Origin: Gemmatimonadota bacterium
Lineage (GTDB): Bacteria; Gemmatimonadota; Gemmatimonadetes; Longimicrobiales; Gaopeijiaceae
Assembly: GCA_028874985.1 (NCBI GenBank)
Contig: JAPPGI010000058.1
Coordinates: 25,673 to 89,672 of the forward strand
Reading direction: 5' to 3'
DNA length: 64,000 nucleotides
The first letter of the stretch is position 1. The number at the start of each line of letters is the position of its first letter. Shown piece by piece: positions 1 to 64,000 of the stretch. The notes below the pieces were generated by a model. That model searched no databases. It was given only the letters and a program-made list of their open reading frames with translations, and was not told where the DNA came from. The translations under genes and the position numbers were made by a program.

Positions 1-1170
1 GAGCGAGATCTTCTCCTCCTTCGGATCGACCTTGAGCACGACCGCCTCGATCTCGTCTCCGATCGCCACGAGCTTGGAGGGGTGACGCACGTTGCGCGTC
101 CAGGACATCTCCGAGATGTGCACGAGCCCCTCGACGCCCTTCTGCAGCTCCACGAAGGCTCCATAGTTGGTGATCGACACGATCTTGCCGCGCACCCTTG
201 CGCCCACGGGATAGCGGTCCTCGATGTCCGTCCAGGGGTATGGCAGCAGCTGCTTGAGACCCAGGGAGATACGCTCGCGTTCCCAATCGATGTCGAGCAC
301 CTTGACATCCAGCCGGCCACCGATCCTGACCACCTCCGACGGATGTCCGACCCGTCCCCAGGACATGTCGGTGATGTGCAGCAGCCCGTCCAGTCCACCG
401 AGGTCGATGAAGGCGCCGAAGTCGGTGATGTTCTTCACAATGCCTTCCCGGACCTGTCCCGTGAGCAGCTCCTTGACCAGAGTGGACCGCTTCCTCTTGC
501 GCTCGTGCTCCAGAATCACCCGGCGGGACACGACGATGTTGCGACGCCGCTTGTTGAGCTTGATGATCATGAACTCGTACGTATCGCCGATCAGGTCCTC
601 GATATTGGGAACCCGCCTGAGTGCGATCTGCGAGCCGGGCAGGAAGGCGTCCACCCCCATGATGTCGACGGTGACGCCGCCCTTGATCTTGCGGGTCAGC
701 AGGCCCTTGACGGGGCGGTCGTTCTCGTATGCCTCCTTGATCAGCTCCCAGACGCGCAGGAAGTCCGCCTTCTTCTTGGACAGGACGACCACGCCGTCCT
801 CGTCCTCGAGGCTCTCGAGAAGCACCTCCACTTCACGCCCGGGCTCGACCTCATCCGGATCCTTGAACTCCTCGAGCGGAACGGCGCCCTCGCTCTTGAA
901 GCCGAATTCGAGGATGACCGTGGACTCGCTGGTCCGCAGCACTCGGGCCTGTACGATCTGGCCCTCGCGGATATCGCCGGCGGCGGTGCGATGCTCGTCG
1001 AGCATGGCCTCGAAGGCGTCCCGGGAGACGTCGAGGATCTCTTCGCCGTAGGGGTCGTGGAGCAGTTCCGGCGAGATTTCATCCGAGGGAATCGTGCCCG
1101 CGGGATGGGAAGCGGCGGAAGGGCCGGGGGGGGCGTCGGTCGCCGACTGGGGATCCTGGGGTTCGTTCAT
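1..1170 (-). CDS. rpsA: 30S ribosomal protein S1, partial (runs off left edge)
   Basis: Reverse-strand translation from ATG at 1170: MNEPQDPQSATD...EILDVSRDAFEAMLDEHRTAAGDI..., with repeated S1 motifs such as GIVKNITDFGAFIDLGGLDGLLHITDMSWGRVGHPSEVV and GLVHISEMSWTRNVRHPSKLV. Confidence 0.95.
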   Translation of the reverse strand, partial: MNEPQDPQSATDAPPGPSAASHPAGTIPSDEISPELLHDPYGEEILDVSRDAFEAMLDEHRTAAGDIREGQIVQARVLRTSESTVILEFGFKSEGAVPLEEFKDPDEVEPGREVEVLLESLEDEDGVVVLSKKKADFLRVWELIKEAYENDRPVKGLLTRKIKGGVTVDIMGVDAFLPGSQIALRRVPNIEDLIGDTYEFMIIKLNKRRRNIVVSRRVILEHERKRKRSTLVKELLTGQVREGIVKNITDFGAFIDLGGLDGLLHITDMSWGRVGHPSEVVRIGGRLDVKVLDIDWERERISLGLKQLLPYPWTDIEDRYPVGARVRGKIVSITNYGAFVELQKGVEGLVHISEMSWTRNVRHPSKLVAIGDEIEAVVLKVDPKEEKISL

Positions 1171-1395
1171 TTGCGCATCGCCAGCAGGCAGCTAGCGCTC
1201 CGGTTACCACTCCGGCTCGGCGGGAGGCGCGGGCAAGCCGGGTTGAATGATGGGGTTGCGGCTCACAGGCCCGGCCCGCGGGGCCCGGAACCGCTTCGTC
1301 TTCTTCGCCGTCTGCCGAACGGACGCCCGCCAGCGGTGCCGACTCTGCCGGGGTCCCGACAGGGTACAGATTTAAATGATAGCGGAAATCGAATC

Positions 1396-3489
1396 TCAAC
1401 GGGATACTCGCCGCGCTTTCTCCACCAGCCGCACGATGCGATCGATCTGCTCGTCCGGTTCCAGGCCGGTGGTGTCGATCACGACCGCGTCCGGGGCCCG
1501 GCGGAGGGGTGCGACGCGGCGGGACGAGTCGCGTTCGTCGCGCCGTCTGAGCCGGTCGGCCTCCGCCTCGATCTCGGCCGGGCCCGGACTGCGCTCACCG
1601 CGTTGCAGGATGCGCCTGCGCGCCCTTTCCCGGGGGTCCGCGTCCAGGTGGACCTTCACCTTCGCGTCCGGAAACACCACGGAGCCCATGTCACGTCCTT
1701 CGGCGACCAGGCCGGCCCCTGCCCGGGCGGACCGCTGCAGATCAAGGAGGCCGGATCGCACGGCCGGAATGGCCGAGACCTGCGACACCCTCGCCGTGAC
1801 CCGCTCACTCCGCAGATCCCGCTCGGGTATCCGGTTCCCGTCCAACCACACCTCCATGCGTCCCTCTCCCCATTTCACGTCGATTTCGAGTGCCGCCAAC
1901 TCCTCCGGGGTGACCTCCTCCAGCACCGCATCGGCGGTTCCCCTCTCGATCAGGCCCAGTGTGACGGCCCGGTAGACCGCACCCGAGTCCAGATGGCGAA
2001 AACCGAGCCGGAAGGCGACGGCGGCCGCGGTGGTCGACTTTCCCGAGCCGGCCGAACCGTCGATGGCGACCACCAGGCAACCGGCTTCGGGATTGGCGGC
2101 GGCATCCCCGCGTGCCGCATCGCGGCGGGTGTACGCGGTCCGTCCGCGCCGGTCACTCGCGCTCCGGTGCGGCAAACGAGCCAGCAGTTTCCAGAAGCCC
2201 GGGAAACTCACGTCCGCCACCCCGGGATCGTCCACCCGGATGTCGCACCCGGGGGTGGCCCCCAACACCCCGAAGCACATGGCGATGCGGTGGTCGCCGA
2301 AGCACTCGGCGGCGCCGGCGAGGCGGCCCCGGGTACCCTCGATCTCCAGACCGTCGGGAAGCTCCTCCACCGCCACCCCGATCCGCCGCAAGTTCAGGGC
2401 CAGCGCCGTCAGACGGTCCGACTCCTTCACCCGCAACTCCCGTGCTCCGGTAATCCTGGTGACACCCTCGGCCCGGGCCGCCAGGATGGCCAGGACCGGA
2501 ACCTCGTCGATCATTGCGGGAATCTCCGCGCCCCCCACCTCCACCGCTCGCGGCGGCCCCATCGGGGCAGCCACCCGCAGGTCGCCCACCGGCTCACCAC
2601 CCGCGGTCCCCCGCTGAGCGACATCCACCCCTATCCCCATCCTGGCAAGCACGGGCAGGAGACCCGTCCGCGTTCCGTTGAGGCCGACACCGCGCACCGT
2701 GAGCGCCCCCCGGCAGCCGGAGAGCACGGCCCACGCCAGCAGGAACGCGGCCGACGAGAAATCCCCCGGAACCTCCATGTCCAGGGGTGCCAGCCGCGTG
2801 GGGGGCGCGGGGACACCGACGCTCCAGCCTCCTTCGACCGCCCCTGCGACAACGCTCACCCCCATGGCCTCCAGCATCAGCTCGCTGTGGTCGCGCGACC
2901 GCCTCGGTTCGCACACCTCCACCGCCACCCCGGCTCCCACCCCGGCCAGCAGCACGGCACTCTTCACCTGGGCGCTCGCCACCGTCCCCCGGTGGCACAA
3001 CGGGACGAGCGGCCCGCCCGTGACCCGCATGGGGAGCCGGCCGGGGACTCCCAGGCAGTCGATTGCCGCCCCCATCCGTCTGAGCGGCCCGACAATCCTC
3101 TCCATCGGCCGGGACGTGAGGGACTCGTCCCCGGTGAGCACCGCCGTGAGCGGCTGCGCGGCCAGGGCGCCGGCGAGGAGCCGCGCCCCGGTTCCGCTGT
3201 TTTCCAGATCGAGAACCCCGTCCGGCTGCCGCCAGCCCCGCAGTCCCCGGCCCCGGATCCGAAGATCACTCTCCGGAGACCCCTCCAGGCCTCTGATCTC
3301 GACCCCCAGCCCGGCCAGTGCCCGGCCGGTCGCCAGCGGATCCTCACCGCGGAGCACGCCGCCGATCCGGCTCTCCCCCTCGGCCAGCGCCCCCAGAATC
3401 AGCGCCCGCTGGGTGATCGACTTGTCGCCGGGAACCCGGACGCTCAGTTCCCGCCCGCCGGGAAGCGCCTCTCCGCCGGTCTCAATCAC
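1396..3489 (-). CDS. aroA-cmk: Fused 3-phosphoshikimate 1-carboxyvinyltransferase (EPSP synthase) - cytidylate kinase
   Basis: GTG start at 3489 ([35 protein letters not shown]...); N-terminal AroA motifs ([27 protein letters not shown]), then [39 protein letters not shown] and [34 protein letters not shown] of CMP kinase, with no stop between them. Confidence 0.93.
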
Positions 3490-4393
3490 GGTAGCCGATC
3501 TCCAGTTCGAGCCCGTCCCGCGCAACCCGCGAAGCCGGGAAGACCGCGCGCGCCTGCTCTTCCAGCCGGGCGGGGGTCTCGGAGTAGCGGGCGGATAGGT
3601 GGGTGAGCACCAGCTCCCGCACTCTGGCCCGCGCGGCCACCCCGGCGGCCTCGGCGGCGGTGGAGTGCCGGGTTTCGCGGGCCCTCCTTCCCTCTCCGGC
3701 ACCGAAGGTGGCCTCGTGTATGAGCAGGTCCGCCCCCATGGCCATCTGGACGGCTTCGCGCGTGGGTCTGGTGTCGCCGCTGTAGACCACCTTCCGCCCC
3801 GGGCGAGGCTGCCCGACCACATCCTCCGGCGAGATGACCCTCCCCCCGACCTCGATGGCCTCGCCGCGGTGCAGGCGGCCGAAGAGAGGACCTTCGGGAA
3901 TACCCATCCGTCGCGCCGCTTCCACGTCGAAGCGGCCGGGCCGGGCCTCCTCGACCAGGGCGTAGCCGAGCGCGGGGACGCCGTGCTCCGCGTGAAACGC
4001 CTGCACCGCCCACCCGTCGAAGTCCACCCTGCGTCCGGGGGCCAGCCCCTTCACTTCGACGGGAAAGGCCATTCGCTCCGCCCCAAGGCGCACGGCCGCA
4101 TGCAACGTCGCCTCCGTCCCGACGGGGCCGTAGACCGTCATCTCCTCCTCCCTTCCCTGAAGTCCCATCGTCCGGAGGAGGCCGGGAAGGCCTAGGAGGT
4201 GGTCCGCGTGTGCGTGCGTGATGAAGATGTGGGCAAAGGAGAAGCCGGTTCCGTATCGCATGATCTGACGCTGCGTCCCCTCGCCGCAGTCCCACAGGAA
4301 CGACTCCCCCTCCCGCTGCACGGCAATGCCGGACACGTTCCGGCGCACCGTGGGACGTGCGGCGGCGGTGCCGAGGAAACGTACTCGGATCAT
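3482..4393 (-). CDS. rnz: Ribonuclease Z (MBL fold)
   Basis: [45 protein letters not shown]...[26 protein letters not shown]...YSGDTRP...HEATFG; overlaps aroA-cmk start by 8 nt. Confidence 0.93.
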
Positions 4394-4627
4394 GGAAGCG
4401 GGTTCCCGAGGTGGGGCGGCGGGTCGAACAGGCTGCCCTAAACTGTAGCAGACCGGCGCTGCGGGGGAGTCCCCGGCGCGCGGGACTCGCTTGCCCGCCC
4501 GCTGCGCCGGATGCTACGATGCGGCCACCAGAGCCCGACGCGGACGCACCCACGTCGCGGGGGCGGCGGCGGCAGGCCGCCGCCGGGTGTCCGCGCGGGT
4601 GCCGTACCACCCAGCACCGAGAAAGAA

Positions 4628-5962
4628 ATGCGCAACCATTCTCCCGAAGCCGACGGAGACCGGCAACCCCCGAACCGGCGCGACTTCCTCGGCTCGGCGG
4701 CCGCCTTCATCGGGGCCTCCGGGCTCCCCGCCTTCAACGCGCAGGCCGTGGACATCGCGCGCGAGCTCGCCGGCCACCCGGGCTCGCCCGCCGACACGGC
4801 TGGGGACGAGAACTTCTGGGCCGAGGTGGCCCGGGCTTTCACCGTGGACCGGACGCTGGTCAACCTGAACAACGGGGGCGTGAGCCCCTCGCCATCCTTC
4901 GTGCAGGACGCCATGAAGCGCCACCTCGACTACTCCAACCTGGCGCCCACCTACACGATGTGGAGGGTCCTGGAACCCCAGCGCGAGGGCGTTCGCGCCC
5001 GCATGGCACGGGAGTGGGGCGTGGACGCGGAGGAGGTCGCCTTCACCCGCAACGCGTCGGAGAGCCTGCAGACCTGCCAGTTCGGGTACGACCTGAAACC
5101 GGGTGACGAGGTCCTCACGACCACCCAGGACTACGGGCGCATGCTGACCACCTTCCGGCAGCGGGAACGCCGCGAGGGGATCGTGATGCGGCAGATCAGG
5201 GTCCCCGTTCCGGCCGAGGACCCCGCCGAGGTGGTGCGCCTCTTCGAGGAGGCCGTCACGCCCCGCACGCGGCTCATCCTCATGTGCCACATGATCAACC
5301 TCACGGGCCAGATCCTTCCGGTGCGCGAGATCGTACGGATGGCGCGGGGGCGCGACATCCCGGTAATCGTCGACGGCGCCCACGCGCTGGCGCACTTCCC
5401 GTTCAGGCTGCCGGACCTCGAGTGCGACAACTACTCCACCAGCCTCCACAAATGGCTCTTCGCCCCCCACGGGACGGGGCTGCTCTACGTGCGGCGCGAG
5501 AGGATCCCCGAGATCTGGCCGCTGATGGCGGCCTCCGACGGCCTGAACGAGGACATCCGCAAGTACGAGGAGATCGGCACCCACCCCGCCGCCAACTACC
5601 TGGCCATCGGCGAAGCGCTGACCTTCCACCAGGGGATCGGCGCCGAGCGGAAGGCCGAACGCCTGGTGTACCTGCGGGACTACTGGGCGAACCGGCTGCT
5701 GGAAGACGACCGGGTGAGCCTCAACACCAGCCGGAAGCCCGGATTCGCGTGCGGGATCGGCAACGTCCACGCGGAGGGACTCGAACCGGCTGCGCTGAGC
5801 ACCTGGTTGTGGAACACCCACCGGATCATCACGAGCCCGATCGGCCACGAGGAGTGCACCGGGCTGCGGATCTCGCCCAGCGTGTACACGACGCTGGAGG
5901 AGCTCGACCGCTTTTGCGAAGCGATGGAATGGGCGATCGCGCACGGGTTGCCGCCAACGTAA
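4628..5962 (+). CDS. Aminotransferase class V-fold PLP-dependent enzyme with Tat-type signal
   Basis: MRNHSPEADGDRQPPNRRDFLGSAAAFIGASG (twin-arginine-like) then NLNNGGVSPSPSFVQDAM..., VDGAHALAHFPF...STSLHKWLFAPHGTGLLYVRRE. Confidence 0.85.
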   Translation: MRNHSPEADGDRQPPNRRDFLGSAAAFIGASGLPAFNAQAVDIARELAGHPGSPADTAGDENFWAEVARAFTVDRTLVNLNNGGVSPSPSFVQDAMKRHLDYSNLAPTYTMWRVLEPQREGVRARMAREWGVDAEEVAFTRNASESLQTCQFGYDLKPGDEVLTTTQDYGRMLTTFRQRERREGIVMRQIRVPVPAEDPAEVVRLFEEAVTPRTRLILMCHMINLTGQILPVREIVRMARGRDIPVIVDGAHALAHFPFRLPDLECDNYSTSLHKWLFAPHGTGLLYVRRERIPEIWPLMAASDGLNEDIRKYEEIGTHPAANYLAIGEALTFHQGIGAERKAERLVYLRDYWANRLLEDDRVSLNTSRKPGFACGIGNVHAEGLEPAALSTWLWNTHRIITSPIGHEECTGLRISPSVYTTLEELDRFCEAMEWAIAHGLPPT

Positions 5963-5967
5963 GGGCG

Positions 5968-7434
5968 GTGACGAGAGCAAGTCCTGAAACCCACCGGCGG
6001 TCCCCGCGTCGCGGGCTTCGGGCCCTGGCCGCCGGAGTCGCGGTGCCGGCGATTCTGGTGGCGGCCCCGGCGGCCGCCGGGACGAGCCCGCTCCACACCG
6101 AACTGAAGGAGTCGGGCCCGGCGGCGGACACCGCGCTGGAGGCGTCCCCCGACGCGGTCACCCTCACCTACACGACCGACGTGCAGCTGGCCCTGAGCAT
6201 CGTCACCGTTCGGGCCGCGGGTGCCGGCGGGGCCGTGGCGCCGGCTGGTGACCTGGCCTACCTCGCCGACGAAAGGCACGATGTGCTTGTGCTGCCGCTG
6301 AGCGAGCCGTTGGGGCCGGGCAGCTACACCGTGGCGTGGACCACCGCGGGTCCGGATGGCCACAGGATCTCGGGCGACTTCGGGTTCCGGGTGGAGCCTC
6401 CTGTCGAGGAGACGCGGGGGGACCCCCCGGGAGCCGCGGCGGCTGCCGTCGATTCCGTGACGAATGTGGGAAATGTTCGCCGTGAGACCGCGCAGGCCGG
6501 CACCGCCGTGTCCGGATCCCGATTCCCGTTCAGCCGGACCTTCAACCGGCTCGTCCTCTACCTCGGGATCCTGGCGCTACTGGGCGCAGTGGCTTTCCGG
6601 TTTCTGGTGCTTGGCCGGTTTGCGCGCGGCGGCAAGGCGCGCGACGTGGTCCTGGCCGCCACGCGCCGGGTCTCGCTCGCTGCCGGCCTGGGGCTGGGGA
6701 TCCTGCTGGCGCACCTTCCCCTGAGCCTCCTGCACCAGGCGGCGGTCTTGTTCCCCGGCGACATGCTCGGAAATCTGCGCGCGGTGGCCACTGGGACGCC
6801 CTGGGCAGTGGGCTGGTGGATGCAGCTGGCCGGCGCGCTGGCGGTCGCCATGGGTCTCGCCGTCGCGGGCAAGGGTGGAACTCGCCACGCCGGGTGGCGG
6901 ATCGTCGCTCTGGGTGCCCTGACAATCCCGTTCTCACCGATACTCTCCGGGCACGGGTGGGCGGACAGCCCGCGCGCTCTCTCCGCAGCGGCCACGTACC
7001 TGCATGTGGTGGCCGCGGGGGGCTGGGTGGGGGGACTCGCCTGTCTGCTGTTCGCGGGGCTCCCGGCGCTGAGTGGACGAGGCGCCGGGGACTGTGCGGA
7101 TGCACCTGGAGTCGCCGGAATGGTGGCGGCGTTTTCGCGGGTGGCCCGGATCGCCGTGGCGCTGCTGCTGGTCACCGGTGCGGTCAAGGTGTGGATCCAC
7201 GTGGAGTCCCTCTCCGATCTGTGGACCACGGCGTGGGGGAGGTCGCTGCTGGTCAAGGACGTTGTCGTCGCCGGGGTGCTGGCTCTCGGCTTTTACAACT
7301 GGCGCTTCGTGCGCCCGGCACTGGAACGGAGTCCCCGCATCGGACTCATCCGCAACCCGGCCACGATCGAATTGCTTCTCGGCGCCGCGGCCGTCGCCGT
7401 CACCGCGTACCTCGTCGCGCAGCCTCTGAGCTGA
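5968..7434 (+). CDS. CopC-CopD fusion, copper resistance/transport membrane protein (YcnJ-like)
   Basis: GTG start; HTELKESGPAADTALEASPDAVTLTYTTDVQL...GSYTVAWTTAGPDGHRISGDFGFRV (CopC) followed by multi-TM region with WVGGLACLLFAG...LLVKDVVVAGVLALGFYNWRFVRP (CopD). Confidence 0.85.
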   Translation: MTRASPETHRRSPRRGLRALAAGVAVPAILVAAPAAAGTSPLHTELKESGPAADTALEASPDAVTLTYTTDVQLALSIVTVRAAGAGGAVAPAGDLAYLADERHDVLVLPLSEPLGPGSYTVAWTTAGPDGHRISGDFGFRVEPPVEETRGDPPGAAAAAVDSVTNVGNVRRETAQAGTAVSGSRFPFSRTFNRLVLYLGILALLGAVAFRFLVLGRFARGGKARDVVLAATRRVSLAAGLGLGILLAHLPLSLLHQAAVLFPGDMLGNLRAVATGTPWAVGWWMQLAGALAVAMGLAVAGKGGTRHAGWRIVALGALTIPFSPILSGHGWADSPRALSAAATYLHVVAAGGWVGGLACLLFAGLPALSGRGAGDCADAPGVAGMVAAFSRVARIAVALLLVTGAVKVWIHVESLSDLWTTAWGRSLLVKDVVVAGVLALGFYNWRFVRPALERSPRIGLIRNPATIELLLGAAAVAVTAYLVAQPLS

Positions 7435-8680
7435 AGCGTTCACGGGACGCCTTCCTGAAGTCGACGCCCCCCGGCGCCTGGAACGCCCTCAACCCGAATT
7501 CCGGCAATATCGCGATCAGGTGGTCGAAGATGTCCCCCTGGAACCCCTCGTAGCTGGCCCACGCCGTGTCGTTGGAGAAGCAGTAGACCTCGATCGGCAC
7601 CCCTTCCGGCCCGGGCGCCAGCTGCCGCGTCAGCAGCGTCATATCCTTGTGGGTCTTCGGATGCGCCTCCAGGTACTTCTGCACGTAGACGCGGAAGGTG
7701 CCCAGGTTTGTCAGCCGCCGGATTTCGGGAGTCACCTCCGGGTCCCCGGTGTTCTTCTCCTCGTTGTAGCGGGTGATCGCGGCGACGCTCTCGCGCATGT
7801 GGTCCCGCAGCAGCTCGCGGCGGGAGAGCTCCTCCACCTCGGCCTCGCTCAGAAACCGCACCGAGTTCATATCGAGCCTCAGCGACCGCTTGATGCGCCG
7901 CCCTCCCGACTCCGACATCCCCCGCCAGTTCTTGAACGACTCCGTGATGAACTTGTTGGTCGGGATCGTGGAGATCGTCTTGTCCCAGTTCTGCACCTTC
8001 ACCGTGTGGAGGGCGATGTCGACGACCTCGCCGTCGCAGCCCGCCTGCGGCACGCTCACCCAGTCCCCGATCCGGACCATGTCGTTCGACGCGATCTGTA
8101 TGCTGGCGACAAGCGACAGGATCGTGTCGCGAAAGACCAGCATGAGCACGGCGGCGAGCGCGCCGAGTCCCGACAGGAATACGACCGGCGACCTCCCGGC
8201 CAGGACGGCCACGATCACCACGGCGGCGGCGATATGGGCCACGAGCGTTGCCACCTGGAGGTACCCCTTGATGGGTCTCGACTTCGCTTCGGCGTAGCTC
8301 TCGTTGTAGATGTCGTTGACGGCGTCCAGGAACGCCTGGAAGGCGCGCACCACGGCGAACGCGATGTAGGCGGCCGCCACGCGCCGGACGAAGGTCCACG
8401 CCAGGAGCGGCATACCGACGGTCGGTGCAGCGCCACCCGCCTCGAGCGCGGGCCCGATCCCGAGGTAGGCCACCACCGCCGGAACCACGCGCGCCAGCCG
8501 TCTGAAGACGCCGCGTTCGATGAGGCGGTCGTCCCAGGTCGAACGCGTGCGCGAGGTAACTCCGCTGATCACGCGGTGCAGGATGCGCGAAGCCACCCAG
8601 CCGGCGGCCCACGCCGCCATCGCCAGCGCGGCCGCGGCGGCCGCCAGGGACGGCCAGTACTCGGGAAGTTGCATACTCAC
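7400..8680 (-). CDS. Mechanosensitive ion channel family protein (MscS superfamily, YbdG/MscM-like)
   Basis: FLSGLGALAAVLMLVFRDTILSLVASIQIASNDMVRIGDWVSVPQAGCDGEVVDIALHTVKVQNWDKTISTIPTNKFITESFKNWRGMSESGGRRIKRSL. Confidence 0.92.
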   Translation of the reverse strand: MSMQLPEYWPSLAAAAAALAMAAWAAGWVASRILHRVISGVTSRTRSTWDDRLIERGVFRRLARVVPAVVAYLGIGPALEAGGAAPTVGMPLLAWTFVRRVAAAYIAFAVVRAFQAFLDAVNDIYNESYAEAKSRPIKGYLQVATLVAHIAAAVVIVAVLAGRSPVVFLSGLGALAAVLMLVFRDTILSLVASIQIASNDMVRIGDWVSVPQAGCDGEVVDIALHTVKVQNWDKTISTIPTNKFITESFKNWRGMSESGGRRIKRSLRLDMNSVRFLSEAEVEELSRRELLRDHMRESVAAITRYNEEKNTGDPEVTPEIRRLTNLGTFRVYVQKYLEAHPKTHKDMTLLTRQLAPGPEGVPIEVYCFSNDTAWASYEGFQGDIFDHLIAILPEFGLRAFQAPGGVDFRKASRERFSSEAARRGTR

Positions 8681-8977
8681 GGTTGCGTCGCCTCTCTTCG
8701 CCCGGTTCCCCGGCCGGCAGCTCGAGCGCCGGCCATGTGAATCCTCTCACAGGGGGTGGGCCCGGTGGCCGGCCATTCGCCCGCGGCCGCGGGGCTTGCG
8801 GTGGAGCGCACGGGCACCGCACCTTCGCACGGTGGCGGACCTGGCCGGAATCGGCGAAAGCCGCAGTGCACTTCACCGGAGGCCGGATGACCGGGAGCGC
8901 GGCTCCCGCAAGCCGGGAGGACTCCCCGCGGGCCGCACGTATTCTAAACCATTGCCACCACAAGTCCACGGTAGCCC

Positions 8978-9403
8978 ATGATTCGAATGGCCCGCGACGC
9001 CGGCCCCCGACCCCCGATCCTGCCGGACCGGATGCGCATCAGCGTCAGGCCCGTGTACTCGGTTGCGCATTCGCTGCCCCCCGAGCGGTACGTGTTCGCC
9101 TACTTCATCCGGATCGAGAACGTCGGCGACGACACGGCGCAACTCTTCTGGCGTCACTGGAGAATCCACGATGAGGCCGGCGGCGACCAGGAGGTCAGCG
9201 GGGAGGGCGTGGTGGGGCAATGTCCCACGCTGGCCCCCGGCGACTTCCACGAATACAACAGCTTCTGCGTGCTCGAGGGCCCGAACGGGTTCATGGAGGG
9301 CTACTACCACTTTCGCCGCGCGGACGGGTCGGTCTTTCGCGCCGAGATCCCCAGGTTCCTGCTGCGGGCGCCGTCGCAGGGGGGCGGAACCCACCTCGCC
9401 TGA
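8978..9403 (+). CDS. apaG: Co2+/Mg2+ efflux protein ApaG
   Basis: RISVRPVYSVAHSLPPERYVFAYFIRIENVGDDTAQLFWRHWRIHDEAGGDQEVSGEGVVGQCPTLAPGDFHEYNSFCVLEGPNGFMEGYYHF. Confidence 0.93.
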   Translation: MIRMARDAGPRPPILPDRMRISVRPVYSVAHSLPPERYVFAYFIRIENVGDDTAQLFWRHWRIHDEAGGDQEVSGEGVVGQCPTLAPGDFHEYNSFCVLEGPNGFMEGYYHFRRADGSVFRAEIPRFLLRAPSQGGGTHLA

Positions 9404-9421
9404 ACGCCCGGCCCGGCGCCT

Positions 9422-9460
9422 CGCCGCTCTCGGTGCTCGGGCGGCCTTGTCCACGGACTG
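9422..9460 (-). repeat. Interspersed ~39-nt repeat, copy A
   Basis: CAGTCCGTGGACAAGGCCGCCCGAGCACCGAGAGCGGCG (reverse strand). Confidence 0.7.
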
Positions 9461-9535
9461 CTATGTTCAGGAAACCCTCGCGGGCGAGGTTACGTACCAG
9501 ACGACAGGCCTGCCATTCCCTTGCAACCCGACCGC

Positions 9536-10918
9536 ATGCCCCTCCCCTGCTTCCGCACCCGCGCCGCCCTCGTTCTCCTTGCATTTCACGTCCTTGGGGC
9601 TCCGCTCACCCCGGTGCGGGCCCAGCACGATGGCCGGATGTGGGGGCGCGCAGTGACGAGAGACGGCGACATCCATGAGGGTTTCATTCATGTACGCGCG
9701 GCCAGGAGCAGCGGAAGCTGGGCCGATGTCCTCCTGGCCTCGCGGGAGATTCCGGAGGAGCATTACCGGGACTGGACCGACGCGACTCGTGGGGGCAGGA
9801 GCCACACCCGGGTGCTTGAACTGAAGGGTCACCGGATTTCATGGGTGGAGAAACACCCGGCGTTCGTCGGGCCTTCCCGCGTGGGAGTCCGCTTCGGCCA
9901 CATCGCAGAGCTGACCTTCGACGACGAGGGGCGGCCCACGGCGACGATTCGCTCGCGGCACGGAACGGAACCGGCGCCGGGCGACACCGTGACGCGCCAC
10001 TCCGGAGGGGAGGTCCGTATCGAGTCGTTCTGGCGGGGGGCGGAGGTGTGGGTCGACAAGGGAGACGGTTCGGCAAAGTTGCGGGGGCGTGACATCGAAC
10101 AGGTCGAATTCGGGCCCGCGCCGGCCGGCCGCGTCCCGGCGTCCCTCCGGTTGTACGGGACTGTCGAGGACAAGTTAGGCCGGTCCTTCACGGGTTTCGT
10201 GACCTGGGACCTGCGCGAGATCCTGGAGTCGCACTTCCTCGTCGGGTTCTGGGAGGACGTGCCCGGGCTGGCGAACCCCTGGAGATCGGACGAATACCTG
10301 CGGTCCTTCCGCTTCGCCGATATCCGCTCGCTGGAGCGCACTCCGTGCTTCGCGAGGGTGATCCTCAAATCGGACTCGGTAGTGGAACTCTGCAACGAGC
10401 CGCTGGAACCGGATCCGGAGCCGGTGCAGATTTCGGACCCGGCCCTGGGACTGGTGGAGGTGGAGTGGCACCTGGTCCGGGTCCTTCGCTTCGAGCGCGC
10501 ACCCGGCACCCCCGGTTACGACGCCTTCGACGGAGGCCGCCCGCTGTCCGGCACGGTCGTCACCAGCGAAGGCGAGGAGATCGCCGGGCGGATCCGCTGG
10601 GACGCCGACGAGGAGTGGTCAAGGGATCTGCTCCAAGGGAGTTCCGACGGTGTCGAACTGTCAATCGAATTCGGGAATATCGCGCACATCGAGAGGAAGG
10701 AGCCCGGGGGGGCGCGGGTGACGCTGCGCGACGGGCGCTCGTTCCACCTGACGGGCGGAAACGACGTGGACGAGGACAACCGCGGCATCTTCATCTTCTC
10801 CGCTGCAGTGGAGGAACCGGCCGGCGGCCGGTCCGTCGCCGAACGGCGCTACGTCGCATGGGAGGACTTTCGCGAGGCGCGGTTTCACCTCCCGGACGAC
10901 CCGGGGTCCGGTTGGTGA
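9536..10918 (+). CDS. Hypothetical secreted protein with three internal repeats
   Basis: Signal peptide (MPLPCFRTRAALVLLAFHVLGAPLTPVRAQ); repeated WGRAVTRDGDIHEGFIHV / YGTVEDKLGRSFTGFVTWD / LSGTVVTSEGEEIAGRIRWD segments followed by VRFGHIAELTF / FRFADIRSLER / IEFGNIAHIER. Confidence 0.6.
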   Translation: MPLPCFRTRAALVLLAFHVLGAPLTPVRAQHDGRMWGRAVTRDGDIHEGFIHVRAARSSGSWADVLLASREIPEEHYRDWTDATRGGRSHTRVLELKGHRISWVEKHPAFVGPSRVGVRFGHIAELTFDDEGRPTATIRSRHGTEPAPGDTVTRHSGGEVRIESFWRGAEVWVDKGDGSAKLRGRDIEQVEFGPAPAGRVPASLRLYGTVEDKLGRSFTGFVTWDLREILESHFLVGFWEDVPGLANPWRSDEYLRSFRFADIRSLERTPCFARVILKSDSVVELCNEPLEPDPEPVQISDPALGLVEVEWHLVRVLRFERAPGTPGYDAFDGGRPLSGTVVTSEGEEIAGRIRWDADEEWSRDLLQGSSDGVELSIEFGNIAHIERKEPGGARVTLRDGRSFHLTGGNDVDEDNRGIFIFSAAVEEPAGGRSVAERRYVAWEDFREARFHLPDDPGSGW

Positions 10919-13221
10919 GGACGTTCACGGTCGCGCTCACGCTCGCCACGGGAGTCGCCGTCGCGGCGCCCGCGCGCGCCGGCGCCCAGTCCGGCTTCGC
11001 CCCCGACACCTTCGAGGATTCGGTGGCGCACCGGCTCTACGCGGCGGCCCGGGCCAACTGGAAGGCGCTGGACGAGTCCGTCCTGCGGTACACGGCCGTG
11101 ATCCGGCAGAGATCCGCAACGGCCATGCGCACCTTCCTCCGGGACCGCGTCCTCTACCACAACGAGACGGCCGTGCGGGCCTTCTGGGAGCGGGATCACA
11201 GGCCGGTCATCCAGGTCCTCGGAACCCGCTCCGAGTATCCGGGGCGCGTGATCGAGGACGAAATGGACTGGCTCGACGACCTCTCCTTCGACCGGCCGTT
11301 CGAACCCGGGAGCGACCAGCTGCTCTTCGGGATCCCCGACCAGGACGTCCTTCCCCTCGAGCCGCGGGACGACGGATTCTGGCTGGCGCATCCCCTGGGC
11401 GGGGGAGCCGACTCGCTCTACCGCTTCCGCAGCGGCGACACCATGACGATCTCCTTCCAGGACGGGCGCCGGCTGAGGGCGATCCAGCTGGACGTCCTTG
11501 CCCGGGAGGCGGACGCCAACAGGATCAGCGGAACGCTGTGGATCGAACCCGAGTCCGGAGCGCTGGTTCGGGCCGTGTACCGGCTGAGCCGGAAGTTCGA
11601 CGCCATGCGGGACATTCCCGACCTCGAGCGGGAGGAGGAACGCGGGACCTTCCGGTACGTGCCCGGGCTGTTGAAGCCCTGGACCTTCGATCTCACGGTG
11701 GTCGCGGTGGAGTACTCGCTCTGGGACTTCCGGACCTGGCTCCCCTACGCCATGCACCTCAAGGGCGAGGCTGCGGCGGGGATCTTCAGGTTCCCCCTCT
11801 CCACGGACGTTTCCTACGAGATCGAATCGGTCACCCTGGCGGAGAACGGGAAGGCGGACCCGGACGGGGACGCGGAGGCGGTCCATCCCGTCGCGGCGCC
11901 CCCCCTCAAGGAGGTGCACTTCGAGACCCGGGCCGAGGCGATGGCGTTCATCGCCCAGCTCTTGTCGGGTGACGAGGGCGTGGAGTACGAGCACCTCGAC
12001 GATACGTTGACAGTTGTAGTCAACCGCTCGTCGGTGATCGCCCCCAGGGAGCGCCATCTCGTGTACGAGAGCCCCCACCTCCCTCCGCCCATCTGGCACG
12101 ACGCGGCCGGGTTTCCGTCCGACGCCGAACTGGAGGAGCTCGTCGAGCGTCTGGGCGACCTCCCGGCTCCATCCGTCGCCAAGGCCGCGCTGGGTCTCCA
12201 TTGGGGCTGGGCGCGCCACGATCTCATCCGCTACAACCGGGTGGAGGGTCCCGCCTTCGGGGGCGGCCTGGAGTGGGAGCCGGGCAAAAGGTTCCATGTG
12301 CGCGCCTCTGGGTTCTTCGGGCTGTCGGACCTGAGGCCCAAGTTGCGATTCGACCTTGAACGCTCGACGGTTCAGCGCCGGTTGTCGCTCGGCACCTTCC
12401 ACGAGTTGCGGGCGACCGATCCTGACGGCAGACACCTCGGCTTCGGCAACTCTCTCAACGCGTTCCTCTTCGGCCGCGACGAAGGGGAGTACTACCGGGC
12501 CACCGGGGTCGACCTGAGCTGGCGGCCACCCGACGGAGCGCGCGAGTCCCTTGTCCTGCGCGCATGGGCCGAGCGGCAGAGCGCGGTGAGCAACACAATC
12601 GATTTCGCCCTTTTCCGGGCCTTCGACGGCGACGGGACGTTCCGCTCCAACCTCGAGGCCGACGACGCCGAGGAGACGGGAGTCGAACTCAGGCTTTCAC
12701 CGTGGTGGGGGCACGACCCCGGCGGCATCCAGCTGGGAGCCGAAGTGGAAGGTCGCTGGGCCTTGTGGCGGGCACCGGGCGAGGACCGCCGGAGCGACTA
12801 CCGGCAGGCCGGTGCCACGCTCCGGGCGATCATCCCACTCGCGGGCGACGGCTGGCTCAGGTGGAACCTGGGTTTCGAGGCGGGGGCCGGGTCCACCTGG
12901 GGTGAAGCGCCCGCGCAGCGCTCCTGGTTCCTCGGCGGGGCCGGGTCGCTGCGCGGCTATTCGGCCTCCGTCATCTCGGGCCCGTCCTTCGCGCGGGGCC
13001 GGGTCGAGGTGTCCCGCACCTTCCACGCCGGATCCGCAATCCTCTTCGGCGACGCCGGCTGGGCCGGCGACCGAGACGCCTTCGAGGCGGACGAAATCCT
13101 CTACGGCATCGGCGTGGGGGGCAGTATCCTGGACGGGATCGTCCGCCTGGACCTGTCGCAGGGACTCAGGGGGCCGAACAAGCGCTTCCGCGTCGACCTC
13201 TACCTGGACGCGATTCTCTAG
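10915..13221 (+). CDS. Outer-membrane surface-antigen (BamA/Omp85 C-terminal-like) beta-barrel protein
   Basis: GTG start overlapping upstream stop (GTGA); signal peptide VRTFTVALTLATGVAVAAPARAGAQ; C-terminal barrel-like WFLGGAGSLRGYSASVISGPSFARGRVEVSRTFHAGSAILFGDAGWAG...LDLSQGLRGPNKRFRVDLYLDAIL. Confidence 0.65.
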   Translation: MRTFTVALTLATGVAVAAPARAGAQSGFAPDTFEDSVAHRLYAAARANWKALDESVLRYTAVIRQRSATAMRTFLRDRVLYHNETAVRAFWERDHRPVIQVLGTRSEYPGRVIEDEMDWLDDLSFDRPFEPGSDQLLFGIPDQDVLPLEPRDDGFWLAHPLGGGADSLYRFRSGDTMTISFQDGRRLRAIQLDVLAREADANRISGTLWIEPESGALVRAVYRLSRKFDAMRDIPDLEREEERGTFRYVPGLLKPWTFDLTVVAVEYSLWDFRTWLPYAMHLKGEAAAGIFRFPLSTDVSYEIESVTLAENGKADPDGDAEAVHPVAAPPLKEVHFETRAEAMAFIAQLLSGDEGVEYEHLDDTLTVVVNRSSVIAPRERHLVYESPHLPPPIWHDAAGFPSDAELEELVERLGDLPAPSVAKAALGLHWGWARHDLIRYNRVEGPAFGGGLEWEPGKRFHVRASGFFGLSDLRPKLRFDLERSTVQRRLSLGTFHELRATDPDGRHLGFGNSLNAFLFGRDEGEYYRATGVDLSWRPPDGARESLVLRAWAERQSAVSNTIDFALFRAFDGDGTFRSNLEADDAEETGVELRLSPWWGHDPGGIQLGAEVEGRWALWRAPGEDRRSDYRQAGATLRAIIPLAGDGWLRWNLGFEAGAGSTWGEAPAQRSWFLGGAGSLRGYSASVISGPSFARGRVEVSRTFHAGSAILFGDAGWAGDRDAFEADEILYGIGVGGSILDGIVRLDLSQGLRGPNKRFRVDLYLDAIL

Positions 13222-13253
13222 GCCGTGGAGAACGCCCGAGCGGCGAGGCACCG
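13222..13253 (+). repeat. Interspersed repeat, internally deleted copy F
   Basis: GCCGTGGAGAACGCCCGAGCGGCGAGGCACC directly after a TAG stop; matches copy A with an internal deletion of about 10 nt. Confidence 0.5.
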
Positions 13254-13306
13254 GGCTGGAGAGGCGCGACGAGAGGGGAATAGCGGGGCCATTCGCCCGA
13301 GGAACA

Positions 13307-13390
13307 TGCCGGGGGCGGGACTCGAACCCGCATGGGACTGCTCCCGGGGGATTTTAAGTCCCCTGTGTATACCGATTTCACCACCCCGGC
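13307..13390 (-). tRNA. tRNA-Leu(UAA)
   Basis: Reverse strand GCCGGGGTGGTGAAATCGGTATACACAGGGGACTTAAAATCCCCCGGGAGCAGTCCCATGCGGGTTCGAGTCCCGCCCCCGGCA: 7-bp acceptor stem GCCGGGG/CCCCGGC, anticodon TAA in CTTAAAA, long variable arm, GGTTCGA T-loop. Confidence 0.95.
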
Positions 13391-13521
13391 CGAGCATCAA
13401 TCATACCTGGTTCCGCCGATCTACGTGAAGCCGTTCGTCAGGACGCACAGGAGCCACGCGGCTCCCAACGCGCCCGAGATCCATCGCCGGAACGATTCCC
13501 GGACTCACTCCATTCCGCGGA

Positions 13522-15063
13522 TCACTTCTTCAAGCAGATCAGGATCACCCCACCGGCGGCCTCGTCTCCGTAGAGCGCTACGGCCGCAGCACCCTTGATC
13601 ACCTCTAATCTCTCGATGCCCTTGAGATGCGGCCACGGCGTTGGATCCGGCCACGGCGCTGCATTGCCGTCGTCGTCCAGTGCGTTCCCGTGCATTGTGA
13701 CCCGGACGCCTTCGATGATCAGGAGGGGCAAGGGTGGCGACTCAGCCATCCCCGAGAACTTGCCCCCCCACAGATTGTCCCGGTCGGACTGCTTCGGACT
13801 TTCGGCCACGGCTTCGACCATCTCCGCCACCGAGGGCCGGCCCCGCGTGAAGATCCGGATGGCGCCGTTGGCACCCTCGTCGCCGTAGATCTCCCGGGAC
13901 TTCGCACCATTGATCACTTCGACGCGATCGACCACCCCTTCCCTCCTGAGGCCGCTCTCCGACCAGAGCCGGACCGATTCGGGCAGGTCTTCATAGCGCG
14001 CGACAGGCACGTCGTCCACGAACACGAGCGGAGCCGGGTCCGAGACGAACCATTCGGCCAGATAGCCGTCGTAGGAGCCCTGGGTCCATCCGGAAGGTTT
14101 GCCCCGGGGCTCCGGGGCCTGAACCTCGAACGCCTCGTCGATCGCGTCGCCGATTTCCGTCGGCAACCGCACGTCGCACGCCGTCACCAGTGCGCCCACC
14201 GCCACGCAGGCGAGAATGGCCGCGCGGCCCGCACCCAGCTTCTCTTGCTTCTCACTCATCGTCTTCAATCTCCTTTCAAGCAGGCTCCTGGATTTCCCCA
14301 TCGCGGGGACGAATCCCCACCAGCCACGGGACCGGGTTCCCGCGTTCAGGAGGACCGTGCCGTAGTCGGCGACTCCGATCCCCGACGCCAGGACCCGTTC
14401 ATCGCAGTCCATTTCCACCGCGGCGCGAAGCCGCCGGCACATCCACCAGATCGCCGGACTCCATGGGAACACCGCCGCGGCGAGGCCGCCATAGAGCAGC
14501 GCGAGATGGTCCCGGGCACGCGCATGTTCCTCCTCGTGCCGGATGATCGCGTCCCGGACACCCGGCTCAAGCTCCGACACCCATGCGGGGACGACCACCT
14601 TCGCTCTGGTGACGCCGACCAAGGCCGGACCGAAGCGGCGGGAGACGTAGACCGGCGTTCCGGCCACCCCTGTGCGCTCCCAGCGGCGGCGCCTCCAGCC
14701 CATGACCAGCAGCACGCCACCGACAACGAGCATGGCCGTCAGGGACGCGGTGCCCCATGCAAGAGCCGCAATCCTGCTCGGATTCACGCCCCCGGGAACG
14801 GAAAGGGCCGGAGTCACGCTCCGGGCGTCCGCCACAGGTGCTCCGCTGACCAGCGACACGACGGCCGTCGTGGCCTCCAGCACCGGGGGAGCGACCGGCG
14901 CGCGCGTCCTTCCGGCCAGAGGGACTGCCACCGCCAGGGTCAACGCCGCGAGCCAGGCGAACCGGCGCGGCCATCCCGCGGAGACCGCCAACCGCTCCAG
15001 CGCCCATCCGCCAATCGCGACGATCCCGCCGACCAGCGCCGCATACGGAATCCAGGCAATCAT
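13522..15063 (-). CDS. M56 (BlaR1/MecR1-like) family metallopeptidase with C-terminal TonB-plug-like motifs
   Basis: IIRHEEEHARARDHLALLYGG (HExxH-like M56), N-terminal TM helices; C-terminal VDRVEVINGAKSREIYGDEGANGAIRIFTR and IERLEVIKGAAAVALYGDEAAGGVILICLKK. ORF is open to 15087; start at 15063 (MIAWIPYAALVGG) preferred. Confidence 0.8.
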   Translation of the reverse strand: MIAWIPYAALVGGIVAIGGWALERLAVSAGWPRRFAWLAALTLAVAVPLAGRTRAPVAPPVLEATTAVVSLVSGAPVADARSVTPALSVPGGVNPSRIAALAWGTASLTAMLVVGGVLLVMGWRRRRWERTGVAGTPVYVSRRFGPALVGVTRAKVVVPAWVSELEPGVRDAIIRHEEEHARARDHLALLYGGLAAAVFPWSPAIWWMCRRLRAAVEMDCDERVLASGIGVADYGTVLLNAGTRSRGWWGFVPAMGKSRSLLERRLKTMSEKQEKLGAGRAAILACVAVGALVTACDVRLPTEIGDAIDEAFEVQAPEPRGKPSGWTQGSYDGYLAEWFVSDPAPLVFVDDVPVARYEDLPESVRLWSESGLRREGVVDRVEVINGAKSREIYGDEGANGAIRIFTRGRPSVAEMVEAVAESPKQSDRDNLWGGKFSGMAESPPLPLLIIEGVRVTMHGNALDDDGNAAPWPDPTPWPHLKGIERLEVIKGAAAVALYGDEAAGGVILICLKK

Positions 15064-15107
15064 GCCCGCGTCTCCCCCCTTTGCCACAGCACGCTCACGA
15101 GGTTCGG

Positions 15108-15146
15108 CAGTCGGTCAATAAAGCCCCGCGAGTACCGAGAGCGGCG
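15108..15146 (+). repeat. Interspersed ~39-nt repeat, copy G
   Basis: CAGTCGGTCAATAAAGCCCCGCGAGTACCGAGAGCGGCG; 31/39 ungapped identity with copy A by eye. Confidence 0.7.
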
Positions 15147-15245
15147 GTCATCCGCTTTTCCCTCCATTCACCCTGGCGTTCTTGCTTGTTCAGCTGGTCC
15201 CCGCAGGTATTACCCCGCCGGTTCACGAAAGTTCTCGTACATGGA

Positions 15246-15284
15246 TACGGTACTACGGTAGGGGAGCAGGTGCGAATTTGTCAA
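15246..15284 (-). promoter_or_regulatory. Candidate promoter/operator of the M56 gene
   Basis: Reverse-strand TTGACA (15284-15279), 18-nt spacer, weak -10-like TACCGT overlapping two 7-mers TACGGTA (+ strand 15246-15252 and 15254-15260). Confidence 0.35.
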
Positions 15285-15338
15285 CGACAATCTTCGTAAA
15301 CGGTCTCCGTCGCAGATGGCCGGAGGGCGGTATTGGGA

Positions 15339-16253
15339 TCAGAGGATCGTCTTCCCAAGCGCGGAGGCCACCAAGCCCACCGCCAGGACGGCCGTGTGAT
15401 TACGGTCGTCCAGGACCGGATTGAGTTCCACGACATCGAGGCTGAGGAGCCGGCCCGAGCGCGCCGCCTTCTCGCACACGAGGTGTCCCTCGCGATACGT
15501 CAGACCACCCTGCGCCGGTGTGCCCACCCCCGGCGCGACGAGCGGGTCGAGTGCGTCGAGATCGAGAGACAGGTGGAATCCGGCGGTTCCGGCGTTGGCG
15601 CGTTTCAGCGCCTCGTCCATGCAGGTGGCGACACCCCTTTCGTCGATCTCCGACATCGTGAAAACCCGTAGGCCGACCTCCGAAATGAGTTTCTTCTCAC
15701 CCGCGTCCAGATCGCGGGCGCCCAGAACACTCGCATTCTCCGGTCTGATGCTGGGCAGTCGCCGGGTGAGGCGGTGGTGACCGTGTCCAAGCAGCACCGC
15801 CAGCGACATTCCGTGGATGTTCCCGCTGGGGGTGGTCTGGGGACGGTTCATGTCCGCGTGAGCGTCCACCCATATGACGCCGACGGATTCCCCCAGCCGC
15901 CGGTAGTGCGCCGCCACGCCGGCCACCGATCCGATCGAAAGCGAGTGGTCCCCGCCCAGGACCAACGGAATGCACCCGACCCCCAGGCCCGACTCCACCA
16001 CCTGACGCGTCTGCTCGGTCACCTTGGCGATTTCGTCGAGAAAGCGCAGCGCGGTCTCGCCGGCCCCGGTGGTCTCGAGCCCGCCGGCGGTGATGGTACC
16101 CAACTCGAGGATGTGATAGCCGATGGACTGCAGCTCGCGCGTGATCCCCGCGATTCGCAGCGCCGAGGGCCCCATGTCGACTCCGCGGCGCCCCGCGCCG
16201 AGGTCGATGGACACCGAAAGAAGCGCGATGTCGCGGTCGGCGAAATCGTTCAT
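15339..16253 (-). CDS. rocF: Arginase
   Basis: VLGGDHSLSIGSVAGVAAHYRRLGESVGVIWVDAHADMNRPQTTPSGNIHGMSLAVLLG...FHLSLDLDALDPLVAPGVGTPAQGGLTYREGH...LDVVELNPVLDDRNHTAVLAVGL. Confidence 0.92.
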   Translation of the reverse strand: MNDFADRDIALLSVSIDLGAGRRGVDMGPSALRIAGITRELQSIGYHILELGTITAGGLETTGAGETALRFLDEIAKVTEQTRQVVESGLGVGCIPLVLGGDHSLSIGSVAGVAAHYRRLGESVGVIWVDAHADMNRPQTTPSGNIHGMSLAVLLGHGHHRLTRRLPSIRPENASVLGARDLDAGEKKLISEVGLRVFTMSEIDERGVATCMDEALKRANAGTAGFHLSLDLDALDPLVAPGVGTPAQGGLTYREGHLVCEKAARSGRLLSLDVVELNPVLDDRNHTAVLAVGLVASALGKTIL

Positions 16254-16438
16254 GGCGCGAGGGCGGGACGAAAGCGAAGCGGGATCGCCGGTCTCGGCAT
16301 TTGGTCGCGGGCAACTGTAGACACTACCATATCCGTCGGTTACACGGCCGGTATCGTTCAAGGTCCGAACGCCGATGTCGTCGACTGCCCGTCCGGCGGC
16401 GTCGGATTGGAGTCTACTCAAAGATAGGGATTCGGCGC

Positions 16439-19400
16439 ATGCGCTACCTCGAGAGCGGTCGGTGGACGGCCGCGCTGCTGCTCCTCTCGCCCATGGCACT
16501 TCCGGCCCAGGAGGCCGGCAAGGACCCCGACCGGGGCCTCCCGCTGGAACCGGCGCACTGGGCGCGCTTCACCACCAGCGAGGGGACCTGGATCTCGCTC
16601 GACGTGAGTCCCGACGGACAGTCGATCGTCTTCGACATGCTGGGAGACCTCTACTCCATGCCCGCTGCCGGAGGCAACGCGACCAGGCTCACCGGCGGCA
16701 TGGGCTACGACATGCAGCCGCGCTTCAGCCCGGACGGAGAACGGATCGCCTTCGTGTCGGACCGGAGCGGCGACAACAACGTCTGGCTCATGCCCGCCGC
16801 GGGAGGCGAGCCGCGGCAGCTCAGCAAGGGGATCGGAAGCCGCTTCCTGTCGCCGGAGTGGATGCCCGACGGCAAGTACGTCGTGGTCTCGAGAGCGGCT
16901 CCCTTCGCCGGACTGGAGAAGCTGTGGCTCTACCACGTTGACGGGGGAACGGGCCTGGAGATGGTCGGAGGGAGCGGCGGCCAGCGCATGCTGGGTGCGG
17001 CGGTGAATGCCGAGGGGCGCTACATCTGGTACGCGCAGCGCTTCGGCACCTGGCAGTACAACGCGATCCTTCCGCAGTACCAGCTCTGGGTCTACGATCG
17101 CAGGTCGGGGACCCGCACGCCCATGAGCAACCGGTACGGGTCGGCCTTCCGGCCCGCTCTTTCGCCGGACGGCACCCTGCTGGCCTACGGGACCCGCGAG
17201 GACGCCGAGACCGGGATTCGGCTCCGCGACCTCGCCTCGGGAGAGGAGCGGTGGCTCGCCTACCCCGTCCAGCGCGACGACCAGGAATCGACCGCGTCGA
17301 TGGACGTGTTGCCGGGGTACTCCTTCACCCCCGGTTCCGACGCGCTGGTCATCTCCTACGGCGGCCGTATCTGGCGGGTGCCGGTGGACGGCGGCGACCC
17401 ACGGGAGATCCCCTTCACCGTCGAGGCCGAGATCGCGATCGGCCCCGAGGTCGAGTTCGAGTACCCGATCGAGGACACGCCGACCTTCACCGTGAAACAG
17501 ATCCGCGACGCGCGTCCCTCCCCCGATGGCGCCCGGATCGCCTTCAGCGCCCTGGACCGCCTTTACGTCGCCGAGTTGCCGGACGGGACCCCGGAGCGCG
17601 TCACCGCCGACGACGTGGGCGAGTTCCAGCCCGTGTGGTCCCCGGACGGGCGTCACATCGCGTACGTGACCTGGGACGACGACAGCGGCGAGGGCCATAT
17701 CCGGCGGGTCTCCTCCGGGGGCGGCTCCGCCACGAACCTGACCACGGAAGCGGCATTCTACCGCGAGATCGCGTGGTCGCCGGACAGCGAGCGGATCGTG
17801 GGGATCCGAGTGGACCGGCGCAACATCCGGGAGTCCCTGGGCATGACCGCCGGGGGGTTGGCCGCGGAACTCATGTGGATCCCGGCGGACGGCGGCCCGG
17901 CAACCACGATCGGACCCACGCAGGGGCGGCGGCGGCCTCACTTCACGCAGGATCCGGACCGCATCTACTACTACGGCTTCGCAAGGGCCGACGCCGTTCC
18001 CGGCTCGCCCACGCCGCCGGCTCCGACCATCGCGCTTTCCTCCGCCAGGTGGGACGATACGGACCGGCGGCGGCACCTGCGGGTTACCGCTCGCGCGGAC
18101 CTGTCGGCCGGCGGTGTGCCCGTCGGCTACCGGTATTCCGAAACGAGCGACCTGGCGATGCCCGAGGTCTTCGACGACGACGAGCCACGCGAACTCATCC
18201 TGCGCCTGGGCGCCGGAACGGTGATGATGGCCCCGCTGGGCGACCTCGCTCTGGCCCGGATAGGCGACGACCTCTATGCGGTCACGGTCCCGGACCTCGG
18301 GGCCACCCTGCCGACGGTCGACGTCACCAAGCCCGATTCGGCCGGAGTCCCCGCCTGGAAGCTGAACCGGCTGGGAGTCGAATTCCCCACCTGGGGGGCG
18401 GACGGACGCACGGTGCACTGGTCGCTGGGCAACGGACTCTTCACCTACGACCTGGACGCGGCCGCGGGCGACCCCGGCTACGAAGCGGCCGAACGGCAGA
18501 TCGCCGTCACCGCCGAGCGTGACATCCCCCGCGGCACGGTGGTTCTGCGCGGCGGGCGGGCCATCACCATGAACGGCGGCGAGATCGTCGAGAACGCCGA
18601 CGTCGTCGTGACGGACAACCGCATCACCGCGGTGTCCGCGGGGCCCGGAGAGGTGCCCGAGGGCGCGCAGGTGATCGATGTCGGCGGCAAGACCATCCTG
18701 CCCGGCTTCGTCGACACGCATTCGCACATGTGGAACCTGTGGGGTGTGCACTGGGAGCGTTCGTGGCTCTACCACGCCAATCTGGCCTACGGTGTCACCA
18801 CCACGCGCGACCCCCAGACCGCCACCACCGACGTGCTCGTCTACGAAGACCTGGTGCGCGCCGGCCGCATGACCGGTCCGCGCGTCTATCACACCGGACC
18901 CGGCGTCTTCTCCCGCGACTTCGTTCGCAGCTACGAACACGCGCTCGACGTGCTCCGCAAGTACAGCCGCTACTACGACACCAAGACCTTCAAGATGTAC
19001 ATGTCCGGCAACCGCCGTCAGCGCCAGTGGCTGATCATGGCCGCGCGCGAGCTCGGCCTGATGCCGACCACGGAGGGCGGGCTGGACTACCGGCTCGACA
19101 TGACCCACGCCATCGACGGCTACCCGGGGATCGAGCACAACCTGCCGATCATTCCGACGTACGGCGATGTGGTCGAACTCTTCGCCACCTCGGGAACGGT
19201 CAACACGCCGACGCTGCTGGTGACGTACGGAGGCCCCTGGGTCGAGAACTACTACTATACGCGGGAGGACGTCTTCGGCGACGAGAAGCTCACCCACTTC
19301 ACGCCGAAGCGCGAACTCGACATCAAGGCGCGGCGCCTGCAGACCGATGGACCGGGGCCCGCCGGGTGGTTCATGGAGGAGGAGTACGTCTTCGACAGGC

Positions 19401-19813
19401 ACTCGGCGTGGCTGAAGGATCTCGTGGAGGCGGGCGGGCGGACCGGAGTGGGCAGCCACGGACAGCTGCAGGGACTGGGCTACCACTGGGAGCTTTGGGC
19501 ACTCCAGGCCGGTGGCATGAGCGAGCACGACGCGCTGCGGGTCGCCACGCTGATGGGTGCCGAGGCGATCGGGCTGGGCGCCGACCTGGGATCGATCGAG
19601 CCGGGCAAGCTGGCCGACCTCGTGATCCTCGACGCCGATCCGCTCGACGACATACGCAACACCAACACGATCGACAAGGTCATGATGAACGGACGTCTCT
19701 ACGACGGCGACACCCTCGACGAGTTGTGGCCCCGGCAACGCGCGGCTCCCTACGAGCCCTGGAGGCACACGGCTCCGGATGTGAGGGCCGGAATCAGGGG
19801 AGGTGAGAAATGA
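16439..19813 (+). CDS. Secreted TolB-like beta-propeller + amidohydrolase protein (copy 1)
   Basis: Signal peptide; WISLDVSPDGQSIVFDMLGDLYSMPAAGGNATRLTGG, FSPDGERIAFVSDRSGDNNVW repeats; C-terminal VIDVGGKTILPGFVDTHSHMWNLWG...GSIEPGKLADLVILDADPLDDI. Confidence 0.9.
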   Translation: MRYLESGRWTAALLLLSPMALPAQEAGKDPDRGLPLEPAHWARFTTSEGTWISLDVSPDGQSIVFDMLGDLYSMPAAGGNATRLTGGMGYDMQPRFSPDGERIAFVSDRSGDNNVWLMPAAGGEPRQLSKGIGSRFLSPEWMPDGKYVVVSRAAPFAGLEKLWLYHVDGGTGLEMVGGSGGQRMLGAAVNAEGRYIWYAQRFGTWQYNAILPQYQLWVYDRRSGTRTPMSNRYGSAFRPALSPDGTLLAYGTREDAETGIRLRDLASGEERWLAYPVQRDDQESTASMDVLPGYSFTPGSDALVISYGGRIWRVPVDGGDPREIPFTVEAEIAIGPEVEFEYPIEDTPTFTVKQIRDARPSPDGARIAFSALDRLYVAELPDGTPERVTADDVGEFQPVWSPDGRHIAYVTWDDDSGEGHIRRVSSGGGSATNLTTEAAFYREIAWSPDSERIVGIRVDRRNIRESLGMTAGGLAAELMWIPADGGPATTIGPTQGRRRPHFTQDPDRIYYYGFARADAVPGSPTPPAPTIALSSARWDDTDRRRHLRVTARADLSAGGVPVGYRYSETSDLAMPEVFDDDEPRELILRLGAGTVMMAPLGDLALARIGDDLYAVTVPDLGATLPTVDVTKPDSAGVPAWKLNRLGVEFPTWGADGRTVHWSLGNGLFTYDLDAAAGDPGYEAAERQIAVTAERDIPRGTVVLRGGRAITMNGGEIVENADVVVTDNRITAVSAGPGEVPEGAQVIDVGGKTILPGFVDTHSHMWNLWGVHWERSWLYHANLAYGVTTTRDPQTATTDVLVYEDLVRAGRMTGPRVYHTGPGVFSRDFVRSYEHALDVLRKYSRYYDTKTFKMYMSGNRRQRQWLIMAARELGLMPTTEGGLDYRLDMTHAIDGYPGIEHNLPIIPTYGDVVELFATSGTVNTPTLLVTYGGPWVENYYYTREDVFGDEKLTHFTPKRELDIKARRLQTDGPGPAGWFMEEEYVFDRHSAWLKDLVEAGGRTGVGSHGQLQGLGYHWELWALQAGGMSEHDALRVATLMGAEAIGLGADLGSIEPGKLADLVILDADPLDDIRNTNTIDKVMMNGRLYDGDTLDELWPRQRAAPYEPWRHTAPDVRAGIRGGEK

Positions 19814-22800
19814 GTGCGCGAGCAATGGCATCGTCCATCCGGCGCGGGCGGTCGGCGGCCGCGCTCGCGGCCCTGTTGCTGGTGTCGGCGGCGGCTCTGG
19901 CGCCCACGGCCGAGGCCCAGTTCAGGGGCGGCGGCGGCCGGCCCGATCCCCTGCCCCTGTGCGCCGCCCGCACAGCCGAGTTCACCGCCGCCGAAGGCAC
20001 CTGGATCTCCCTGGACGTGAGCCCCGACGGGCGGACGATCGTCTTCGACCTGCTGGGCGACCTCTATACCATGCCCGTCACCGGGGGCAAGGCGTCACCC
20101 CTTCTTACGGGAATGGCGTACGAGGTGCAGCCCCGCTTCAGCCCGGACGGCGAGTCGGTCGCATACGTATCCGACAAGAGCGGGGGCGACAACGTGTGGA
20201 CCATGCGGCTGGACCGCACCGACACGACCCAGGTGTCGCGGGGGAATTCGAACCTCTACCTGTCTCCGGAGTGGTCCCCCGACGGCGAGTACATCGTGGC
20301 GAGCCGTTCCGGCGGGCTGGGCGGCGCGGCGCAGCTGGTCATGTACCGGGCGGACCGCGGGTCGCCGATCTCGATCCCGGGATCCAGCTTCCAGAAGAGG
20401 ATCGGGGCGGCCTTCAGCCCGGACGGGCGTCATATCTGGTATGCGGCGGCGTTCGGGGACTGGTCCTACAACGCGACCTTCCCGATCTATCAGCTCTACC
20501 GCCACGACCGCGAGACCGGCGCGACCACCCTGATGACGAATCGCTACGGTTCCGGGATCCGGCCGGCCATCTCCCCGGACGGAAGGTGGCTGGTATACGG
20601 CACCCGCTACAACGCGGACACGGGACTGCGCAAACGCGACCTGGAAACCGGCGAGGAATCGTGGCTGGCCTACCCGGTGCAGCGTGACGAGCAGGAATCT
20701 CGCGCACCTCTCGACGTGCTGCCGGGTTACAGCTTCATGCCCGACGGCTCGGCGATCGTCATCTCGTACGGCGGCAGGATCTGGAGCGTGCCGATGGACG
20801 GAGGCGACCCCTCGGAGATCCCCTTCGAGGTCGAGGCCGAGGTGGCCATCGGGCCAAGCGTCAAGTTCGACTACCAGATCGATACGACCGAGATGGTCAC
20901 GGCCAGCCAGATCCGCAATCCCGTGGCGGATCCCGATGGCGGGCGGATCGTCTTCACCGCCTTCGACCGGCTCTGGATCAAGGACCTGCCGGACGGAGAG
21001 GCGCGGAGGCTGACCGACGCGGACGTGGGCGAATTCCACCCGCAGTGGTCGCGTGACGGCCGGTGGATCGCGTACGTCAACTGGGATGACCGCGATGGCG
21101 GCCACATCATGAAGGTGCCCGCGAACGGAGGCGAACCGGCGCGGCTCACGGCGACCGCGGCGTTGTACTACAACGTGGCCTGGTCCCCGCATGGGGAACG
21201 GATCGTGGCTTCGCGGGGCGCCGCGCGCGACCTGAAGGAGGTGACCGGCTTCTACAGCCCCGTGGGCGGAGAGTTCGTGTGGGTCCCCGCGAGGGCTTCC
21301 GAACCGTCGGAGGCCGAGGTGATCTCACCCACGGGGTTGCGCGACGCGGCCCACTTCGCCGCCGATGAGCCCGACCGCATATACGCCTACAGCCCGCTCG
21401 AGGGTCTGGTGTCATTCCGCTGGGACGGCACCGATGTCAAGCGGCACATGATGATAAGGGGCGGGCAGGGAGTCCCCGGCATCGCCGACCCGCATGTGGA
21501 CCGGTGGGAGTTCCTTCCCCGGCGGGTGTTCCCCTGGCGCAGGCTTCCGGACCCGACGGACCCGGATCCGGCACCGCCGGCCGAGCCGGGATTCCCGTCT
21601 CCGGCGGGTCTGATCATGCTCTCACCGGAGGGTGACCGGGCCTTCGCCCAATTCGGCCGGGACATCTTCGTCGTCGACATGCTGCCCCAGGTCGGCGCCA
21701 CACCTCCCACCATCACCCTGATGAACCTGTCCTCGTCACCGGTGCCCGTGCGGAAGGTGACGGATGTCGGGGGGGAATTCCCCTCCTGGGCGCCCGACGG
21801 GTCGGCGCTGCACTGGGCCCTGGGGAACGTGTTCTTCACCTACGACCTCGACCACGTCGAGGCGGAGGAGGCCGAAGAGAAGGAGACCGCCCATGCGCGT
21901 GCGCTGATCCGGGCGCGGGCGCTGGCGATCACCGACACGCTCAAGGAGAAACGGGCCGAGGCCGACAGCCTCGGGAAGGAAGACGAGGAGGTGTCCGAGG
22001 AACTCGAGGCCGAGATCGTCAGGCTGGCGGCGGATTCGGTGCAGGTGGTGGCCGATTCGTTGATGGCGCGGGCCGATTCCATTCGCAGGGCGGCCGACGA
22101 GGTTGCCGCGAAGGCGCAGGCGGTTCGCGACGGCGACAAGGAGATCCTCGAGGACTCCACCGAGACGTACGAGGCACACGAACGAAAGATCGAGGCCGGG
22201 TTGCCAAGGGATGTTCCGCGCGGGACGGTGGCGCTCACGGGCGGGCGGATCATCACGATGGGCAAGGCGCCCGGCGACACCACCGGTGAACCGCACGTGA
22301 TCGAGAACGGCGTGGTGGTCGTGACGGACAACAGGATCGTCGCCGTGGGGCTTGCCGATTCGGTCGAGATTCCCGACAGCGCCGAAGTCGTGGACGTCAG
22401 CGGCAAGACCCTTGTGCCCGGTTTCGTGGATACACACTACCACGCGCAGTGGCTGGTGCCCGAAATCCATCCCGAGGAGGTCTGGCAGTACCTGGCGACC
22501 CTGTCGTACGGTGTCACCACCACGCGCGATCCCCAGACGGCCGTCACCGACATCCTCAGCTACACCGACCGGGTGCGCACCGGCGGCATGACAGGGCCGC
22601 GCATCTACTCGACCGGCCCCGGCGTCTTCAGCGGCGAGAACATCCGCGACGCCGACCACGCCAGGACGATCCTGCGGAGGTACTCCCAGTACTTCGACAC
22701 CAAGACGCTGAAGATGTACATGACGGGGAACCGCCAACAGCGCCAGTGGATCATCCAGGCAGCCCGCGAACTCGAACTCATGCCGACGACGGAGGGCGGC

Positions 22801-23538
22801 CTCGACTTCAAGATCGACATGACGCACGCGATCGACGGCTATCCCGGCGTCGAGCACAACCTGCCGATCGCACCGATGTACCTGGACGTGGTGGAGGTCT
22901 TCAAGGAGTCGGAGACCACCAACAGTCCGACCCTGCTGGTGTCATACGGCGGTCCCTTCGGGGAAAACCACTTCTACGCGACCGAGGTGGTTCACGATGA
23001 CCCCAAGCTCAACGTCTTCGTGCCCGCGGGGGAACTCGACGCGAAGGCGCGGCGGCGCGGCAGCGGGGGGGGTGGCAGCCCCGGCCGGGCCGGGTGGTTC
23101 CTCGAGGAGGAGCATGTCTTCCCGCGCCACGGCGAGTTCGTAAGGAAGATGCTGGAGAACGACGCGCGGATGGCGGTCGGCAGCCACGGGCAGCTGCAGG
23201 GGGTCGGATACCATTGGGAGATGTGGGCGATGGGGGCCGGCGGTGCGTCGAACCACGACATCCTGCGGGCGGCTACCATCCTGGGGGCCGAAGCGATCGG
23301 ATTCGGGAAGCAGCTCGGCAGCATCGAAGAGGGCAAGTTCGCGGACATCGTGGTCCTCGACTCGAACCCGCTCGACGACCTGCGCAACACGGTGGATATC
23401 CGTTATGTGATGAAGGACGGCCGCCTGTACGACGGGATGACGCTCGACGAAGTGTATCCCGAGCCGCGTGTCCTGCAGCGCGAGCGCGCCCTCGACTCCG
23501 ATCCGGCAAGCGTAGCGGCCGGGATCCGGGAGAGGTAG
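19810..23538 (+). CDS. Secreted TolB-like beta-propeller + amidohydrolase protein (copy 2, with coiled-coil insert)
   Basis: Tandem paralog: WISLDVSPDGRTIVFDLLGDLYTMPVTGGKASPLLTGM...VVDVSGKTLVPGFVDTHYHAQWLVPE...GSIEEGKFADIVVLDSNPLDDL; overlaps copy 1 by 4 nt. Confidence 0.9.
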   Translation: MSARAMASSIRRGRSAAALAALLLVSAAALAPTAEAQFRGGGGRPDPLPLCAARTAEFTAAEGTWISLDVSPDGRTIVFDLLGDLYTMPVTGGKASPLLTGMAYEVQPRFSPDGESVAYVSDKSGGDNVWTMRLDRTDTTQVSRGNSNLYLSPEWSPDGEYIVASRSGGLGGAAQLVMYRADRGSPISIPGSSFQKRIGAAFSPDGRHIWYAAAFGDWSYNATFPIYQLYRHDRETGATTLMTNRYGSGIRPAISPDGRWLVYGTRYNADTGLRKRDLETGEESWLAYPVQRDEQESRAPLDVLPGYSFMPDGSAIVISYGGRIWSVPMDGGDPSEIPFEVEAEVAIGPSVKFDYQIDTTEMVTASQIRNPVADPDGGRIVFTAFDRLWIKDLPDGEARRLTDADVGEFHPQWSRDGRWIAYVNWDDRDGGHIMKVPANGGEPARLTATAALYYNVAWSPHGERIVASRGAARDLKEVTGFYSPVGGEFVWVPARASEPSEAEVISPTGLRDAAHFAADEPDRIYAYSPLEGLVSFRWDGTDVKRHMMIRGGQGVPGIADPHVDRWEFLPRRVFPWRRLPDPTDPDPAPPAEPGFPSPAGLIMLSPEGDRAFAQFGRDIFVVDMLPQVGATPPTITLMNLSSSPVPVRKVTDVGGEFPSWAPDGSALHWALGNVFFTYDLDHVEAEEAEEKETAHARALIRARALAITDTLKEKRAEADSLGKEDEEVSEELEAEIVRLAADSVQVVADSLMARADSIRRAADEVAAKAQAVRDGDKEILEDSTETYEAHERKIEAGLPRDVPRGTVALTGGRIITMGKAPGDTTGEPHVIENGVVVVTDNRIVAVGLADSVEIPDSAEVVDVSGKTLVPGFVDTHYHAQWLVPEIHPEEVWQYLATLSYGVTTTRDPQTAVTDILSYTDRVRTGGMTGPRIYSTGPGVFSGENIRDADHARTILRRYSQYFDTKTLKMYMTGNRQQRQWIIQAARELELMPTTEGGLDFKIDMTHAIDGYPGVEHNLPIAPMYLDVVEVFKESETTNSPTLLVSYGGPFGENHFYATEVVHDDPKLNVFVPAGELDAKARRRGSGGGGSPGRAGWFLEEEHVFPRHGEFVRKMLENDARMAVGSHGQLQGVGYHWEMWAMGAGGASNHDILRAATILGAEAIGFGKQLGSIEEGKFADIVVLDSNPLDDLRNTVDIRYVMKDGRLYDGMTLDEVYPEPRVLQRERALDSDPASVAAGIRER

Positions 23539-23568
23539 CGGTCCGTGGATAGCGCCCCGCGAGCACCG
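23539..23568 (+). repeat. Interspersed repeat, partial copy B
   Basis: CGGTCCGTGGATAGCGCCCCGCGAGCACCG directly after the amidohydrolase stop; 24/30 vs copy A. Confidence 0.55.
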
Positions 23569-23591
23569 CCGTCCGCGCGGGCCGGTTCGTG

Positions 23592-24662
23592 TCAGCGCCG
23601 CGTCCAGATAAGGATGACGCCGCAACCCGCAGACATGGAGTACCGGGCCGGCAAGCCCGCGGACGAAGGGTACACTTCGATTCCGGCCACCGCGTCGGGA
23701 TTCACGAGGTCGTCGATCCCGGCCGCCTCCGTCCCGCCATCGTGAACCAGGAGGTCATCGAGGAACACGCGGGGGTAGCAATACCCGTCCGAGAGAGAGA
23801 AGCGGCCACTGCGGAGCACCACCCTGCGCTGAGTGCCGCTTGCCTCGACCGTGACCCCGGGGAGGCCTGTGAACAGATCCGTCATCTCGCTCGGCGTACG
23901 GGTTTCGATGTCTTCACGATCGAGGAACTTCCCCCAACCGTCCTCCCGCCGCTCGTAGAACCCCGCATCCTGCAAGGCGGCTTCGCGCCTCTCGACAACG
24001 ACTTTCAAGGGCTCCAGATGAACAGGGTCCACGGAAAGCGAAGCCTGCACGCTGGTCATGCGTCCGGGCACTACGCGGACCGTGTCGCGGCGCGTGGCGT
24101 ATCCGATCTGGGCGAACTCGATGATGTGCAGACCCGCTGCCAGCCCGCCCAGCATGAACCCGCCCCGCTCATCGGTGAGAACGCCCCCCCGGCCCACTCG
24201 CACCGCCGCGCCCACCAGCGGAGAATCATCTTCGCTCGTAGTAAGGATACCCATGATGCCCGTCATCAGCCCGCCACCTGCCCGGTCCTCACCGGCTTCG
24301 GGGGCTTCGCGGGCCGGGTGCATCGCCAGCACGAAGCCCCTGTCACGCACGACCGGAAAGTCGTCCACCACGGGGCTGTAGCCCGGGTGGGAGAGTCGAA
24401 TGCGGTAGAAGCCGATCGCGATGGCGTTCAATTCGAACTTTCCCTCGGCGTCCGTTTCGAGCCGGATCTCCGTGCCCTCCACCACGACCACCGCACCCGG
24501 GAGCGGACTGCCCGTCGCCGCATCGATCACCCGGCCGGTGATGCGAACCGTCTTCGGTTCCGGCTCCTGCGCCGCACCCGCGCCCGAGGGGCCGACGAGG
24601 CCGGCCGAGATGAGCGGCAGGAACCCAAGGGCGGCCCGCAAGGCGGGACCCACCGCCACCAC
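23592..24662 (-). CDS. Secreted CarboxypepD-regulatory-like protein with C-terminal TonB-plug-like domain, no barrel (paralog 3)
   Basis: ITGRVIDAATGSPLPGAVVVVEGTEIRLETDAEGKFELNAIAIGFYRIRLSHPGYSP; FLDREDIETRTPSEMTDLFTGLPGV...YCYPRVFLDDLL...AGIEVYPSSAGLPARYSMSAGCGVILIWTRR-stop; GTG start overlaps the paralog 2 stop (TAGTG). Confidence 0.75.
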   Translation of the reverse strand: MVAVGPALRAALGFLPLISAGLVGPSGAGAAQEPEPKTVRITGRVIDAATGSPLPGAVVVVEGTEIRLETDAEGKFELNAIAIGFYRIRLSHPGYSPVVDDFPVVRDRGFVLAMHPAREAPEAGEDRAGGGLMTGIMGILTTSEDDSPLVGAAVRVGRGGVLTDERGGFMLGGLAAGLHIIEFAQIGYATRRDTVRVVPGRMTSVQASLSVDPVHLEPLKVVVERREAALQDAGFYERREDGWGKFLDREDIETRTPSEMTDLFTGLPGVTVEASGTQRRVVLRSGRFSLSDGYCYPRVFLDDLLVHDGGTEAAGIDDLVNPDAVAGIEVYPSSAGLPARYSMSAGCGVILIWTRR

Positions 24663-25840
24663 TACCGCCCCCGGCCCGGCTGGCCGGCGCTGCCGGTAAT
24701 CCTCGTCCAGACTGCGATGACCCCGCAGAACGAGCCCCCCGCGAACTGGGGCGGAAGCCCCGCTTCGGTGTGGTAGATCTCGATTCCCGCGATGGCGTTG
24801 GTATTGAGGAAACTGTCCAGGTGGGCGGGTTCTGATCCGCCGTTTGCCGTGAGGACGCCATCCACGTAGACCCTGGGGAAGCAGCGGTGGTATCCCGGGA
24901 GACCATCGGAGCGTGGGCCAGTTGGAATCCGCAACCGGCCGATGCGCAGCACGACGTACTTTTCGATGCCGTTGAACGGGTCGGGGTAGATCTCCACCCC
25001 CGGAATGCCGGTGAAGAGATCCGTCATCTCGGCGGGCCCTCGGTTCTCGATATCCTGGCGGTCGATGAATCTCCCGAAGCCCATATGCCTGCGGTGGTAG
25101 AAATCCACGTTCTGCAACCTGACTTCGCGTCTCTCGACGGATACCTCGATTGGGTCCAGCGCCACGGGGTCGACGGACAGCGACACCCGGACGTTGGTGA
25201 CGCGGCCGGCCGTGACCCGGATGGTATCGGCCCGCGGGGCGTAGCCGATCATGGAAAACTCGATCACATGCTGTCCGGGAATGAGCCTGTCGAGCAGGAA
25301 CTCGCCCCTCGCGTCCGTAAACGTGCCGATCTGTCCCTGGCCCGCCCGCACGGTTACGCCACCGAGCAGAGCATCCGATTCGTCGGTCAGCACCCCGACA
25401 ATCCCCGTCACCAGCTCGCCATCACTGTGCCCGACCGGTTGCATCGACGTCTCGAAGCCCCCGGTGCGCATGACCGTGAAGTCGCCGACCGCCGGATTGT
25501 ACCGGGGATGGGAGAGTTCGAGGCGATACTCGCCCACCGCGATGCTCGGAACCGTGAACTCCCCCTCGCTGTCGGTTTCGAGCTGGAAGCCCGGCTGGAC
25601 GCTCAGCCCCCTGGATGCAACTGTCACCGCCACTCCGGGGATCGGATCGCCGGTAATCCCATCTACGACCCGGCCCGTGATCGAGACCATCTCCTGGGCC
25701 ACAGCTTCCCGGCCGGAAGTGAGCGGCAGTGCCAGAAGCGGTATCACCGTGGCCCAGATCCATGCCCGGCAGCCCGCCACGCGGGACCGGCAACTCTCCC
25801 GGTTCGCGAATCGCCTAGCCAACGTTCTCCGATCAATCAT
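24662..25840 (-). CDS. Secreted CarboxypepD-regulatory-like protein with C-terminal TonB-plug-like domain, no barrel (paralog 2)
   Basis: VSITGRVVDGITGDPIPGVAVTVASRGLSVQPGFQLETDSEGEFTVPSIAVGEYRLELSHPRYNPAVGDFTVMRTGGFETSMQPVG...RQDIENRGPAEMTDLFTGIPGVEIY...FPRVYVDGVL...CGVIAVWTR. Confidence 0.75.
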   Translation of the reverse strand: MIDRRTLARRFANRESCRSRVAGCRAWIWATVIPLLALPLTSGREAVAQEMVSITGRVVDGITGDPIPGVAVTVASRGLSVQPGFQLETDSEGEFTVPSIAVGEYRLELSHPRYNPAVGDFTVMRTGGFETSMQPVGHSDGELVTGIVGVLTDESDALLGGVTVRAGQGQIGTFTDARGEFLLDRLIPGQHVIEFSMIGYAPRADTIRVTAGRVTNVRVSLSVDPVALDPIEVSVERREVRLQNVDFYHRRHMGFGRFIDRQDIENRGPAEMTDLFTGIPGVEIYPDPFNGIEKYVVLRIGRLRIPTGPRSDGLPGYHRCFPRVYVDGVLTANGGSEPAHLDSFLNTNAIAGIEIYHTEAGLPPQFAGGSFCGVIAVWTRITGSAGQPGRGR

Positions 25841-26157
25841 GTGTTTTCCCTCCTGACGGCCTGCAACGCCTCTGTGATCCCGGGCCATCCCCGAAAAGCT
25901 GCTCAACACCTCGCAAAGCGCCCTCCGGAGGACCGGTGGCGCTCCTCGGCGAAAACCGCGCGACGAGCTTCGCGCCCCCGGATCGCGGTCCCCGCCGAGG
26001 TGACTCGCCGACGCGCCTCGTCACGAGCAGGGTGCGCCCCTCGCCAACTATCATATAGAATCCGGACTACCGGTCGCCAGTCGCGGAAACGCCCCGGGAG
26101 GGCTACGACCCCGGCGGCGCCGCCTGCCCGTACAGCCGACGCCCGCACCTTTCGCTG

Positions 26158-27378
26158 TTAGCCCGGCCCGGTTTTCCGGCTGCCCACGCCCCTCACCCTC
26201 GTCCATATGACGATTACCCCGCAGCGGGCTCCACCGGCCTGGTACTTGGCCGGAAGTCCCGCCGTAGAGGGGTAGACCTCGATCCCGGCGATGGCCGCGG
26301 GAGCGAGCAGGTCGTCCAGCCTGGCCGGATCCGCTCCGCCGCTGTGCGCCAGAAGGTCGTCGATGTACACCGCGGGGAAGCAGCGGTTGTATTCGGGTGG
26401 CTGAAGACCCTTGAACCTCTCTCTTCTTTCCTCGATCTGCTCGTCCGTCAGGGTCCTGCTGCGCCACGGCAGGCGGCCGGACCGCAGCACCACGAACTTG
26501 CCGAGGGAACTCGTGGGGTGCGTAAAGAGTTCCACCCCCGGCATTCCGCTGAAGAGATCCGTAACTTCCAGGGGTCCCCGGTTCTCGATGTCCAGGCGAT
26601 CGATGTACTCACCGAAGCCCACCTGCCTGCGGTGGTAGAAGCCCACCTCCTGCAACCTGGCTTCGCGTCTCTCTACGGAGACGACGATGGGTTCGAGCCC
26701 TACCGGGTCGACGCTCAGCGACACCTCCACGTTGGTGACGCGGCCTGCCGTGACCCGTATGGTGTCGGCTCGAGCGGCGTAGCCGATCATGGAGAACTCC
26801 AGCACGTGCTGGCCGGCGATGAGGTCGTCGAACAGGAACTCTCCCCTCGTGTCCGTAAAGGTGCCCGTCTGTCCCTGGCCCGTCCGTACGGTTACGCCGG
26901 AGAGAGCGTCGCCCGTTGCCGCGTCGGTGAGGACACCGACGATGCCGGTCAGCAGTTCGTCATCTCCGAGCGCGACCGGTTGCATCGAGGTCACGAAGGG
27001 TCCGGCGCGCACGACCGTGAAGTCGCCGACCGAGGGATTGTAGAGGGGGTGCCTGAGTTGCAGCCGGTACTCGCCCACCGCGATGCTCTGCACCGCGAAA
27101 CGCCCCGCGCTGTCGGTTTCGAGCTCGAGGTCCGGCTGGTCGTCGGGACTCCTGGACGCGAAGGTCACGGCCACTCCCGGGATCGGATCGCGGGTGAGCG
27201 CATCCAACACCTGGCCGGTGATGGAGACCATCTCCTGGGCCGCCGCCTCCCGCCCGGAGAAGAGAAGGAGCGCCATCAGCGTCACGGCCGCGGTCCGCAT
27301 GCCCGGGCAGCGTCCCATCGCGCGGGGCCGGCCAGGCCAACCCGCGAATTCCCGAAAGGGTTTTCCTTGATCCAACAT
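26158..27378 (-). CDS. Secreted CarboxypepD-regulatory-like protein with C-terminal TonB-plug-like domain, no barrel (paralog 1)
   Basis: VSITGQVLDALTRDPIPGVAVTFASRSPDDQPDLELETDSAGRFAVQSIAVGEYRLQLRHPLYNPSVGDFTVVRAGPFVTSMQPVA...RLDIENRGPLEVTDLFSGMPGVELF...CFPAVYIDDLL...RCGVIVIWTR. Confidence 0.75.
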   Translation of the reverse strand: MLDQGKPFREFAGWPGRPRAMGRCPGMRTAAVTLMALLLFSGREAAAQEMVSITGQVLDALTRDPIPGVAVTFASRSPDDQPDLELETDSAGRFAVQSIAVGEYRLQLRHPLYNPSVGDFTVVRAGPFVTSMQPVALGDDELLTGIVGVLTDAATGDALSGVTVRTGQGQTGTFTDTRGEFLFDDLIAGQHVLEFSMIGYAARADTIRVTAGRVTNVEVSLSVDPVGLEPIVVSVERREARLQEVGFYHRRQVGFGEYIDRLDIENRGPLEVTDLFSGMPGVELFTHPTSSLGKFVVLRSGRLPWRSRTLTDEQIEERRERFKGLQPPEYNRCFPAVYIDDLLAHSGGADPARLDDLLAPAAIAGIEVYPSTAGLPAKYQAGGARCGVIVIWTRVRGVGSRKTGPG

Positions 27379-27748
27379 TCGTTTTGTCTCCCAAGAGGGC
27401 CTGATATGGTCTCCGTGATCCCCCGGCGGTTGCTTTGGCAGGCCGCGAGTACCTTTCCAGGGGACTTCGCCAACGTATCATACACACTACTCGTCCGTCG
27501 GGTTCACGAACATCGCACCGACCGCCGACGACGGGGCCCGCGCACGACGCTTCGCGCGCGGATTACGCACCCGGTAACGCAATTATCGGGAATCCCGGCG
27601 ACCGTCGCCAGTCGGGCGACCCTGCCGGCCCCACGGAGACCCCCGGGGCCTTGATCCCCGCCTGACTCTCCGCTACCAATGGAATAGGGGTCGGCGACAG
27701 GCCGCCCCCGAAAGGGAAATCACGGCGATTTGTGGCGTATTGCGGCCG

Positions 27749-27857
27749 GGAACAGCTAAAAAGCCACCCGCGGCGACGCGGGTCTTCGATGCCGCCGGAC
27801 ACAAAGCCGGGAGTTCCACCGGAGACCGGCCAACTCCCCGGTCCCGGAAGCTGTTTC
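27749..27857 (+). ncRNA. Structured 5' leader of metH, candidate riboswitch of unassigned class
   Basis: 9-bp long-range pairing GGAACAGCT (27749-27757) / AGCTGTTTC (27849-27857), one G-U; internal ACCCGCG-GCGA-CGCGGGT hairpin (27766-27783, GNRA loop) and CCGGGAGTT/AACTCCCCGG stem enclosing CCGGAGACCGG; 67-175 nt upstream of the proposed metH ATG. Confidence 0.45.
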
Positions 27858-27923
27858 GCCACAAAAGCGTCCATGGGACCCGGCCCGGCCGGATCCCCTA
27901 CACGCCGGGCTCCGGTGAAGGAA

Positions 27924-30900
27924 ATGCGGCATCCAGTGAGACCTGCCAGGGCGAAGACCGGTACGCCGTGGAGGCATCGGCGAATTCGCGCTGTCGACCG
28001 GATCCTCGAAGAGCGCATCCTCGTGCTCGACGGCGCGATGGGAACGATGATCCAACGGTACGGCCTCGGCGAAGCCGACTTCCGGGGCGACCACTTCACC
28101 ACCCACCCCACCCCGCTTCTCGGCAACAACGACCTCCTCTCGCTCACCCGCCCCGACGTGATCGGCGAGATCCACCGCGCCTACCTGGATGCGGGCGCCG
28201 ACATCATCGAGACGAACACGTTCAGCGCCACGCGGCTGCCCATGGCCGACTACGGCGTGGAGGACGCCGTCGGCGAGATCAACCTCGCGGCGGCCCGGAT
28301 CGCGCGGCAGGCCGCCGACGAGTACGCCGCCCGCACCCCGGACCGGCCCCGCTTCGTGGCCGGCATCCTGGGCCCGATGAACCGCACGGCCTCGATCTCG
28401 GCCGACGTGAACGACCCGGGGGCGAGACAGGTCACCTTCGAGGAACTCCGCACGGCGTACGGCGAGCAGGTCAGGGCCCTGATCGCGGGCGGCGTCGACC
28501 TCCTCATGGTCGAGACCATCTTCGACACGCTGAACGCGAAGGCCGCCCTCTTCGCGATCCTGGAGGCGCGGGAGGCGACCGGCCGCGACGTCCCCATCAT
28601 GATTTCGGGCACGATCACCGACCAGAGCGGCCGCACCCTCACCGGCCAGACCCCGGAGGCCTTCTACAATTCGCTCGGGCACGCGGCCCCGCTGTCGTTC
28701 GGGCTCAACTGCGCGCTGGGGCCCGACGCGCTGCGTCCCTACCTGCAGGAGCTGTCCACCGTCTGCGAGAGCCGGGTGAGCTGCCACCCCAACGCGGGTC
28801 TCCCCAACGAATTCGGCGGCTACGACCTGTCCCCCGACGACATGGCGCGCACCATGGGCGAGTTCGCCCGGGCCGGCTTCCTCAACCTCGCGGGCGGGTG
28901 TTGCGGCACCACCCCCGAGCACATCGCCGCGATCGCGGGGGCGGTCGCGGGGGTGGCACCCCGCCGACGCCCCGATCACCCCGTGCGCACCCGCCTCGCG
29001 GGCCTGGAACCCGTGACCATCGGCCCCGACTCGCTCTTCGTGAACGTGGGCGAACGCACCAACGTGACCGGGTCGGCCCGCTTCGCCCGGCTGATCAGGG
29101 ACGGCGACTACGAGGCCGGGCTGGAGGTGGCGCGGCAGCAGGTGCGGGGCGGCGCCCAGATCATCGACGTCAACATGGACGAGGGGCTGCTCGACGCCGA
29201 GGCGGCGATGGTGAGATTCCTGAACCTGATGGCCGCCGAGCCCGAGATCGCCCGGGTCCCCTTCATGATCGACTCTTCGAAGTGGGAGGTGATCGAGGCC
29301 GGGCTGAGGTGCGTGCAGGGGAAGGCGGTGGTGAACTCGATCAGCCTCAAGGACGGCGAGGACGCGCTGCGGGAGAAGGCGCGCCTGGCGCGACGCTACG
29401 GGGCGGCGGTGGTGGTGATGGCCTTCGACGAGAGCGGCCAGGCCGACACCGCGGACCACAAGGTGGAGATCTGCGCGCGCGCCTACGACATCCTGGTGCG
29501 GCAGGAGGGGTTTCCCGCCGAGGACATCATCTTCGACCCCAACGTCTTCGCCGTCGCGACGGGGATCGCGGAGCACAACGAGTACGCGTTGGCCTTCTTC
29601 GAGGCGACGCGCCGGATCAAGGCGAATCTACCCCATGCGCTGGTGAGCGGCGGCGTCAGCAACGTCTCCTTCTCCTTCCGCGGGAGCCACGGGGTACGTG
29701 AGGCCATGCACTCGGCATTCCTGTACCACGCGGGTCTGGCAGGGATGGATATGGGGATTGTAAACGCCGGTGCCATAGCGGTTTATGACGAGATACCCGA
29801 TGAATTGCTCGAAGCGGTCGAGGATGTGCTGCTCAACCGGAACGAGGAGGCCACCGAACGCCTGACGGCCCTGGCGGGCAGCTACCGGGGAAGCTCCGGA
29901 GGGGATACGGACGACCTCTCGTGGCGCGACGCTCCGGTGGAGGCGCGGCTCGGCCACGCGCTGGTCCACGGCGTGACCGACCACATCGAGGCGGACACCG
30001 AGGAGGCCCGGCGGGGGGCGGAGCGCGCGCTGGATGTGATCGAGGGGCCCCTGATGACGGGCATGAACACCGTGGGGGACCTCTTCGGTTCCGGGAAGAT
30101 GTTCCTCCCTCAGGTCGTCAAGAGCGCCCGCGTGATGAAGCGGGCCGTGGGGTACCTGGTGCCGTACCTGGAGCGCGAGAAACCGGCCGGCGGCACGTCC
30201 CGCTCGGCGGGGCGCATCGTGCTCGCCACCGTCAAGGGGGACGTGCACGATATCGGCAAGAACATCGTCGGGGTCGTGCTGCAGTGCAACAACTACGAGG
30301 TCTTCGACCTGGGCGTGATGGTGCCCGCGGAGGTGATCCTGGGGAAGGCGCGCGAGGTGGAGGCCGACATCGTCGGGCTCTCGGGACTGATTACGCCGAG
30401 CCTCGACCAGATGGTGCACGTGGCCTCCGAGATGGAGCGCACGGGAATGGACATGCCGCTTCTGATAGGCGGCGCCACCACTTCGCGGGTCCACACCGCG
30501 GTGAAGATCGAGGAGAGGTACTCGGGGGCCACCGTTCACGTGCTCGACGCCTCCCGGTGCGCGGCGGTGGCGGGCAAGCTCCTGGACCCGGTCAGCCGGG
30601 CTCCGTACTCCGCCGGCATTCGCGAAGAGTACGCCGCCGTTCGCCGGAGACGGCAGGCCCGGGGCAAGCGGGCTCCGCTCCTGGCGCTCGAAGAGGCCCG
30701 CGCGAACCGGCTGAGGCCGAATTGGAGCCGGTACCGCCCCGTCCGGCCCACCTTCACCGGCGACCGGGTCTTCCCGAGCGCTCCGACGCGCCCCGTCGCC
30801 GGTGGCCACGGCCCATCGGCCGCGCCACCGGCCCGGACCCGCCCCTCCTACGACCTGGACGAACTCACCGGACGGATCGACTGGACCCCCTTCTTCCACA

Positions 30901-31799
30901 CCTGGGAGCTCAGGGGCACCTTCCCCGACATTCTCGCCGACCCGGATACCGGGCCCCAGGCCACCTCCCTGCACGAGGACGCACTCGCACTCCTCGGCCG
31001 CATCCGGCGCGAGGGGCTGTTGGCCGCGCGGGCGGTGGTGGGACTCTACCCGGCAAACGCGGTGGGGGACGACATCGTCTTCTACTCCGACGAGTCTCGG
31101 AGCGACGTGCTGGCGGTGTTGCCATGCCTGCGCCAGCAGTTCGCCAAGGGAAGCGCGCGGCCGAACCTGTGCCTGGCGGATTTCGTGGCACCGGCGGGCT
31201 CGGGGGTGGCCGACTGGGCCGGGGCGTTCGTGGTCACCGCCGGGGAAGGCGTCAACGAGCTCTGCGCCGAATTCGAAGCCGCGGGGGACGACTACCGGAG
31301 CATCCTGGCGAAGGCGCTCGCAGACCGCCTCGCCGAGGCCTTCGCCGAACGGATGCACGAGCGCGTGCGCAGGGAGTTCTGGGGATACGCGCCGAAGGAG
31401 TCTCTGACGAACCGGCAGCTGATCGCCGAGGAGTACGGCGGAATCCGGCCGGCGCCGGGGTATCCGGCCTGTCCGGATCACTCGGGCAAGCGGACCATCT
31501 TCGAGTTGCTGGACGCGGAGAGGATCGGGGTGACGCTGACCGAGAGTTGCGCCATGTTCCCCGCCGCGTCCGTATCCGGGCTCTATGTCGGGCACCCGGA
31601 CAGCTTCTATTTCGGGGTCGGACGGGTCGGTCGCGACCAGCTCGAGGACTACGCGCGGCGCAACGGGATGGGCGTGGAGGAAACCGCACGGTGGCTGGCG
31701 CCGAACCTGGCGGAGGAGGACGGGACCGCGGGCTCGGGCCGCGTGGTGACGGCGGCGGGCGCGGGCGCGGGCGGGCGGGCGGAGGGCGGCGGTGGCTGA
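27924..31799 (+). CDS. metH: Cobalamin-dependent methionine synthase
   Basis: [17 protein letters not shown]...[16 protein letters not shown] (Hcy domain), [16 protein letters not shown] (pterin domain), [37 protein letters not shown] (B12 domain), [40 protein letters not shown] (activation domain). Start codon uncertain. Confidence 0.95.
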
Positions 31800-33642
31800 C
31801 CTGCGTGCGATGCTCGGCGAGGGGCGGGCTCTCGTGGCCGACGGCGCGATGGGCACGATGCTCTACGAACGGGGCGTCTTCCTGAACGTCTGCTACGACG
31901 AACTCAACGCCACGCACCCCGAGCTCATCGCGGAGGTGCACGCCCGGTACCTCCGAGCCGGAGCGGAGATCCTGGAGACCAACACCTTCGAGGCGAACCC
32001 GGTCAAGCTCTCGTCGTACCGGCTGGAGGACCGAACCGAGGAGCTGAACCGGCGCGCCGCCGGGATCGCAGTGCGGGCGGCGGGTGGCCGGGCCGCGGTG
32101 GCGGGCGCGATCGGGCCGCTGGGCATCCGCGTCGAGCCGCTGGGGCCGACATCGCTGGAGGAGGCCCGGGAGTACTTCGGCCGCCAGGTGGACGGGCTGC
32201 TGGAGGGCGGGGTCGACGGGTTCATCCTGGAGACCTTCTCGGACCTGGCCGAACTGGAGCAGGCGCTGCGGGCGGTGAGGAGCCGGTGCGGCCTGCCCGT
32301 GATCGCCCAGGTGACGGTGGAGGGCGACGATGGGAAGACCGCCTCGGGCGTCTCCGTCGAACAGGCGGCGCGCGCGGCCGACGAGTGGGGCGCCGACGCG
32401 GTTGGACTCAACTGTTCGGTCGGCCCGGCCGTCGTGCTGGAGGCGCTGGAACGCATGGCCCGGGTCACCTCCCTCCCCCTCTCCGCCCAGCCCAACGCGG
32501 GACAGCCCGTTGCCGTGCGCCAGCGCAAGATGTACCTCACCCGGCCCGACTACATGGCCCGGTACGCGCGCCGCCTGGTCGACGCGGGGGCGCGCATCGT
32601 GGGCGGCTGTTGCGGCACCACCCCGGAGCACATCCGCAGCATCGCCGAGCATGTCAGGGCGAGCCGGCCACGCGCGTCGCCGGTGCGGATCACACGCCGG
32701 GCGGCCCCCGATGTGCGCGGCGGGCCGGTCCGGCCGCTGGCGGCGCGTTCGACCCTGGGCCGCCGCCTCGCGGACGGCGACTTCGTCACCTCGGTACAGG
32801 TGCTGCCCCCCCGCGGATGGAACACCGAAGCCCTCGTGCAGGACTGCCGCGCCCTGGCCGCGGCCGGCGCCGACGTGATCGCCGTGCGGGAGGACCGCGG
32901 CGCCGCCCGGCTGGGTGTGTTCCCCACCGCCGCCCTGATCGCGCGCTCGTGTCCGGGCGTCGAGCCGCTGGTCCACTACACCTGCCGCGACCGCAAGCTC
33001 CCGAGGATGATCAGCGATCTCCTGGGCGCGGCGGCCACCGGCATCCACAACGTCCTCCTCCTCACCGGCGACCCCCCGGGTCCCGCCCCCTACCCCGACT
33101 ACCGGTCCGTCGTCGACGTCGACTCGATCGGCCTCACGAATGTCGTCACGGGTCTGAACAACGGGGTCGACCCCTCCGGCAACGATCTCGGCGAGCCGGC
33201 GGGCTTCGTGGCGGGCGTCGCCCTCGACCAGTCGGGGCGCGACCGGAGGCGGGAACTGGCGCGATTCCGCTGGAAGGTGGACGCCGGAGCCGACTTCGCC
33301 GTGACCCGGCCGGTCTTCGACACCGGCGCGCTGCGGCAATTCCTGGCCGAGGTTGAACGGAAGATCCCGGTGATCGCGGGAATCCTGCCGCTCGAGAGCT
33401 CCCGGCAGGCGGAGTTTCTGCAGAACGAGGTTCCGGGCGTTCATGTGCCGGACCGGGTGGTGGAGCGGATGCGCCGGGCGGAGGGGCGGGGTTCGGGCCG
33501 GGCCGCCGCCGAAGGCGTGGAGATCGCGTGCGGGATCGCGGGAGAGCTGCGGGGCCGGGTCGCCGGGGTGCAGATCTCGGCCGTTCGCGAGGGGGTGGGA
33601 GCCGTGTTGGGGGTGGTGGAGGGGCTGGGGGTCCGTGGATGA
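31792..33642 (+). CDS. Bifunctional homocysteine S-methyltransferase / 5,10-methylenetetrahydrofolate reductase (YitJ-like)
   Basis: [35 protein letters not shown]...[18 protein letters not shown]; then [17 protein letters not shown]...[35 protein letters not shown]...[21 protein letters not shown] (MTHFR domain). Confidence 0.9.
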
Positions 33643-33660
33643 GGCCGCCGGAGCCCGGAG
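33629..33660 (+). repeat. Interspersed repeat, partial copy C
   Basis: GGGTCCGTGGATGAGGCCGCCGGAGCCCGGAG across the HMT-MTHFR stop; 25/32 vs copy A. Confidence 0.45.
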
Positions 33661-33708
33661 GTTGCCGAGGCACCGGTCCGGCCGGGTTTGTCCACCGGCT
33701 CCCGGCAG

Positions 33709-34674
33709 TCATCGCTTCCGCGTCGAACCGCGTGACTCCCATGCTTCACCCTGCGCTCGTTCAGCGCTTATCCCCCCCACCCTCCCCAGCCGCCGCGCTG
33801 CTTCGCGGATCGGCAGGTTGCTCACATACACCTTATCCGCCCCCACCGTCCTGAGACGGCGCACCGACCGCGCACAGATCTCGTCGGCGCCCGTCCCGGC
33901 GGCGAATTCCGCCGTGATCTCGCGGCCCGGGACCGGAAAGTACCGGTTGAGGTAGTCCAGCGTCCCGGGATTCGCGCTCCGGTACAGGAACACTCCGTAC
34001 ACGACCGGGAGGTCCACGCCCAGGCGATCCAGCTCGGCGCGGAAGCGCTCCACCGGGCCGAGCGAGTGGTGGGACACGATCTGCGTGAGGACGAAGTCGG
34101 CGCTGAAGTCGTCCGCGGCCACGAAGCGGGCCTGCTCCACCGGATCGCGGTGCGGGTTCGCCCACCCGCCGAGCGGGAACCCGGGCTGTTCGCGCCGCAG
34201 GATCGCGCGCAGATCCTTGCCGTGCGGGACGCAGCGCTCGGGCCCTACCGAGTGGTCGCCCCCCACCACCGCCACCCCCGCCACCCCCAGCCCCATCGCC
34301 CTCTGCGCGAACAGCCGGCAGTACGCCAGCGGGTGCTTGCACGTCAGGAAGGGCACCACCGTTGCCAGGTCCGCGGCACCGCCCAGATTCGCGGCCAGGT
34401 GGGCCAGACTCTCCTCCTCCGGATCTCCGGCGGCGTCGTCGGTGAGGAGGACGAAGGTGCCGCTGCGGGCCAGGCGCCGAAGCGCATGGTACATGTCGAT
34501 CCAGACATCCATGCCGCGGGCCGCGTCCAGCCCCAGGCGCGGAGGCCGCAGTTCGACCCCGACAAGGGGCCCGGGTTCGTGCAGACGTTCCACGATGCCC
34601 TCCGGAGGGCGGGACCGGTGGACGCCGCCGGGGCCCGGCCGCCCCATCCGGGCTTCACTGGCCGCCGCGCACAT
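33709..34674 (-). CDS. MTHFR-like (FAD-linked oxidoreductase superfamily) protein
   Basis: MCAAASEARMGRPGPGG...FVLLTDDAAGDPEEESLAHLAANLGGAADLATVVPFLTCKHPLAYCRLFAQRAMGLGVAGVAVVGGDHSVGPE...QARFVAADDFSADFVLTQIVSHHSLGPVERFRAEL; start overlaps upstream stop (TGATG). Confidence 0.6.
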   Translation of the reverse strand: MCAAASEARMGRPGPGGVHRSRPPEGIVERLHEPGPLVGVELRPPRLGLDAARGMDVWIDMYHALRRLARSGTFVLLTDDAAGDPEEESLAHLAANLGGAADLATVVPFLTCKHPLAYCRLFAQRAMGLGVAGVAVVGGDHSVGPERCVPHGKDLRAILRREQPGFPLGGWANPHRDPVEQARFVAADDFSADFVLTQIVSHHSLGPVERFRAELDRLGVDLPVVYGVFLYRSANPGTLDYLNRYFPVPGREITAEFAAGTGADEICARSVRRLRTVGADKVYVSNLPIREAARRLGRVGGISAERAQGEAWESRGSTRKR

Positions 34675-36062
34675 CACCCCTCCGTCAGCCGCACCAGTTC
34701 GTCCACCCCCACCGGAAGCCCGGCGGTCAGCACCTCGGCGCCCTCCCCCGTGATCAGCACGTCGTCCTCGATCCGGATGCCGGTTCCCTCCAGGGCGGGC
34801 AGCTCCGGATCGCGGCCGGGCGGGAAGTAGAGCCCCGGCTCCACGGTGAACACCATGCCGGGCTCGAGCCGCACCGGTCCGCTCCGGTCGCGGTAGGGTC
34901 CGGCGTCGTGGGTGTCCAGCCCGAGCCAGTGGGAGGTCCGGTGCGGGAAGAACGGGCGGTAGAGCTTCCGCTCCCCCACCTCCTCGGGCGGCCCCTTCAC
35001 GGCACCGACCGCGACCAGTCCCTCCGAGACCTCGCGAACGGCCGCCGCGTGAACCCCGTCGAGCGTCGTGCCCGGTGCACAGGCGGCCACGGCCGCCCGG
35101 TGAGCGTTCAGCACCACTTCGTACACTTCGCGCCGGACGCCCTCGAGTCCCCGCGACGCCGGGACGGTTCGCGTGATGTCCGCGGCGTAGCCGCCGTACT
35201 CGGCCCCCGCGTCCACGAGGACCAGGTCGTCGGCGCCGACGCGGGAGTCGTTGGCCGTGTAGTGGAGCGTACACGCGTTCACCCCCGCGGCGACGATCGT
35301 CGTGAAGGCGGGGCCGCCGGCGCCCCGGCTCCGAAACCCGAACTCCAGCGCGGCCTCAACCTCCCACTCCCCCACGCCCGCCCGGACCCTCGGCAACGCC
35401 TCACGGAAGGCCGCCACGGTGATCTTCGCGGCTCGCCGAATGCGTGCGATTTCGGCGGCGTCCTTCCGCAGGCGCAACCCGTCCAGGATCGCGCCGGGGT
35501 CCACGAGCCGGTACGGGCCGACTCCGTCCCGCGGCCTGCGGCTCCATCCGCCGCGGAGAGCTTCCCGGACCACCCGGTCGCACATCTCGCTCGCACCGAG
35601 CCGGTACCAGATCCCGTCTCCCCCGGCCAGCAACCCGGACGCGCGCGTGGAAAAGTCCCCGAGGGGAAGGACCCTGTCGGCACCGAAGGCGGCCCTCGCG
35701 TCGTCCGGATCGCGCATGGACCCCGTCCAGAGTTCCCTTGCCGGGTCCCGTTCCGGCACGAACAGCACGAAGCGGTCCTCGTCCGCGAACCCCCTGAAGA
35801 GGGCGATGCCGTCGGGCAGGTCCCACCCCGTCAGGTACAGCAGTTCCGAGTCGGCGCGGTAACGGTACTCGGAGTCTCCGCTCCTGAACCGTACCGGGGC
35901 GGCGGGAAGCACCATCGCCCCGTCCCCGAGCCGCGAGAAGAGCCGGTCGCGACGGTCGCCGTGCGGGATCGGTGGGAGCGACCCGCCGCTGCGCGGGCCG
36001 CCGCTCACCGCGGGCCGGCAGCCCGTAGGCAGGACCCTCCCGGCATTCGACCCGCGATGCAT
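34674..36062 (-). CDS. M24 family Xaa-Pro aminopeptidase
   Basis: FTTIVAAGVNACTLHYTANDSRVGADDLVLVDAGAEYGGYAADITRTVPASRGLEG...FFPHRTSHWLGLDTHDAGPY...LEPGMVFTVEPGLYFP...GTGIRIEDDVLITGEGAEVLT. Confidence 0.92.
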   Translation of the reverse strand: MHRGSNAGRVLPTGCRPAVSGGPRSGGSLPPIPHGDRRDRLFSRLGDGAMVLPAAPVRFRSGDSEYRYRADSELLYLTGWDLPDGIALFRGFADEDRFVLFVPERDPARELWTGSMRDPDDARAAFGADRVLPLGDFSTRASGLLAGGDGIWYRLGASEMCDRVVREALRGGWSRRPRDGVGPYRLVDPGAILDGLRLRKDAAEIARIRRAAKITVAAFREALPRVRAGVGEWEVEAALEFGFRSRGAGGPAFTTIVAAGVNACTLHYTANDSRVGADDLVLVDAGAEYGGYAADITRTVPASRGLEGVRREVYEVVLNAHRAAVAACAPGTTLDGVHAAAVREVSEGLVAVGAVKGPPEEVGERKLYRPFFPHRTSHWLGLDTHDAGPYRDRSGPVRLEPGMVFTVEPGLYFPPGRDPELPALEGTGIRIEDDVLITGEGAEVLTAGLPVGVDELVRLTEG

Positions 36063-36081
36063 CCGGGCCCGGTCGCTTCGC

Positions 36082-38211
36082 TCACCCGCCCGCACCCGTC
36101 TCGGTGCGCCTCCGGGGCGGGTTCTCGACAAGGAAATGAACGAACCAGCTCCGGATTCGCTCCAGCCGGTCCACGAGCAGCCACGGTTCGCCGGTCCGGG
36201 ACAGGCCGTGCGACGACCGGGGGTAGCGCACCATCTCCACGGGCACGCCCAGCTTCTTCAGCGACATGAACCACTGTTCACCGTCCCCGATCGGGGTGCG
36301 GTAGTCGTTCTCGCTGTGAATGATCAGGGTGGGCGCGGTGACGTTCTCGACGTAGGAGATCGGGGAGAGGCGGCGGTAGAGGTCCCGCTGCTCCCACGGC
36401 GGCCCGTAGAACTCGTACTCGGTGAGGCGCTGAGCATCCGAGGTGCCCCACCAGCTCTCCCAGTTGACGATCGAGCGCGAGGTCACGGCCGCTTGGAAGC
36501 GATCGGTCGTCGCGGTCAGCCAGTTGGTCATGAAGCCGCCGTAGCTGCCACCCGACACGCCCAGGCGGTTCGCGTCGATCTCAGGGTACGCCGCGAGCGC
36601 CGCCTCGACGCCGGCCAGGTAGTCCTCCCGGTCCACGATGCCCCATTCTCCCCGGGTGGCGTACTGGAAATCGTGCCCGTACCCGGAAGACCCCCGCGGG
36701 TTCGTGTAGAGCACGAAGAAACCGGCCGCGGAGAGGACGTGAAAGGTGGGAAAGAAGGTGTTCCCGTAGGCCGAGTGGGGGCCGCCGTGGATCTTCAGCA
36801 CCATCGGATGGGATCCGCCGGGACGAAAGCCGACCGGCTTCATGACCCAGCCCTCGACTTCGGTCCCGTCTTCGACCGTCCAGGCCAAGCGCTCGGCCGG
36901 CATCAGGGTCACCGCGGACAGCCAGCCGTCGTTGAAGCGGGTGACCTTCTGTTCGCTCGAACCGTCCGGCGGGCCCACGAACAGTTCGGCGGGCGTGACC
37001 GCGTCCGTGCCGGTGAAGGCCATGACGCCCCCGGCAGCGGAGAATGAGAACGAGGACAACCTGCGCGTACCGCTGGTAACCTGCCGCACCCCCTCGCCGG
37101 GCGCCACCGCGAAGAGGTGCCGGTCGCCGCGAATCCCGGCGGAGAAACGGATGCCGCCGGCAGTCCAGTTCGGAGCCCCGGGACGCAGGTCCCAGTCGGC
37201 GGTGAGGTTGACCGGGACACCCCGGAAGTGGCCGTCGGATCCGATCTCCGCCATCAGCAGATCGGTCTGGCTGCCCCTCGCGGGTGTCGACAGGAACGCC
37301 AGGTGGAGGCCGTCGGGAGAAACGGCCGGGGCGCTCTCGGTGCCGGGGTTCGAGGTGAGCCGGCGCACCGTACCTCCCCGGATGTCGACCGCCCAGATGT
37401 CTCCCGAGTTTTCGGAGTCGAGCTCGTCGTCCTCACGTTCGTCCCCGGTGAAGAAGATCACGCTTCCGTCGCGGGACCAAACCGGGTTTCCCACATTGAA
37501 CGACACCCGCGTCAGTTGGTCAGGCGCTCCTCCGGCCGCGTCCACCACCATCAGCTGCCGCTTCTCCCGCGCCAGGTAGTGTGGCTGCAGGGCGAGCCGC
37601 CCGTCCTGCTTGTAGCGCATCGAGGTCACGACCCGCCCGTCAAACCGGGCGGGGTCGAGTGTGCGCGTCACGGCATCCGGCGCGATCCAGCCGTCGCGCC
37701 CCGTCGCCTCGCCCTCGTCGTCTTCCGCGGACTCATCGTCATCCGGCACCTGGACATAAGCGATCAGGGATCCGTCCGGGGACCATACCGGGGCCCCTTC
37801 GACCCCCTCGACGTGGAAGGCTTCGCCGCCCGGACCCCGCACGCGGACGAACCAGACCGTGTTGGGGTCGTCGCCGCGCGGGGATGAGAATGCGAGCAGC
37901 GACCCGTCGGGGGACCAGCGCGGATCGCTCGATTCCTCGCCGGAGCTGGTGACCGGGAACGCGGCACCCACGGGGCGGCCACCGGACAGCGGCTGCAGCC
38001 AGATTTCGCGGTGACGCCGGTTTTCCTCTTCCACCACCGTCGTGACCGTGAAGGCCACATTCGCTCCATCCGGCGAAACGGCAACGTCGCCGACGCCGAC
38101 CAAGCGGTAGTACAGCCCGGGCGCGTAGCCCGGGTTCTGGGCACTCAGACCGCTGGTTGCATGCAAGACGCAAAGAGCCGCTGCAACAACGGCTATCGGG
38201 CCGGACCGCAT
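36082..38211 (-). CDS. S9 family peptidase (prolyl oligopeptidase / acylaminoacyl peptidase type)
   Basis: Signal peptide MRSGPIAVVAAALCVLHATSGLSAQ; WSPDGSLLAFSS propeller repeats; YTNPRGSSGYGHDFQYA, LGVSGGSYGGFMTNWL, HSENDYRTPIGDGEQWFMSLKKLGVPVEMVRYPRSSHGLSR. Confidence 0.93.
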   Translation of the reverse strand: MRSGPIAVVAAALCVLHATSGLSAQNPGYAPGLYYRLVGVGDVAVSPDGANVAFTVTTVVEEENRRHREIWLQPLSGGRPVGAAFPVTSSGEESSDPRWSPDGSLLAFSSPRGDDPNTVWFVRVRGPGGEAFHVEGVEGAPVWSPDGSLIAYVQVPDDDESAEDDEGEATGRDGWIAPDAVTRTLDPARFDGRVVTSMRYKQDGRLALQPHYLAREKRQLMVVDAAGGAPDQLTRVSFNVGNPVWSRDGSVIFFTGDEREDDELDSENSGDIWAVDIRGGTVRRLTSNPGTESAPAVSPDGLHLAFLSTPARGSQTDLLMAEIGSDGHFRGVPVNLTADWDLRPGAPNWTAGGIRFSAGIRGDRHLFAVAPGEGVRQVTSGTRRLSSFSFSAAGGVMAFTGTDAVTPAELFVGPPDGSSEQKVTRFNDGWLSAVTLMPAERLAWTVEDGTEVEGWVMKPVGFRPGGSHPMVLKIHGGPHSAYGNTFFPTFHVLSAAGFFVLYTNPRGSSGYGHDFQYATRGEWGIVDREDYLAGVEAALAAYPEIDANRLGVSGGSYGGFMTNWLTATTDRFQAAVTSRSIVNWESWWGTSDAQRLTEYEFYGPPWEQRDLYRRLSPISYVENVTAPTLIIHSENDYRTPIGDGEQWFMSLKKLGVPVEMVRYPRSSHGLSRTGEPWLLVDRLERIRSWFVHFLVENPPRRRTETGAGG

Positions 38212-38655
38212 CGGGGAAGCCTCCGTCCCGGCTGCATGCCCGTTCGTGTGCGGCGGCGCGTCGCGCCGAAGCCTCATTGAAATCGTCATTCCCGAATCCC
38301 ATTCGTTGCCATGCGGAGGCAGGTCGCTTTGGCCCGCCATCGGCCGTCCACCGCCGATCCGCCTCCCGCGCAGCGCCTCGGCAACCACCGGGCGCCGACG
38401 GCAAACTACGGTGAAGCATCGGCCCGGCTCAAGTTTCAGCTTCATTGACGGCTCGCAACCTACCTTGTGAACCGGTCCCGGTCGCGTGCGGGCGTGTTCG
38501 GGTCCGGAACGGCCCCCGGGTCGAATTCAAAGGGGATTATACCCCTGACTTGACGGGGTTTGCGAACGGTGACTGATGGCCGCAGGTTGAATAGAGAACG
38601 CCGGATCGGGATATGCGGTCCCTCACCGGCGCCTACCACGAACGAGTGAGCGTTC

Positions 38656-39520
38656 ATGGCCTCCGAATCCAAGGTCGTAACTCGCACGATCATCCGCAAG
38701 GCGTACCTGTCGAAGGCGGGCCACCGGAACCTGTCGGAACTTTTCGGGCAACTCACTTGGCTGTGGAACATCGCGCTCCACCGGAGGAAGCAGGCATGGA
38801 TTGAGCGTGAGGAGTCGGTCAGCTCTACGACCAGTGCAAGACGCTGACGAAGGCCCGGCGCGACCCGGTGTGGAGCCGGTTCCCGGTCATGGCGCAGCGG
38901 AGCGTCCTCCAGGGGCTGGACAGGTCCTACAAGGCGTTCTTCCGGCGGATCAAGGCCGGCGATTGGCCCGGCCATCCCCGCTTCAAGCCGGGCGACCGGG
39001 GGATCCGCAGTTTCGAGGTGACCACGCCCGTAAAGACCAACGGCAGGTGGTCATGGGTGGTGGTGAAGGGCGTGGGCCGGATACGGTTCCGGGGCAGGCC
39101 GCCGGAGGGCGGGGTGAAGCTTGTCCGCATCTGCCGCACCGCGCGCAGGGTGAAGGTCCAGCTGGTGGTCGAGCGAAAGCTCGAAGTCACCCCCGGCGTC
39201 TGGCCCGCGCCATCCACGAACAGCAATGGGGCGCCATCGTCCGAATGCTGGGCTACAAGGCTGAAAGCGCCGGTGGCTCGGTGACGACGGTCGCCCCTCA
39301 CCATACGTCACGTGAGTGCAGCGCGTGCGGACACCGCAGGGACATCACCCTGTCGGTCCGCGTCTACCGTTGCGCCGCCTGCGGACTGGTCGTGGACCGC
39401 GACGTGAACGCCGCAAGGAACGTGCTCCAGAGGGCCATGAGTCCGAATCCGGGCGGGGATACCCCGGAATGCGCGGAGCACCAACGGAGAGCGGGTGCAG
39501 TCCTGCCCGCAAGTGCGTAG
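38656..39520 (+). pseudogene. tnpB: Decayed IS200/IS605-family TnpB (RNA-guided endonuclease/OrfB) remnant
   Basis: Three reading frames needed: ...TIIRKAYLSKAGHRNLSELFGQLTWLWNIALHRRKQAW / MAQRSVLQGLDRSYKAFFRRIKAGDWPGHPRFK / APHHTSRECSACGHRRDITLSVRVYRCAACGLVVDRDVNAARNVLQRA (zinc ribbon + RuvC-III). RuvC-I/II region appears deleted between VQLVVERKLEVTPG and RLARAIHEQQW. Confidence 0.85.
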
Positions 39521-39631
39521 AACCATGCCGCGTCTAGACAGCGGTATAGTCCCCAATGCCCCAACCCGAACCGCGTATTACCTTGAATCGCGAGAGCATC
39601 GCCACAACCGGCACACCACGCGGAGGTACCC

Positions 39632-41410
39632 GTGAGACACTTTCCTGGTCACATCTTCCTCCATGTCGCCGCCGCTCTCGTTCTCGTCGCGAGCATCCCT
39701 CCCGGCACCAGCGGTCAAATGGTCCGTGGCCGACTCCTGGACACGGACGGCACCGCCGGCGTCGGCGGCGCGATGGTGATGCTGGTGGATGTCAGCGGCT
39801 CGGCGGTCGACGGCACGCTCACGCCGGGCGACGGCCTCTTCCGGCTGTCGGCACCGAGGCCGGGAAAATACCGTTTGAAAGCGGAGCGCATAGGGTATGC
39901 CACCACCCTCTCCGAGTACTTCGACGTCGGGGCCGGCGAGACTGTGAGGATCGACGTTTCCGCGTCGGTGGAGGCGATTTCGCTGGAGGGCATCGAAGCA
40001 AGTGGAGAGCGGCGCTGCGGGATGGACTCCAGGGAAGGGGTGAAGCTCGCGAGGGTCTGGGATGAAGCCCGCAAGGCGCTGGCCGCGGCGGCGTGGACCC
40101 AGGAACGCGGCTACTACCAATACGAGATGAGGAACCTCAGACAGCACCTCGAGCCGGAGGGCAAGCTGATCTCGGAGCAGCGCAGCTACAATAGTTCCTA
40201 CGTGAAGACTCCCTATGTCTCGCGCCCGGCCGATTCCCTGGTTGAAGGCGGTTTCGCGCGGATCACCGGTGAGGAATCGCTCTACTGGGCTCCGGACGCC
40301 GAGGTCCTGCTGTCGGACGCCTTCCTGGCAACGCACTGTTTCAGCCTAAAGACCGACGAGGACAAGGCTCCTGGAAGGATCGGCCTCAAGTTCGAACCCC
40401 AATCGGGACGCGTGACACCCGACATCGGAGGAGTCCTGTGGATGGAACGCGGGACCTCTCACCTGAAGCGCCTGGACTTCTCATACAGGAATATGGACTA
40501 TCCCGGCAGCATGGGGACCACCGGCGCTGGCGGGACGCTGGAGTTCGAAGCCCTGCCCAACGGCACCTGGATCGTCGATTCCTGGCGCATCAGGATGCCC
40601 CACTGGGGCATGCGCACCAGCCCGCTGACGGGAAAGGAGGTCACCTTCCTCGAGGCGATCGTGGTCCAGGGCGGAGATGTCGTCAAGGTGCACGGAGACC
40701 GGGGCACGGTTCTCGAAGCCGAACTCGGGGGCGGCATTGCCGGGGTCATCCTGGACAGCCTCCGAACCGGACTTCGCGGGGCGAGGGTCTTCGTCGAGGG
40801 TACGGGCATCGAGTCGGTCACGGACGCCGAGGGGAAATTCGCGCTGGGCGGGCTGGAGCCCGGCCTGTACTCGGTCAGCTTCACCCATCCGTACCTGGAA
40901 CCGTTCGGATACACCCCGGAGCCCTTCGAGGTAAGGGTATCGGCGAACGCCAAGACTCCGTCCCAGGTCAGCATCTCCGCACCGAGCGTGGCCGGGATCA
41001 CGCGTGGCATGTGCCGCGACGTGGAGCGTCCGGAGCCACCCGTGGAAGCCGGCCGGAAGATCCCCATCGACGGGATTCTGGTGGGCCGGGTGACCGGCCC
41101 CGCCGGGAATCCGGTCCCGAACGCGACGGTCCGCATTCTGTCGACCCACTATGACCTCGTGTCCTCCGAAGGGCGGGTCAACCTGAGGTCGGGACGGACC
41201 GGCGTACAGGTGACGACGAACGCTTCCGGATACTACCGCGCCTGCTGGGTTCCGGTGGACACGCCGCTCGACGTGGCGGTGGTCGAGACCGGCAGCGGGG
41301 CGAACACCGGGGGCCTCGGAGCCGCCGACCTGCGGACCGGGGAGCACCAGGTCGTCATCAATCCGCGGGAGCCCCTGGGCAGACTGGACCTCGAGGTCGG
41401 TGGCAGGTGA
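39632..41410 (+). CDS. Secreted CarboxypepD-regulatory-like (multi-Ig-like) protein
   Basis: Signal peptide; VRGRLLDTDGTAGVGGAMVMLVDVSGSAVDGTLTPGDGLFRLSAPRPGKYRLKAERIGYATT; GVILDSLRTGLRGARVFVEGTGIESVTDAEGKFALGGLEPGLYSVSFTHPYLE; third repeat LVGRVTGPAGNPVPNATVRIL. Confidence 0.7.
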   Translation: MRHFPGHIFLHVAAALVLVASIPPGTSGQMVRGRLLDTDGTAGVGGAMVMLVDVSGSAVDGTLTPGDGLFRLSAPRPGKYRLKAERIGYATTLSEYFDVGAGETVRIDVSASVEAISLEGIEASGERRCGMDSREGVKLARVWDEARKALAAAAWTQERGYYQYEMRNLRQHLEPEGKLISEQRSYNSSYVKTPYVSRPADSLVEGGFARITGEESLYWAPDAEVLLSDAFLATHCFSLKTDEDKAPGRIGLKFEPQSGRVTPDIGGVLWMERGTSHLKRLDFSYRNMDYPGSMGTTGAGGTLEFEALPNGTWIVDSWRIRMPHWGMRTSPLTGKEVTFLEAIVVQGGDVVKVHGDRGTVLEAELGGGIAGVILDSLRTGLRGARVFVEGTGIESVTDAEGKFALGGLEPGLYSVSFTHPYLEPFGYTPEPFEVRVSANAKTPSQVSISAPSVAGITRGMCRDVERPEPPVEAGRKIPIDGILVGRVTGPAGNPVPNATVRILSTHYDLVSSEGRVNLRSGRTGVQVTTNASGYYRACWVPVDTPLDVAVVETGSGANTGGLGAADLRTGEHQVVINPREPLGRLDLEVGGR

Positions 41411-43614
41411 TCCTTCCCGGCAGCATTGCACCCCGAACCCGGGATACACGGCGTTCCCCGGCTCCCGCGCCGCGAGGACCGGTGGTCGGCGAACCTCTCT
41501 CGGCCGCGGACCCGTGCAAGCCGATATGGGTTTTCGCGCTGGTGCTGGCCACCGCGGCTCCGGCGTCCGTCCCCGTCCCCATCCACGCCCAGAACGACCC
41601 GGGCGACACGGTCTCGCTGGCGCCCATCGTCGTGTCGGCGCTGAGGTCGCCGGTACGGCTGGACCGCCTGCCGTTTTCGGCGTCCGTCATTGCCGGCCCG
41701 ACCCTCTCCGAAGGCAACTCGGGTCTCTTTGTAGAGGAAGCGCTTCACGCCCTGCCCGGGGTGAGGGTGCAGAACCGCTACAACGCCTCCACCGGCGAGA
41801 GAATCTCGATCCGCGGTTTCGGCGCACGGTCCCAGTTCGGTGTGCGCGGCATCAGGATTCTCGTCGACGGTATTCCGGCGACCCTTCCAGACGGCCAGAG
41901 CACCCTCGATCATCTGGACGTCGGCTCGCTGGGGCGGGTCGAGGTGCTCCGGGGTCCCGCGTCGGCCCTCTACGGCAACGGCGCGGGCGGCGTCATCCTC
42001 TTCCGCAGCGCACCGCCGTATGCGGGCACCTATCGACAGGATCTGTCGGTGGTTGCCGGCTCCGACGGACTGCTCAGGGTGCAGACCACCGGCTCGGGCA
42101 CCGTGGGGCGGGTCGGCTTTCGCGCCAGCGCGGCCCGCACCGTGTTCGACGGCTTCAGGAGCAACGCTTCCGGATCCGGAGAGGACCCGTACAGCCGGGC
42201 GGAGAGGGTTACCATCACCACCGCCCTGACCACGCCGGCAGCGGCGGGTACGCTAACGGTGCGGTTGAGCGGCCTGGATCTAGCCGCACTCAACCCCGGC
42301 TCGCTTCCGGCCGACGTGTTCGACGAGGGAAGCAACGAGGCATGGGGATTCAACATTGCCCGCCGGACCCGGAAGGACGTCAGGCAGGGCCAGATGGGCG
42401 TGCACTGGAGGGGGCCCTTCACCGGTCTGGAATGGGTCGTGGCCGCATACGGGGTTCGGCGTGAACTCGACAACCCGATCCCCACCAGCGTGATCGACCT
42501 GCGAAGAAGCGGCGGCGGCGCGCGACTGCAAATGGGCCGGGCGTGGGAGCGGATCGGCCGTCCGGGGCGGGTCGATGTCGGAGTGGAAGGGGACTTTCAG
42601 AGCGACTACCGCCGCAACTTCGTGAACGATGGGGGCAGCGCCGGTGCTCCGACCCTGGACCAGGAGGAGCGCGTGTACGCGGCGGCCGCCTTCTGCCAGC
42701 TACTGATGCCCCTCACCGGCCGGCTGGACGCCATGGCCGCGCTTCGATTCGACCGATTCGGCTTCCGGGTGAACGATCTCCTGGCAGCCCCGGACGATCC
42801 CGACGACTCGGGGGAGCGCGGCATGGGGGGATTGAGCCCGTCCTTCGGCGTTCACGTCGATCTGGGTGACCATGGTGCATTCGCCTCGGTCGGCCGCTCC
42901 TTCGAGACTCCCACGACCACCGAGCTCGCCAACCGACCCGAGGGTGCCGGAGGGTTCAACCCGGATCTGGAACCGCAGGAGGGATGGACGTTCGAAGGCG
43001 GGATCCGGGGCGCGGCGGGAAGCCGTTCGGCCTACGATCTCGCGGTTTTCACAACAGTGCTGACGGGCCAGCTCGTACCGTTCGAGGTGCTCGCGGCCCC
43101 GGGACGCCGCTTCTACCGCAACGCCGGACGATCAAGGGTGCGCGGATTCGAGGTCGCGACGCGAACGGTGCTGTCGCCATCGCTTGCCGCCCGCCTGGCC
43201 TACGGCTACGTGGACGCGCGTTTCATCGAGTTCCGCGCCGGGAACCGTGTATTCGACGACAACCGCGTTCCGGGTATCGCACCGCACCGCCTCGAAGCCT
43301 CGCTGCGGGCAGGCCGCGGAGTGTGGTTCGGCGAGGTCAGGCTGGAGTTACGGGGTGAGGTGCCGGCCAACGACGCCAACGACGGGGTTGCGGAGGGCTA
43401 CGGCCTCGCAGGGATCCGCTTCGGTGCAACCGATATCCGCCTGGGCAGGTTCGCGCTGTCGCCGTTTGCGGCCGTCACCAACCTCACCAATGCGCGCTAC
43501 GCTTCTTCGGTGGTGGTGAACGCCTTTGGCGGCCGGTATTTCGAACCCGGTCCGGATCGGGGTGGCCATGTGGGGTTGACGGTGAGGTGGGAAACCGTCG
43601 GCGACCGGAGCTGA
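41407..43614 (+). CDS. TonB-dependent receptor
   Basis: Plug: LSEGNSGLFVEEALHALPGVRVQNRYNASTGERISIRGFGARSQFGVRGIRILVDGIPATLPDGQSTLDHLDVGSLGRVEVLRGPASALYGNGAGGVILF; C-terminal NARYASSVVVNAFGGRYFEPGPDRGGHVGLTVRWE; GTG start overlapping upstream stop (GTGA). Confidence 0.9.
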   Translation: MILPGSIAPRTRDTRRSPAPAPRGPVVGEPLSAADPCKPIWVFALVLATAAPASVPVPIHAQNDPGDTVSLAPIVVSALRSPVRLDRLPFSASVIAGPTLSEGNSGLFVEEALHALPGVRVQNRYNASTGERISIRGFGARSQFGVRGIRILVDGIPATLPDGQSTLDHLDVGSLGRVEVLRGPASALYGNGAGGVILFRSAPPYAGTYRQDLSVVAGSDGLLRVQTTGSGTVGRVGFRASAARTVFDGFRSNASGSGEDPYSRAERVTITTALTTPAAAGTLTVRLSGLDLAALNPGSLPADVFDEGSNEAWGFNIARRTRKDVRQGQMGVHWRGPFTGLEWVVAAYGVRRELDNPIPTSVIDLRRSGGGARLQMGRAWERIGRPGRVDVGVEGDFQSDYRRNFVNDGGSAGAPTLDQEERVYAAAAFCQLLMPLTGRLDAMAALRFDRFGFRVNDLLAAPDDPDDSGERGMGGLSPSFGVHVDLGDHGAFASVGRSFETPTTTELANRPEGAGGFNPDLEPQEGWTFEGGIRGAAGSRSAYDLAVFTTVLTGQLVPFEVLAAPGRRFYRNAGRSRVRGFEVATRTVLSPSLAARLAYGYVDARFIEFRAGNRVFDDNRVPGIAPHRLEASLRAGRGVWFGEVRLELRGEVPANDANDGVAEGYGLAGIRFGATDIRLGRFALSPFAAVTNLTNARYASSVVVNAFGGRYFEPGPDRGGHVGLTVRWETVGDRS

Positions 43615-44603
43615 GCGATGTCGCAGCCCGAGCCGTCACGCACCAGCCAGAGACTATTGCCCACGGGACGTTCGCCCGCCACATCGGAGGGGTTGCTGAC
43701 CAGCCGTTTCCCCAGCGCCATCGCGGAAGAACCACCCCCATCCAGGTTAAGCGCCTCGGCGGCACCGAGCGCCTCGAAAAGCCCGGTCAGCTCGGGAAGC
43801 GTCATGCCCACGGAATGCGAAAGCCGGCGTCCATCGACCACGACCAGCCACAGAAGGCTACCCTCCGAGTCGTAGCCCACCGCCGTTCGCGGATGGCGGG
43901 CCGCTGCGAACCGAGGCCTTTCCGCGACTGCCAGGTCCTCCACCCGGGCCCCCTCGTCCAGAAGTTCGGGAAAGCCGCCGAGTACCTGGAGTCCCGCTGC
44001 CGAGACGGAGTCCCGGCCGAATGCGGTGCCGGGGCCGATTCGTGGAATCCGTCCCGAATCCCACGCAATGGCCGGACGTGAGGACGAGCGTCTCGTCGTC
44101 GCGGTGACTTCCGGCCCGACCGGGGAACCGTCCATCGAGAAGAAGTCCCCGTTGACACCAGCCAGGGGTGTGGCATCGCCGCGTGGGATCATGGCCGTGA
44201 CCGCCTTGCGCGTGCGCGTGACCCCGTCCTCCTCCAAAGCGGGAACGACGACGAGCTTCAGGTCGCACCGCGTGAGGTCGGCTGACACCAGGTGGACCGC
44301 CCAGGGGCCGCCCGCGGACCACACGAAATGGTAGAAGACACCGTCTCCCAGTGGCTCATTGTGCAGGGAATCGGGTTCGAGCCATGACAGGGCGGCCGCG
44401 GGAAGAGAGCGATCCGCGCCGATCTCCCTGTCCGGTGCCGCGCAGTTGGTCAGGGCGAGGAGGGCGGCGGCGAACACGGCCGGCCACCTGCCCCGGACGG
44501 GACCGAACGGAGTCACCGTGGATACGTCCAGCGGCGCGGCGAAATGGGAAGTTGGCATTGCACTGGGGAGAGGGGCGGGTGGCTGAATCTGGGGCGGCAT
44601 CAC
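43497..44603 (-). CDS. Phosphodiester glycosidase family (NAGPA/DUF2233-like) protein
   Basis: ATPLAGVNGDFFSMDGSPVGPEV...PRTAVGYDSEGSLLWLVVVDGRRLSHSVGMTLPELTGLFEALGAAEALNLDGGGSSAMALGKRLVSNPSD..ERPVGNSLWLV. Confidence 0.82.
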   Translation of the reverse strand: MMPPQIQPPAPLPSAMPTSHFAAPLDVSTVTPFGPVRGRWPAVFAAALLALTNCAAPDREIGADRSLPAAALSWLEPDSLHNEPLGDGVFYHFVWSAGGPWAVHLVSADLTRCDLKLVVVPALEEDGVTRTRKAVTAMIPRGDATPLAGVNGDFFSMDGSPVGPEVTATTRRSSSRPAIAWDSGRIPRIGPGTAFGRDSVSAAGLQVLGGFPELLDEGARVEDLAVAERPRFAAARHPRTAVGYDSEGSLLWLVVVDGRRLSHSVGMTLPELTGLFEALGAAEALNLDGGGSSAMALGKRLVSNPSDVAGERPVGNSLWLVRDGSGCDIAQLRSPTVSHLTVNPTWPPRSGPGSKYRPPKAFTTTEEA

Positions 44604-44683
44604 AGTTGCCGGGAGGGGTCGCAGCGGAATGGCCCGCTAGCGGAGCTGGAATCCGATCCTGCAACCCGGTATGTTGGCACGCC

Positions 44684-45244
44684 ATGGCTCCGAATCGTTC
44701 CTCCTGCGCCCGCACACCACACCTCCCCGGGGGGCGTGCCCCGGCAGCCCGGCGAGAGACCGCTCCGGGCATTGGACCCTTGCTCGCGCTGGTCACGCTG
44801 TGCTCGGCCGCCGCAACGGATACCGCCTGCGCCCAGTACCGTTTCGGTCTGTCGCTCGGCGGTGCGAGCACGGTCGCACTGGTAGTCGAATACCGATGGG
44901 AACACCAGGGACTGGAGGTCCAGGCGGGAACCTGGCAGTTCCGGGACCTGAGCCTGTCCGTCACCGGAAAGCAGTACGTGGGCTCCCGTGCGGTGGAGCC
45001 CTTCGTGGGCGCGGGTCTGTGGGCCATCGTCGCCCGGGCGGAGGAAGGAACCGGTTACGGCCTCATCGGCCGCATTCCGACCGGATTCGACTGGGACGTG
45101 GCATCACGGCACGCGGTCGCGCTGACAATCTACCTCAACCGAGCCCTCGCCCTGAAACGCCCGGACCCGGAGGACCGGCGACCACCCCGAAAGACCCTGG
45201 TACCGCTCCCGGAACTCAGCTATCGCTGGCAGTCCGGGCGCTGA
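44684..45244 (+). CDS. Hypothetical secreted protein
   Basis: Signal-like APGIGPLLALVTLCSAAATDTACAQYRFGLSLGGASTVALVVEYRWEHQGLEVQAGTWQFRDLSLSVTGKQYVGSRAVEPFVGAGLWAIV. Confidence 0.5.
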   Translation: MAPNRSSCARTPHLPGGRAPAARRETAPGIGPLLALVTLCSAAATDTACAQYRFGLSLGGASTVALVVEYRWEHQGLEVQAGTWQFRDLSLSVTGKQYVGSRAVEPFVGAGLWAIVARAEEGTGYGLIGRIPTGFDWDVASRHAVALTIYLNRALALKRPDPEDRRPPRKTLVPLPELSYRWQSGR

Positions 45245-45270
45245 GAGCGGCGCCCGGCGGTCCCACCCGC

Positions 45271-46461
45271 TCAGCCCAGCGGCTCCATTCCCACGTACTT
45301 CAGGCCGCTGCCGGTATTGAACAGCACGACTTCGTCCGCCGCGCCCACGAGCCCCAGCTCCCGCAGCCTGGGCACGGCGGCGGCGGTCGCCCCACCCTCG
45401 GGTGCTACGAAAATCCCCGTCGCGGCTCCCATGCCGCGCACCCATTCCTCCATTTCCCCATCGGCAACCGCCACGGCCCCACCCCCCGATTCGCGAAGCG
45501 CACGCAGGATCAGAAAGTCCCCCACGGCCCCCGGCACGCGGAGCCCCGCCGCGTAGGTGGCGGCTTTCTTCCAAACGCCCGCCTCCTCCCACCCCCGCTC
45601 CCAGGCGTGCACCACCGGGGCGCACCCGGCCGCCTGTACCGAGAACATCCGCGGTCGCTTCCGCTCGATCCAGCCGAGTGCCTCCATCTCCGCAAACGCC
45701 TTCCACATGCCGATAAGTCCCGTGCCGCCCCCGGTCGGATAGACGATCGCATCGGGCAGGCGACCGCCTAGCTGCTCGAAGAGCTCGTAGCCCATCGTCT
45801 TCTTCCCTTCCACCCGGTACGGTTCCTTCAGGGTGGAGAGGTCCCACCAGCCGTCTTCGTCGCACCTCCGGCGCACAACCGCACCGCAGTCTCCGATAAG
45901 GCCGTCGAGAAGCCGGACTTCGGCTCCCAGCGCGCGGATCTCGGCCAGTATGGGAACGGGCGTGTCCGCCGGCACCACCACATGGACCGGCAGTCCCGCG
46001 GCCGCACCATACGCGGCGGCAGCTCCGGCGGCGTTTCCGGCGGAAGGAATCGCGAGCCCCCTCGCTCCGAGTTCCAGCGCCCGCGAGACGGCCATGCAGA
46101 GGCCCCTGTCCTTGAAGGAGCCGGTCGGGTTCTGCCCCTCGTCCTTGACCCACAGCCGTCCCACCTTCAGCGTGCGGGCCAGACGGGGCGACTCCACCAG
46201 GGGCGTGAAACCCTCGCCGAGGCTGACTCGACATGCACGGTCTCGCACGGGCAGGACCTCGGCATAGCGCCACAGGGTGGGCTCACGGCCGGCGACGGCG
46301 CGGGGGGTGAACCGGCCGCCGAGCGCGGCAAGGTCGTAGCGGGCGAAGAGCGGCTTCCCCGCTGGCGAAAGGCCGATCAACCGTTCGGACGGGAGGCGTT
46401 CCCCCGTGGCGGTGCACTGCAGAAACGCCGCCCCGGGAAGGTCGCCGGGCGGAATGCTCAT
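45271..46461 (-). CDS. thrC: Threonine synthase
   Basis: SLGEGFTPLVESPRLARTLKVGRLWVKDEGQNPTGSFKDRGLCMAVSRALELGARGLAIPSAGNAAGAAAAYGAAAGLPVHVVVPADTP...AIVYPTGGGTGLIGMWKAFAEME. Confidence 0.9.
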   Translation of the reverse strand: MSIPPGDLPGAAFLQCTATGERLPSERLIGLSPAGKPLFARYDLAALGGRFTPRAVAGREPTLWRYAEVLPVRDRACRVSLGEGFTPLVESPRLARTLKVGRLWVKDEGQNPTGSFKDRGLCMAVSRALELGARGLAIPSAGNAAGAAAAYGAAAGLPVHVVVPADTPVPILAEIRALGAEVRLLDGLIGDCGAVVRRRCDEDGWWDLSTLKEPYRVEGKKTMGYELFEQLGGRLPDAIVYPTGGGTGLIGMWKAFAEMEALGWIERKRPRMFSVQAAGCAPVVHAWERGWEEAGVWKKAATYAAGLRVPGAVGDFLILRALRESGGGAVAVADGEMEEWVRGMGAATGIFVAPEGGATAAAVPRLRELGLVGAADEVVLFNTGSGLKYVGMEPLG

Positions 46462-46583
46462 CTCAGGGGTTTCGGGGTTGCGGTAGGCGTGGCGCTGCAG
46501 CGGGTGGGCGTGGCAGATTTCGCGCGGGCAACCGTACATTGTCCAACACGCATCTCACGGAGGCAACCATCTGGAACCACCGG

Positions 46584-47231
46584 ATGCCCCGGCCGAAACA
46601 GACTGCGAGGACCGAGGGAGATCACGGGTACGTGCGGTTGAATCGTGCTCGCGGGTACGCCAACTTGAAAACCGGAAACATCGAAGCCCAACTGATTCGC
46701 CGCGCGTGCGAGGGAGACGGCCGAGCCGTCCGCGCACTCTACGACCGCTACTCCCCCCGGGTGTACGCGGTGGTCCGCCGGATCGCCGGCGACGATGACC
46801 TGGCGGAGGACTACGCCCAGGAAGCGTGGATCCGGGCCATTCGGGCCCTGCCCACCTTCCGTGGCGAAGCCCGCTTTTCCACTTGGCTGCACCGGATCGC
46901 TGTCAATTCGGCGCTCCAGGCAGTCAGAAAGGATAATACCAGAAGGAAGCGCGAAGCCCCGCTCCCGGACGTCATTCCGGTGCCACCCCGGATTGGCGAC
47001 ACACTGATGGCCCGCAAGCTGGAGGAGGCGCTGGCGGAACTGCCGGAGGGCATGAGAAAAGTGTTGATTCTGCACGATGTCGAAGGCTACACCCACGAGG
47101 AGATCGGCAAGATCCTGGGCGTGACATCGGGCACTTCGAAGTCTCAGCTCTTCAAGGCGCGGGCCAAGATGCGGAAGATGCTCAAAGGATACGAAACACA
47201 TGCCAAGGAAGTCGAAGCATGGAGCGTTTGA
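46584..47231 (+). CDS. ECF-type RNA polymerase sigma factor
   Basis: LIRRACEGDGRAVRALYDRYSPRVYAVVRRIAGDDDLAEDYAQEAWIRAIRALPTFRGEARFSTWLHRIAVNSALQAVRK...LPEGMRKVLILHDVEGYTHEEIGKILGVTSGTSKSQLFKARAKMRK. Confidence 0.93.
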   Translation: MPRPKQTARTEGDHGYVRLNRARGYANLKTGNIEAQLIRRACEGDGRAVRALYDRYSPRVYAVVRRIAGDDDLAEDYAQEAWIRAIRALPTFRGEARFSTWLHRIAVNSALQAVRKDNTRRKREAPLPDVIPVPPRIGDTLMARKLEEALAELPEGMRKVLILHDVEGYTHEEIGKILGVTSGTSKSQLFKARAKMRKMLKGYETHAKEVEAWSV

Positions 47232-47866
47232 CTCTTGAACAGTTGGCTCGGCTGGTCGACGAGCCGCCGACGCCCGCCGAGCGGGTCATCCTGGACGGAG
47301 ACCCGGATCTGCGGCGGGAACTGGAGGCGCTGAGATCGCAGAAGGAGGCCCTGCGAAACCTCCCGGCCGTGCTACCACCCCCCGGCGGGTGGAACGAACT
47401 TGAAAAGAAGCTGCTCGCCGCCGGATTGATCCGTGACCCGCAGGGAACACCGCGCGTTTGGCGGAAGTGGGTGCGGGCAGCGGCAGCCCTGGTGATCTTC
47501 ACCGGGGGGACCGCCTTCGGATGGGTGACGGCATCCACGACGGCGAGCCCGCAGCGTGCCACCTCCCCAACCGGCGGTCCGGCGTCGTTTGCGAGCGTCG
47601 AGGAAGCGAAGGCGGCGATGGACGAGGCGGCGAGAAGATGGCATGAGAGCTTCGGCGGATACCAGCGTCTCCTGGGCGCGGAGACCCGGACCGAGGCTTC
47701 GCGGGATCCGATCGTGCGGCTGGCCGCGTTCGAAACGGTACTCGCGGCCAGCCGGGTCGCCGTCGAGAAATTCCCGGAAGACCAGTTCTTCAACGGGGTC
47801 TTCGTGCGCACTCTGGCGGAACGGGACCAGACCCTCCGCCAGGTCAGCCTCGACAACTGGCACTGA
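47219..47866 (+). CDS. Putative anti-sigma factor (single TM)
   Basis: Overlaps sigma factor by 13 nt; MERLTLEQLARLVDEPPTPAERVILDGDPDLRRELEALRSQKEALRNLP...WVRAAAALVIFTGGTAFGWVTAS (TM). Confidence 0.65.
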   Translation: MERLTLEQLARLVDEPPTPAERVILDGDPDLRRELEALRSQKEALRNLPAVLPPPGGWNELEKKLLAAGLIRDPQGTPRVWRKWVRAAAALVIFTGGTAFGWVTASTTASPQRATSPTGGPASFASVEEAKAAMDEAARRWHESFGGYQRLLGAETRTEASRDPIVRLAAFETVLAASRVAVEKFPEDQFFNGVFVRTLAERDQTLRQVSLDNWH

Positions 47867-47870
47867 TCTC

Positions 47871-49088
47871 ATGATCGCCGATCCGCCTCCCGTGTGGACG
47901 CCGCGCGGCATGCTGGGCACAATGCTGGCAGCCGTGGTCGCGTCGGGCGCGGTCATTCCGACCGACGGCACGGCGCAGGACACGGCGAGCGCATGGATCG
48001 GGATTCGCTTCAGCCTGGAAGCAGGCGCGGCTCCCGGTCCGGGACAGGGCCCTTACGCCCTGGTGGTGCGGGATGTCTACGGGAACGGCCCCGCCGACCA
48101 TGTCGGCATCCGTCCCGGCGACCGGTTTGTCGCCGTAAACGGCAACCCTCTTTCAACCTACGAAGCGTGGCTGCGGACCACCTCGAACCTGGGTCCCGGA
48201 CAGACGCTGAGCGTGCGCCTTTTTCGCGACTCGGACGTGCAGGAAGTGATCGTCGTGGCCGACCGGCGTCCCCGGTCCGTACTGCCGGATCGGCTGTTCC
48301 GACTGGAGTGGGAAGCGGCCCGGGCCCGATTCGACTCACTCTTCGATGTCTTTCTGGAGGGTGGCCCCGGGATGGCGCAGTGGCCGGGATATCAACTGCC
48401 GCACTTCGGTTTGCCGAGAGGGTGGGGGCTGAACCCGGCGACCCTGGAAATGGCTATCAACGACACGGGGCCCGAGGCCGGAGGGAGTGTTGTCGCAGCC
48501 AGGCGCGATGTGCCGCCGGGGTCCACACGGCAGAGAGGTCCGGGCGTGGGCGAAGCGGATACCTTGATCTCCCGCCGAACTCAACCGCGCTCAGGGGTCG
48601 AGCCGGGCCGGACAGGCATGCCCGCCGAGCAGCGTCGGAGGGCGGAGCGGGAACCGGGGCCGTGGACAGGTGCGGGTATCGGGAATCGTCCCGGGCCGAC
48701 AGCGTCGCCACGGGGCGCCGACGGCGGGGGCGGCGGACCGGTATTGGTGGACGGCACCGTTGCCGCGGCGGCTTCGGTGCTGACCCCGCAGCTGCTGGGC
48801 ACCACCGTCACAGTGGTTCTCGGGGGTGCGGTGGTAAGAGACCTGACAGCCGAACTGGGACGTTACTTCGGGGTGGACACGGGAGTGTTGGTGACCGACG
48901 TGATCGATGCCGCTACTCCGGCCGCGCATGCGGGCTTTCGTCCCGGCGACATCATCGTTTCGGTGGAAGGCAAGGAAGTCAGGGACCTTCCGGAATTCCG
49001 CCGCGTTCTTGCGGAAGAGCAGACCCCGATCGAGATCACGGTCGTTCGCCGAAGGAAGGCGATAAAGCTGGCTTACCCGAGCCTGTAG
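47871..49088 (+). CDS. Periplasmic/secreted double PDZ-domain protein
   Basis: PYALVVRDVYGNGPADHVGIRPGDRFVAVNGNPLSTYEAWLRTTSNLGPGQTLSVRLFRD and GVLVTDVIDAATPAAHAGFRPGDIIVSVEGKEVRDLPEFRRVLAEEQTPIEITVVRRRK, separated by a Gly/Pro/Arg-rich segment. Confidence 0.75.
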   Translation: MIADPPPVWTPRGMLGTMLAAVVASGAVIPTDGTAQDTASAWIGIRFSLEAGAAPGPGQGPYALVVRDVYGNGPADHVGIRPGDRFVAVNGNPLSTYEAWLRTTSNLGPGQTLSVRLFRDSDVQEVIVVADRRPRSVLPDRLFRLEWEAARARFDSLFDVFLEGGPGMAQWPGYQLPHFGLPRGWGLNPATLEMAINDTGPEAGGSVVAARRDVPPGSTRQRGPGVGEADTLISRRTQPRSGVEPGRTGMPAEQRRRAEREPGPWTGAGIGNRPGPTASPRGADGGGGGPVLVDGTVAAAASVLTPQLLGTTVTVVLGGAVVRDLTAELGRYFGVDTGVLVTDVIDAATPAAHAGFRPGDIIVSVEGKEVRDLPEFRRVLAEEQTPIEITVVRRRKAIKLAYPSL

Positions 49089-49137
49089 CGGGCCCGCCGG
49101 CGAGCCGTTGATCGCCGCGCCCGGCACCCTGCCATCG

Positions 49138-50352
49138 CTATTCGTAGCGTAGCGCGTCGATCGGATCCAGAATGGATGCGCGCCGGGCCGGCCAGATGCC
49201 GAAGAACAGCCCGATCACAGCCGAGAAGCCCATGGCGACAGCGACGGCCTCGGGCGCTACCGCGGTGTCCCTGCCGTAGAGCTGCGTGACGAGTTCCGCA
49301 CTGCCGAAACCGGCCGCAACCCCCAGTATGCCCCCCAGGATGCAGAGCACCAGGGCCTCCACAAGAAACTGGAAGAGGATGGCCTTGCGGGTGGCGCCCA
49401 GTGCCTTGCGCACCCCGATCTCGCGGGTCCGTTCGGTCACGCTCACCAGCATGATGTTCATGATGCCGATGCCGCCCACGAGCAGACTGACGCCCGCGAT
49501 GCCCGCCAGGAGCATGGTGAAGGTCTCGGCCGTCTCCCCAAGCGTCTCCAGGAAGTCCGAGGCCTGCTGGATCTGGAAGTCGGGGTCGTCAGCGGGACGG
49601 ATCCGATGTTCGCGCCGGATTATCCGGTCGATGTCGGCCCAGGCCGGCTCCAGCTGTTCCGGAGACGGCGCGGCCACATAGATCGCACGGAGCCGGTCAC
49701 GGCCGCCCATGACCCGGTACAGCGCCGTCGAGAGCGGAATGTAGACCTGCTCGTCCGGGTTCTCCCACCCCATCGACCCCTTTTCCTCCAAGACTCCGAT
49801 CACCTCGAAGCGGATACCGCGGATCTGTATGGTGCGGCCGACGAGAAGAGCACCCGGGGTGCCCAGAGCCTCCGGAACTCCGTGGCCAAGGACTGCAACA
49901 CGCTGCCGGCCCTGTACTTCTCCCTCGGTGAAGGGACGGCCGTAGGCGAAGTTGCGTTCGTGGATCGAGAAATAGGATGGCCATGTCCCGACAACCTGGT
50001 TCGACGAATTCCAGCGCATATGCGACAACTGCAGCCGGCTCTCGGCCTCGGGAGCGATGTTGTAGAGGGCGCCCATCTGGCTGCGGAGCGCGTTGGCGTC
50101 GCTTTCCTCCAGCGGCTTGGTTCCGCCGGCCAGCCCGCGCCACCAGTTCTGGCCGGGCCGTACGGTGAGGACGTTGGTCCCCATCCTCTCAATCTGTTCC
50201 TGGACGGCGCGCTGCGCTCCTTCGCCCAGCGCCACCATGGTGATGACAGCCCCCGTACCGATCACGATGCCCAGCGTGGTGAGGCCGGAGCGAAGCGCAT
50301 TCGCCCGAATCGACGCCAGCGCGACATTGACGGTTTCCCTGAAGATGAACAT
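49138..50352 (-). CDS. MacB-type ABC transporter permease
   Basis: FRETVNVALASIRANALRSGLTTLGIVIGTGAVITMVALGEGAQRAVQEQIERMGTNVLTVRPG...VGGIGIMNIMLVSVTERTREIGVRKALGATRKAILFQFLVEALVLCILGGILG...PARRASILDPIDALRYE. Confidence 0.93.
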   Translation of the reverse strand: MFIFRETVNVALASIRANALRSGLTTLGIVIGTGAVITMVALGEGAQRAVQEQIERMGTNVLTVRPGQNWWRGLAGGTKPLEESDANALRSQMGALYNIAPEAESRLQLSHMRWNSSNQVVGTWPSYFSIHERNFAYGRPFTEGEVQGRQRVAVLGHGVPEALGTPGALLVGRTIQIRGIRFEVIGVLEEKGSMGWENPDEQVYIPLSTALYRVMGGRDRLRAIYVAAPSPEQLEPAWADIDRIIRREHRIRPADDPDFQIQQASDFLETLGETAETFTMLLAGIAGVSLLVGGIGIMNIMLVSVTERTREIGVRKALGATRKAILFQFLVEALVLCILGGILGVAAGFGSAELVTQLYGRDTAVAPEAVAVAMGFSAVIGLFFGIWPARRASILDPIDALRYE

Positions 50353-50409
50353 GGACGGACTCTCGTTGCCTGGGGGGTCAGGTGGATCGCGCGCGCACCA
50401 GCACGGAGA

Positions 50410-52122
50410 TCAGAAGGGGCGCATGCGTTGCCGTATGCGCGCTAGGCGCTCCTGCTGGCGGGCCTGCAGCTGGGCCGCGCCGATCAGGGCGAGGTTCTCT
50501 CCCGCTTCCAGCCCCGCGAGGATCTCGATGTAGTCCCAGTCGCTCAGGCCCATCACCACCGGCCGCGGTGTCATGTCGCCGGCCTCGTCCACCACGAAGG
50601 CAACCGCGGGCCGGTACGCCCGGTCCCCGGTGGACCCGCCCATCGCCGCCGTCAGACCGCCGCGGAATCCCCCACCACCCCACCCTTGCCCACGGGCGCC
50701 GCCGCGTCTCCCGGCCCGTTGTCCACCCCTCGCTTCCCCCTGCGTTTCCCCGCCCACGTCGCCGCCCACAGCCGCCGACCCCCCATCCTCGGAGGCACCC
50801 GCCTGCCGCCCCCCTCCACTTCGCAGTTGCCGCATCCGGGAGAAGAGGGCCCTGGCCGAATCCTCGCTGATTTCTCCTGATCGAATCCTGGCGCGCACTT
50901 CCGCGAAGCCACCCATGCCGTTGGTTTCGGCAACCTCGTCGCCGGCGTCACCGGGCTCGCCCGCGGCGGCATCCGGATCACCGTTGTCGCCGGGGACGCC
51001 ATCGCCGGCCTGCCGACCGCCGAACCCGCCGGCAAATCCGCGGCCTGCCCCATCGCCGGACCGGGCGTTCGCGACCGCCAGTTCCTCGAAGCGGGAGGCC
51101 GCCTGGGCCATCAGCGGCCCCCACGCGCTGAAATCCACCGAGACCGATTCCGGATCCAGGCCCAGCACCTCGGCGGCGGCGGCCATCTCCTGAGGCTGCA
51201 CGATCGCGTTGTTCGGCACGGCCAGCGTTTCCGAGCGCTCGTCCACTAGGACCTCGACCTCGGCGTTCATGCCCGGCTTGAGAAGGCCGGCGCGATTGTC
51301 GAGGAGTACGATCACCGGGAACATGGTGACGTTCTGCTGGACGATCGCCTGGGGCTCGATCTTCTCGATGTGACCCTGGAAGGTGCGGTCCTTGAACGCA
51401 TCCACGCTGACCGTCGCGGGCAGACCCGCCGACAGCTTGCCCACGTCGACCTCGGCGACGAGGGTGCGGACGCGCATGTCGTCGAGGTTCGCCATGACGA
51501 AGAGCGTGGTGCCGCCCGAGACGTTCTGGGTCGCCGACTGGATCACCTGGCCGTACTCGACCAGCTTTTCCAGAATCGTGCCCGCCATCGGCGCCTTGAT
51601 GGTAACGTCGGTGCGACGCAACCGGGCCAGTTCGAGGTTGGTGGTGGCGCGCACCAGCGCAGCCTGGGCGTTGGCGTGTTCGAGCTCCCGGGACTCGAAC
51701 TCCTGCCTGGTGATGACCTCTTCCGCGCGCAGTCTCCTGCTGCGCTCCAACTGCGCCCTTGCGTTCTTCATCCGCGCGTCGGCCACGTCCAGGTCGGCCC
51801 GTGCCTGCTCCCAGGCGTTCTCCACGTCCCGGGGGTCCACCCTGGCCAGGAGCGTGCCGACCTCCACCTCGTCGCCGGAATCGACGAACAGTTCGAGGAT
51901 CTCCCCCGAGGCCTTGGACTTGACCTCAACCTTGAGCACCGGCTCGAGGTGGCCGTCCGCTTCCGCGGTGATCCGCATGCCGCGAAGTTCGACTGGCGCC
52001 GTCTGCACGGTGATGCCCTCGGCCGCCTCCGGCTCGGCGCACCCCTGTGTGCCGATCAGCGTCAGGGCCGAGCCTGCGCAGACGGCCGCAACGAGTCCCG
52101 GATTCCGCTTCAGCTCGCGCAT
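50410..52122 (-). CDS. MacA/HlyD-type efflux periplasmic adaptor subunit
   Basis: QTAPVELRGMRITAEADGHLEPVLKVEVKSKASGEILELFVDSGDEVEVGTLLARVDPRDVENAWEQARADLDVADARMKNARAQLERSRRL...VTIKAPMAGTILEKLVEYGQVIQS. Confidence 0.9.
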   Translation of the reverse strand: MRELKRNPGLVAAVCAGSALTLIGTQGCAEPEAAEGITVQTAPVELRGMRITAEADGHLEPVLKVEVKSKASGEILELFVDSGDEVEVGTLLARVDPRDVENAWEQARADLDVADARMKNARAQLERSRRLRAEEVITRQEFESRELEHANAQAALVRATTNLELARLRRTDVTIKAPMAGTILEKLVEYGQVIQSATQNVSGGTTLFVMANLDDMRVRTLVAEVDVGKLSAGLPATVSVDAFKDRTFQGHIEKIEPQAIVQQNVTMFPVIVLLDNRAGLLKPGMNAEVEVLVDERSETLAVPNNAIVQPQEMAAAAEVLGLDPESVSVDFSAWGPLMAQAASRFEELAVANARSGDGAGRGFAGGFGGRQAGDGVPGDNGDPDAAAGEPGDAGDEVAETNGMGGFAEVRARIRSGEISEDSARALFSRMRQLRSGGGRQAGASEDGGSAAVGGDVGGETQGEARGGQRAGRRGGARGQGWGGGGFRGGLTAAMGGSTGDRAYRPAVAFVVDEAGDMTPRPVVMGLSDWDYIEILAGLEAGENLALIGAAQLQARQQERLARIRQRMRPF

Positions 52123-52880
52123 CAGATTGCCATCCCTTCATTGAAGAAGTCGCGTTCCACCAATCCATCCTTGAGATGGACCTGGCGGAATGCAGCGGAC
52201 GCGATGTCCGCCTCGTGTGTCACCAGCAGTATCGTCTGTCCCGCGCGGTTGAGCGCGATCAGTATCTCCACGATCTCCCCGGTCGTCTGCGAGTCCAGGT
52301 TTCCGGTCGGCTCATCCGCGAGAAGGAGGGCCGGATCGTTCACCAGCGCCCGCGCTATGGCGACCCGCTGCCGCTGTCCCCCCGAGAGCTCCGGCGGCTT
52401 ATGCGTCATGCGGTCTCCCAGGCCGACCCGAACCAGCTTCTCTTCGGCGCGTCTCCGGCGCTCCCTCGCGCGCACTCCGGCGTAGATAAGCGGAAGCTCC
52501 ACGTTGTGCAGCGCCGAGGCCCGCGGCAGGAGATTGAACGTCTGGAAGACGAAACCGATGTCGCGGTTGCGGACTCGGGCGAGTTGATTGTCCGAGAGTT
52601 CCGAGACCTCGTGACCGTTGAGCCAGTAGCTCCCGGCCGTAGGGGTGTCCAGGCAGCCGATGAGGTTCATGAAGGTGGACTTGCCGCTTCCGGACGGTCC
52701 CATGATCGCGACGAATTCACCCTGCTGCACGGTCATGTCCACTCCGCGCACCGCCCGCACCGTCTCCGCTCCGAGGATGTAGTACTTGCGCAGGTTCTCG
52801 GTCCGGATGACGACGCCGTTCTCCGGCTTTCCGTTCGTGTCGCCGCTCATTGGCGTCCCCTGCCCTCTTCGTGTTTTCAT
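52122..52880 (-). CDS. MacB/LolD-type ABC transporter ATP-binding protein
   Basis: [80 protein letters not shown]...[36 protein letters not shown]. Confidence 0.96.
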
Positions 52881-54185
52881 CTATAGTTCCCTTCCTATGA
52901 TCGATTCGAGTTCGGCCTTCGCGAGCACGTAGTCGTACCGGGCCGACACCAGATTGACCTGGGCCTGGTCCAGCGCGATCTGGCTGGTGATGACATCCAG
53001 GATCGGAGCCTCCTCGGCGCCGTACCGCACCCGCACCAACCTGAGGTCCTCCTCGGCCACGACCAGCGCCTCCTCGGCGATGCCGATCGCCAGTTCCTGC
53101 GTTTCGAGCGTCCGTAGCGCCGCGTCCACGTCCTGCCTCACGCCGCGGCGTGCGTCCTCCTCGGTCAGGCGGGCCACCCGCCGGCTCTCGGCCGCCTGGC
53201 TCACGCTCTGGTCCCGCTGGAAGCCATCGAAGATCTGGTAGCTTCCGGACAACCGAAAACTCCAGCTCCTGTTGCCGTCCTCCAGCGAAGGCTCCTGGTT
53301 GGCCCAGGAATAGCTCGACGTAGCGGACAGGGACGGCAGATAGGCGCTGCGCGCGCTTCCGAGCGACGAACTCGCCGCGGCAGCGGCGGCCTCGGCGGCG
53401 CGGAGGTTCGGCGACGCGGTTTCGGCCAGCGCCAGGATCTCCTCCTCGCTCAGGGCCAGCGGGGCCGGATCAAGGTTGTCCGGGGCGAGAGGCCTGACCG
53501 GTCCGTTCGCTCCCACCTGGCGGCCGAGGGCGAAGCGCGCCGCCCGCAGCTGGTTCCGCGACTGAAGATGTGACTGGCGGGCATTCGCCAGCTCCAGGCG
53601 GGTACGCAGGGTATCCGACCTGGTCGCACTCCCGGCCTCCAGCCGGGCCCGGGTGATCTCCAGGCTTTCCTCCGCGCGGGCCACGCTCGCCTCCGCCACC
53701 TGGACCAGATCTCCCTGGCGCAGGGCGTTCACAAACAGGGTGGTCGTCTGCAGCACCACCGAGTAGCGCTGGGTCAGCAACCGGGCCTCCGCCTCCAGTC
53801 GAGCCGCACCCGCGCGGCTCAGTTCGGAGTACTTCCGGCCCCCCTGGAAGATCTGGTAGTTGGCGCTTATTCCGGCGTTGTAGGAGTCGTTGCTCCCCTC
53901 GACGACCCGTTGCGTGTTGGGGTCGAAGCGGCTCTGGCTGTTCAGCGAAGCACCCGAGCTCACGCTTATGTTGGGCAGGAAGGACCCCCACGCCCTGCGG
54001 CGGGTGTTGCCGGCGTTTATCACGCCGGCCCGGGTCTGCGCCAACTGGGGGTTGTGGAGCAGCGCGCGCTCGACCGCCTGCTCCAGGTATATCGCTTCCA
54101 CCTGTTCCTGGGCCACCGCACCCATCCCGAGTGCGGACGCCAGGAGTGTGGGTCCAAACGTCATCACAGTCGATTTCGATACCAT
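52881..54185 (-). CDS. TolC family outer membrane efflux protein
   Basis: IYLEQAVERALLHNPQLAQTRAGVINAGNTRRRAWGSFLPNISVSSGAS...NYQIFQGGRKYSELSRAGAARLEAEARLLTQRYSVVLQTTTLFVNALRQGDLVQVAEASVARAEESLEITRARLEAGSATRSDTLRTRLELANARQ. Confidence 0.92.
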   Translation of the reverse strand: MVSKSTVMTFGPTLLASALGMGAVAQEQVEAIYLEQAVERALLHNPQLAQTRAGVINAGNTRRRAWGSFLPNISVSSGASLNSQSRFDPNTQRVVEGSNDSYNAGISANYQIFQGGRKYSELSRAGAARLEAEARLLTQRYSVVLQTTTLFVNALRQGDLVQVAEASVARAEESLEITRARLEAGSATRSDTLRTRLELANARQSHLQSRNQLRAARFALGRQVGANGPVRPLAPDNLDPAPLALSEEEILALAETASPNLRAAEAAAAAASSSLGSARSAYLPSLSATSSYSWANQEPSLEDGNRSWSFRLSGSYQIFDGFQRDQSVSQAAESRRVARLTEEDARRGVRQDVDAALRTLETQELAIGIAEEALVVAEEDLRLVRVRYGAEEAPILDVITSQIALDQAQVNLVSARYDYVLAKAELESIIGREL

Positions 54186-54186
54186 G

Positions 54187-54645
54187 TCACCGTTCTCCGC
54201 GCCCGTCCGGGGGGCCTTTCCCTTTTCCCGAGCCGGACGAGTCGCCCTCGCCCCGGCCACTCCCGTACCTGACCGCGAGCAGCGAATCGTAGAGGGCGCG
54301 CTGCTCAGGTTGCAGGACGGACTTGATCGAGTCGCGAGCATCGTGAAGGAGCGCTCGATGCCTCGGCCTGTACGCCTCCCTGAATTCCTCGTCGAGGGCC
54401 TTCATGCCGGCCACGAAGTGCTGGACGATCGCCTCGACCTCCTCTCTCTTGGCGGGCTCCAGTCCCACCTCGTCGATGACGAGTCGCCGCTTGTCACGGT
54501 CGCGCGGCTCTTCGTCCGGCGTTGCGGCCGACTCCGGCGCCGCGGCCCGATTCCCCTGCCAGGCCACCCCGCCGAGGAAGCCCGCCCCCACGGTAAGCAC
54601 GAGGAGCGCGACCGACAGAATACTCGCCTTCCTGAAACGGGCCAT
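54187..54645 (-). CDS. Spy/CpxP-like periplasmic protein (heavy-metal sensor-like)
   Basis: N-terminal TM/signal; VGLEPAKREEVEAIVQHFVAGMKALDEEFREAYRPRHRALLHDARDSIKSVLQPEQRALYDSLLAVR. Confidence 0.65.
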   Translation of the reverse strand: MARFRKASILSVALLVLTVGAGFLGGVAWQGNRAAAPESAATPDEEPRDRDKRRLVIDEVGLEPAKREEVEAIVQHFVAGMKALDEEFREAYRPRHRALLHDARDSIKSVLQPEQRALYDSLLAVRYGSGRGEGDSSGSGKGKGPPDGRGER

Positions 54646-55098
54646 TTACGGAACGTTCCCTTCCACAAGGGCCATGAAGGCCACCGGACTTGCGGGGGCC
54701 TGACCGCTTATCACGGCCTGAAACGCCCCGTCTCCAACTTCATTCGCAAGGATGTCCTCCAACAGCAGCGGAGGAGACGCGTCCGACGCCTGCCGCACCT
54801 CGGTGCCGATGAGAAAGGCCGCGACCACCGCGGCCGCGGCTGCCACGGGAATCAGCCTGCGCGACCAACCCGACAGGATCGCCGCCACCGACACGCGCGC
54901 CAGCCGGCGGCGCCTCGCCAGCTCCAACGAGGCGCGCTTCATGACGCTGGTGCGAAGCCGGTCCCAGTACCCCGGGCGCTCGTACTCCGGGTCCATCGCC
55001 CGCAACGCGCGGCGGATACCCCCCGCAGGCCCGCCGTTACGGTCGTGACCCCGGGACCCTCTCGGCGGAGTCATCCTCTTTCCGTCTTCAGTATTCAT
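54646..55098 (-). CDS. Putative anti-sigma factor / single-TM protein
   Basis: Starts 2 nt from the ECF sigma stop; IRRALRAMDPEYERPGYWDRLRTSVMKRASLELARRRR...LIPVAAAAAVVAAFLIGTEVRQA. Confidence 0.5.
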   Translation of the reverse strand: MNTEDGKRMTPPRGSRGHDRNGGPAGGIRRALRAMDPEYERPGYWDRLRTSVMKRASLELARRRRLARVSVAAILSGWSRRLIPVAAAAAVVAAFLIGTEVRQASDASPPLLLEDILANEVGDGAFQAVISGQAPASPVAFMALVEGNVP

Positions 55099-55099
55099 C

Positions 55100-55657
55100 T
55101 CAGCCGCCTTTTCGGTAGTCCTTCCACTCAGCCAACTGAACCCGCAACGCCTTTCTGGCAAAGTGCAGATGGGATCGGACCGTGCCGGACGGCATGCCGA
55201 GCTTCTCCGCGATCTCGACGTGCTTCCAACCCTCCAGGTCGTGGAGGAGCACGATCTCCCGCTGCACTTCGCTCAATGTGTTCAACGCCTCCGTCAGCCG
55301 GCTCCGCAGGGCCGATATGTCCGCCGCTCGCTCGGGACTCGGACTCGGCGAACTCGCGTTCGCCGGAATCTCGTCTCCTCTCCTCAGGCTCTCCCTGCGG
55401 ATGAGATTGCGCGAACGGTTCCGCACGATTGCCAGTACCCAGCCGGCGAACCGGTCCGGGTTCCGGCACTCCTCGAGCCGCTCCAAGGCAACCATGAAGG
55501 ACTCCTGGACGGCGTCCTCGGCGTCCTGGTGACGTCCGATCACCGACAGCGCCACGGAGTAGGCCGGTCTCAGATATCTCGCGACCAGTTCCCCGAACGA
55601 TGCCGCGTCGCCGGAGCGCGCCAGGATCACCAATTCGGCGTCGGAGCGTTCCTTCAT
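55100..55657 (-). CDS. ECF-type RNA polymerase sigma factor
   Basis: MKERSDAELVILARSGDAASFGELVARYLRPAYSVALSVIGRHQDAEDAVQESFMVALERLEECRNPDRFAGWVLAIVRNRSRNLIRRE...LNTLSEVQREIVLLHDLEGWKHVEIAEKLGMPSGTVRSHLHFARKALR. Confidence 0.93.
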   Translation of the reverse strand: MKERSDAELVILARSGDAASFGELVARYLRPAYSVALSVIGRHQDAEDAVQESFMVALERLEECRNPDRFAGWVLAIVRNRSRNLIRRESLRRGDEIPANASSPSPSPERAADISALRSRLTEALNTLSEVQREIVLLHDLEGWKHVEIAEKLGMPSGTVRSHLHFARKALRVQLAEWKDYRKGG

Positions 55658-55761
55658 TCCCTGGGACTAGACACCTGTTGCGCCTTCCCCGTTGAGTGTC
55701 AGGCCACCCGGGGCACATTGGACACCCTGATGGGCCTTCCCGTTAGCCGCTTGTGGACAGA

Positions 55762-55801
55762 CAGTCCGTTGACCGGGCCGCCCCAAGGACCGAGAGCGGC
55801 G
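55762..55801 (+). repeat. Interspersed ~39-nt repeat, copy H
   Basis: CAGTCCGTTGACCGGGCCGCCCCAAGGACCGAGAGCGGCG; about 33/40 with one gap vs copy A. Confidence 0.65.
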
Positions 55802-55842
55802 GGTTCCTTCGCGGGACACTACGGGCGTCATCGATGCCGGGT

Positions 55843-56421
55843 TCAACGTATTCGGCGACGGTGGCGACCACGGCTGGGGCCCTTCCGGCCGCGGAGCTCC
55901 GATCCTGACTTAGCCTCGGGACCGCGTTTCACCTCCGTCACCAGTTCACACAGGACATCCTCGGCGACATCCTCGAGCCGGGCAGCGACCAGGTAGCGAG
56001 TGCACTCGGGGTCCGGTTGCCCTCCCGGCGCCTTGAAACCGATACTCAGCAGAGGGGCCCCCCGTGCCCTCCCGGACCCTGCCCGGGCGGACCCCTTTAC
56101 CAGGACGGTCCAAACCTCGCCTCCGACCTCCACCTGGCGCGAGGCGGCCTCGGCTTCGCGCGTATCGGCAAGTTCACGAGCGGGTGGCGGAGCGATTCCC
56201 TTTGCCGCCGGCCGCCGCTGCCGCGCGACGGGACGCCGCCTGCGACGGGCGGGATAGCGTCGGTCCGCAGGCATCGTCTCCCGCACCGATGTCGGACGGT
56301 CCGAACGGGAAGACCGGGTCTCCGTGCCGGCGTCACGTCCAGTCTCTTCCGGGGCCTCGTCGCCGTCCGGCCGCGCTGGTGGCGGAACCTCGCTTCCCCG
56401 GGACTCCGCGCTCTCGTTCAC
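55843..56421 (-). CDS. Hypothetical protein (basic, low-complexity N-terminus)
   Basis: Open frame behind the HNH gene; VNESAESRGSEVPPPARPDGDE...RQVEVGGEVWTVLVKGSARAG...GAPLLSIGFKAPGGQPDPECTRYLVAARLEDVAEDVLCELVTEVKRG. Confidence 0.45.
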   Translation of the reverse strand: MNESAESRGSEVPPPARPDGDEAPEETGRDAGTETRSSRSDRPTSVRETMPADRRYPARRRRRPVARQRRPAAKGIAPPPARELADTREAEAASRQVEVGGEVWTVLVKGSARAGSGRARGAPLLSIGFKAPGGQPDPECTRYLVAARLEDVAEDVLCELVTEVKRGPEAKSGSELRGRKGPSRGRHRRRIR

Positions 56422-56440
56422 GTCACCATCCGTGGTTCGG

Positions 56441-57037
56441 CTAAACCCGGCGAACCCCTCCGCGTCTACGGAGCTGGTATGGGGCCCGGCCGCCGATCTC
56501 CAGCGGCACGGCGTCTTCACCGAAGAACATGCCGATGTACTTGGCCTGGATGGGCGTCACCCTGCGCACCGCCCACACGAGTTGAACGTGGTTCGGCTCC
56601 ACGGGTCGCGACAGCAGACGCAGGCCGGCCTCCTGCGGAAGGCGGTTCCCCTTGCGGTGGTTGCAGCTCGAGCAGGCCGTGACGACGTTCTCCCACGAGT
56701 TGTCGCCACCCCGCGAGATCGGGAGGATGTGGTCGCGGGTCAGGAACTCGCGATTCCGCAGTTCCCTCTTGTGGCGCTGGCAGTACTGGCAGGCGTAGCC
56801 GTCCCGTGCGAAGAGGAAGGTGTTGGTAACCTGTCGTCTGAAGCGCCGCGGTACATGGACGTACCGCACCAGGCGGATGACCACCGGACAGGGATGATGC
56901 TCCCGCACGGAGCGGAAGGAACGGTGGGCGTCAGCTTCGAGCACCTCGGCCTTCCGGTCCAGCACGAGGCGGATCGCCCGCCGCGAGGGGACGATCATCA
57001 GCGGCTCGTACGAAGCGTTCAGGGCCAGACAGCTCAC
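56441..57037 (-). CDS. HNH endonuclease
   Basis: MSCLALNASYEPLMIVPSRRAIRLVLDRKAEVLEAD...FARDGYACQYCQRHKRELRNREFLTRDHILPISRGGDNSWENVVTACSSCNHRKGNRLPQEAGLRLLSRPVEP. Confidence 0.92.
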   Translation of the reverse strand: MSCLALNASYEPLMIVPSRRAIRLVLDRKAEVLEADAHRSFRSVREHHPCPVVIRLVRYVHVPRRFRRQVTNTFLFARDGYACQYCQRHKRELRNREFLTRDHILPISRGGDNSWENVVTACSSCNHRKGNRLPQEAGLRLLSRPVEPNHVQLVWAVRRVTPIQAKYIGMFFGEDAVPLEIGGRAPYQLRRRGGVRRV

Positions 57038-57189
57038 TCGGGTCTCCAGTTGCCTTGTCGCGCGCCCTCAGCCGGGTGTCCCATCCCTCCTGATGTGACC
57101 ATCTCCTCGACCAATACCGTTCACGCACGACAGCCTCCATCGCAGCATAAATGTATCGGTTGCACGCCGCGGCACCACCACGGGCTAAC

Positions 57190-57212
57190 CAGCCCGTGGA
57201 TAAGGCCCCGCC
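57190..57212 (+). repeat. Interspersed repeat, partial copy D
   Basis: CAGCCCGTGGATAAGGCCCCGCC. Confidence 0.5.
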
Positions 57213-57242
57213 GGTCGGGCGAAGCGTCCGGGCCGGATGCAT

Positions 57243-57279
57243 CGCCGCTCGAATGCCGGGGGGTCTTGTCCACGGGCTG
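57243..57279 (-). repeat. Interspersed repeat, copy E, inverted relative to D
   Basis: CAGCCCGTGGACAAGACCCCCCGGCATTCGAGCGGCG (reverse strand), abutting the priA stop. Confidence 0.55.
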
Positions 57280-59580
57280 CTACATCAAGTGCAGCGGATC
57301 CCGGTCTAGAGAGACCCGGATGTCCGTGCCCGCGGGTTGGAAGCCCGAAGCCACCGCTTCGAGCACACGGCCCACGCCGCGGGTACTCCCGCGCAGCAGG
57401 AAGTGCCAGCGGAACCGTCCATGCAGCCGCTCGATGGGCGCCGGCGCGGGTCCCAGGACCTCGACTCCCGGACGCCCCCGGGACTCGAGCCAGGAGCCCA
57501 GCGACTCGGCCGCCGCAAGCGTGTCGTCCTGCGCGGGGCTGCTCAACACGATCCTCGCCATGCGCAGGTGCGGCGGAAACGGGGGATCGGTCCTCACCCG
57601 CAGTTCGCGCTCCACGAATCCGCGGTAGTCGTGGGCCACCGCGGCACGCACGGCGTAGTGATCCGGCACGTAGGTCTGGATGATCACCTGGCCGGGCAAA
57701 CGGCCCCTTCCCGCCCGCCCCGCCACCTGTGACAGGAGCTGGAAGGTGCGTTCGCAGCTGCGGAAATCGGGCAGGTGGAGCCCCGTATCGGCGTTGATCA
57801 CCCCCACGAGGGTCACCCGCGGGAAGTCGAGGCCCTTGGCGATCATCTGGGTGCCCAGGAGGATGTCCACCTCCCCCCTGCGCACGCGCTCCAGGATGTC
57901 CCGGTGGGACCACTTGCCCCTGGTGGTGTCCATGTCCATCCGGGCGATCCGGGCCCCCGGGAAGCTCTCGACTACGACCCGCTCAACCTGTTCGGTACCG
58001 AGACCGCCGTAGGCGATGTCGCGGGATCCGCACCGCCCGCAGTGCTCCGGAGGGGTCTCGGTGTGGCCGCAATGATGGCAGATCATGCGGTTGAGCGCCC
58101 GGTGCAGCGTCATGGACACCGAGCAGTGGGCACATTCGCTCACCAGGCCGCAGCTCTCGCAGAGTGCGAAGGTCGCGTAGCCCCGGCGATTGAGCAGCAG
58201 TATCGTCTGTTCGCGGCGCGACAGCCTCCGCCGCGCGGCGTCGGCGAGCCGCGGCGACAGGACTTGCATGGGGGATGCGGGGGGTTTGGGGCCGCCGCCC
58301 GCGGGAGCACCGCCGCGGCGAGATCCGGTGACGGGCGCGGCGCCGGAGGCCTCCGGGGGCCCGGCCGCGGGCGGGGTCCTCAGGTCCACGACGCGTACCT
58401 CCGGGAGCACGCCTCCGCCCACGCGGTCGGGCAGCTCGACGAGGCCGTACTTTCCCGATCGCGCGTTGAGCCAGCTCTCCAGCGACGGGGTCGCCGAACC
58501 CAGGAGACAGACCGCGCCGGCACTTCTGGCCCGCACGACGGCGACGTCGCGAGCACTGTACCGCGGCGTCTCGGACTGCTTGTAGCTGCCGTCGTGTTCT
58601 TCGTCGACCACTATGGCGCCGGGCGCCGGCACGGGTGCGAAGACGGCCGAGCGGGCTCCGATCGCGATACGTTTCGTGCCGGACCGGAGCAACCTCCAGG
58701 CGTCGTAGCGCTCGCCGTGGGAAAGTCCCGAATGCAGCACGGCCACCAGATCTCCGAACGCCCGCCGGAAACGGCCGACGGTCTGGGGTGTCAGGGCAAT
58801 CTCGGGAACCAGCACGATGGCGCCACGCCCCCGCCCCAGCACCCGGCGGATCAGCTCGATGTACACCAGCGTCTTCCCCGAACCGGTGACGCCGTGCAGG
58901 AGCAGGGTCCCGCCACCGTCTCCGAGCGCGCGCTCGAGCCGGTTCAGTACCCTTCGCTGGCCCGGCGTCGGGGTGTGCACCGGTTCGGCGGCTGTCCGCT
59001 CGTCCCGGAACGGATCCCGCGCGACGACTTCCTTCGCCAGGGCCACGAGTCCCTTGTCCTCGAGCCCCCGGACGACGGGACGCCTGAAACCCGCCTCGAG
59101 CAGAGCGGCCAGAGGCTGGCGCCCACCCGTCCGCAGGAGGTATTCGTAGGCTTCCCGCTGCCGTTTGGCCCGGCCGAAGATCCGCTGAAGTTCCTCGAGC
59201 GTGCCGATGGAGCGCACGACGCGGGCCACGGCCCGGCGGGCGGGGGCCGGTTCCGTCGCGGCCGGGTTGGTCATGCGCACGGGCAGCATCGCGCGCAGCA
59301 CGAGGCCGAGGGGCACCACGTAGTACTCCGCGATCCACCGCGCGAGATCGAGCAGCTCGCCGCCGACCGACGGCCTGTCCTCCAGGACGGCGACCACATC
59401 CTTCAGGCCCGGGACTTCCGAACCCGGTCCCAGCACCCATCCCACCAGCATGCGGTCCCTGAAGGGTACCCGCACGCGCGTTCCCGCCTCGGGAACCGGT
59501 GCGTCCAGCCGATAGTTGAAGCACTGCCGCAGCGGGACCGGCAGCGCCACCTCCACCAGCGAACCGGGGCTCAAAGACAT
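57280..59580 (-). CDS. priA: Primosomal protein N' (replication restart helicase)
   Basis: VEVALPVPLRQCFNYRLDAPVPEAGTRVRVPFRDRMLVGWVLG; TLLLHGVTGSGKTLVYIELIRRVL; DEEHDGSYKQSETPRYSARDVAVVRA; CESCGLVSECAHCSVSMTLHRALNRMICHHCGHTETPPEHCGRCGS. Confidence 0.96.
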   Translation of the reverse strand: MSLSPGSLVEVALPVPLRQCFNYRLDAPVPEAGTRVRVPFRDRMLVGWVLGPGSEVPGLKDVVAVLEDRPSVGGELLDLARWIAEYYVVPLGLVLRAMLPVRMTNPAATEPAPARRAVARVVRSIGTLEELQRIFGRAKRQREAYEYLLRTGGRQPLAALLEAGFRRPVVRGLEDKGLVALAKEVVARDPFRDERTAAEPVHTPTPGQRRVLNRLERALGDGGGTLLLHGVTGSGKTLVYIELIRRVLGRGRGAIVLVPEIALTPQTVGRFRRAFGDLVAVLHSGLSHGERYDAWRLLRSGTKRIAIGARSAVFAPVPAPGAIVVDEEHDGSYKQSETPRYSARDVAVVRARSAGAVCLLGSATPSLESWLNARSGKYGLVELPDRVGGGVLPEVRVVDLRTPPAAGPPEASGAAPVTGSRRGGAPAGGGPKPPASPMQVLSPRLADAARRRLSRREQTILLLNRRGYATFALCESCGLVSECAHCSVSMTLHRALNRMICHHCGHTETPPEHCGRCGSRDIAYGGLGTEQVERVVVESFPGARIARMDMDTTRGKWSHRDILERVRRGEVDILLGTQMIAKGLDFPRVTLVGVINADTGLHLPDFRSCERTFQLLSQVAGRAGRGRLPGQVIIQTYVPDHYAVRAAVAHDYRGFVERELRVRTDPPFPPHLRMARIVLSSPAQDDTLAAAESLGSWLESRGRPGVEVLGPAPAPIERLHGRFRWHFLLRGSTRGVGRVLEAVASGFQPAGTDIRVSLDRDPLHLM

Positions 59581-59683
59581 CAGGCGGCCACCGCGGGGGT
59601 CTCCGGCACCCCGGAATCAGCTGTCCGGACGTCCGTGACGCGAACCGCCGCCGCCTGTCGGGATGCAGGGAACCACCGCGCGC

Positions 59684-60892
59684 TCACAGAAGAAGAAACA
59701 CATCCTGCTGCGGCTCCGACACCGTGACCTCCGGTCCCGACGGTCCCACGAAGACGTTGATCTCGGTGCGCATCCCCACGTCGTCCCGGATGTAGATGCC
59801 CGGTTCCACCGAAAAACCCACTCCCGGCACCAGCACGCGGTCGTCGCGCGTCTCCAGGTTGTCCAGGTTGGGGCCGCGGCCGTGCAGGTCGCGGTCGATC
59901 GAGTGGCCGGTGCGGTGGATGAAGTACTCGCCGTACCCCGCGTCCGTGATGATCCCCCGGGCCACGTCGTCGGCTTCGAAACCGCGGATGACCTCTCCTC
60001 GCGCGTGCCGGGTCCTGAGCGAATCGACCACGCCGTCCCGCGCGGCCTTCAGTGTCTCCCACAGCTCCCCGATGCGCGGCGGCAGATCGCTGCCCAGGTA
60101 GCCCATCCAGGTCTGGTCGGCCGGGACCGAGCCCTCGTGGAGCGCGCCCCAGAGGTCGATGAGGAGGAGGTCGCCGCGCCGGATGGGCTCGCCCACCTCG
60201 CCGGGGTCGTAGTGGGGATCCGCCGCCCTGGGGCCGATCGCCACGATGCAGTCGGCCTGCGCCGGCGTGCCGCGCCGGGCCAGCTCGTCGCGAATCCAGG
60301 TGGAGAGCGCGCCCTCGGTGATGGTCTCGCCCCGCGAGACGTGGCCGGCCGCCCGCGCGAAGGCATCCCGGGCCAGGGTCCGGACCACCTCCGACGCGCG
60401 TCCGTGCTCCTCGCGCTGGTCCGGTGTCCACACCGCGTAGAAGGTCGACACCAGGTCGCCGGAACTGTGGAGTTCGACGCCCGTGCCGGCGATGACGTCG
60501 CGGATGCCGGCGGGAAGGAGGTCGAGGTAGGGCACGTCGCCCCGCGGCGAGGTTTCGGTGGCCACCCGCGTACGGCCGGCCAGCAGGCCGCGCAGCTTCT
60601 CCACCATTTGCAGGCGGCTCGAATAGCTCTCCCTGGGCCAATCCAGGTGGCGCCACGACGAGTGCTCGATGGCGTGGATCAGGAGGCGGGGCCGACCCGA
60701 AGCGGGAACGAGGGCGAAGCCGCGCCGGGTGGTCCATTCCAGCCCGAGCAGCGAGCGCCCGATCGGATTGCGGTCCTTGAAGTCGTAGATCAGCCAGCCA
60801 TCGAGCCCCATGGCGCGGAGCGCCGCCTGTACCTTCGCGACACCCTCCCGTGTGGCCAGCAACGCCCGCGAATCGTCCGGATCGACCTTCAT
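59684..60892 (-). CDS. M24 family Xaa-Pro peptidase
   Basis: ADCIVAIGPRAADPHYDPGEVGEPIRRGDLLLIDLWGALHEGSVPADQTWMGYLG...YFIHRTGHSIDRDLHGRGPNLDNLETRDDRVLVPGVGFSVEPGIYIRDDVGMRTEINVFV. Confidence 0.9.
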   Translation of the reverse strand: MKVDPDDSRALLATREGVAKVQAALRAMGLDGWLIYDFKDRNPIGRSLLGLEWTTRRGFALVPASGRPRLLIHAIEHSSWRHLDWPRESYSSRLQMVEKLRGLLAGRTRVATETSPRGDVPYLDLLPAGIRDVIAGTGVELHSSGDLVSTFYAVWTPDQREEHGRASEVVRTLARDAFARAAGHVSRGETITEGALSTWIRDELARRGTPAQADCIVAIGPRAADPHYDPGEVGEPIRRGDLLLIDLWGALHEGSVPADQTWMGYLGSDLPPRIGELWETLKAARDGVVDSLRTRHARGEVIRGFEADDVARGIITDAGYGEYFIHRTGHSIDRDLHGRGPNLDNLETRDDRVLVPGVGFSVEPGIYIRDDVGMRTEINVFVGPSGPEVTVSEPQQDVFLLL

Positions 60893-61449
60893 GACTCCGT
60901 TTCCTCCATCTCTTCGAGTTGCGCCAGAGCCGCGTCCAGACGGTCCCTCTCCTCATCCGTGAGCCCTTCCGCAAGCCCCGTGGCGACCGCCGGACCCTTC
61001 AGCCGGCGAAGCGCGACCACGACCAGTCCGAGTCCGACCAGCAGCGCCACCGGAGGCACCACCCAGGCCAGCAGGCCGGCACCCGTACGCTTCGGGAAGG
61101 CTCGGTACTCCTCGCCGTGGGAGGCGATCATCCATTCCACGAGACTGTCGGCTCCAAGTCCTGATTCTGCACCAATTTGAATGCTGTCACGCAATGCCTG
61201 GGCCTCTCGGGTGGGGCAGACTTCCAGCATGAACCCGGGACAGAAGGGGGAGCGGAGCCTGGAGATCGCCCTGCTCGCCTCGGGGTGCAGCTCTTCGGGC
61301 GCCGACTCCGCATCGCGCGAGGGAAGCTCCTCCTGCCCGGAGGCGTGGTCCGGCCGGCACGCGATCGCGACAGCCCCGAGCAGCAGGACGAATCCCCCGC
61401 GAAGACGGCCACCCCGGCGGCCGCTCCAGCGCATCTTCCCCCGTTTCAT
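60889..61449 (-). CDS. CcmH-like cytochrome c biogenesis protein
   Basis: Signal/lipobox-like N-terminus; LHPEASRAISRLRSPFCPGFMLEVCPTREAQALRDSIQIGAESGLGADSLVEWMIASHGEEYRAFPKRTGAGLLAWVVPPVALLVGLGLVVVALRR. Confidence 0.7.
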   Translation of the reverse strand: MKRGKMRWSGRRGGRLRGGFVLLLGAVAIACRPDHASGQEELPSRDAESAPEELHPEASRAISRLRSPFCPGFMLEVCPTREAQALRDSIQIGAESGLGADSLVEWMIASHGEEYRAFPKRTGAGLLAWVVPPVALLVGLGLVVVALRRLKGPAVATGLAEGLTDEERDRLDAALAQLEEMEETES

Positions 61450-61452
61450 CGG

Positions 61453-62436
61453 TCAGACATCCATCCTTACCCCTGCGAGCGCCCGGACTACGGCCACGCA
61501 CCCCGCACCGGTGCGCTGCGGATCGTAACCCCCCTCCAGGAATACCACGACCCTGCCCACGCAGCAGCGGTCCGCCGCCTCCATCACGATCCGGGTGGTT
61601 CGGTGGAGATCCCCAGGCTCGAGGAGCTGGCCGCCCAGCGGGTCTCCGGCCAGCACGTCGAATCCCGAGGAGACCAGGATGAAATCGGGCTCGCACCGTG
61701 AGACCGCGGTCTCGAGCGCCCTGGCGAAGGTGTTCACATAGTGGGCACGGGGCGTTCGCGGAGCCAGCGGCACGTTCAGCGTGTACCCCTCCCCCCTCCC
61801 CCGCCCCGTCTCGTTCGCGGCCCCCAGGCCGGGATAGTGCGGGTACTGGTGGAGCGACAGGAAGAACACGTCGGGGTCCTCGTAGAATATGTCCTGCGTG
61901 CCGTTCCCGTGGTGGACGTCCCAGTCCACGATCAGGACGCGCCCGGCCTCGCCCCGGGCCCGGAGACTCGCGGCCGCGACGGCGATGTTGTTGAAGAGGC
62001 AGAATCCCATCGCGCGGCCCGGCGTCGCGTGATGCCCGGGAGGACGCGCGGCCACGAAGGCGTTGCGGTACCGTCCAGCCACCACCCCGTGCACGGCTTC
62101 GAGTCCGGCCCCCACCGTCCCCAGCACCGCCTCCCACGACGCCCCCGAAACCCGCGTGTCGGGGTCGACCTCCACGGGTTGGCCCCACTCGCGGGCCCGG
62201 CCCACCGCTTCGCGCACCGTCCCGATCAGCGCACCGTCGTGCACGAGCGCCAAGTCCGCTTCACGGGCCGCCTCCGACTCGACCTGCACCACCCGCCCGT
62301 GAAGCGAGACCAGGTCGTCCTTCAGCGCGGAAGCGATCGCGCGCAGCCGCCCCTGGTGCTCGGGGTGGCCCCAGCCGGTGTCGTGCAGCACCGCCGAAGG
62401 GTGCATGAGGAAGGCGGTCGGGGGTGATTCGGCCAT
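61453..62436 (-). CDS. Histone deacetylase family protein (AcuC-like)
   Basis: HPSAVLHDTGWGHPEHQGRLRAI...VAARPPGHHATPGRAMGFCLFNNIAVAA...VLIVDWDVHHGNGTQDIFYEDPDVFFLSLHQYPHYPG...FILVSSGFDVLAGDPLGG. Confidence 0.94.
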   Translation of the reverse strand: MAESPPTAFLMHPSAVLHDTGWGHPEHQGRLRAIASALKDDLVSLHGRVVQVESEAAREADLALVHDGALIGTVREAVGRAREWGQPVEVDPDTRVSGASWEAVLGTVGAGLEAVHGVVAGRYRNAFVAARPPGHHATPGRAMGFCLFNNIAVAAASLRARGEAGRVLIVDWDVHHGNGTQDIFYEDPDVFFLSLHQYPHYPGLGAANETGRGRGEGYTLNVPLAPRTPRAHYVNTFARALETAVSRCEPDFILVSSGFDVLAGDPLGGQLLEPGDLHRTTRIVMEAADRCCVGRVVVFLEGGYDPQRTGAGCVAVVRALAGVRMDV

Positions 62437-62446
62437 GCCGCCCAGC

Positions 62447-64000
62447 CTATTCCGCACCGGCCGGCTCCGGCACCCGCGCGATCCGCTCCTGGATGCTCAG
62501 GATCTCGGCGCGGCGCGTCCGCATCGCCGTCAGGGCGTCGACCGCCGCGCTGGTGGCCGACATCGTAGTCAGGTACGGCACCCCGTACGCGATCGCCGCA
62601 CGGCGCATGGCGTAGTCGTCGTACTGCGACTTCTTGCCGAGCGGGGTGTTGATCAGCAGCGCCACCTGTCCGCTCACGATCCGGTCGACGATGTGGGGAC
62701 GCCCCTGCCCGACCTTGTGAATCCTTTCACAAGGGATGCCGAGCTGCGTGAGGTGGTTGCGCGTACCCCCGGTCGCCAGCACCCGGAAACCGAGGTCCGC
62801 CAGCCGCCGCACCAGCGGAGTCACCGTCGGTTTGTCGGAGTCGTTCACCGTAACGATCACCGAAAGCTCGCCCTCCCCCTCCGGCAGCCGGTTCCCCGCC
62901 GACACCTGCGCCTTGGCGAACGCCATCCCGAAGGAGTCGTCCACGCCCATTGCCTCGCCCGTCGAACGCATCTCGGGCCCGAGCAGCGTGTCCACGTCGA
63001 ACCGGTTGAAGGGGAACACCGCCTCCTTCACCGCGACCCCGTTCACCTCGGGCTCCGAAGTCACCCCCAGGTCCGCCAGCTTCTTCCCCGCCATCACCCG
63101 CGCCGCCAGCCGCGCCAGCGGCACCCCCGTCGCCTTGCCCACGAACGGCACCGTCCGCGACGCCCGCGGGTTCACCTCCAGCACGTACACCCGCCCGTCC
63201 TTCACCGCGTACTGCACGTTCAGCAGCCCCACCACCCCCAGCTCCAGCGCGAAACGCCGCGTCAGCCGACGCATCTCGTCCAGCTCCCCGCGCCCGAGCA
63301 GGTACGGAGGCAGCACGCACGCCGAGTCCCCCGAGTGCACCCCCGCGTCCTCGATGTGCTGCATGATCCCGCCGATCACCACATCGGTCCCGTCCGACAG
63401 CGCGTCCACATCGGCCTCGAAGGCGTCCTCCAGGAACCGGTCGACGAGGACCGGGTGGTCGGGTGAAGCCTTGACCGCCCGCGCGAAGTACCCCTTCAGC
63501 GACTCCTCGTCGTAGACGATCTCCATCGCGCGCCCTCCCAGCACGTACGACGGCCGCACCAGCACCGGGAAGCCGATCTCCCCAGCGATCACGAGCGCCT
63601 CCTCCTCGCTCATCGCGGTCCCGTTCGCCGGCACCCGCGCCCCGATCCGCCGGCACACCTCCTCGAAGCGCCGCCGGTCCTCCGCCCGGTCGATCGCGTC
63701 CACCGAAGTCCCCAGGATCGGCACCCCCACCTCCGCCAGCCTGTACGCCAGGTTCAGCGGCGTCTGCCCGCCGAGCTGCACGATCACCCCCACCGGCCGC
63801 TCCCGCTCGACGATCTCGACCACATCCTCCAGCGTCAGCGGCTCGAAGTACAGCTTGTCGCTCACGTCGAAGTCGGTCGACACCGTCTCCGGGTTGGAGT
63901 TCACCATGATCGTCTCGAAGCCCGCCTCCCTGAGCGCCAGCACCGCCTGCACGCAGCAGTAGTCGAACTCGATCCCCTGCCCGATCCGGTTCGGCCCGCT
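62447..64000 (-). CDS. carB: Carbamoyl-phosphate synthase large subunit, C-terminal part (runs off right edge)
   Basis: [64 protein letters not shown]...[20 protein letters not shown]...[20 protein letters not shown]. Confidence 0.96.

Follow-up and report, generated by a model that had tools for sequence, protein, structure and literature searches.

The plug domain of TonB-dependent transporters (TBDTs) is usually regarded as something that cannot be separated from the transport pore, and there is debate on whether TonB unfolds it or it moves as a folded whole. The free-standing plugs described here share with SusC/RagA-type receptors (TIGR04056; PF13715/PF13620 plus PF07715 plus barrel) the plug fold and, ahead of it, the succession of signal peptide and CarboxypepD_reg followed by a segment that in the free plugs is TonB-box-like, but they lack the 22-strand barrel of those receptors and fall into a separate clade, and the barrel plugs examined are in turn without the cysteine pair and the terminal C-G-x-[IV]-x-[IV]-W-T signature of the free plugs. 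The myxochelin receptor MxcH (NF038079) combines a TonB C-terminal domain (TonB_C) with a plug in one chain, as do some members of the present family; in the MxcH model, however, TonB_C precedes a complete receptor, whereas in the fused free plugs it follows a barrel-less plug and is restricted to one branch. A barrel-less plug within a non-receptor protein is likewise found in M56/BlaR1-like peptidases, which differ in being membrane peptidases with half-plugs and no cysteine pair. A free-standing plug-like module of minimal size also occurs in small, lipoprotein-like proteins encoded beside SusC/SusD genes (cluster c6), but these have no CarboxypepD_reg domain and no cysteine pair, possess a lipobox-like N-terminus and belong to a separate clade.

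Three tandem genes for exported, barrel-less plugs

The stretch of DNA that was analysed, here called the window, comprises 64,000 nucleotides from a Gemmatimonadota bacterium. A sequence-only reading had described three adjacent same-strand genes within it, each coding for a signal peptide, a pair of CarboxypepD_reg domains and a module resembling a plug, and both the open reading frames and Pfam agree with that description:

23592..24662, minus strand: gene 1, 356 aa, exported protein with two CarboxypepD_reg domains and a barrel-less plug, GTG start
23628..23924, minus strand: plug domain (PF07715) of gene 1, 26.2 bits, above cut-off
24662..25909, minus strand: gene 2, up to 415 aa, architecture as gene 1
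24764..25066, minus strand: plug domain (PF07715) of gene 2, 25.8 bits, above cut-off
26158..27378, minus strand: gene 3, 406 aa, architecture as gene 1
26260..26604, minus strand: plug domain (PF07715) of gene 3, 20.1 bits, below cut-off

The Pfam cut-off for the plug domain is 23.9 bits, and the two CarboxypepD_reg stretches of each protein were recognized by the same resource with E-values of 1e-24 to 3e-27. All three proteins begin with a hydrophobic stretch that is followed, as read by eye, by an AxA-Q type site; the true start of gene 2 is probably the methionine of MIDRR..., inside the listed reading frame. The stop codon of gene 2 and the GTG start codon of gene 1 have a single base in common (TAGTG), an overlap that suggests translational coupling of the two genes. 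Pfam detected neither a TonB C-terminal domain nor a transmembrane or STN domain in the three window proteins, and Rfam detected no RNA element between positions 23000 and 32000. A lipoprotein location for the free plugs was considered and rejected, since no convincing lipobox is present in the window genes and few lipobox-like sequences occur among 83 family members.

Searching the PDB by sequence, with the C-terminal module alone as query, gave no significant match. The structure of the gene 1 module was modelled with AlphaFold from 16 aligned sequences, drawn from the window and from the fetched loci described below, and the resulting model (pLDDT 83.7, pTM 0.82) displays a plug-like order of strands and helices. 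Comparison of that model with the PDB using Foldseek produced 51 matches at E<=0.001, and all 50 of the 50 listed, which include PfeA, CirA, FecA, BtuB, FhuA and SusC, are TBDTs, with a probability of 1.00 and TM values (by query length) of 0.49-0.64. As predicted by this model the C-terminal module is a plug fold, in keeping with the original description. A full-length model contains two beta-sandwiches and the plug, at a pTM of 0.41 that is too low to place the domains relative to each other or to show that the TonB-box-like segment described below is exposed. The stop codons of the three reading frames lie 1-12 residues past the WTR motif, so that the proteins do end, as had been claimed, where a barrel would begin; a 22-strand outer-membrane barrel after the plug is absent from genes 1-3, and with the barrel missing, transport of substrates across the outer membrane by these proteins is not expected.

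Distribution, cysteine pair and origin of the family

The three window proteins display pairwise identities of approximately 50%, and a fourth copy, with the cysteine pair kept, is found elsewhere in the same genome (contig C81:1716-2735). A profile built on the module found matches in 157 of 200 Gemmatimonadota genomes, with up to about 20 per genome, a count that includes weak matches of which some are possibly ordinary receptor plugs. Roughly 80 loci, drawn from the better-scoring profile matches, were fetched and read. Nearly all of the fetched members end 0-13 residues past the module; CarboxypepD_reg, in one to several repeats, was recognized by Pfam in 72 of 72 members scanned, and the plug domain in 59 of those 72 at E<=0.001. 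Because the same architecture recurs across the phylum, the architecture of the three genes is not a matter of chance, and the triplication that was initially proposed holds as three tandem copies but not as an isolated event, being instead a local expansion of a phylum-wide family. One member (L108) bears a C-terminal, beta-rich tail of 157 residues, with no similarity to a cluster of small OMPs (c7), and four members end in a C-terminal hydrophobic segment. Plasmid searches yielded a single family member from Gemmatirosa, on plasmid NZ_CP007129 of the cultured species G. kalamazoonensis KBS708, and half of a receptor from Adhaeribacter. The open-access papers searched contained no account of a family of this kind.

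Comparison of the window genes with their nearest relatives gave dN of 0.19-0.21 and dS of 0.66-0.69, and two closer relatives from other genomes gave, against each other, a dN of 0.06 and a dS of 0.38. Ratios of about 0.2-0.3 in close relatives indicate that the plug genes are maintained under purifying constraint.

The motifs C-x-P-x-V-x-[VL]-D and C-G-x-[IV]-x-[IV]-W-T are present in all three window genes, and place the two signature cysteines as follows:

23778..23780, minus strand: Cys295 of gene 1
23622..23624, minus strand: Cys347 of gene 1
24881..24883, minus strand: Cys343 of gene 2
24725..24727, minus strand: Cys395 of gene 2
26380..26382, minus strand: Cys333 of gene 3
26221..26223, minus strand: Cys386 of gene 3

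This shared pair, which the earlier description had singled out, proved to extend well beyond the window: among 106 distinct barrel-less modules both cysteines occur in 102, neither in three and one only in a single module (frequencies that may be somewhat inflated, since the sampling favours high-scoring members), versus none of 12 barrel-bearing plugs with either cysteine. The three modules without cysteines are a half-plug of an M56 peptidase encoded in the window and two plugs encoded beside receptors, the latter two lying outside the cysteine-bearing clade in the tree described below. Ten modules fused to TonB_C were also inspected, of which nine have both cysteines and one (L146) has neither. 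That the cysteines are present or lost jointly is the pattern expected from a disulphide; the export of the proteins, the presence of DsbA-like proteins in 21 of 21 genomes searched and the joint loss in the L146 fusion make such a bond plausible, and the pair likely forms one. Mutual information provided no information on strand pairing or on the disulphide, the key columns being invariant.

Phylogenetic analysis of 113 plug modules, based on a short alignment and without a fixed root, placed the 87 cysteine-bearing plugs on one side of a single branch with support of 100/100, and that split is retained (SH-aLRT 96) when the cysteine and tryptophan columns and their neighbours are removed. 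The tree supports a single origin of the cysteine-bearing plugs, as a clade separate from the plugs of barrel-containing receptors. Since signal peptide, CarboxypepD_reg, box-like segment and plug follow each other as in SusC-type receptors, the simplest origin of these proteins would be from a receptor of that type by loss of its barrel.

TonB-box-like segment, TonB_C fusions and neighbouring genes

The stretch that links the final CarboxypepD_reg strand to the plug contains, in each window protein, a segment of the pattern L-x-P-[ILV]-x-V-x-[VA] that resembles a TonB box:

23991..24017, minus strand: LEPLKVVVE in gene 1
25133..25159, minus strand: LDPIEVSVE in gene 2
26671..26697, minus strand: LEPIVVSVE in gene 3

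Three alternating positions of this segment are hydrophobic in 99-100% of 80 aligned sequences, and the TonB boxes of neighbouring TBDTs (LEGVIVTG, LEELVVTG and LSEIVVTG) align there; a receptor encoded in the window (41407-43614) has LAPIVVSALR at the corresponding place, and several free plugs have LAPIVVTALR. TonB boxes have a loose consensus, and the segment could simply be inherited sequence. One family member (L126) carries a TonB C-terminal domain after its plug, and a search for proteins of that type gave approximately 49 matches spanning both parts in 39 genomes, all within family f5. PF03544 was recognized in ten of ten fused members scanned and TIGR01352 in eight, and their TonB_C part matches the N-terminal part of the NF038079 model. 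Such fusions were found in family f5 only and not in f1, the family of the window genes; at least 12 above-cut-off matches to TonB_C are nevertheless present in the genome that contains the window, so that TonB partners exist even where no fusion was found.

Several genes around the three plug genes bear upon the interpretation of their function:

19810..23538, plus strand: PD40-propeller plus amidohydrolase gene, convergent with the plug genes and the downstream neighbour of gene 1
16301..19813, plus strand: second PD40 plus amidohydrolase gene, in tandem with the former
13522-15087: M56 plus Plug gene, a BlaR1-like peptidase ending in two half-plugs

In related genomes, relatives of the 19810..23538 gene apparently share an operon with plug genes. 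Within the window's genus, plug and PD40-amidohydrolase genes are interleaved on one strand at several loci (L021/L060, L022/L061 and L063), an arrangement that in L021, L022 and L063 looks like one operon, and at other loci of that genus the plug genes adjoin PD40-amidohydrolases and S9 peptidases; outside the genus their neighbours are varied. Enrichment beside TBDT or SusD genes was also considered and set aside: TBDT genes lie within about 6 kb of the plug at 15 of 83 loci, a share that does not strongly exceed a rough estimate of their density in the genome, and the association is at most weak. A recurring locus of SusC, SusD, small OMP, plug and lipoprotein genes belongs to one sub-group only.

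Proposed function and competing explanations

The reading that is tentatively preferred, at somewhat less than an even chance, is that these genes represent a single-origin family of exported, barrel-less plugs, derived from SusC-type receptors and stabilized by their cysteine pair, that serve as soluble periplasmic partners of TonB. In such a mechanism the cysteine pair would probably replace the lost barrel as the stabilizer of the plug, and the TonB C-terminal domain would take up the box-like strand by beta-augmentation, with the free plug acting as an adaptor or competitor of TonB or as a client that it puts under mechanical load; both halves would reside in one chain in the f5 branch, where that domain is fused. 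Function in the window's genus would probably be tied to secreted amidohydrolases and peptidases, and the fact that the plugs travel with PD40-amidohydrolases may indicate the pathway that is served. The disulphide, the binding to TonB, the adaptor role and the client pathway are inferred, and it is tentatively that we place the free plugs as a putative pore-less component of the TonB system. The initial suggestion of decoys or scaffolds is narrowed by the box-like segment and the plug-TonB_C fusions to partners within that system. A bolder version, which appears rather unlikely, would have soluble, disulphide-clamped and box-bearing plugs, some with TonB_C, form a pore-less, TonB-linked periplasmic system in Gemmatimonadota that passes or buffers TonB force to clients other than transport channels, and in which plugs could connect with TonB or among themselves.

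One alternative is that the genes are broken or split TonB-dependent receptors, and split receptors do seem to exist: on an Adhaeribacter plasmid a plug half (WP_317175599) is directly followed by a barrel half (WP_317175598). No separate barrel gene was found beside the three plug genes, however, and no complete plug-less barrel gene was seen in the window's genome, where the barrel matches that look plug-less are either at contig ends (C56, C80) or within reading frames of 965-1085 residues that leave room upstream for a plug and so do not support a split receptor. The detached barrel envisaged as a counter-explanation in the sequence-only reading is thus not in evidence, and when the purifying constraint, an end point conserved in about 100 sequences and the grouping of the free cysteine-bearing plugs in a single clade are added, this explanation is largely refuted and retains hardly any probability. 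Unlikely, but deserving of greater weight, is the possibility that the free plugs are periplasmic modules for binding ligands or proteins, with no role for TonB, for example as substrate-binding or chaperone partners of the neighbouring hydrolases. The proximity of the plug genes to PD40-amidohydrolases and S9 peptidases in the window's genus speaks for such a role, as does the observation that the isolated plug of FepA still bound ligand at 5 uM (PMC11658791); the amidohydrolase association, however, is one of synteny within a single genus, with varied neighbours elsewhere, and ligand binding leaves both the TonB-box pattern and the TonB_C fusions unexplained.

Two further explanations, each of which we consider improbable and to a similar degree, assign the free plugs to sensing or to envelope structure. 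The reuse of plug and TonB_C as periplasmic sensory domains in this phylum is suggested by the M56 plus Plug protein of the window, which has full-length relatives in three genomes (G098, G064 and G053), but the three genes encode none of the transmembrane or STN domains sought with Pfam, have no M56 partner neighbouring them in the operon, and possess the cysteine pair that the M56 half-plugs lack. A purely structural role, in the periplasm or at the surface, would be compatible with the high copy number in some genomes, the variable number of CarboxypepD_reg repeats, the tail of L108 and the C-terminal hydrophobic segments; the box pattern, plug core and cysteine pair are nevertheless kept more strictly than that role seems to need, and it too leaves the TonB_C fusions without explanation.

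Natural barrel-less plugs, with a candidate stabilizing disulphide and a TonB_C-fused branch, offer a soluble system in which the mutual effects of plug and TonB can be studied, and they suggest that TonB-linked functions may extend beyond transport.

Surroundings of the tandem plug genes

The three tandem minus-strand plug genes are accompanied in the window by the following genes, the last pair of which was assigned by reading the translation:

13522-15087, minus strand: M56 (BlaR1-like) membrane peptidase with two half-plug segments at its end
16301-23538, plus strand: two tandem PD40-propeller amidohydrolases (1170-1242 aa)
27732-33642, plus strand: methionine-synthase-like gene adjoining a homocysteine-methyltransferase/MTHFR-like gene

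The amidohydrolase genes overlap each other by 4 bases and are oriented convergently with the plug genes, and a search of positions 23000-32000 against Rfam found no RNA element. In the M56 peptidase, one half-plug segment reads PLVFVDDV...GANGAIRIFTR and the other PLLIIEGV...AAGGVILICLKK; full-length relatives are present in the genomes G098, G064 and G053.

Minimal plug-like modules and an apparently split receptor

At seven loci (L087, L094, L099, L103, L106, L108 and L132), a minimal plug-like module forms small lipoprotein-like proteins of 135-185 aa. Their genes often adjoin those for a SusC-SusD pair and for a small outer-membrane-like protein rich in beta structure, and a gene for a Cys-plug (the barrel-less module with the signature cysteine pair) lies close by. 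On the Adhaeribacter swui plasmid NZ_CP055154 (L149), a TonB receptor is apparently divided between plug-half and barrel-half genes that overlap by 4 bases; this apparent split could be a frameshift.

C-terminal additions to Cys-plugs

One Cys-plug continues into a beta-rich tail of 157 aa:

L108:5535-6851, plus strand: Cys-plug followed by the tail

The tail looks like a small outer-membrane barrel; it has no match in Pfam, and no similarity to the small outer-membrane-like proteins of cluster c7. Cys-plugs at L027, L028, L107 and L119 carry a short hydrophobic C-terminal segment (for example, PFSWARLAVGVGFLAAGFLLTR), which may anchor the protein or direct its sorting. In the family f5 proteins at L126 and L139-L148, a single exported chain joins CarboxypepD_reg, the Cys-plug and a TonB C-terminal domain.
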